From positions 1 through 29,947 of the forward strand of contig JALTYW010000163.1 in assembly GCA_027046415.1 (NCBI GenBank): a DNA stretch of 29,947 nucleotides, given 5' to 3'. Positions 1-29,947 of the stretch are shown here, in pieces. Every line of letters starts with the position of its first letter. Position 1 is the first letter of the stretch. Below the pieces are notes generated by a model that had not been told where the DNA came from, searched no databases, and worked only from the letters and a program-made list of their open reading frames with translations. The position numbers and the translations under genes were made by a program. The stretch is from Sulfurovum sp. (GTDB lineage Bacteria; Campylobacterota; Campylobacteria; Campylobacterales; Sulfurovaceae).

Positions 1-411
1 TCTTGTATCATTGCAGCTATTGTTGTGCACTACACGTACCCTTCATTTCCTGCAAGGGAGAAGATCAGGATCAACCTCCTCCTCTCTGTATCGATTGCAC
101 TGCAGGGGATTATGCTGGGGGTTATAGTTGCCACACTCTCTCCAGAGATGAGTTTGGGACTCTTCTTTGAGTGTGTCAGTATCTATATTATCAGCTGGCT
201 GATAGGGTTCGTTACACCGGGGGCATCAGGGGGATTGGGTGTCAGAGAAGGTACATTCATCGCAATCGCTGCGTTTTTGCACGTCGATATTGCATCGGAT
301 ATCATTATCTTTTCTGTACTTCTCGTTCGGTTTGTCAATATTCTGACCGATATGCTGATGTACCTCTCGACACTGCTGATGAAAAGCAATATAAAAGGAT
401 TGGAAGAATGA
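1..411 (+). CDS. Lysylphosphatidylglycerol synthase TM / UPF0104 flippase-like membrane protein (C-terminal part)
   Basis: The 5' end lies outside the window; the frame is open from base 1. The visible 136 residues are hydrophobic, with at least three membrane segments. They carry a [12 protein letters not shown] motif (within about bases 205-260), which is typical of the C-terminal end of the LPG-synthase transmembrane family (UPF0104). Stand-alone members lacking the cytosolic synthase domain are common in polysaccharide clusters and are thought to act in lipid or glycolipid translocation; that role is inferred here. The stop overlaps the ATG of the UDP-glucose dehydrogenase gene (ATGA at 408-411), so the two are translationally coupled. 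The GTG at 25 is only an internal codon. Confidence 0.8.
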
Positions 412-1730
412 AAGTTTCGGTAATAGGAACAGGCTATGTGGGTCTGGTAAGCGGTACATGTTTTGCCCAAATGGGCAACAGTGTCACCTGTGTGGATATT
501 GACGAGCATAAGATTGCATCACTCAAAGAGGGTAAAATACCGATCTATGAACCGGGACTGGAGAAGATGGTACTGGAGAATTATGCGAAAGGAACACTCC
601 ATTTTACCACAGATACGGCAGAGGCTGTTGCAGATTCTCTGGTCTGTTTCATCGCCGTTGGCACACCGATGGGTGAAGATGGAAGTGCCGATCTCCAATA
701 CGTCCTTGCAGTAGCCAGAGAGATAGGCAGGCATATGCAGGACTATCTTGTGGTTGTAGACAAGTCGACTGTACCTGTCGGCACCGCAGACAAGGTCAGG
801 ACAGCCATTCAGGAGGAACTGGACAAACGTGGTGTGACCATTGATTTCGATGTTGTCAGCAATCCGGAATTTTTGAAAGAGGGGGCGGCGATACAGGACT
901 TTATGCACCCTGACCGTGTAGTGGTAGGAGCAGAGAGCGAGCGTGCTATGGAAATTATGCATGATCTCTACGCACCTTTCATGAAAACCCGTGACCGCTT
1001 CATCGGCATGGATATCAAAAGTGCTGAGATGACCAAATATGCCGCAAATGCCATGCTGGCTACCAAGATCTCTTTTATGAATGAGATTGCCAATATCTGT
1101 GAACGTGTCGGTGCAGATGTTAACAAAGTCAGAAACGGTATCGGATCGGACAGCCGGATCGGTTACAGCTTCATCTACCCCGGATGCGGATATGGTGGCA
1201 GCTGTTTTCCAAAAGATGTACAGGCACTGGCAAAAACAGCAAAAGACGTGGGCTATACACCACGTATTCTCGATGCGGTTGAAGCCGTCAACTATGCCCA
1301 GAAAAAGGTACTGAGTGACAAGGTCATCAAATACTTTGGTGAAGATCTCTCCGGCAAAACATTCGCAGTATGGGGACTGGCGTTCAAACCAGAGACCGAT
1401 GACATGCGTGAAGCCTCCTCTATTACTATCATCAACGAGCTAACGAGCCGCGGTGCACATGTGGTTGCCTATGACCCCAAAGCCCGCCATGAGGCAGAGA
1501 GCTTCTATCTCAAAGACAATACTGCCGTAAGCTATGCAGAGAGCAAATATGAAGCCCTAAACGGTGCTGATGCCCTGATACTGGTCACTGAGTGGCAGGA
1601 GTTCAGAAGCCCGGATTTTGACGAGATGAAAAAACTGTTGAAAACCCCTGTTTTCTTTGACGGACGCAACCAGTTTGACAGACAGCGCATGAAAGCGATG
1701 GGGTTTGAATATTTTCAGATAGGCGTATAA
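408..1730 (+). CDS. ugd: UDP-glucose 6-dehydrogenase
   Basis: This 440-residue enzyme oxidises UDP-glucose to UDP-glucuronate with two NAD+ in the cytosol, supplying uronic acid precursors for polysaccharide. The Rossmann motif GTGYVG is at residues 7-12. The DKST stretch is at 118-121, NPEFLKEG at 152-159 and the lysine/asparagine pair K210/N214. The catalytic cysteine is C266 in [10 protein letters not shown] (261-270). A GLAFKPxTDDxRE motif in the C-terminal half is also present. The length is normal for the UDP-glucose/GDP-mannose dehydrogenase family. The ATG at 408 is chosen because the Rossmann fold starts at residue 2 and the codon overlaps the upstream stop; the frame is open back to 171, but that extension is unrelated. 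GDP-mannose or UDP-ManNAc dehydrogenase is less likely given the motif set. No UDP-glucuronate-using enzyme is obvious in the window. Confidence 0.95.
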
Positions 1731-1769
1731 TCATTTTACAACCGACAACAAGACAAAAGGCAGTCCACT

Positions 1770-4700
1770 TTGAATGAACCTATGGTACAACTACATTATA
1801 TCGACAACGAAGTCTCTGAAGGTACTCCTGAGGCTGTTGCACCTTCTTCGACTCAGATAGCTATTGTCTGTCATGTTTTCTACCCTGACATCTGGCCAGA
1901 GATACGGGAATATATCAGCCGGATAGATATACCATTCGATCTCTATGTAACCATTCCTCCGCATATTGGGAAGGAAGAGGCTGCAGTAATACTCAAAGAA
2001 CATCCCGGCGTCCATCTTTACCGTACCCAAAACCGCGGACGTGACGTACTCCCGTTTCTGCTTGTCATGGATCATATCGGAACCTCGACTTACCGCTATA
2101 TCTGTAAACTGCATACCAAAAAAACCGGTGCAAGCCCTCTTGGCAATGTCTGGAGAAAACTGCTTTACTTCGATCTTATAGGCTCAGACCGTACCGTCAA
2201 AGAGACGATTGCAATGTTTGAAAACGACCCGAACATCGGTATGGTGACAGGGAAAAATACGATTCTTGATTCCGAACGCTACGACTATGGCAATACCGCC
2301 AAAATAGACAAACTCATAGAGATGTCCGGTTTCCTTTTTCAAGACGAATACCTCTTTGCAGGAGGTACCATGTTCTGGGTGCGCAGTGAACTGTTAGAAC
2401 CGATACTAAAACTGTTTCGAGAAGGGAAACTGACATTTGAAGAGGAGAAAGGGCAAAAAGACAACACAATCGCCCATGCACTTGAACGCTTCTTTGGGAT
2501 TGTCTGTCATGTAAAAGGCAAAACCATAGCTCCAAGTCCGTCACACTATTCGCAGCTGGATGACCAGACACTCGAAGAGACAGCCTCTTTGGTGCTTTCG
2601 CAACAATATCACGGAGAAGATGTCTTCACCGTACAAAAACGCAAGATTCAGGAGCAATATGACAGAATCGATGCGCTGGAGGAGCTTGCAGAGTCAATGC
2701 GCATCAAAAGCCGAATCAAACGTCTCTTCCCAAAAAAAATCGCCGATCTTCCCGGTAAACTGAAAACTGTTGTCGCCCTGCTCAAAAACCCTACTGTTTT
2801 GAAAAAGGTCTTCTTTTATCTTAAGCGTGGCGAGATACGCTATCTCGTACAAAAGGTAAAAGAAAAAAGCCAACGCAACCTCAAACGAAGTGCCAACCTT
2901 GAAAAAATAGATCCTGTCAAGTGGTTCAAACGCTTCAAGCAGCGCAATTTTTCTTTGGATGGCCTGCGTACAGATATCATCATCCCGGTCTATAACGGAT
3001 TTGAATTCCTCGAAGCCCTCTTTGACAGTATTGAAGCACACACAACCTCTCCCTACAGACTCATTGTTGTCAATGACTGCAGCCCCGATGAAAGGGTCAA
3101 ACCCTATCTTCTCAAGCGTCTTGAAAAACATCCTGATGCGATCTTCATCGACCATAAAACCAATCTTGGATTTGTCAAGAGTGTCAATGAGGCATTTGAA
3201 CATACAGAAAACCATTTCCTGATCCTCAATACAGATACCGAGGTTCCTCCTTTCTGGCTTGAACGGCTGATGTACCCTATTGTGCATATGCCAAACATCG
3301 CATCGACAACCCCATTTACCAATGCTGGGCAGATCGCAAGTTTCCCGGTATTTCTCGAAGACAATGAGATCTTTGACGGTATGGATGTCGATACACTGGA
3401 CAAAGCATTCAGAGAGATCAACCCTGAGACATTTTATGAAACCATCCCGACAGGAGTCGGTTTCTGCATGGGAGTTAACTACGACCTTGCACAACAGATA
3501 GGGCTCTTTGATGAAGAGACCTTCGGCAAAGGGTATGGTGAGGAGAATGACTGGTGCCAGCGTGCCATTGCACAGGGATACCGTAATCTTCTGGTACCAA
3601 ACCTTTTTGTCTACCATAAACACGGAGGATCTTTTTCTGCACAGCAGAAATCCATGCTTATGGCTGAAAACGGACAGAAACTTCTTGAGAGATACCCTGA
3701 TTACGATAAAGAGGTTTCCGAATATATCAAACGGGATCCTCACGCCTTGCTGCGAAATATGCTCGTTATGACCGCCTCTTCTTTACATGGAAAAGGTCTT
3801 TTCCTGATTGTCGATCATGCACTTGGCGGAGGTGCAAATATGTATGCACAGGAAGTGAGGGAGAAATACCGTCAAGAAGGGAAAAAAGTACTCTATATGG
3901 CATATGACTTCTATGCAGGACAGTACAACTTCTACTTCGACTACAACCAGTATCACTTCTCTTTTTCAATCGAAAATATAGAGGGAGTCGAGCATCTATT
4001 CAATGTACTGGTCATTCAGGAGATATTTATCAATACGATGGTCTCCTTCAAAGAGACTGACCGTATGCTCATTCTCCTAAAAACTCTTCAGGAGATCCAC
4101 CATAGTGACCTTGTCATTCCTATCCATGACTACTATCCTGTCTGTCCGAACTTTACACTGCTCGATGAGAACAGCCGTTTTTGTGAGGTCCCGTCAATAG
4201 AGCGCTGCGCACAGTGTATGGCACACAACGACCTTGAATGGAAAACCTTTGGCAACGACCATACCGATGTCGCTATGTGGCGGTCTCTGTGGCACACACT
4301 GCTCTCGGAAGCGACACGTATCATATGTTTTTCCGACTCATCCAGAACAATCATGCACAGAGCCTATCCTGATATTGGGGAGGAAAAATTTTCGATAGAG
4401 CCGCATCAGGTAGCTGATCTTCCTCCGGTTCATGCCGGCAGAAAACCTGAAAAAACAGGCATTACCATTGGTATCCTTGGAGCAATCAACCTTGCCAAAG
4501 GTGCCGGTGTCGTCAAGTCTCTTGTAAAAACCATTGAAGAGCGGGGGCTCGATATCAATGTCGTGCTCATTGGAGAGATATCAGAGCATATCAAAAGTGA
4601 TCGTTTCCATGTAACCGGTCGTTATGAGCGTGAAATGCTTCCGACACTTGTAAGGGAACATGAGATTGATATCTTTCTCATCCCCTCCATCTGTCCGGAG

Positions 4701-4868
4701 ACATTCTCTTATACTACCCAGGAGATCATTATGATGCAGATGCCTCTCATGGTTTTCAATATCGGTGCACCGGCAGAACGGGTCAAAACGTATGACAAAG
4801 GGGTCGTACTCGAACCCGACTACGTTGAAAATATTCTCAACCATATCTCATCTCTGTATGCCGGCTAG
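1770..4868 (+). CDS. Three-domain glycosyltransferase: RgpF-type + GT2 + GT4-like
   Basis: This 1032-residue protein is predicted to be cytosolic or membrane-associated and to assemble polysaccharide repeat units. Residues about 25-290 resemble the rhamnan-synthesis protein F domain: CHVFYPD near the start, then NRGRDVLPF and KLHTKK motifs. A basic linker follows. A GT2 domain begins near residue 400 (DIIIPVYNG, then NDCSPD, and a NTDTEVP metal-binding stretch near 484). From about 677 a GT4-like region starts with DHALGGGANMYAQ; its sugar-nucleotide half begins near 896 (GILGAINLAKG) and it has a PETFSYTTQE motif near 977, the usual GT4 acidic signature. The start is TTG, with AAAAGG about nine bases upstream (1755-1760); an ATG at 1782 is in frame but poorly placed. 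The acyltransferase gene overlaps its end. Rhamnose as donor is suggested by the RgpF domain and by rfb genes in the window but is not proven. Confidence 0.85.
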   Translation: MNEPMVQLHYIDNEVSEGTPEAVAPSSTQIAIVCHVFYPDIWPEIREYISRIDIPFDLYVTIPPHIGKEEAAVILKEHPGVHLYRTQNRGRDVLPFLLVMDHIGTSTYRYICKLHTKKTGASPLGNVWRKLLYFDLIGSDRTVKETIAMFENDPNIGMVTGKNTILDSERYDYGNTAKIDKLIEMSGFLFQDEYLFAGGTMFWVRSELLEPILKLFREGKLTFEEEKGQKDNTIAHALERFFGIVCHVKGKTIAPSPSHYSQLDDQTLEETASLVLSQQYHGEDVFTVQKRKIQEQYDRIDALEELAESMRIKSRIKRLFPKKIADLPGKLKTVVALLKNPTVLKKVFFYLKRGEIRYLVQKVKEKSQRNLKRSANLEKIDPVKWFKRFKQRNFSLDGLRTDIIIPVYNGFEFLEALFDSIEAHTTSPYRLIVVNDCSPDERVKPYLLKRLEKHPDAIFIDHKTNLGFVKSVNEAFEHTENHFLILNTDTEVPPFWLERLMYPIVHMPNIASTTPFTNAGQIASFPVFLEDNEIFDGMDVDTLDKAFREINPETFYETIPTGVGFCMGVNYDLAQQIGLFDEETFGKGYGEENDWCQRAIAQGYRNLLVPNLFVYHKHGGSFSAQQKSMLMAENGQKLLERYPDYDKEVSEYIKRDPHALLRNMLVMTASSLHGKGLFLIVDHALGGGANMYAQEVREKYRQEGKKVLYMAYDFYAGQYNFYFDYNQYHFSFSIENIEGVEHLFNVLVIQEIFINTMVSFKETDRMLILLKTLQEIHHSDLVIPIHDYYPVCPNFTLLDENSRFCEVPSIERCAQCMAHNDLEWKTFGNDHTDVAMWRSLWHTLLSEATRIICFSDSSRTIMHRAYPDIGEEKFSIEPHQVADLPPVHAGRKPEKTGITIGILGAINLAKGAGVVKSLVKTIEERGLDINVVLIGEISEHIKSDRFHVTGRYEREMLPTLVREHEIDIFLIPSICPETFSYTTQEIIMMQMPLMVFNIGAPAERVKTYDKGVVLEPDYVENILNHISSLYAG

Positions 4869-5901
4869 TCACCCCCGTACCCTGCACAATATCCAGATGC
4901 TCAGGGCAGTTGCCGCACTGCTTGTCGTACTCCACCATGCTCTGCCTCATTATGAAGTCATGGGTGGATCGTTGTCTCCAATCAAAACCCTTGTGCACTG
5001 GGGATTTGCTGGTGTAGACATCTTTTTTGTTATCAGTGGTTTCATTATGGCATATACAACATTTCCAAAAGCACGTACACGCAGCAATGCCACTATCTTT
5101 ATCAAACACAGGCTTTTTCGTATCTACCTTGGCTACTGGCCGTTTTTTCTCATTATGCTTCTGATCTGGTATATGAAAGACCCCGATAGACTCCATGTCC
5201 TTGATATTTTAGGATCATTTTTTCTGACAAATACCAATATGTTTCAACTGATTCTGCCGGTCTCATGGTCATTGACCTATGAACTCTATTTCTATCTTCT
5301 GTTTCTGCTGACATTTATGGTTTCTATCAAACAACTCTATAAAATAATCCCTCTTTTCTCCCTTTTGGTCGCCCTCCTCTCCGGCTATACCTTTTTGACA
5401 CATACCGAACCAGCACCCCTGCTCTACTCCCCTTTTCTTCTGGAATTTTTTTCAGGCGTTATCCTCTATATGTTCAGAGAACGCTTATTGACCTCTGCAA
5501 TGCTTCCACTGGCACTTTTGATCTCTGTTTCTGCTTATGGGTATGCATTTTCCTATGAGATCACCAATGGTCTTTTACGTGTATTCTCTCTTGGAGGTGG
5601 TGCATTTTCTCTCGTATGGAGTGTGATGATTTTGGAACAGCAGCAGATCTATCGTGCCGGGAAGTTTCTTGTTTCACTCGGAAATGCTTCCTATACCCTT
5701 TATCTCTCGCATCTCATTATTCTGGAGATGTTCTACTACCTCGGTCTGCGCAACCTTTTTACCAGCAATGAGCATCCATGGATACCTCTTGCAGGTTTGT
5801 TTCTCATCCTTCTGCTGTGTGTAACCTTCAGTCTGTTATACTACCGAAACGTAGAAAAACCGTTGTACAAAAAAGCAGTCAGTTACGGATCACACACATG
5901 A
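4858..5901 (+). CDS. Acyltransferase family 3 (OafA/YrhL-like) membrane O-acyltransferase
   Basis: This 347-residue polytopic inner-membrane protein probably transfers an acetyl or other acyl group to a glycan or its lipid-linked precursor. Family-3 hallmarks are visible: an R-A-x-A-A-L-x-V-x-x-H-H stretch with H26/H27, GVDIFFVISGF at 52-62, a basic KHRLFRIY loop, and W-S-L-T-Y-E-x-Y-F-Y near 134-145. About ten hydrophobic segments follow. The length fits a minimal acyltransferase-3 domain without a C-terminal SGNH domain. The frame opens at 4765, but the ATG at 4858 is preferred because it directly precedes the conserved N-terminus. It overlaps the upstream gene by 11 bases and the downstream GT2 by four (ATGA). 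The substrate sugar cannot be told from sequence. Confidence 0.9.
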   Translation: MPASHPRTLHNIQMLRAVAALLVVLHHALPHYEVMGGSLSPIKTLVHWGFAGVDIFFVISGFIMAYTTFPKARTRSNATIFIKHRLFRIYLGYWPFFLIMLLIWYMKDPDRLHVLDILGSFFLTNTNMFQLILPVSWSLTYELYFYLLFLLTFMVSIKQLYKIIPLFSLLVALLSGYTFLTHTEPAPLLYSPFLLEFFSGVILYMFRERLLTSAMLPLALLISVSAYGYAFSYEITNGLLRVFSLGGGAFSLVWSVMILEQQQIYRAGKFLVSLGNASYTLYLSHLIILEMFYYLGLRNLFTSNEHPWIPLAGLFLILLLCVTFSLLYYRNVEKPLYKKAVSYGSHT

Positions 5902-6836
5902 AAATATCAGTTGTCATACCCACCTACAATGCAGAAAGTTACCTCCCTGATCTGTTGAAAAAGCTCAAAGCACAAAGTGTCACATTTGAATTGATCATTA
6001 TAGACTCCTCCTCTACAGATGCAACACCTGCACTCGCAAAAACGGCTGCCGATACTGTCTTGACCATTCCAAAAGAGACTTTTGACCATGGAGGAACACG
6101 TACTATAGCGGCAAAACAAGCCACAGGGGACATCATTGTCTTTTTGACACAAGATGCCATGCCATGCAGCGATACAGCGATTGAAACACTGGTTCGCACA
6201 CTCGATGATCCGAAGACTGGTGCAGTCTTTGGCAGACAGCTTCCATATGAGGATACCTCACTTTTTGGAAGACACCTACGATACTTTAACTATCCGGAAC
6301 ACTCCTACAGCAGGAGACTTTCGGACAAAGAGAAATATGGTATCAAAACTGCATTTTTTTCAGACAGCTTCTCGGCATACAAAAAAGAGGTTCTTGAAAA
6401 AGTCGGCTGGTTCAAAGATGGTCTTATTGTAGGTGAAGACATGCATATTGCAGCGAGAATCCTGCTTTTAGGGTATACAATAGCCTACAATGCCCAGGCA
6501 GAGGTATACCACGCACACAGCTATACCATTACTGAAGAGTTCAAACGCTATTTTGACACAGGTGTATTTCACACAAAAGAGGATTGGCTGCTAAAGACTT
6601 TCGGAAAAGCGGAAGGGGAAGGAAAACGCTACATCAAATCTGAACTTCACTATCTCAAACAGCATCATGCCTACATGAAACTGCCCGAATTTTTCCTGCG
6701 CAACATGATGAAGTATCTCGGCTACAAACTTGGGCGGCACTATACCTATCTCCCTTCTGTCATGATTCCTGCATGCAGTATGCATACATCATGGTGGAGA
6801 TCGGAGCACATATCCACCCCTGCCCCAAAGCTTTAA
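5898..6836 (+). CDS. GT2 family glycosyltransferase, rhamnosyltransferase-like
   Basis: This 312-residue GT-A enzyme is predicted to be cytosolic and to use a nucleotide sugar. The N-terminus SVVIPTYN (4-11) and the D36-SSSTD stretch form the nucleotide-binding core. FDHGGTR at 62-68 is the signature of the bacterial rhamnosyltransferase branch of GT2, and TQDA at 84-87 takes the place of a DxD motif. A GEDMHIAARIL stretch provides the general-base region. The last 60 residues are basic and hydrophobic and may contact the membrane. The ATG at 5898 overlaps the preceding stop (ATGA), and the GT2 fold begins at residue 2, so the longer open frame from 5778 is not used. dTDP-rhamnose as donor is inferred from the motif and from rfbC/rfbD elsewhere in the window. 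Confidence 0.88.
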   Translation: MKISVVIPTYNAESYLPDLLKKLKAQSVTFELIIIDSSSTDATPALAKTAADTVLTIPKETFDHGGTRTIAAKQATGDIIVFLTQDAMPCSDTAIETLVRTLDDPKTGAVFGRQLPYEDTSLFGRHLRYFNYPEHSYSRRLSDKEKYGIKTAFFSDSFSAYKKEVLEKVGWFKDGLIVGEDMHIAARILLLGYTIAYNAQAEVYHAHSYTITEEFKRYFDTGVFHTKEDWLLKTFGKAEGEGKRYIKSELHYLKQHHAYMKLPEFFLRNMMKYLGYKLGRHYTYLPSVMIPACSMHTSWWRSEHISTPAPKL

Positions 6837-6847
6837 ACAAAAATATG

Positions 6848-6853
6848 TATACT
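6848..6853 (+). promoter_or_regulatory. Candidate -10 box (TATACT) for the lipoprotein gene
   Basis: TATACT lies about 34 bases upstream of the GTG at 6887, in the only sizeable gap (50 bases) of the plus-strand gene row. No recognisable -35 box sits 16-18 bases upstream, which is common for sigma-70 promoters in Campylobacterota. It could give the lipoprotein gene its own transcription. This is weak evidence from a single hexamer. Confidence 0.25.
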
Positions 6854-6886
6854 GTGACTAAAAAATATCGTATTTAGGACGTATTT

Positions 6887-8095
6887 GTGAAATATACAGT
6901 TTCCCTTCTGCTCATAATGACTGCTTTTCTACTCAACAACTGTGCTCTTGGGGACAAAATAGAACAGAAAGCCAAAGAGCTCTATGAAGATGCAAAGAAA
7001 AAGTATGCTGAATACCACGGGGAAGGCAATGAGGAAAAACCAAAGCCTTTTTCCGTCATCTACCAGAGTGATCCCAATAACAGACGAGTACTTGTCTCCT
7101 CTGCATGTGGAAGCAACCATAAAGTCTCCTATGTATACTATCGCAGCCCTGCCGATACCACAAATGTACTGAAAGAGACACAGACCTTTATCTCCTACCC
7201 TGGAAGAGAAAAACCGTTTTGGGATATCCGGTATACAGATCCCGTACACACCATTATGAACGGAGGTACATATGACTACCTCCCCGACCATAGTACATTT
7301 ACAGGGCTGGATACCCGTAACGGGGAACGGAATATCGCTGTAGGTACAGATGCGGCGACAGTCGATGCAGGCGGAGGCATCACACAGTCTGAATGTATCA
7401 ATGGTCAGCTTGCCGGCGGGGCAACGATCAATCTCTACAATGCTCCCGAACAGTCTATCTACTATGGTGGGCCACAAAGCACTTTTACCTATCAGATTGG
7501 GAACAATCCCCTCTCTTTTCCGTGGAAAAAAGATGGTACAGGCAACCTTGCACTACAGGCATTTTTTGACACTCCCCTCTACTTCAACTATGCCGACAAC
7601 ATTGGCGGCAGCGTCAGCTTCGGACTCTACCTGAAAAACCGCCGTACCGGCGTAGTACTGAACTACATTATTGGTCTTTATGCTGCCGGAGAAGCATGGA
7701 TTAGCGAAAAACGGAAAATACAGTTCGATCCAACGACACGCTTTGTTCATGTCGCAACTGTTGTCAGTGACGAATCATGGTGGACAACAAACTCACCAAC
7801 ATCGAAGTTCATTACGGAAATACAGCCCTCTCCCAACAAAACCACAACCGATGATGGTCAGTGGCCGGATTTTTTCCGCGTCAATGTCGCCTACCAAAAC
7901 CTGAAAGCACTTCTCGATGAACTCAACAGTAACCCTCCTGCCGGCGCGGAAGGACAGAGCTTCGGCTCTGATCCGTCTGAATGGCAGGTAACTGCTGTCA
8001 TGATACAGTACGAACTTGACGAAGAAGGTGGAGCCGCTACCTTTTCTGGTTCATTTCGGGGATTTGAAGCATATGTCAGCCAATTGCCAATATAG
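6887..8095 (+). CDS. Putative lipoprotein of unknown function
   Basis: The family of this 402-residue protein is not recognised. It has a lysine at position 2, a hydrophobic signal core (4-16) and a cysteine at 19 in a LNNC context. That is a tolerable but unusual lipobox, because Asn rather than Gly/Ala/Ser precedes the cysteine; a normal signal peptide is the alternative. Residues about 22-55 are highly charged and probably form a helix or coiled coil. The rest (60-402) is rich in aromatic residues, Gly, Thr and Asn with alternating polarity, suggesting an all-beta secreted domain, possibly sugar-binding. The start is GTG, with AGGA at 6876-6879. It ends the plus-strand group and meets the convergent SGNH-like gene with one base between the stops. 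Its place beside glycan genes suggests an envelope role, which is only contextual. Confidence 0.7.
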   Translation: MKYTVSLLLIMTAFLLNNCALGDKIEQKAKELYEDAKKKYAEYHGEGNEEKPKPFSVIYQSDPNNRRVLVSSACGSNHKVSYVYYRSPADTTNVLKETQTFISYPGREKPFWDIRYTDPVHTIMNGGTYDYLPDHSTFTGLDTRNGERNIAVGTDAATVDAGGGITQSECINGQLAGGATINLYNAPEQSIYYGGPQSTFTYQIGNNPLSFPWKKDGTGNLALQAFFDTPLYFNYADNIGGSVSFGLYLKNRRTGVVLNYIIGLYAAGEAWISEKRKIQFDPTTRFVHVATVVSDESWWTTNSPTSKFITEIQPSPNKTTTDDGQWPDFFRVNVAYQNLKALLDELNSNPPAGAEGQSFGSDPSEWQVTAVMIQYELDEEGGAATFSGSFRGFEAYVSQLPI

Positions 8096-8096
8096 C

Positions 8097-9575
8097 TTAC
8101 TTGGCGGCGATACCATGGATAGAAAGCTCATCTATCCTGTATATTCCCGGTTTGTCAACAATATCGATGCGTAACGTACCGTTATTGAGATATTCTGACG
8201 GGAACAGCAGATTAAACTCATTCATTCCCTTTTTTAGTTTCGTAACAAATGAGTCTTTTTCGCTATATGCAGATACCCCTTTCGGCTTAAAAAAAATCTG
8301 AAAAAGTGCAGCCTTGGGTGATTCTATCCTGCATGTCAGAATTGCACGCTTCATATCTGCAGTACGCCCGGAAGGTTTAATCCATGGATCATTCCCTGTC
8401 ACATGCAGCAGTATCCCTCTTTTCTCTTGCTTTATTTCTGTCTGACTGTTTTTTTGATAGGAAAACCGGCTGTCTCCCAAAGCAAAAAGTGTATCAAGTT
8501 CACTCAGATCCATATGGGCATTGAATCTATAAAACCGCTTTTTATGCGATAAAAAAAGTTTGATCCCTTGTCTTACCTTTTTTAAGTGTGCCTCTATGTT
8601 TCTGGATGTTACCAGGTGACGGTCACGTTTGATCTCGTGAAGGATATAGTCACCAATACTGGGTACAAAATGGCTGGTATCATTCCACTTTGTCGGATCG
8701 AAGGAAAAAGGACTCAACCCATAAAAGTCATAATAATTCATCCGTTTGGCAAGCTCCCTCTTGAATACCTCAATCTTGTTCTGGTTGTACTGAAGATAGG
8801 TTCTATAGTAGGGAGGATATATAAAAGGAACCAGCGTAATATTGTGTTCATCGCACAACTGTTTAATACCCGCTATCTCCTCAACCGCCTTATCAATACG
8901 ATAGTGACTGTCCTCATACCCAAGACGTGCAGGAAGCAGTTTTTCAAGCTTTGCCTCTGCTGCTTTTGGATCACGTTTCAGCACAGACTCTTTCTTTCTG
9001 GCATCATGGTGTTCCGGATCTATAATGCCCGTTGTCTCAACCAGATAATAGCGTCGTCCCAGAACTATATCAACATCTTTGTAATCGGGTTTTTTAAACA
9101 GATAGAAGAGGATGGTTTTGATATATCCGAGCCAGTCATCTCTGTAGACTCTCCTTTGAAAACTTTTGTCATGGTCTGCCGGATCTTTCCAGATCACATA
9201 GTCATTTATTCCTATCCAAAGCTTCTTTGGACGGACACCATGTGCAAGCAGTATTTTCAGGTTGTGCAGGTAGACACCGCTGATTCCAAAGTTGTGTTTC
9301 ATATTGTAGGCATGTTCCGATATCTTCGTGGTATCGATATACCCGCCACGGGATGAGCCCATCACAATTGTATCAAACCTGTTTTTGTTCTCCGGCTTAA
9401 GCAAATAGACCATTTTGAGGTAGGCTTTATTGGGTTCTATCCCCGTATATTGGTGGAGGTAATCCTCATGCAGCACTCTCCACCGGTCAATTGTATAATT
9501 GAACAGCGGCAACAACATCAAGAGTGCAAGTGAACCTGCAAGCCCAAACCAGACAAAATGCTTTTTTGATATCAT
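8097..9575 (-). CDS. SGNH-hydrolase-like O-acyltransfer partner protein (DltD/AlgJ-type), copy 1
   Basis: This 492-residue protein has one N-terminal membrane anchor (about 7-26) and a large, presumably periplasmic domain. A GSSRGG motif at 73-78 fits the nucleophile block of SGNH/DltD-type enzymes. A GIND stretch near residue 122 and a D-T-S-H-F motif near 298 could supply the Asp-His pair of the last block. About 150 residues follow this triad region, including a possible beta domain. The gene is 11 bases downstream of an MBOAT gene; MBOAT + SGNH pairs (AlgI/AlgJ, PatA/PatB, DltB/DltD) pass an acyl group across the membrane to periplasmic glycan. It is therefore predicted to be the acetyl- or acyl-transferring partner. 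It is much longer than, and very different from, the partner of the other MBOAT copy. The start ATG is at 9573-9575. Confidence 0.75.
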   Translation of the reverse strand: MISKKHFVWFGLAGSLALLMLLPLFNYTIDRWRVLHEDYLHQYTGIEPNKAYLKMVYLLKPENKNRFDTIVMGSSRGGYIDTTKISEHAYNMKHNFGISGVYLHNLKILLAHGVRPKKLWIGINDYVIWKDPADHDKSFQRRVYRDDWLGYIKTILFYLFKKPDYKDVDIVLGRRYYLVETTGIIDPEHHDARKKESVLKRDPKAAEAKLEKLLPARLGYEDSHYRIDKAVEEIAGIKQLCDEHNITLVPFIYPPYYRTYLQYNQNKIEVFKRELAKRMNYYDFYGLSPFSFDPTKWNDTSHFVPSIGDYILHEIKRDRHLVTSRNIEAHLKKVRQGIKLFLSHKKRFYRFNAHMDLSELDTLFALGDSRFSYQKNSQTEIKQEKRGILLHVTGNDPWIKPSGRTADMKRAILTCRIESPKAALFQIFFKPKGVSAYSEKDSFVTKLKKGMNEFNLLFPSEYLNNGTLRIDIVDKPGIYRIDELSIHGIAAK

Positions 9576-9586
9576 CTCACTGTCCT

Positions 9587-11080
9587 CTAAAAATTAAAAT
9601 ACAAAAATTCTGAACTGGTTTGTGATGTCATGACAGACAGCGCTGTTCCAAAGACCACTACTGTAAAGAAGAGCCATCCCAAAGATACTTTTTTGCACTG
9701 CTCAAACCTGTTGAGCAACATATTGGAATTACTAAATCCAAGTGTGATGACAAATCCAAGCAGCAGCCACTCTATAATATGCACACTCCTTAAAGTTGCC
9801 GTATCCAGCAGGATGAACATCTCGTGCAGATGGTTTTCAAAAGGACCGACAGCATGAAAAGGTCTCGAAAACCACTGATCTGTCGGCAACAGTTCAATGC
9901 TGGCCATACCTCTGAGTACCTTCAGTGCATCATCCCATGTTTCAGCCCTGAAAAAGACCCATGTGACATTGATGAACTGAAATGTCAAAAACCAGCCAAT
10001 GATATAGTGCATACGGAATCCCAAACTGCTCCATATACGGTGTATCACCAATGCAATTCCATGCAGAAAACCCCAAAATACAAATGTCCACCCAGCTCCA
10101 TGCCATATTCCGCCAATCAGAAATGTCAGCAGCAGGTTGGTATGGGTCCTTAAAACCCCCTTTCGGTTTCCGCCTAAAGGAATGTAGATATAGTCTTTTA
10201 AAAACCGGCTCAAGGTAATGTGCCACCTTCTCCAAAAGTCCTGTATGTTCAAAGACTTGTAGGGAGATGCAAAGTTGGCAGGAAGTCTTATATTGAAAAG
10301 CAGTGCTGAACCTATTGCCATATCAGTATATCCGCTGAAGTCAAAATAGATCTGGAAAGTATAGGAGAGGGAAGTGAGCCATGCCTCATAAAAATTCAGG
10401 CTTTCTGACAGATCAAATCCCTGTGTCGCCCAAACAGCGAAAGCATCGGCAAGCACCACTTTTTTGAACAGTCCAATGGCAAAAACAAAGAGTCCCAAAG
10501 CCATGTTGTAATAGTTTTTTACCCTGTTCTTTGCTTTGGCAAACTGCGGCATCATCTCTGCATGATGGACGATAGGGCCGGCAATCAGCTGAGGGAAAAA
10601 GGTGACAAACAGGGCATAGTTGAGAAAGTCATACTCTTTGGTCTCTTCTCGGTAGCTGTCCACAAGGTATGAAATCTGCTGAAAAGTATAGAAACTGATC
10701 GCAAGCGGTAAAGCAAGGTGCAGGAGAGGAATATGGGTATGATATACACGGTTGATATTCTCAAGAAAAAAATCCATGTATTTGTAGTATCCAAGCAGTC
10801 CGAGATTAAAGACTACACCGACAGCAAGCAGTTTTTTGGGAGAGTAGCCTCTTCGGTTGCGCCGATGGCGTGCCAGTTCTCTTCCTATGGTATAGTTTAC
10901 CACCATCGATACCAGTATCAACGGCAGATAATTAACATTCCACCATGCATAGAAAAAAAGTGATGCCAGTACCAGAAACGCTTTTCCGGCCTCCGTCAAT
11001 CGTTTATGGTTGAGATAAAAATAGACTCCAAAAACGATCGGAAGAAATAGAAAAACATAAATTGCAGAGTTGAATAACAT
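9587..11080 (-). CDS. MBOAT family O-acyltransferase (AlgI/PatA-like), copy 1
   Basis: This 497-residue polytopic inner-membrane protein probably moves an acyl group from a cytosolic donor to the periplasmic side for polysaccharide O-acylation. AlgI-type motifs are clear: LIAGPIVHHAEMMPQF, DFSGYTDMAIG, QDFWRRWHITLSRFLKDY, IPLGGNRKG, and GGIWHGAGW near residue 324 with the putative catalytic histidine. The length is typical. The start is ATG with AAGG immediately upstream. It is closely related over roughly its first 370 residues to the MBOAT at 22356-23810 but differs in the C-terminal 120 residues. It sits between dprE2 and the SGNH-like partner. The acyl group and target sugar cannot be read from the sequence. 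Confidence 0.93.
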   Translation of the reverse strand: MLFNSAIYVFLFLPIVFGVYFYLNHKRLTEAGKAFLVLASLFFYAWWNVNYLPLILVSMVVNYTIGRELARHRRNRRGYSPKKLLAVGVVFNLGLLGYYKYMDFFLENINRVYHTHIPLLHLALPLAISFYTFQQISYLVDSYREETKEYDFLNYALFVTFFPQLIAGPIVHHAEMMPQFAKAKNRVKNYYNMALGLFVFAIGLFKKVVLADAFAVWATQGFDLSESLNFYEAWLTSLSYTFQIYFDFSGYTDMAIGSALLFNIRLPANFASPYKSLNIQDFWRRWHITLSRFLKDYIYIPLGGNRKGVLRTHTNLLLTFLIGGIWHGAGWTFVFWGFLHGIALVIHRIWSSLGFRMHYIIGWFLTFQFINVTWVFFRAETWDDALKVLRGMASIELLPTDQWFSRPFHAVGPFENHLHEMFILLDTATLRSVHIIEWLLLGFVITLGFSNSNMLLNRFEQCKKVSLGWLFFTVVVFGTALSVMTSQTSSEFLYFNF

Positions 11081-11089
11081 CCTTGCCTG

Positions 11090-11821
11090 CTATATACTCA
11101 TCTTTTTAAACTGGAACTCCGGAATACTCCGAATAACCAACATGACCCATCGCCACATCCATTTCGTATACAGGATATCCTTCCCTTTCTGCTGTGCTCT
11201 AAAAATATCCTTCGCAACCTCTTCAGGAGCCGCAGTCAAATGTTTTGGCAAATCCATATGGGCAGTCATCCGTGTAGCAACAAACCCGGGTTTGACTGTC
11301 AATACCTGCACACCAGATGCATACAGCCTGTTCCTCAATCCTGAGAGATAGGCTGTAAAAGCCGCTTTTGCCGATCCGTAAATATAGTTGCTTTTACGTC
11401 CCCGTTCACCCGCTACAGAGCTGATGCCTACAATAAAGCCTTCTTTTCGCCTCTCAAAATCGTTTGCTATAACATTAAAAAGACTGACGATACCGGTATA
11501 GTTGGTATCGATGATTTTTTTTGCTTCAGGAAAATCCTCCTGAGCTGCAGTCTGTTCTCCCAGATACCCCACCGCGCACACGACACCCGCAGGCTTCTCT
11601 TCAATTTCCGCATACCAGTTTTGGTGACTTTCAAAATCCAGAATGTCAAGCGCCAAAAGTTGAACGTTGCACTCCGTACGAATTGCAATATCCTTGGCAA
11701 GCGGCTTTAACATCTCTGTATCTCTGGCTGCAAGGTAAATATCATACCCGTTTTTTGCGTACTCTCTTGCAACTGCTTTGGCCATATCACTTTTCGCTCC
11801 GACAATTAATACATAACCCAT
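11090..11821 (-). CDS. dprE2: Short-chain dehydrogenase, DprE2-like (polyprenylphosphoryl-2-keto-pentose reductase)
   Basis: This 243-residue SDR is proposed to reduce the 2-keto polyprenyl-phosphoryl pentose made by the DprE1-like protein, completing the ribose-to-arabinose 2-epimerisation. The cofactor loop is GAKSDMA (8-14), Ser134/135 and Y148-GSA-K152 form the catalytic set, and NYTG is at 107-110. The length matches DprE2 of mycobacteria (about 250). It follows the DprE1-like gene after one base; an AGGA within the end of dprE1 lies seven bases before the ATG. This adjacency and order match Rv3790-Rv3791. SDR sequence alone is generic, so the specific name rests mainly on the neighbour and the UbiA-type gene of the same operon. 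Confidence 0.82.
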   Translation of the reverse strand: MGYVLIVGAKSDMAKAVAREYAKNGYDIYLAARDTEMLKPLAKDIAIRTECNVQLLALDILDFESHQNWYAEIEEKPAGVVCAVGYLGEQTAAQEDFPEAKKIIDTNYTGIVSLFNVIANDFERRKEGFIVGISSVAGERGRKSNYIYGSAKAAFTAYLSGLRNRLYASGVQVLTVKPGFVATRMTAHMDLPKHLTAAPEEVAKDIFRAQQKGKDILYTKWMWRWVMLVIRSIPEFQFKKMSI

Positions 11822-11822
11822 A

Positions 11823-13121
11823 CTATATTCCTACTCTTTTCGATTGAAGTGATTGAAACTTTCTGTCCATTCCCTGCTCTTTTCTATATTTTCTAAACAT
11901 TTCTATTTGGGGATACCCCTGTTCAAACACCTCTTTACTTACACGTACATCTTTAGTCAGGTAGATTCGTCCCCCGTACTTGACAACAATTGTATCAAGC
12001 CTGTCCAGAAGTTTGAAAAGACCTTTTTCTATCTTGAAGTCAAGTGCAAGAGAGTACCCCTCCATAGGAAAAGAGAGATAGTTGGCGTTCTCTTTTCCGT
12101 AAAGTTTAAGGACGGCAAGGAATGAACCTTTACCGGACTCTGCTATAGCAGCCAGAATCTCGTCAAGCCCTTCGTAACTGGTTTCTTTCGGCAAAATAAA
12201 CTGATACTGGGTAAATCCCTGCTTCCCATAGATACGGTTCCAGTGTCCTATAGCATCGAGCGGATAGAAAAAGGTGTCGATATCGACAATCTGATAACTA
12301 ACACGCTCCTTTACCTTGCTATAATACAACCGGTTGAATGCTTTGACGCTCCAGTTGTTCAAAGCGAAATCAGGAAAGTTGAAAGGAATGGATTTTTGTG
12401 TTTTATGATGATAGTCAAGATCTCCGTCATCTTTAAAGTCACCTGCCATCAGCAGACATCTCCCTCTCTCTGAATCTGCAGCAAGACAATCTATCCATGC
12501 AACCGAATAGGGCATATGGGCATACGATTCAAACGCTTCAAATGTCTCTCTTAGATTTTTGGTCTTAATCGTTGTCTGTTCAATATACTGTGAGTTTATC
12601 TTCTTCAATGAAAGTGTCGCTTCCAGAATAATCCCGGTAAGCCCCATACCTCCACAGGTAGCCCTCCATAGCTCAGGAGTCTTCTCTCTGCTACACGTTA
12701 CAACTTCCCCATTTGCCAACATAATCCTAAACGACTTGACACTTTCGGAAAAACATCCTTCTACATGATGGTTTTTCCCATGCACATCCGATGCAATAGC
12801 CCCTCCAACTGTAATCAGCTTGGTTCCCGGTGTTACCTTTAAAAACCATCCTTTCGGCACAATCACATCCAGTATCTCCGAAAGCAGTACTCCTGCCTGT
12901 ACATGCAGCAGTCCCTCTGTTTCATCAAATGCCAACAAACAATCATAGGGACGGGTATGCACGATATTGTCATTCAGGGCACTGTCACCGTAGCTTCTTC
13001 CATTCCCATATGCAATAAGTGCTTTCTGTTCTGAGACAATAGAGTGGAGTGTTTTTTCATTGTCAAAACGGTGAACTGTCCCAAAGACTTTAGGATACCT
13101 GCCCCAGCTCTCAATTTTCAT
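11823..13121 (-). CDS. dprE1: FAD-linked oxidase, DprE1-like (polyprenylphosphoryl-ribose 2-oxidase)
   Basis: This 432-residue VAO-fold flavoenzyme is predicted to oxidise C2 of a polyprenyl-phosphoryl ribose. The FAD-binding stretch GNGRSYGDSALN is at 39-50. TPGTKLITVGGAIA (97-110) is followed by DVHGKNHH (112-119), whose His114 corresponds to His132 of the M. tuberculosis enzyme. Near the C-terminus K-L-Y-G and L-S-F-P-M are followed by SLALDF, and then Y387-L-T-K390 corresponds to Tyr415/Lys418. Relative to recalled M. tuberculosis DprE1, the Cys387 position is Ala359 here; the spacing of 31 residues to the conserved lysine is identical. The ATG overlaps the upstream stop (ATGA). Gulonolactone/aldonolactone oxidase is the alternative superfamily label, but the DHGKNHH-type block and the dprE2 neighbour favour DprE1. 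Confidence 0.87.
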   Translation of the reverse strand: MKIESWGRYPKVFGTVHRFDNEKTLHSIVSEQKALIAYGNGRSYGDSALNDNIVHTRPYDCLLAFDETEGLLHVQAGVLLSEILDVIVPKGWFLKVTPGTKLITVGGAIASDVHGKNHHVEGCFSESVKSFRIMLANGEVVTCSREKTPELWRATCGGMGLTGIILEATLSLKKINSQYIEQTTIKTKNLRETFEAFESYAHMPYSVAWIDCLAADSERGRCLLMAGDFKDDGDLDYHHKTQKSIPFNFPDFALNNWSVKAFNRLYYSKVKERVSYQIVDIDTFFYPLDAIGHWNRIYGKQGFTQYQFILPKETSYEGLDEILAAIAESGKGSFLAVLKLYGKENANYLSFPMEGYSLALDFKIEKGLFKLLDRLDTIVVKYGGRIYLTKDVRVSKEVFEQGYPQIEMFRKYRKEQGMDRKFQSLQSKRVGI

Positions 13122-15214
13122 ACTTCCCCCTTTCTATTCGGTACAGACTGAGGATAAAAAAGCATACGATAGAGTGTATAACAAAATACTGCCACCATCA
13201 TAGAAAAAACAGTGCTGCTGAGTATATCTTCTCCAAACAAAAAATCCGATACATAGAATCTAAAAAAGATCGCAAGATTAACCATTGTGAACAAATAAAA
13301 CAGTCTCCTGTCGAAACGATATACAACAAGGGTTACTGCCAAAAAGCCGCTAAACCAGCCAAAATAGGCTCCCTGATGGATAATTGTTGAACTTGCCAAA
13401 ACAAGTATCCATACAAGAATATGAATGAAAAAGCTGGCTATCAACAAAAAAAGCCAGGTTTGAACATCACCAAAACGCTCTTTTTTAAACCAATACAGCA
13501 CTATAAATACGATAGAAAAAGCCAGATAGGAATAATCCAGATGATAAAAAATGTTTCTGTGCCAAACCTCTGTCGACATTGTCCACAACTGAGCCAGATG
13601 GATATAGAGCGAATCAAATATATCCTTTATATGCAGCAGCCGTATATGCAACCATTTTTCAATACTCATAGTACTGTAATACTCTCTGAAGACTTGAAAA
13701 AAAGATTTGTCTGTCAATGGCCACCATGCTGCCAAATGCAACTTCAATAGTCTGTCTCCGGGAGGATCAAAGAGTTTTTGGTACAAAACCCACGGCAAAT
13801 ACATCAACAGGGCTGTACCCAGTCCATACACCAAACGTTTCAATTCATCCGCTTTTTTAATCTTGACCACAATCAAAACCGCCAATGCCAGCAGATAGAA
13901 TATCGATCCACCGTGCGAGAGGAAAGCCAGAGCAGAAGCTACGGCAAACACAAGTATATATTCCATTTTGAAGTGCTTTTCATCCCAAATACGCACTACA
14001 CAATACAAGGCGATTCCCTGATAAAGTGCTGAGAAGAGTTTTGGCCAGACAAAAAGCATATTGACAAAGGTAAAGGCATTGAAAAAGATCAGTATTGCTG
14101 TTATCAGAATATATATATTCTCTTTTACATAGCGTTGCAAAAGTAATATTACCAGAACAATGACCATTGTCTGTGCTCCGATAGCCACAATGAGATAGGA
14201 GAGATCACTGTATGAGAAGAGACTGAACAAAAGGTAAAGCCCTGTTTGAAGCGGTGGTCTGTCGCTGGAAAGCCATCCGGGAATCAACGGAGAGGGGATA
14301 TGCCCATTAAGTATACCGTTGGAAAACAATTTCGGGATCCAACTGTCCACAGGCAAATAAAACCATTTGTTGGAGGAGACACTCTGTATATTGTCAATAT
14401 GCTCCATATTGCTGTATGCCAAAAAGATCACCATACTAATCATCGATACGAACAGCACAAAAAGAGATATTATATTTTTTCTATCTTCCTTGCGTATGAA
14501 CAAAAAGGATACCAAAACAAAAACAAAGAACAGAATCGACAATACTTTACCCGCATTGACAGAAAAAAGATAGACATAAAAAGTGATCAGTGAAACAACA
14601 CCGACAAACAGTGCTGACAAAACATATGCATCGAGCCGGTTCCAATATCGCAAAAAATAGCCGTAAAGCGTACTGACAACCCATGAAAAGAGGATAATCC
14701 ACCCAAAGGTCTCAGCATACTGTGTCAACTTGAACACTTCCATACTGTCAAATATCCTGACATTCCCTATCCCTACCCAGCCATAACTGTCAGAAGCATT
14801 GTCTTGGGCAACAACATGGACGTCACCCTTCATCCCCTCGGGAAGGGAAAGAATAGCTGTTTTCCATCTCTTCGCACTGTCATGCAGGTGATCTGCTTTG
14901 AGCCTGTTCCCGAGCTCATCTTCAATATATATTTGAACCCCCTGATGGTTGGGATAACCTATATACTCGAACATCACATACTTGGCTCGCTTCCTGGGGG
15001 CAGTTACGATCTTCATTCTGTTTTTGTCAAATTTGTCACAAAATGAAACTTTGTATTCCTCGCTGCCTTTTTGTTCTATATAGCGCGAATAGCTGGTGGA
15101 GCACCCTCCTCTTTCCAACTGCATCTTGAAGATAAAAAGTTTCCAGACAACAATACTGCTTAAAACCGCAATCATCAGCAGACTCAGTAAAAGCCATTTA
15201 TGTCTCGACATCAT
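13118..15214 (-). CDS. Large polytopic membrane protein, GT-C-like glycosyltransferase with N-terminal periplasmic domain
   Basis: This protein has 698 residues. A membrane helix (about 8-30) is followed by a soluble stretch (about 31-160) with beta-rich, lectin- or CBM-like character, then about ten hydrophobic segments. After the second group of helices a loop carries LPVDSW and LSSDRPPLQTGLYL, resembling the acidic and D-x-P-x-L motifs of GT-C enzymes that use polyprenyl-phosphate sugars. It lies between a GtrA-family gene and dprE1, so a lipid-linked pentose is its likely donor (inference). The start is chosen at the ATG 15212-15214, with AAGG six bases upstream; a second ATG follows directly, and an extension to 15286 lacks support. 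It overlaps both neighbours. Part of it is very AT-rich (27% GC in bases 14461-14520), partly because of its membrane content. An O-antigen polymerase is the main alternative. Confidence 0.68.
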   Translation of the reverse strand: MMSRHKWLLLSLLMIAVLSSIVVWKLFIFKMQLERGGCSTSYSRYIEQKGSEEYKVSFCDKFDKNRMKIVTAPRKRAKYVMFEYIGYPNHQGVQIYIEDELGNRLKADHLHDSAKRWKTAILSLPEGMKGDVHVVAQDNASDSYGWVGIGNVRIFDSMEVFKLTQYAETFGWIILFSWVVSTLYGYFLRYWNRLDAYVLSALFVGVVSLITFYVYLFSVNAGKVLSILFFVFVLVSFLFIRKEDRKNIISLFVLFVSMISMVIFLAYSNMEHIDNIQSVSSNKWFYLPVDSWIPKLFSNGILNGHIPSPLIPGWLSSDRPPLQTGLYLLFSLFSYSDLSYLIVAIGAQTMVIVLVILLLQRYVKENIYILITAILIFFNAFTFVNMLFVWPKLFSALYQGIALYCVVRIWDEKHFKMEYILVFAVASALAFLSHGGSIFYLLALAVLIVVKIKKADELKRLVYGLGTALLMYLPWVLYQKLFDPPGDRLLKLHLAAWWPLTDKSFFQVFREYYSTMSIEKWLHIRLLHIKDIFDSLYIHLAQLWTMSTEVWHRNIFYHLDYSYLAFSIVFIVLYWFKKERFGDVQTWLFLLIASFFIHILVWILVLASSTIIHQGAYFGWFSGFLAVTLVVYRFDRRLFYLFTMVNLAIFFRFYVSDFLFGEDILSSTVFSMMVAVFCYTLYRMLFYPQSVPNRKGEV

Positions 15215-15620
15215 GTTCAACCTTGAAACTGAAATATTTATGGCCAATATAACTGGTAAATGCCGGAAATGCAACCCCGATAGCATGTGCTATTGCCTGA
15301 GGGTAATACACAAATCCAAACCTGGGAAAAAGGTACTCTGCCAAACCGACACTGATGAGGTAGGTCTGCACAACAGCCACAATATTGACCAGCACAAAAT
15401 AGAAAAGTTCCTTGTGTACAGGATGTATACTCTTTTCAAATACAAAAAACTTTGAAAGCACAAAAGCGGTTATCATACCTGTTATATAGGCAACAATCAC
15501 GGCATTTCCAAATGACATATATTCACTGTAAAAAAACCTGCTGAGGAAATTGACTACTGCTGCAAAGCCTCCAGCCATTACAAAAGTGACAAACTGTCTG
15601 GATTTGAACTCGTTAATCAC
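15198..15620 (-). CDS. GtrA family membrane protein (Rv3789-like position), copy 1
   Basis: This 140-residue protein has four predicted membrane helices, typical of GtrA: F-V-x-A-G-G near the N-terminus, N-A-V-I-V-A-Y-I-T-G-M, an F-x-L-x-K-F-x-V-F-E turn, and a final H-K-Y-F-S-F-K stretch. GtrA proteins are proposed flippases for polyprenyl-phosphate sugars, or scaffolds for the cognate transferase. It sits just upstream of the GT-C-like gene and DprE1/DprE2, as Rv3789 sits beside Rv3790-Rv3791 in mycobacteria, so a role with the DprE product is proposed. The GTG at 15618-15620 is preferred: AAAAGAG lies six bases upstream and the codon overlaps the end of the FAD oxidoreductase gene. The open frame reaches 15707, but that extension is not GtrA-like. 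Confidence 0.85.
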   Translation of the reverse strand: MINEFKSRQFVTFVMAGGFAAVVNFLSRFFYSEYMSFGNAVIVAYITGMITAFVLSKFFVFEKSIHPVHKELFYFVLVNIVAVVQTYLISVGLAEYLFPRFGFVYYPQAIAHAIGVAFPAFTSYIGHKYFSFKVEHDVET

Positions 15621-16902
15621 GTACGACTCTTTTGGCCAAATTTCGCCCATAACCGATAGATTCCGATATGCCCCTGTCCTCAGGGTAGTAGTAGGATGTA
15701 TCTGCAACCCACAAACCTTCTATCGGTAATTGCGCATCAGGCAGAGTATCCGGAAAGTTTGGTTGGCAAACAGGTTGGGCGTAATGGTAGCGATGTACCC
15801 TTATATCAAGTATATTTTTATCCTGAATTCTCGGATTAACCATTTTGAAATAACGCTTTACTTTCTCCTCGAAAACCTCATCCTTGTCTCTGTACATTGG
15901 ATTGCCTTGAGGCATATAATAGGGCACATAGACAATATGGCCTACATCCGGATTGAGATTGCTGTATTCAATAATCCCAGGAATATCCATACTGTCATCA
16001 TTCGTATTGAGCCAGAAGTTTTCTGTTAAAGGCTGATCGAGCTTTGCGATAACGCAGACACCGGCGATATTCACCTTGTTTCGGAACATTTCAGCAATAT
16101 CATCGGGGAGATCGGGCATTATTTTTGCAGCAATAGGAAGAGGGATGGTGGATACAACCTTCCCAAAACGGTACAACTCACCATTGGTGACAACTCCAGT
16201 TACCGCTTTACCCTCTATCTTGACCTCTGATATCTCATGATTCAGTTTAAACTGACCGCCATGTGCTTCAATATACTCTTTCATCGCATTCAAAAGGGTT
16301 TTTGATCCGCCATTGAGATAACCGAGTTTCTCTTTGAAAAGATTGTACCTTGATCTGCCTATCCTTCGTATACGACTCCAAATCCACGGAGCCGAAAGGT
16401 TGTCTGAATATTCATAGAACTTTTGGTAAAAAAGCTTTTGCCATAAAACATCGAATGCTTCATCTCCGACCCACTTTTTTACCCAGGTAAGTGCATCATA
16501 TTTTTCCAAAGGTCTCCAGTCGTTGATTTTTGTCGAGACAAACGCATGCAGCCCATAACGAAACTTTGCAGCCAAACTGAGTCCCTTGAACCTCAGCAAT
16601 GCTGCAGGATTGCCCCATGCCTGCAGCCTGTTCTGGTACCAGTATCCCATTTTTGTACTTTTCCAGTTCAACTGATTCTCTATTCCAAGTTCCTCAAGCA
16701 CCTTGAAAAAAGCTTCATCCGAGGTACAATGGAAATGGTAGTAACGCTCTATCTCCAAACCGTTAAAGTCAAATGTTGCAGTCATACCGCCAATTCTGTC
16801 ATCCGCTTCAAATACTACAGGCGTATAGCCTTGTCTTACAAGTTCATATGCAACAGCCAGCCCCATAGGACCCGCCCCGATTACTGCAACTTCCTTCCCC
16901 AC
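15613..16902 (-). CDS. FAD/NAD(P)-dependent oxidoreductase (amine-oxidase/protoporphyrinogen-oxidase fold)
   Basis: This roughly 429-residue flavoprotein has a Rossmann motif GAGPMG close to the N-terminus, then FEADDRIGGMT for the ribose contact, and a C-terminal FAD-binding region around the G-L-W-V-A-D-T-S stretch. The overall pattern is that of the amine oxidase/phytoene desaturase superfamily. It lacks the typical early motifs of UDP-galactopyranose mutase, which I considered because that enzyme shares the fold and neighbours the arabinan genes in mycobacteria. The substrate is unknown; context suggests a sugar or polyprenyl-linked sugar. The GTG at 16900-16902 is selected because AGGAG (16909-16913) is six bases away; the ATG at 16906-16908 touches the same AGGAG with no spacing. 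The two starts differ by only two residues. Confidence 0.8.
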   Translation of the reverse strand: MGKEVAVIGAGPMGLAVAYELVRQGYTPVVFEADDRIGGMTATFDFNGLEIERYYHFHCTSDEAFFKVLEELGIENQLNWKSTKMGYWYQNRLQAWGNPAALLRFKGLSLAAKFRYGLHAFVSTKINDWRPLEKYDALTWVKKWVGDEAFDVLWQKLFYQKFYEYSDNLSAPWIWSRIRRIGRSRYNLFKEKLGYLNGGSKTLLNAMKEYIEAHGGQFKLNHEISEVKIEGKAVTGVVTNGELYRFGKVVSTIPLPIAAKIMPDLPDDIAEMFRNKVNIAGVCVIAKLDQPLTENFWLNTNDDSMDIPGIIEYSNLNPDVGHIVYVPYYMPQGNPMYRDKDEVFEEKVKRYFKMVNPRIQDKNILDIRVHRYHYAQPVCQPNFPDTLPDAQLPIEGLWVADTSYYYPEDRGISESIGYGRNLAKRVVRD

Positions 16903-16908
16903 CGGCAT

Positions 16909-16913
16909 CTCCT
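16909..16913 (-). promoter_or_regulatory. Shine-Dalgarno AGGAG deciding the start of the FAD oxidoreductase
   Basis: AGGAG (CTCCT on the plus strand) overlaps the TAG stop of the upstream SDR gene. It abuts the ATG at 16908 with zero spacing but is six bases from the in-frame GTG at 16902. The geometry favours initiation at GTG and couples translation of the two genes. Confidence 0.5.
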
Positions 16914-17853
16914 AAAACTTCAATACAATCTGACTATAATGAGGGTCATTGAAGGTTTCATACATGGCTTCCTCAAATGGTGTCGGCTCAACACCAAAGA
17001 TCTCCCACCACGGTATCAATTCAAACTCATCATCCGCTACCAATGCTTCAAGCTGCTGTGTTGTAAAAGGGGGATTTGAGCTGAAAAGCGCATAAGTTGC
17101 CATAAGCATCTTAAACAAGCTGTAAGGGATCTTCACGATAGGTGTTCGCAACCCTTTTACTTTTTTGATTGTTCTGATAATATCAATATAATCGACCTTC
17201 TCTCTTCCTGTTATATTATAGATCCTGTTTTCAGGCTGCATCTCCATTGCCGCAATAATAATGTTACAAAAGTCTTTTTCATAAAGCGGTTGCCGCATAT
17301 ATCTACCATGTCCTGGAATTGGGAAAAGAGGCACTTTTTCCATAAAACGGCTGAGCCACCCAAGATGTTTTCTGTCAAACCAGCCAAACATAAGTGTCGG
17401 TCTTAAAACACAGTAGGGAATGTCGGACTCTATAACCAGTTTCTCCTGCTCTTTTTTCGTATTGGTGTAAAAATCGTCTGCCACTGAATTGACAACAGAT
17501 GAACTGATATGCACAAGGTAGGAGACATTATACCGTTTCATGACCTCAATGATATGCTGCGTTGAGGTAATATTGTTACGAATAAACGGTTCGAGTGTGG
17601 GAGCGCCGATCTGTGCCTGCAGCATCAATACTACTTCGGCACTTTCAAATGCTTGTTCCCATTCACCTTTCTCTGCAAGATCTGCTTCGATACTCTCGAT
17701 ATCAGGGTGCAGTCTTCTCAATACCTCTATATTTTCATGGTGTTTATCAATCGCCACAATATTACGGTACCCTTTACGCTTCAGGTGTACAATAAGATTC
17801 TGACCGACCAGACCTGCAGCACCCGGAATGACAATTTTTGCATTTTGATCCAC
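16912..17853 (-). CDS. NAD-dependent epimerase/dehydratase family protein (extended SDR)
   Basis: This 313-residue extended SDR is predicted to be cytosolic. The nucleotide motif is GAAGLVG at 11-17, an acidic D60-region follows the second strand, the catalytic serines are in HISSS (115-119) and the Y129-TNT-K133 pair is intact, so it should be active. The C-terminal half carries a W-F-D-R-K-H stretch and an R-Q-P-L-Y-E-K-D substrate-domain region. The subfamily is not recognised; nucleotide-sugar epimerases, reductases and lipid-linked sugar enzymes share this fold. It lies between the UbiA-type transferase and the FAD oxidoreductase, 12 bases from the former, so it may act on the same pentose pathway. 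The start is ATG at 17851-17853, preceded by a GAGGGAG-type ribosome site. Confidence 0.83.
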   Translation of the reverse strand: MDQNAKIVIPGAAGLVGQNLIVHLKRKGYRNIVAIDKHHENIEVLRRLHPDIESIEADLAEKGEWEQAFESAEVVLMLQAQIGAPTLEPFIRNNITSTQHIIEVMKRYNVSYLVHISSSVVNSVADDFYTNTKKEQEKLVIESDIPYCVLRPTLMFGWFDRKHLGWLSRFMEKVPLFPIPGHGRYMRQPLYEKDFCNIIIAAMEMQPENRIYNITGREKVDYIDIIRTIKKVKGLRTPIVKIPYSLFKMLMATYALFSSNPPFTTQQLEALVADDEFELIPWWEIFGVEPTPFEEAMYETFNDPHYSQIVLKF

Positions 17854-17865
17854 ACTCCCTCCTCT

Positions 17866-18735
17866 TTAATATAGAATCATACCAAATGTTACAATCCACA
17901 TCACAATCACTATCTGTATCATACGATCCTGCAACAAAATTTTTGTCGGACTTCCGCTAACCTCTTCAACAAAAGTAATCTGCATGTAACGCATAATCCC
18001 TACAATCACATAGATCAGTGTCAAATAGAGTTTGTCACTGCCTGTACGCTCTATGACTTCCGGAGAGACACAATACATCAAGTAGGCAACGATGACCACA
18101 CCAGCCATCAATGTCATCGCCATATCAACAAACTGAATATTGTACCCATCAATAACCTTTCGCATTTTTTGGCCTGTTCGGTTAAAAATGAGAATATCAT
18201 CACGCCTCTTTGCCAATGCAAGAAAGAGTGCCAGCAGAAAGGTCATCACCACAATCCACATAGATGCATCCAACCCCGTAACCGTTGTACCTACAAAGAT
18301 TCTCAACACAAAACCTATGGCGATCACTGTCACATCAATTACTGCAAGATGTTTCAAAGAAAGCGTATATGCGATATTGAGCAGTACATATGCAAAAAGA
18401 ATTGCAACCGCAGGAAAAGAGAGCATACCCATCATTGCAAATCCGGCAACAAACAGGAATATCGCCAAAACAAACGCCTGATTCTGGGAAATTCTTCCTG
18501 ATGCCAAAGGACGGTACTGTTTAACAGGATGCATACGATCATCTTGCATATCAAAATAATCATTGACAATATATACACCACTTGCCGTCATCGAAAATGC
18601 CATAAATGCCATAACCGTATGCCCCAGCAGAGGTATATCGGTAATTTGTAAAGAAAAAAACAGAGGAAGAAAAATAAACATGTTCTTCAAATATTGATGT
18701 GGGCGCATCAATACAACTATATCGTGAACATACAT
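17866..18735 (-). CDS. UbiA-family phosphoribosyltransferase, Rv3806c-like (5-phosphoribosyl-1-diphosphate : polyprenyl-phosphate)
   Basis: This 289-residue polytopic membrane enzyme has N-terminal RPHQYLKN (11-18), the Asp-rich NDxxDxxxD motif at N58/D59/D62/D66 and, directly after it, R67-x-H69-P70-x-K72-x-x-R75-P76-x-A78-x-G80. That extended motif matches decaprenyl-phosphate phosphoribosyltransferase (Rv3806c) rather than quinone or heme UbiA enzymes. A K-R-R-D-D loop and a Y-x-x-x-F-x-D motif follow. The reaction would transfer phosphoribose from PRPP onto a polyprenyl phosphate at the inner membrane, the first committed step to DPA. The start at 18735 is chosen over 18753 because AGAGG lies about seven bases upstream of it. 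No phosphatase domain is fused to it and none is adjacent. Confidence 0.85.
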   Translation of the reverse strand: MYVHDIVVLMRPHQYLKNMFIFLPLFFSLQITDIPLLGHTVMAFMAFSMTASGVYIVNDYFDMQDDRMHPVKQYRPLASGRISQNQAFVLAIFLFVAGFAMMGMLSFPAVAILFAYVLLNIAYTLSLKHLAVIDVTVIAIGFVLRIFVGTTVTGLDASMWIVVMTFLLALFLALAKRRDDILIFNRTGQKMRKVIDGYNIQFVDMAMTLMAGVVIVAYLMYCVSPEVIERTGSDKLYLTLIYVIVGIMRYMQITFVEEVSGSPTKILLQDRMIQIVIVMWIVTFGMILY

Positions 18736-18758
18736 CGTTTTTCCTCTCTTCATCCCTA

Positions 18759-20801
18759 CTACAATGCACCTTTCCCAGTTGACTTGTCAGCTATACGTTT
18801 CCAAATATCCAGGGCAAGACTCTCCGGAAGTTCCACATCCTCAAACGTAACAATCTGTCCTTCTTTTACATCCCTTACAAAAGTGGCATTTGCCAAGAGT
18901 CCGATAGGCACATGATTTGGATGTTGTTCAATGTGTACCGCTTCACCGCGTACATCGAAACTTCCGATCGCTTTTTTAAGCTGATCTCCGGAAGCGATAT
19001 CGTGTTTGGCAATAGCAGCGACACTCAGTTTCGGATCTGCTCCGTTATTGAGCAGAACACCTCCGCCGCTTAGTACGCGTCTGATCGTCTTGATGATCTC
19101 AAGGTGGCACAGATGGTAGGTACGCTCAAGCACATAGTATGGACCCTCGCCAAGCTTGTAGTAGCGCAGTGCATCTACCTGCTCTTCGTCATGTTTGACC
19201 ACAAGAAAGACCCCGGCAGGAAGCTTTGAAGAGAGTACATAGTCACTGATTGGGCACCCCATCTCCTCTGCTTTTTCTGCCAGTATCGTTCCGCCATGAA
19301 GCATGTCATCATCTTTGAGCTTCAGCAACCCTTCCTGTGCGATACACGCACCCAGACCGTTTGCTACCAGTACCTGCTCTATCTGAACTTTGGTACCGTC
19401 TGTAAAGGAGGTGACCATCTCAAGCGAAAGGTTCGATTTGGCACCCCAGTACTCCATATCTTCACGGGTCGGATTTTCATTCAAAAACCCTTTGATGTTG
19501 ACATAGGCAACCGGTTTGAAGCCCATGGCAAGCGCCTCTTCATGCAAGATTGCCTCTACCCCGGGCTGATCTCCCTCTGCTTCGGTCACAAGTCCTTTGT
19601 CCACAAAATAGGAACCTGTCGTGACATGAAACTCCGAGTTCATGGTCACTACCGGAATATCGGCTTTTAAAATCCGGTCTATGGTCTCTGTTGCATAGAT
19701 CGCATCACCGCTGCACTCTACGATCAGATCGCATGATCCGATCAGATCATCCAGATTGTTCGTCAGTACCTCCGGCTTGATAAAGTCAGTTCGCTTGGAA
19801 AGGTCTGTTCGGGTCAATACACCGCTTAGTCTATAGTCCGGATGCTGCAGCAGCAGTTTTGCCAAGCCGTTTGCAATGAATCCGGAGCCGATGATCCCTA
19901 TTTTGTACTGTTTTACCTCTTTGAGATCCAGTAGCGAAATACATGACTTCAACGAATCACGCCAATAGGGGATCTCAAGGTTGTACTCCTGCTTGATTTT
20001 GTCTTTGTTCAGAACACTGTAGGAGGGGCGTTTTGCCGGTGTCGGATACTCATGGGTACTGATAGGCTTGACCTTGCAGTCAACCTGTGCAATCTCAAAG
20101 ATCGCCTGTGCAAAGTCGTACCATGAACAGTTCCCCTCATTGCTGTAATGGTAGGTTTTGACTTCATCGTGTTTGTTGTCTGATTCGATAATTGCAAGTA
20201 TAGCCCGTGCAAGATCTCTTGCATAGGTCGGCGTACCGATCTGGTCACACACCACACGGATCTCGTTACGTTCACTGCCCACACGCAACATTGTTTTGAC
20301 AAAATTGTGCCCCATACTGCTGTAGATCCATGAGGTTCGGATGATCATGGCTCCTTTTGGTGCAATCTCCCTGATCGCCTCCTCTCCCTCAAGTTTTGAT
20401 TTGGCATATACACCCTGCGGATTGACAGCATCTTTCTCACACAGTGGCGTATGGCTGGTACCGTCAAAGACATAATCGGTCGAGATGTGTATCAGTTGCA
20501 CATTGTACGCTTTGGCTGCCTCCGCCAGATTCCGTACAGCGCCACGGTTGACAAGGTATGCCAGTTCAACATCCTCTTCTGCTTTGTCAACGGCAGTATA
20601 GGCTGCACAGTTGATAATGGTATCGATACTGTTCTCTTTTACAAAACGCTCTACTGCTGCTTTGTCTGTAATGTCCAGTGTCTCTCTGTCGGTAAAGTAG
20701 TAGCGGTCTGCCCCCTCAAGCCGTTCACGGTTTTCTACAAGTGCACGAAACTCTCTGCCAAGCTGTCCGTTTGCTCCGGTAATCAAAATATTTCTATTCA
20801 T
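18759..20801 (-). CDS. rfbD: Fusion protein: dTDP-4-dehydrorhamnose reductase + homoserine-dehydrogenase-like/SAF oxidoreductase
   Basis: This is one open frame of 680 residues. Residues 1-295 form a complete RfbD/RmlD reductase (last step of dTDP-L-rhamnose synthesis): GANGQLG at 9-15, STDYVFDG at 107-114, and Y132/K136. A short linker leads to a second Rossmann domain starting near 299 with GIIGSGFIA (302-310). It has an ECSG-type active region and a C-terminal 80-residue SAF-like module (AIAKHDIASG..., then a V-K-E-G-Q-I-V stretch). Stand-alone proteins of this second type are often labelled FlgA because of the SAF module. Their reaction is uncertain; an NAD(P)-dependent oxidoreductase acting on a sugar or small acid is a reasonable guess. 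The ATG at 20801 overlaps the end of rfbC by eight bases; the frame is open to 20834, but that stretch is not RfbD-like. No frameshift or internal stop marks the joint. Confidence 0.88.
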   Translation of the reverse strand: MNRNILITGANGQLGREFRALVENRERLEGADRYYFTDRETLDITDKAAVERFVKENSIDTIINCAAYTAVDKAEEDVELAYLVNRGAVRNLAEAAKAYNVQLIHISTDYVFDGTSHTPLCEKDAVNPQGVYAKSKLEGEEAIREIAPKGAMIIRTSWIYSSMGHNFVKTMLRVGSERNEIRVVCDQIGTPTYARDLARAILAIIESDNKHDEVKTYHYSNEGNCSWYDFAQAIFEIAQVDCKVKPISTHEYPTPAKRPSYSVLNKDKIKQEYNLEIPYWRDSLKSCISLLDLKEVKQYKIGIIGSGFIANGLAKLLLQHPDYRLSGVLTRTDLSKRTDFIKPEVLTNNLDDLIGSCDLIVECSGDAIYATETIDRILKADIPVVTMNSEFHVTTGSYFVDKGLVTEAEGDQPGVEAILHEEALAMGFKPVAYVNIKGFLNENPTREDMEYWGAKSNLSLEMVTSFTDGTKVQIEQVLVANGLGACIAQEGLLKLKDDDMLHGGTILAEKAEEMGCPISDYVLSSKLPAGVFLVVKHDEEQVDALRYYKLGEGPYYVLERTYHLCHLEIIKTIRRVLSGGGVLLNNGADPKLSVAAIAKHDIASGDQLKKAIGSFDVRGEAVHIEQHPNHVPIGLLANATFVRDVKEGQIVTFEDVELPESLALDIWKRIADKSTGKGAL

Positions 20802-21366
20802 AGAACTTCTCGCTATAGTCAAATAGATCTGCATCTTTGAGCAGCGGCTGTTTGGTATCTTTTTCCGAAAGCTTCATCATACTGCGCTCAAACGGCCATT
20901 CAATCCCTATTTCCGGATCATCAAAAGCAATACCTCTGTCATTCTCCGGAGAGTAGTAGTTGTCTACTTTGTAGGCAAAGACCGTATCATCCTCAAGTAC
21001 GACAAATCCATGTGCAAAGCCTCTTGGGACAAAGAGCTGTCGCTTGTTCTCTTCACTCAGTTCAACAGCGACATACTCGCCGAATGTCGGACTCCCTTTC
21101 CGAATGTCAACTGCTACATCGAGCACCCTTCCTTTAATGACCCGTACAAGTTTTGTCTGTGCTGCATGGGTGAGCTGGTAGTGAAGTCCCCGAAAGACGC
21201 CTTTGCTGCTTTTAGACTCATTGTCCTGACAGAAACCAACCTTGAAACCGAGGAATTCTTCGAGTTTGTCCTGTCGGAATGTCTCTACAAAATATCCCCT
21301 CTCATCTCCGTGTACAACGGGGTCGATAATCACCACATCCTCTATTTTGGTTCGTGTAAACTGCAT
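20794..21366 (-). CDS. rfbC: dTDP-4-dehydrorhamnose 3,5-epimerase
   Basis: This 190-residue cupin enzyme isomerises dTDP-4-keto-6-deoxyglucose in the cytosol during dTDP-L-rhamnose synthesis. Key features are H-G-D-E-R-G-Y-F near 19-26, the catalytic FRGLHYQ with His62, K72, and a catalytic tyrosine in the NYY stretch at 136-138. FVPRGFAHGF (112-121) is the cupin signature. The length is normal. The start is ATG, with a GGAGAG-type ribosome site just upstream. It overlaps the rfbD fusion gene by eight bases. The first two enzymes of the pathway (RfbA, RfbB) are not in the window. Confidence 0.95.
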   Translation of the reverse strand: MQFTRTKIEDVVIIDPVVHGDERGYFVETFRQDKLEEFLGFKVGFCQDNESKSSKGVFRGLHYQLTHAAQTKLVRVIKGRVLDVAVDIRKGSPTFGEYVAVELSEENKRQLFVPRGFAHGFVVLEDDTVFAYKVDNYYSPENDRGIAFDDPEIGIEWPFERSMMKLSEKDTKQPLLKDADLFDYSEKFYE

Positions 21367-21378
21367 CGTTTCTCTCCT

Positions 21379-22344
21379 TTATTGATCTTTGGCTTCAAGT
21401 TTGTCTATCTCTTTGGCAACATATTGTGACACAAGTGGGCTGCCCTTGTCATTCAGGTGGGTACGGTCGGAGAAATAGGCATCTCCAAGATGCAATGGCT
21501 GAATGCGGATCAGTTTTCCGCCATACGGCTGCATCGCTTCGGCTACCCTTTTGTCAAAATATGCCATAGCATCTCTTACCGATTTATGCTTCTCATACAA
21601 CGGCTGTCTGTAGGGCTGATGTACAACATAAAACCCGATACCGTTTTCTTGTGCCTTTTTGGCCATCCTGCCAACAGCCTTGAATGACTCACCATGCATA
21701 ATTCCCGGATGCGGAAGGTGCCAGCGGTGGTGAACAATGTCCTTTCCGTAAATATGTAAAGGAACGCTTCCACTTGCATCGAAAATCAGAGATTCGAACG
21801 TATTGGTTCGCATATGGTCAGGAACCCATTTCTTTTGCCTCTCATAACAGAATAGCAAGTTGTTGCATGCATGAAACAGCAGTTTCAAGTAGGCAAAAGG
21901 GGTTAACTCATGACGAATGTATTTTACCAGTGTTTTGGGGTGGTAATCTTTAAACTTCCAGGTATGCGGCATATCCGAATACTGTACCGAGTAGATAACC
22001 CGCTTGAGGTTGGGAAAAGCATCTGTCAGTGCCATAATCTGTTCTGCCTGAAGTGTCGTAGCCCCATAAACCGAAAGGTTAAGCACTTTATCGATTTTCT
22101 TGGAATTTTTTTCCATGATCGATCCAAGCAGATTGTTAAGCCCAATGGAGGAACCGATAATCAAAGTATCAACTTTGTCCGGATCAACTCTCTCTCTTGC
22201 AAACTTCAGCTTGGCATCAAAGGAGATATGGTCTGTGATGGGGATAGGATAGTGCGCATTAAAGTAGGCAACATATCCCACGGCGACGGAGAAGATAACA
22301 GCAAACCCGACAAAGAGGCACTTTAGATATGTTTTAGGATTCAC
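21379..22344 (-). CDS. SGNH-hydrolase-like O-acyltransfer partner protein, copy 2
   Basis: This 321-residue protein has an N-terminal membrane anchor (about 8-27) and a periplasmic SGNH-type domain. The nucleophile block is IIGSSIG (62-68, serines 65/66). Near residue 290 the DRTHLNDKG motif supplies the Asp and His of the last block. The gene is 11 bases downstream of the second MBOAT gene, so the two form an O-acylation pair like AlgI/AlgJ or PatA/PatB. It is 170 residues shorter than the copy-1 partner and the two align poorly beyond the catalytic blocks, although their MBOAT partners are very similar. That suggests different acceptors. The start is ATG at 22342-22344, with GAGGAG upstream. 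Confidence 0.8.
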   Translation of the reverse strand: MNPKTYLKCLFVGFAVIFSVAVGYVAYFNAHYPIPITDHISFDAKLKFARERVDPDKVDTLIIGSSIGLNNLLGSIMEKNSKKIDKVLNLSVYGATTLQAEQIMALTDAFPNLKRVIYSVQYSDMPHTWKFKDYHPKTLVKYIRHELTPFAYLKLLFHACNNLLFCYERQKKWVPDHMRTNTFESLIFDASGSVPLHIYGKDIVHHRWHLPHPGIMHGESFKAVGRMAKKAQENGIGFYVVHQPYRQPLYEKHKSVRDAMAYFDKRVAEAMQPYGGKLIRIQPLHLGDAYFSDRTHLNDKGSPLVSQYVAKEIDKLEAKDQ

Positions 22345-22355
22345 GCTCTTCTCCT

Positions 22356-23810
22356 CTAAAAGTTAAAATAGATAAATTCGCTTTTTCGGTACAAGAAAAA
22401 GACTGACATAAAAAACAGAATGGTCAACAGCAAATAGAAACTGTTGGTTTTAAAACGCTCTTTCCACTGCATCGAATTTGGAAACAGTAACACTACAGCA
22501 AACCCGGCAGCAAGCCAATACCCTATCATCGGTTCTTTAAGAAACGGATAGCTCCACTTCCCTACAACAGCCCCCCAGCTTTTGACCAGATCGGCAAACG
22601 GCAGTCCGCCGGGATAGACAAATTTTCCAAGGAACATCCCTTTCAGAACCTTCAGTGCATCGTGAAACGTATTGGCACGGAAAAAGACCCATGCGATATT
22701 GATAAAGTTAAAAGTGATGAACCATCCAAGAATCTTTGGCATTTTCATCCCCATCTGCTGCCAGAACCGGTGTATTACCAGTGCTGTACCGTGCAAAGTT
22801 CCCCAAAAGACAAACGTCCATCCTGCACCATGCCAGATTCCTCCCAGCAAAAAGGTGACAAAAAGGTTTAGGTAGGTGCGTACTTTGCCTTTTCGGTTGC
22901 CACCCAAAGGGATATAGAGATAATCTTTGAGAAAGCGTGAGAGAGTAATATGCCATCTTCTCCAGAAATCTTGAATACTCACTGCCTTGTAGGGAGAGAA
23001 AAAGTTGATCGGCAGTTTAATATTGAACAGCAGTGCCGCACCGATCGCCATGTCGGTATAGCCGCTGAAGTCAAAATAGAGCTGAAAGGTATAGGATAGT
23101 GAGGTGACCCAGGCTTCGAGCATATTGAGTTCTTTAGCTACATCAAACCCCTGTGTTGCCCACTGGGCAAAGGTATCTGCTATGACAACCTTCTTAAACA
23201 GTCCCATAGAGAAGACAAATAATCCGAGGGCAATATTGTAATAATTCTTTACCTTATTCTTCAGTTTTGCAAACTGCGGCATCATCTCAGCATGATGTAC
23301 AATGGGACCGGCAATCAGCTGAGGAAAAAAGGTTACAAAGAGTGCATAATTCAGAAAGTCATATTCTCGTGTCTCTTCCCTGTAACTGTCAACCAGATAG
23401 GAGATCTGCTGAAACGTATAAAAACTGATTGCCAGCGGCAACGCAAGATGCAGCAGCGGAATCTGTGTATCAAGCACTCTATTGACATTGATAATAAAAA
23501 AATCCATATATTTGAAATAACCAAGCAGCCCAAGATTGAATGCAATACCTGCTGCCAGAAGCTTTTTGGAGGAATAGCTTCTCTTTTTTCTGCTATGAGA
23601 AGCAAGCTCTCTGCCAATAGCATAGTTGACAAGCATCGATACCAGTATCAACGGCAGATACTTGACATTCCACCATGCATAGAAAAAAAGTGAAGCAAGC
23701 ACAAGCAGGGCTTTCCCTGCTTCTGTAAGATGTTTTGTATTGAGATAAAAATAGAGAAAGAACGTGACAGGAAGAAAAAAGAAAATGAATTCATACGAAT
23801 TAAACAGCAA
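22356..23810 (-). CDS. MBOAT family O-acyltransferase (AlgI/PatA-like), copy 2
   Basis: This 484-residue polytopic membrane acyltransferase carries the same motifs as copy 1: LIAGPIVHHAEMMPQF, DFSGYTDMAIG, QDFWRRWHITLSRFL and GGIWHGAGW near residue 327. Residues 1 to about 370 are nearly superimposable on copy 1 with few substitutions, while the C-terminal part differs. The start is TTG at 23808-23810: the reading TTG-CTG-TTT-AAT gives MLFN, the same N-terminus as copy 1, where the start is ATG. It is the first gene of the long minus-strand operon and the SGNH-like copy 2 follows after 11 bases. Its role is O-acylation of an extracytoplasmic glycan; the substrate is not known. Confidence 0.92.
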   Translation of the reverse strand: MLFNSYEFIFFFLPVTFFLYFYLNTKHLTEAGKALLVLASLFFYAWWNVKYLPLILVSMLVNYAIGRELASHSRKKRSYSSKKLLAAGIAFNLGLLGYFKYMDFFIINVNRVLDTQIPLLHLALPLAISFYTFQQISYLVDSYREETREYDFLNYALFVTFFPQLIAGPIVHHAEMMPQFAKLKNKVKNYYNIALGLFVFSMGLFKKVVIADTFAQWATQGFDVAKELNMLEAWVTSLSYTFQLYFDFSGYTDMAIGAALLFNIKLPINFFSPYKAVSIQDFWRRWHITLSRFLKDYLYIPLGGNRKGKVRTYLNLFVTFLLGGIWHGAGWTFVFWGTLHGTALVIHRFWQQMGMKMPKILGWFITFNFINIAWVFFRANTFHDALKVLKGMFLGKFVYPGGLPFADLVKSWGAVVGKWSYPFLKEPMIGYWLAAGFAVVLLFPNSMQWKERFKTNSFYLLLTILFFMSVFFLYRKSEFIYFNF

Positions 23811-23836
23811 TACTCTATCCCATTCTTTTTAGGCAT

Positions 23837-23842
23837 ATTATA
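23837..23842 (-). promoter_or_regulatory. Candidate -10 box (TATAAT) of the 13-gene minus-strand operon
   Basis: A perfect TATAAT lies 26 bases upstream of the TTG start of the first MBOAT gene, in an AT-rich stretch. No canonical -35 box is seen at 16-18 bases, as is usual for Campylobacterota sigma-70 promoters. The 93-base gap to the GH43-like gene is the largest one upstream of this gene row, so a promoter is expected here. Confidence 0.4.
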
Positions 23843-23864
23843 TTCAAAGTTTATTAATGTCCGT

Positions 23865-23890
23865 GCAGCTCCCTTTTCCCGGGGAGTTGC
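23865..23890. other. Inverted repeat between the GH43-like gene and the long operon (possible weak terminator)
   Basis: GCAGCTCCC (23865-23873) pairs with GGGAGTTGC (23882-23890), giving nine pairs with one G-U on the plus-strand RNA, or eight pairs with an A-C mismatch on the minus-strand RNA. The loop is eight bases. It starts 13 bases after the stop of the GH43-like gene in minus-strand direction. No U-run follows, so an efficient intrinsic terminator is doubtful; it may protect the 3' end of the upstream message or pause transcription. Confidence 0.35.
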
Positions 23891-23903
23891 CCGCTTATGT
23901 CTC

Positions 23904-24980
23904 CTACTGGACTGCTGCACTCAAAGAGATATGTTTCACCCCGAGAAACCATCTTCCGTCATTGGTGAAAAACGAAAAGTAGACATACATATCATCTCCG
24001 TTGATGACTGCTGCACTTCGGTAAATAATTTTACTGTCATAAAAATCCGTACCTGCCGCTACAATCGGTTGTGGAACAAAATGCCAATGGATAAGATCAT
24101 CGCTGACGGCAAGGTAAAGGTTATGCTGGTCACAGAAACCGGTATTGTACCCGTTAACAAGCATATAAAAATGTCCATTCCCCTGGACAATATTGATATG
24201 CCAAGGGTTGAACCACGACGGCATATCTATCTCTATCCCCTCATCCTGATGCTTGTCCCATGTAACACCATCAGAAGAGATCATAACACGTATCTGATGT
24301 TTGTGCGGATCACGTACACATGTATTGGGAGAGTGCTGATTGTCGGTATCTATCTCGACATGAAACATAAAATAGTACCCATTGCTGATTACTATCGCTG
24401 GAGAAACGATAAAAGGGTCACTCCCGCTTGTTCTGAACTCCATCAATCTTCTATGTGTCCAGTTGAGCATATCCGGACTTTGCAAAAGATCCAGATACTG
24501 TTTGTGATAACTGCTTGGTGTTTCGTTATAATAGACATAATACTGTCCGCTTCTTGGATCGAAAACAAGATCAGGATCATCATTGTATCCGTTGGATGGG
24601 TTAAAGACCAATGGATTTACACCACCCGCAGGCGGCTGAAAGTCGATACCGTTACTACTGACATAGAATGAAGGATTTTCCAGATCAACATCACTGAATG
24701 CATAGGGTGTGATTGTCATCAAAAACTGTCCGTTTTTGACAATGACATCCGGATGAACAACCTGCCCCGCACCATCATAGGTAGGGATACTGAGTATTCT
24801 GCTGCCACCCACGGGAATATTCGCAAGATAGGAAAAGTCGGCACCCCCAGTAGCAGCAGGTGGTGTACTTTCAGAAGCAGTGCCACCGTTGTCTGCCGCA
24901 GATCCGCCTCCGCCGCCACAACCTACCATAACGAAAAGCAGTACTATCCCCATCACGCCCTGCTTCAGATTTGCAATCAT
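23904..24980 (-). CDS. Secreted lipoprotein with GH43-like beta-propeller fold
   Basis: This 358-residue protein has a signal peptide ending in the lipobox MVGC (Cys21), followed by a Gly/Ser/Ala-rich tether (22-46). The rest shows repeated aromatic-rich strands and acidic motifs of five-bladed propeller glycosidases (GH43/62/117-like): HPDV at 76-79, DDPDLVFD at 134-141, a SDPF-x-x-SPA stretch near 187-195, and W-F-N-P-W-H near 256-261. Repeated S-x-D-G/D-x-x-x-W strand ends (ISSDGVTW, VSDDLIHW) are typical of this fold. It is probably an outer-membrane or surface glycan hydrolase, or a binding protein if catalysis is lost; exact family and linkage are not determinable by eye. AAAGGAGGAG ends six bases before the ATG, a very strong ribosome site. 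It follows the gtr genes after 57 bases. Confidence 0.75.
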   Translation of the reverse strand: MIANLKQGVMGIVLLFVMVGCGGGGGSAADNGGTASESTPPAATGGADFSYLANIPVGGSRILSIPTYDGAGQVVHPDVIVKNGQFLMTITPYAFSDVDLENPSFYVSSNGIDFQPPAGGVNPLVFNPSNGYNDDPDLVFDPRSGQYYVYYNETPSSYHKQYLDLLQSPDMLNWTHRRLMEFRTSGSDPFIVSPAIVISNGYYFMFHVEIDTDNQHSPNTCVRDPHKHQIRVMISSDGVTWDKHQDEGIEIDMPSWFNPWHINIVQGNGHFYMLVNGYNTGFCDQHNLYLAVSDDLIHWHFVPQPIVAAGTDFYDSKIIYRSAAVINGDDMYVYFSFFTNDGRWFLGVKHISLSAAVQ

Positions 24981-24986
24981 CGTATT

Positions 24987-24996
24987 CTCCTCCTTT
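24987..24996 (-). promoter_or_regulatory. Strong Shine-Dalgarno (AAAGGAGGAG) of the GH43-like lipoprotein
   Basis: This is the longest match to the anti-Shine-Dalgarno sequence among the starts inspected in the window, six bases from the ATG at 24980. It fixes the start and predicts high translation of the lipoprotein relative to the membrane enzymes upstream. Confidence 0.6.
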
Positions 24997-25037
24997 AATA
25001 ACTACTAATGATTTAATATTGTTTTCCTCAATCAATC

Positions 25038-26942
25038 TCACTTTTCAAAGTCATAACTGACATCCCAGTCCAGCTTTTTATCCCCGAACTGTCCCGTTCG
25101 TATTTTGGCAATCTCATAACGCGTGGGAAGCTCCACTGCTGCGATACAGGTATGTCCATCCCGCCGACCGTAAAGGGGAAAGTGAAAATCCCATGTCTGA
25201 AAAGCACCGCCTACTTTACCGTTGATGACGGTATGAAGCGGATCTTTTGGGTAAATACGCAAAAAGAACTTCTTTCTGATATCATCCAGAGTACACTCTT
25301 TTTTGTAATAAAAAAGGATATTGTCTTGAACATACAGATCAAATACAGCATGCAGGTCTGCTTTTCGTTCAAGCGGTATCTTTTTCAAATTCTGCCGTTT
25401 CTTGATGAGAATATTGATCTTGTCGGCATTTAAAAACAAAACTGCCTTGTTATGATAGACAATTACCGAGTTTTTTCCCGGATAACTGCGGATGGTCTCT
25501 CCTTTGTCTACAATGTATTTTGTGATCTCGTGCAGTTCTGCTGGTGTCATATCCCTGAAGCGCATATCGGTAAAATATCGGAAAAATTTATACTTCGACC
25601 AGAAACTGTTAAAAGGCTGCTGCCATTTCATCCGCCACCCGTCGACATTGAATGCCTTTTGTCCGGAAATATGAAAAGCTATCGGCTCTCCGCTGTATTC
25701 GTCATCCATCCTAATACGTTGCACAATCATATTTGCTCTGCGTATATCTGCATCTGTCTGACGCTTGCAACTGTCAAAAAAAAGTGTGATATAGTAAAGA
25801 TTCAACACCATAATCAACAGTGCCGATATCCATGTGATATTCCGCAGCCATCCTCTAAAAACCACAAACTGAAGTACCAAAAGTCCTGACAATGCCCACC
25901 CAACAGGGAAATAGGCACGTATAGGAATATCAACCTCCATCAGTTCAGGCAGTTTTACGATCAGAGGGATAGCCAAAAGTGCAGCCATGAAAAACATCAG
26001 CTTCACTATTTTCAGCGAAAATAGCGATCTATTTCTGATACATCCCACAACTGCGCCAACAACTGTTACAAGAAACACAAACAGATAAAGCAGATTAAAT
26101 GCCCTGCCGAAAAAATTGAACGGCAGCCATTCTGTATAGATACGATGCAATCTCTCTGATATAATAGCAAATGTCAGTGGCGTATGCTCTGCTTTTGCCA
26201 GACGATGTGTCTCATGAAGATTGTAGTGGTGCAAAAACCACTCATTGATCCCAAACGAAATCACATAGGCTGTCAAAAGAAACACTACCCAGCCTGCCAT
26301 TTGCACGACTGCCCGTCTGACAGAAGCACCCCTTTCTGCTTCCCATACAGATATAAGCATTCTAAACAATGCCAATAACAATACAATCTGAATAATGGAC
26401 TGATAGTTACCGATGGCAAAAACCATCAGTAGCAGTCCTGCTGCCTTTGCAGCAAATCCCTTCCTGTGCGCCAACAAAAATCCGACAACGCCCAAAAGCA
26501 ACGCCAACCATGTTGTAATATTCGTACTGAAATAAAGGTTGTGTGCGAACATTGGCGACACTGATACCACCAGGGTGACCACAGCCACTTCCGATGTTCG
26601 CTCCCGCAACAGGTATTTTGCACTCAAGTATCCCATCAGCGTAAAACAGAAAATACCTATAAGCCCGTGAAGGTACGGGAGTATCTGAAGTTTCCCCGCA
26701 AAGACATATTCATTGAGCAACGCCTGTGCCCATCGTGCAGAATTTGTGATGAGCATTTCAGTATGCGGATCACCATAAAACCGCATATAGTCATCTGCAG
26801 GAAAACTGTAAAAAAAGAGTTTCTGTCCATAGATAAATACATTAATTATGAACAGTATCAAAAACAGACGGATCTCATGGATATGTGCCGTTATAATGTC
26901 ATACAGCTTTGCTTCCTGTCTGCTCAGATAGCGATCTGTCAT
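25038..26942 (-). CDS. GtrII-type polytopic glycosyltransferase (O-antigen side-sugar transferase)
   Basis: This 634-residue protein has an N-terminal helix near 26-45, then the DDYMRF motif at 50-55. The D-D-x-x-R pattern is typical of the first periplasmic loop of GtrII/GT-C transferases. About ten further membrane segments extend to residue 390. The last 240 residues form a soluble, presumably periplasmic domain. It would transfer a sugar from a polyprenyl phosphate onto a periplasmic glycan. The upstream neighbours gtrA and gtrB, five bases and one base apart, complete the classical gtrABC arrangement in which the third protein fixes specificity. The extended C-terminal domain is longer than in common seroconverting GtrII proteins. 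The start is ATG at 26940-26942. Confidence 0.8.
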   Translation of the reverse strand: MTDRYLSRQEAKLYDIITAHIHEIRLFLILFIINVFIYGQKLFFYSFPADDYMRFYGDPHTEMLITNSARWAQALLNEYVFAGKLQILPYLHGLIGIFCFTLMGYLSAKYLLRERTSEVAVVTLVVSVSPMFAHNLYFSTNITTWLALLLGVVGFLLAHRKGFAAKAAGLLLMVFAIGNYQSIIQIVLLLALFRMLISVWEAERGASVRRAVVQMAGWVVFLLTAYVISFGINEWFLHHYNLHETHRLAKAEHTPLTFAIISERLHRIYTEWLPFNFFGRAFNLLYLFVFLVTVVGAVVGCIRNRSLFSLKIVKLMFFMAALLAIPLIVKLPELMEVDIPIRAYFPVGWALSGLLVLQFVVFRGWLRNITWISALLIMVLNLYYITLFFDSCKRQTDADIRRANMIVQRIRMDDEYSGEPIAFHISGQKAFNVDGWRMKWQQPFNSFWSKYKFFRYFTDMRFRDMTPAELHEITKYIVDKGETIRSYPGKNSVIVYHNKAVLFLNADKINILIKKRQNLKKIPLERKADLHAVFDLYVQDNILFYYKKECTLDDIRKKFFLRIYPKDPLHTVINGKVGGAFQTWDFHFPLYGRRDGHTCIAAVELPTRYEIAKIRTGQFGDKKLDWDVSYDFEK

Positions 26943-26947
26943 CGTTT

Positions 26948-27349
26948 TTACCCTTCTTCTTTAAATGTCCAAAATTTATGAATCATAAACGTAACAAGCG
27001 GCATAAATACCACAACCAACACTGTCTTTACATAGCTGTTAAACAGATAGAACATATTTGAGATCGCTATAGAAGCCAACAGTGACCCAAACTGTACAAT
27101 GAAATACTTCAGAGCCTTGTGCCAGTTTATGGCATGTTCAAAAACAAATACAGACTGCATGATGTAGGAGAAAACATATGCCACCATAAATCCTGTGATA
27201 TTGGACTGCAACAGAGAACTGTTGACCAGATAGATATATGCTGAAGCTACACCAACATGTATCAGGGTGGAAATACCGCCTATAATTCCGTATTTGATCA
27301 GTTTTGCAGGAAAGAGTCGTCTGAGCTTGGGCAAAGTGCTTTCTTTCAT
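26948..27349 (-). CDS. gtrA: GtrA family membrane protein, copy 2
   Basis: This 133-residue protein has four predicted transmembrane helices in the GtrA pattern: KYGIIGG at 18-24, N-I-T-G-F-M-V-A-Y-V-F-S-Y near 44-56, a F-V-F-E-H turn, and a C-terminal HKFWTFKEEG. It is proposed to move polyprenyl-phosphate sugar across the inner membrane for the GtrII-type transferase. It is one base downstream of gtrB and five bases upstream of the GtrII-type gene. It is distinct in sequence from the GtrA protein at 15198-15620, so the window has two GtrA proteins, each beside a large membrane transferase. Confidence 0.9.
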   Translation of the reverse strand: MKESTLPKLRRLFPAKLIKYGIIGGISTLIHVGVASAYIYLVNSSLLQSNITGFMVAYVFSYIMQSVFVFEHAINWHKALKYFIVQFGSLLASIAISNMFYLFNSYVKTVLVVVFMPLVTFMIHKFWTFKEEG

Positions 27350-27350
27350 C

Positions 27351-28316
27351 TCAATATTCCCGCTCGATGATATAGGTAGGTCTGCGCTTCGCTTCTTTGT
27401 AGATTCGTCCTATATACTCTCCCAATATTCCAATCCCTATCAACTGAATTCCCCCCAAAAAGAGCACCATCGTTATGGTCGATACATACCCAGGCACTTC
27501 GATACCCTGAATCATCACTTCAATGATCAGGGCAATACCAAGCAAAAACGACAACATTGATATCACAAACCCTACATAAAGCCATATCCGAAGCGGTACC
27601 GTGCTAAAACTGGTAATACCATCAATTGCAAAATTCCAAAGCTTCCAGCCGTTAAAGCTGCTTACCCCTGCTGCGCGCTCCTCCTGATAGTATTCTACGA
27701 CTGCCGTCTTGTATCCCATCCATGCAAAGATACCTTTCATAAATCGCTGGTTTTCAGGAAGTGTCTTCAGGGTTTCAATCACTTTTCTATCCATAAGCCT
27801 GAAGTCCCCTACATCACTTGGAAGATTTATATCCGATATCTTGCCGTGAATATGATAAAAGAGTTTTGCGCTTGCTTTTTTAAGTGGATGTTCACCCGTA
27901 CGGCTTAACCGTTTTCCGACAACGACATCAAACCCCTCTTCCCACTTTTTGACAAATGCTTCTATTGTTTCAACAGGGTGCTGCATATCAACATCTATGG
28001 CGATAACGGCATCTCCTCTCGCATGTTCCAGACCTGCAGTCAGTGCCGCCTCTTTTCCAAAATTGCGTGATAGATTCAGTATTCGAATAGCAGGCTCTTG
28101 TTTTTGAACCTCAAGAAGCACTTCAAGCGTTCGGTCAGTACTGCCGTCATTGACAAAAACAATCTCATATCGAAATCCCAGTTTTTGAAGCACAGGCAAC
28201 AGTTCTTTTAGAAAAAGCCTAATCACTCCCTCCTCATTAAAGCAGGGGCTTACGATTGAAACAAGTGGTGGTCTTCCCTCTATATCTTTTTGTTGTATTT
28301 CTTCCATACTTTCCAT
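27351..28316 (-). CDS. gtrB: GtrB-like polyprenyl-phosphate glycosyltransferase
   Basis: This 321-residue GT2 enzyme makes a polyprenyl-phosphate sugar (glucose in characterised GtrB) from a nucleotide sugar at the cytosolic face. The N-terminus IVSPCFNEEG (21-30) is followed by NDGSTDRT (56-63), the D108-V-D110 metal motif, then MQHP. A QRFMKG stretch and two C-terminal helices (about 235-290) are characteristic of the GtrB/dolichol-phosphate-mannose-synthase group. GtrB-type length is normal. The start is uncertain between 28316 and the in-frame ATG at 28307; both have modest ribosome sites. It leads the gtrB-gtrA-GtrII group and is divergent from the SGNH gene at 28437. Confidence 0.93.
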   Translation of the reverse strand: MESMEEIQQKDIEGRPPLVSIVSPCFNEEGVIRLFLKELLPVLQKLGFRYEIVFVNDGSTDRTLEVLLEVQKQEPAIRILNLSRNFGKEAALTAGLEHARGDAVIAIDVDMQHPVETIEAFVKKWEEGFDVVVGKRLSRTGEHPLKKASAKLFYHIHGKISDINLPSDVGDFRLMDRKVIETLKTLPENQRFMKGIFAWMGYKTAVVEYYQEERAAGVSSFNGWKLWNFAIDGITSFSTVPLRIWLYVGFVISMLSFLLGIALIIEVMIQGIEVPGYVSTITMVLFLGGIQLIGIGILGEYIGRIYKEAKRRPTYIIEREY

Positions 28317-28436
28317 TATACTCTTACTTTCATAAAGGTTAACAAAAAGATAATAGCATCAGCATATTCTTATCGAGAACGGGGTATTATTTCAGGCTAT
28401 GCCTAAAGCAAACACAACATTGAGAAGGGAGATCAC

Positions 28437-29267
28437 TTGAAAATCTTTCACGTAAAAATACACTTTTTTGTCTGGATATTTCTCGCAGTGCAGCTTGTCT
28501 ATGCCGCACCAGTGCGTATAATGCCTATGGGAGACTCCATCACCTATGACGACACTGTTGCAGATCAGGAGCGTCCAAGATCCAAAGGGAAGCGAGGGGG
28601 CTATCGAAAACATCTTTGGTATATGCTTCAAGATGCAGGATATGAGGCTGACTTTGTCGGTTCACAGCGGATTGGTGCCGATATCCAGCCTCCGATAGAC
28701 CCTGACAATGAAGGACACCCGGGCTGGAGCAGCTACCGCCTTGCAGACTCAACCTATGATTTTCTTGTACGAAACCCCGCCGACATTGTCTTGCTGCATA
28801 TTGGAACCAACGATCACCAGTCTTCGATCAGCGGTATCAACGAAGTACTCGATATGATCGATGTTTTCGAGCAGGAAAGCGGCCTTCCTGTCAAAGTCTA
28901 TGTGGCTCTGATCATCGACCGTGAGGTTCCTGACAGAAATATCAAATATTTCAATGAAAACCTCAAAGAGCTGGTTGGTCGTCGTATCAAAAACGGAGAC
29001 AACCTGACACTCGTTGATATGAACGGTCTTGCAAAACTCAGATCGAGTGACTATGCGGACAATACTCACCCCAACGACTCGGGATACCGCAAGATGGCAC
29101 AAGTATGGTTCAATGCCATTATGGGACCGGATACACCAGGCCTTTATGCCTTCCCTTATGTACTTGTGAATAAATCATATATTGAAAAAGACTCTATTAT
29201 TGTTGATTACAATAGCAACAGTGTCCAGTTCACAACCCAAGTGCCTGTTAGTGGCATCACATTCTAA
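28437..29267 (+). CDS. Secreted SGNH/GDSL hydrolase (carbohydrate-esterase-like)
   Basis: This 276-residue protein has a signal peptide (1-23, cleavage in VYA-AP). The SGNH blocks are complete: MGDSITY with Ser34, a Gly in the R-G-G-Y region, GTND at 123-126 (block III), and DNTHPNDSGY with Asp208 and His211. The arrangement resembles secreted carbohydrate esterases (CE2/CE3-like and acetylxylan-esterase-type), so deacetylation of surface glycan is a plausible role. The final 40 residues, after the hydrolase domain, may form a small beta extension. The start is TTG at 28437 with GAAGGGAG upstream. The stop at 29267 is followed ten bases later by a lipoprotein gene, so the two are probably co-transcribed. 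Confidence 0.85.
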   Translation: MKIFHVKIHFFVWIFLAVQLVYAAPVRIMPMGDSITYDDTVADQERPRSKGKRGGYRKHLWYMLQDAGYEADFVGSQRIGADIQPPIDPDNEGHPGWSSYRLADSTYDFLVRNPADIVLLHIGTNDHQSSISGINEVLDMIDVFEQESGLPVKVYVALIIDREVPDRNIKYFNENLKELVGRRIKNGDNLTLVDMNGLAKLRSSDYADNTHPNDSGYRKMAQVWFNAIMGPDTPGLYAFPYVLVNKSYIEKDSIIVDYNSNSVQFTTQVPVSGITF

Positions 29268-29277
29268 AGGATACGAT

Positions 29278-29544
29278 ATGAAAAAACTGTTTATATCTCT
29301 CTCAATCTCTCTAATGATGATCGGGTGTGGCGGAGGATCAGGAGGATCATCCTCAAATAACGAGTCGGTATCCCAGCCCTCCAATATAGAGATGGTTCTC
29401 TCCGCACCTTATACTGTATATCCGGGAGACCAGATTGTAAAAACTTCCGAGAATGCAAAAGTAACGATTTCACATATTGACGGTCACAGTGAGTCAACAG
29501 TCATCCTTGTCGATGGGAATGCCACCATTATCCGTCATAACTGA
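29278..29544 (+). CDS. Small lipoprotein
   Basis: This 88-residue protein has a signal peptide ending in lipobox MIGC (Cys17), a Gly/Ser/Asn-rich tether (18-30) and a short remainder of beta character ending in a V-D-G-N-A-T-I-I-R-H-N tail. It resembles no family that I recognise. The same Cys-Gly-rich tether appears in the GH43-like lipoprotein at 23904-24980. The ATG at 29278 is chosen because AAAGG (29266-29270) lies seven bases upstream and the signal peptide starts there; the frame is open from 29182, but that part overlaps the SGNH gene. It may be an accessory of the SGNH enzyme or the export machinery. Confidence 0.7.
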   Translation: MKKLFISLSISLMMIGCGGGSGGSSSNNESVSQPSNIEMVLSAPYTVYPGDQIVKTSENAKVTISHIDGHSESTVILVDGNATIIRHN

Positions 29545-29620
29545 CAGTTGAACACCCCTTGTCGTTCACTGTTTATAAGCCATAAAGCAACATTAATACC
29601 GTGCACAGGAGATTGAAATT

Positions 29621-29947
29621 GTGAAAGAGATTATTGCAAAAGTCATTTTTGTCATAATTGACAATCTCATGATACTCTTTTCAATCTCTCTTGCCTTCCT
29701 TTTACGCAATACATTCAATGATGCACTAAACCTGCATACAATATCCTACCAAACGTACCTTACCTTTTATCCGATCTATATCATTCCGGTAACACTTTTC
29801 GCCTATGAAGGCATCTATACCTACAGATATGATTTTTGGCACGAAAGCCGTCTGATTCTCAAAGCGATCATCTTCTCTGCCATACTTGTTTTTGCCTATC
29901 TGGCGATGACAAAACTGATTGGAAGCTATTCCCGTCTGGTTATCGGT
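29621..29947 (+). CDS. Polyprenyl-phosphate sugar-1-phosphate transferase (WbaP/WcaJ-type priming enzyme), N-terminal part
   Basis: The frame opens with GTG at 29621, preceded by AGGAG (29608-29612) eight bases away. It continues open through base 29947, giving 109 visible residues; the catalytic C-terminal domain is outside. The N-terminus has three or so hydrophobic helices and an arrangement (F-L-L-R-N, a Y-E-G-I-Y-T-Y-R-Y-D-F-W stretch, then K-A-I-I) typical of the membrane half of polyprenol sugar-phosphotransferases that start O-unit or capsule repeat synthesis on undecaprenyl phosphate. It follows a 76-base gap after the small lipoprotein. The family is judged only from the N-terminal half, so a related nucleotide-sugar 4,6-dehydratase with the same membrane helices is possible. 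Confidence 0.6.
   Translation, partial: MKEIIAKVIFVIIDNLMILFSISLAFLLRNTFNDALNLHTISYQTYLTFYPIYIIPVTLFAYEGIYTYRYDFWHESRLILKAIIFSAILVFAYLAMTKLIGSYSRLVIG

Follow-up and report, generated by a model that had tools for sequence, protein, structure and literature searches.

An operon in a draft genome of Sulfurovum sp. (GCA_027046415.1; 1.44 Mb, 65.7% complete) raised the question of which lipid-linked sugar its products would make and where that sugar would be attached. The window, that is, the whole stretch of DNA analyzed, was contig JALTYW010000163.1 (C163), which is 29,947 nt long. The operon runs almost without gaps on the minus strand from position 18753 to position 11090, in the order UbiA, SDRep, FADox, GtrA, GT-C, DprE1, and a DprE2-like SDR (Table 1). 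An earlier note on this DNA had placed a UbiA, a GtrA, a GT-C-like, a DprE1-like, and a DprE2-like protein in one operon, and all five were indeed located there, on the minus strand. The remaining two genes, SDRep and FADox, were absent from that note. Because these genes occur together in further bacteria, including members of other phyla, a chance arrangement was excluded. The RmlD and RmlC genes upstream are proposed, on the basis of their position, to serve the acceptor backbone; the RgpF-GT2-GT1 protein is the proposed backbone enzyme, and its tie to the operon is likewise putative.

Table 1. Operon genes and putative backbone genes in the window
Feature	Position	Strand	Length	Basis or remark
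UbiA-family polyprenyl-phosphate phosphoribosyltransferase (Rv3806c-like)	17866..18753	-	295 aa	Pfam, NCBIfam, PDB match, motif
SDRep, extended SDR, epimerase-like	16912..17853	-	313 aa	GTG start; PF01370 77 bits
FADox, PRK07233-type FAD oxidoreductase	15613..16908	-	431 aa	NF005560 528 bits (cut-off 252)
GtrA-family membrane protein, proposed flippase for finished donor	15198..15650	-		PF04138 50 bits; extended-module lineage
GT-C fold membrane glycosyltransferase	13118..15214	-		a 698-aa public record implies a start at 15214; ORF open from 15286
DprE1-like oxidase	11823..13121	-	432 aa	NCBIfam, PDB
DprE2-like short-chain reductase	11090..11821	-	243 aa	NCBIfam, PDB
RmlD fused to NAD-binding and DRL domains	18759..20834	-		upstream of operon, same strand; rhamnose precursor gene
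RmlC	20794..21366	-		upstream of operon, same strand; rhamnose precursor gene
RgpF (rhamnan synthesis), GT2, and GT1 multidomain glycosyltransferase	1770..4868	+		proposed backbone enzyme

The first part of the answer came from the enzymes that resemble those of the mycobacterial DPA (lipid-linked D-arabinose) route. The operon UbiA protein carried the extended motif that the earlier note had read, N-D-Y-F-D-M-Q-D-D-R-M-H-P at residue 64 (N-D-x2-D-x3-D-R-x-H-P). It scored 83 to 86.5 bits against Pfam UbiA and 231.9 bits against the NCBIfam model for decaprenyl-phosphate phosphoribosyltransferase (cut-off, 234). A second UbiA protein, encoded on another contig of the genome, matched Pfam UbiA far better (182.8 bits). 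Searches of PDB returned proteins that the note had named as the best solved relatives: Rv3806c (8j8j) for the UbiA protein at an E value of 8.4e-42, DprE1 at 1.5e-73, and DprE2 for the last SDR at 6e-31 (the second-best family reached 7e-16). A quinone-type role for the operon UbiA was ruled out by its E value of only 0.088 against the quinone UbiA 4od4 and by the better-scoring UbiA on the other contig. The DprE1 protein scored 385 bits against NCBIfam DprE1 (cut-off, 500), and the last SDR scored 184 bits against NCBIfam DprE2 (cut-off, 250) and 368 bits against PRK07102 (cut-off, 267). Since UbiA, DprE1, and DprE2 fell below the curated NCBIfam cut-offs for DPA proteins, we regard them as relatives, not as certified members. 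The PDB and NCBIfam comparisons did not give the outcome that the note had named as contrary to its view, with UbiA among the quinone enzymes and DprE1 and DprE2 outside the DPA group, and these comparisons indicated that the three proteins are DPA-type, not quinone-type.

An alignment of DprE1 sequences was examined at positions that we take to be Y60, H132, K367, Cys387, Y415, and K418 of the mycobacterial enzyme. The equivalents of Y60 and H132 were kept in all 128 rows, and those of K367, Y415, and K418 were kept in all 125 rows having the column. At the position of Cys387, the drug-reactive residue of the mycobacterial enzyme, alanine was present in 125 of the 125 rows having the column, including that of the window. 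The operon differs from the mycobacterial route (Rv3806c, DprE1, DprE2, Rv3789, and Emb/Aft) in this residue and in scores that fall below the curated cut-offs; to our knowledge, the described mycobacterial pathway is also without the SDRep-FADox pair. The DPA-type character of UbiA, DprE1, and DprE2 suggests that a polyprenyl-phosphate pentose is the likely product of this part of the operon and that the GT-C enzyme attaches it.

The survey of Campylobacterota that the note had suggested located DprE1 at 14 places in 13 of 298 genomes (the window included), mostly within a plain set of UbiA-GtrA-DprE1-DprE2. The profile scores were two-peaked, at 367 to 396 bits versus 62 bits or less; dropping the lower peak, which held GlcD-like FAD proteins, reduced the matching genomes from 241 to 13. 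Thirteen regions were fetched from the 12 other genomes. UbiA adjoined DprE1 in 12 of them (the exception was L040), and DprE2 was not seen in one, L050. GtrA was found by Pfam in all five plain regions tested for it (L040, L041, L042, L045, and L047), as was a HAD protein in the five tested for that (L040, L042, L045, L047, and L048). SDRep, FADox, and the window-type GT-C were found in none of the 13 fetched regions (tblastn, 40 bits). A literature search found no report of arabinofuranose in Campylobacterota, and these results extend the DPA-type gene set to this phylum. DprE1 copies in phages were also looked for, and the search gave one weak partial match.

The second part of the answer concerned the two additional genes. 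Among the 298 Campylobacterota genomes, FADox (E value of 1e-30 or less) was present in only the window's genome and that of Sulfuricurvum sp. PC08-66, a member of the same order, and both carried DprE1 (Fisher P = 0.0018). A scan of genome contigs with one genome per species confirmed 430 FADox relatives, and we inspected the loci of the best 80 of the 430, which include Pseudomonas, Burkholderia, Achromobacter, and other genera. Variovorax paradoxus 110B, Duganella sp. Root336D2, and Methylovulum miyakonense are among the named carriers of the module. Many of these contigs were cut; SDRep was present in 80 of the 80 loci, GtrA in 75, DprE2 in 72, DprE1 in 71, and UbiA in 67. DprE1 was found in the locus or elsewhere in the genome for 79 of the 80. 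Specifically, eight of the nine loci without a nearby DprE1 belonged to genomes with DprE1 elsewhere (one, in G299, as a partial match). In the case of L082, the contig was cut 186 bp before FADox and the genome gave no DprE1 match, which counts against our preferred explanation. The named FADox relatives include Arcobacter and Campylobacteraceae MAGs.

Two bacterial families allowed the same comparison genome by genome. In the family of a Stenotrophomonas MAG (G307), DprE1 was present in 21 of 198 genomes and FADox (at least 46%) in 16, all within the 21; the 15 fetched FADox regions all contained UbiA, DprE1, DprE2, SDRep, FADox, and GtrA. Four genomes of this family carried FADox paralogues of about 31%; these lay outside any module, their genomes lacked DprE1, and they were left out. 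In the family of Burkholderia dolosa, DprE1 was present in 21 of 150 genomes (22 places). FADox was found in 4 of the 21 fetched DprE1 regions, and the 22nd place, in G308, was locus L067, which has the extended set. This family also supplied an exception that counts against our preferred explanation: locus L240 had FADox with no SDRep nearby, and SDRep was not found anywhere in its 1.7-Mb assembly.

Outside the window, SDRep accompanied 102 of 103 FADox loci and lay within 150 bp in 97 of the 102. The exact order UbiA-DprE1-DprE2-SDRep-FADox-GtrA was observed in 59 of 100 loci (two of these loci, L055 and L059, are from one genome), and this gene set was carried by four plasmids (from Burkholderia, Rhizobium, Rhodobacteraceae, and Agrobacterium). 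Among the loci compared, the operon most like that of the window was in an Arcobacter MAG (UbiA-SDRep-FADox-GtrA-GTC-DprE1-DprE2-HAD). Thus, SDRep and FADox form an add-on; either is rarely seen without the other or in a genome that lacks DprE1. In locus L135, from a Stenotrophomonas MAG, an 851-aa frame looked like a fusion of the two proteins but was a frame artefact with a garbled SDR C-terminus.

The proteins themselves were examined for signs of function. In SDRep, S117-S119, Y129-x3-K133, and D36 were kept in at least 97% of 101 sequences. The AlphaFold model of FADox (mean pLDDT, 92.6) had the fold of phytoene desaturase, protoporphyrinogen oxidase, amine oxidase, and UDP-galactopyranose mutase (UGM). 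The GLF domain of UGM (PF03275) was not matched in FADox, in its Xanthomonas homologue, or in G000; this result and the lack of a fold preference argued against a plain UGM, and the modeled fold did not favor a mutase. The GT-C protein had no sequence match in Pfam, NCBIfam, or PDB, and its model (mean pLDDT, 88) showed a GT-C fold in which the first helix is followed by a beta domain of carbohydrate-binding-like type. Such models and fold results give a family, not a reaction.

The GtrA proteins separated the two types of module. The comparison of GtrA and DprE1 covered 36 plain loci and 104 extended ones, with L240 counted as extended and L059 (double) left out. GtrA rows were kept if the protein was 90 to 190 aa long, on the same strand, and at most 5 kb from DprE1 or 1.5 kb from FADox, which gave 30 plain and 88 extended rows; DprE1 gave 36 plain and 92 extended rows. 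The best match of GtrA was of the same module type in 118 of 118 rows, whereas DprE1 best matches crossed module type in 14 of 128. Similarly, the GtrA tree had one change of type, on a branch with support of 100, and that of DprE1, built with a faster program, had 16. Holding the 16 Campylobacterota GtrAs as one group was rejected (AU P = 0.00125), with the caveat of a long branch. Both types were present in Sulfuricurvum sp. PC08-66, in which a plain-type GtrA adjoined DprE1 and an extended-type GtrA, row L055 of the comparison, accompanied UbiA-SDRep-FADox on another contig. The window GtrA therefore belongs to an extended lineage that is split from the GtrAs of plain UbiA-GtrA-DprE1-DprE2 sets, whereas DprE1 mixes. 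Most simply, the flippase of extended modules would act on a donor unlike that of plain sets; the branch behind this split is long, and a differing GtrA could instead reflect a changed acceptor or partner.

From the observed genes, families, folds, co-occurrence, and GtrA split, we infer the following reactions and sugar. Judging from its family, UbiA would move ribose-5-phosphate from PRPP onto polyprenyl phosphate, and a phosphatase would remove the 5-phosphate. DprE1 and DprE2, again by family, would invert C2 to yield polyprenyl-phosphate-D-arabinofuranose. The strict pairing of SDRep and FADox and their dependence on DprE1 suggest that they turn this lipid-linked arabinofuranose into another sugar before flipping. 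The dedicated GtrA would flip the new donor, and the GT-C protein, with its carbohydrate-binding-like domain, would attach the sugar to a rhamnose-containing surface glycan. We consider it probable that the operon is an extended lipid-linked pentose glycosylation system of this kind, in which a DPA-type route likely gains a further conversion stage and uses a flippase from a separate lineage. No phosphatase for the 5-phosphate was seen within the window, which counts against this scheme, as do the NCBIfam scores below the DPA cut-offs; two HAD proteins elsewhere in the 65.7% complete genome gave a weak match (38 bits), and a HAD protein adjoins DprE2 in loci L056 to L058. The pentose of the earlier note's proposal is thus likely, and its suggested D-arabinofuranose need not be the end product because of the SDRep-FADox add-on and a GtrA outside the plain DPA lineage. 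If the pair does convert lipid-linked arabinofuranose, it would represent a second modification stage in lipid-linked pentose chemistry and a gene marker for a surface sugar.

A tentative candidate for that sugar is L-xylose, and polyprenyl-phosphate-L-xylopyranose is a possible product of SDRep and FADox. FADox, which shares its fold with UGM, would expand polyprenyl-phosphate-D-arabinofuranose to the pyranose, and SDRep, a GalE-like SDR, would invert C4 once it is freed, an inversion that turns D-arabinose into L-xylose. The window's host would then add L-xylose to a rhamnose glycan, which fits the RmlC, RmlD, and RgpF genes within the window. In O-antigens of Ralstonia and Xanthomonas, L-xylose has been reported to decorate rhamnose non-stoichiometrically as a side group, and xylose (D or L) has been reported in Stenotrophomonas. 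FADox occurs in named Xanthomonas and S. maltophilia, and Xanthomonas LPS loci carry the module as judged by annotation, a fit at the genus level. Against this reading, a study of the X. citri O-antigen is reported to describe a rhamnose homo-oligosaccharide and is not known to mention xylose. A literature search found no report of a donor route for L-xylose, and the terms L-xylose, pyranose, and mutase are absent from the main text of Kelly 2024 (PMC11127046). Should its product be L-xylose, the operon would supply the missing donor route for the Ralstonia and Xanthomonas O-antigens.

The extended scheme would also accommodate an oxidase/reductase couple that inverts C3, with polyprenyl-phosphate-D-lyxofuranose as the product. 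We consider this unlikely, even though an FAD enzyme with an SDR mirrors the DprE1/DprE2 couple. Alcohol oxidation would be unusual for the phytoene desaturase/amine oxidase fold of FADox, and FADox carriers among the best 80 of the 430 include Pseudomonas, Burkholderia, and Achromobacter, genera whose O-antigens, like those of other such genera, have been much studied. Lyxofuranose would need inversion at both C2 and C3, as outlined in the main text of Kelly 2024 (PMC11127046), which also places it in no solved carbohydrate structure. Also unlikely is the plain system that the earlier note envisaged; in that case, transfer of D-arabinofuranose would be the operon's last step, and SDRep and FADox would act on a different sugar of the glycan. 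UbiA-GtrA-DprE1-DprE2 alone looks complete in most fetched Campylobacterota loci and occurs on plasmids, and the main text of Kelly 2024 (PMC11127046) links DprE1/E2 homologues to arabinofuranose glycans; however, the almost strict restriction of the pair to genomes with DprE1 and the separate GtrA lineage argue against it. It is very improbable that the two enzymes modify a lipid, be it the polyprenyl chain or a different one, and leave the sugar as it is: SDRep is an epimerase-like SDR, the pair sits beside UbiA-DprE1-DprE2, in some cases in glycan loci, and a change of chain would not predict dependence on DprE1.

The preferred reading, an extended pentose system with a second conversion stage, builds on published work. 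The Gram-negative DPA-like route has already been published in concept: the main text of Kelly 2024 (PMC11127046) describes lipid-linked ribofuranose, xylofuranose, and, by homology of DprE1/E2, arabinofuranose in Gram-negative bacteria, as well as more elaborate Xanthomonas systems with several candidate epimerases or GT-Cs whose significance is left unexplained there. As described in that text, the three-component systems of Citrobacter youngae O1/O2 resemble the operon in a UbiA with the same N/D motif, cytoplasmic epimerase step(s), a surface polysaccharide setting, and a GT-C transferase with a carbohydrate-binding domain (predicted here from the model fold). They differ in having a MATE/EmrE-type flippase where the operon has GtrA (PF04138), and in a GT-C beta domain after the last helix instead of the first. 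In addition, the operon adds DprE1, DprE2, and the SDRep-FADox pair, and its phosphatase is neither fused nor in the window.

By annotation, size, and order, the same module appears to lie in the LPS locus of Xanthomonas citri 306 and X. oryzae BXO8, for which the locus description in Patil 2007 (PMC2238763) gives the ORFs without function. These are annotated as GtrA-like, protoporphyrinogen oxidase/phytoene desaturase, NAD-dependent epimerase, short-chain dehydrogenase, oxidoreductase, and prenyltransferase, with a 746-aa protein in X. citri. Among the papers listed by a literature search, judged by titles and abstract openings and drawn mostly from outside the subscription literature, none assigned a function to the SDRep-FADox pair. 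The gene set is thus conserved and widespread (430 FADox relatives), yet without an assigned product. The Gtr hexose systems (GtrB-GtrA-Gtr) share the logic of a lipid-phosphate sugar, GtrA, and a GT-C enzyme, but their hexose donor is made by a GT2 enzyme from a nucleotide sugar. A Gtr hexose seroconversion set of this type (GtrB-GtrA-Gtr) was also observed in the window, at positions 25038 to 28316.

Sulfuricurvum sp. PC08-66 (G060) carried a plain GtrA-DprE1-DprE2 set (locus L040) and, in the same genome, a separate UbiA-SDRep-FADox-GtrA set (L055/L059), where SDRep is an epimerase-like SDR and FADox is a PRK07233-type FAD oxidoreductase. This strain, which has both sets, is a naturally occurring case in which to test for two donors. 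In locus L240 of genome G562, UbiA-DprE1-DprE2 accompanied FADox, and SDRep was not detectable near FADox or across the 1.7-Mb assembly. A 433-aa ORF that shared the FADox operon in L240 had no Pfam match.

Residue 359 of the window DprE1, at the site of the benzothiazinone-reactive cysteine, was Ala. This Ala was kept in 125 of the 125 module DprE1 rows having the column.

GT2-GtrA-GtrII (25038-28316) looked like a classical hexose seroconversion trio. With this trio and the pentose operon, the window thus has two neighbouring lipid-donor systems. The GH43 score of the lipoprotein-like protein was 27.5 bits, below the 32.2-bit Pfam threshold; members of GH43 include pentosidases.

Each MBOAT was followed by a partner whose N-terminus was hydrophobic and for which Pfam gave no match, and the two sets were apparently two O-acylation pairs.

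Features in the window
Feature	Position	Strand	Basis
GT2	27351-28316	-	Pfam profile match
GtrA of hexose trio	26948-27349	-	Pfam profile match
GtrII	25038-26942	-	Pfam profile match
Lipoprotein-like protein	23904-24980		Sub-threshold GH43 match
MBOAT acyltransferase + partner	21379-23810 (partner, 21379-22344)		Pfam match (MBOAT)
RmlD fusion protein	18759-20834	-	Pfam domains
DprE1	11823-13121	-	
MBOAT acyltransferase + partner	8097-11080 (partner, 8097-9575)		Pfam match (MBOAT)
RgpF multidomain protein, 1032 aa	1770-4868	+	Domain search

Two further proteins had rhamnose-related domains. In one, RmlD was joined to a homoserine-dehydrogenase-type NAD-binding domain and a DRL catalytic domain, a fusion that looks uncommon; the other united GT2 and GT1 with an RgpF rhamnan synthesis domain in a single protein.
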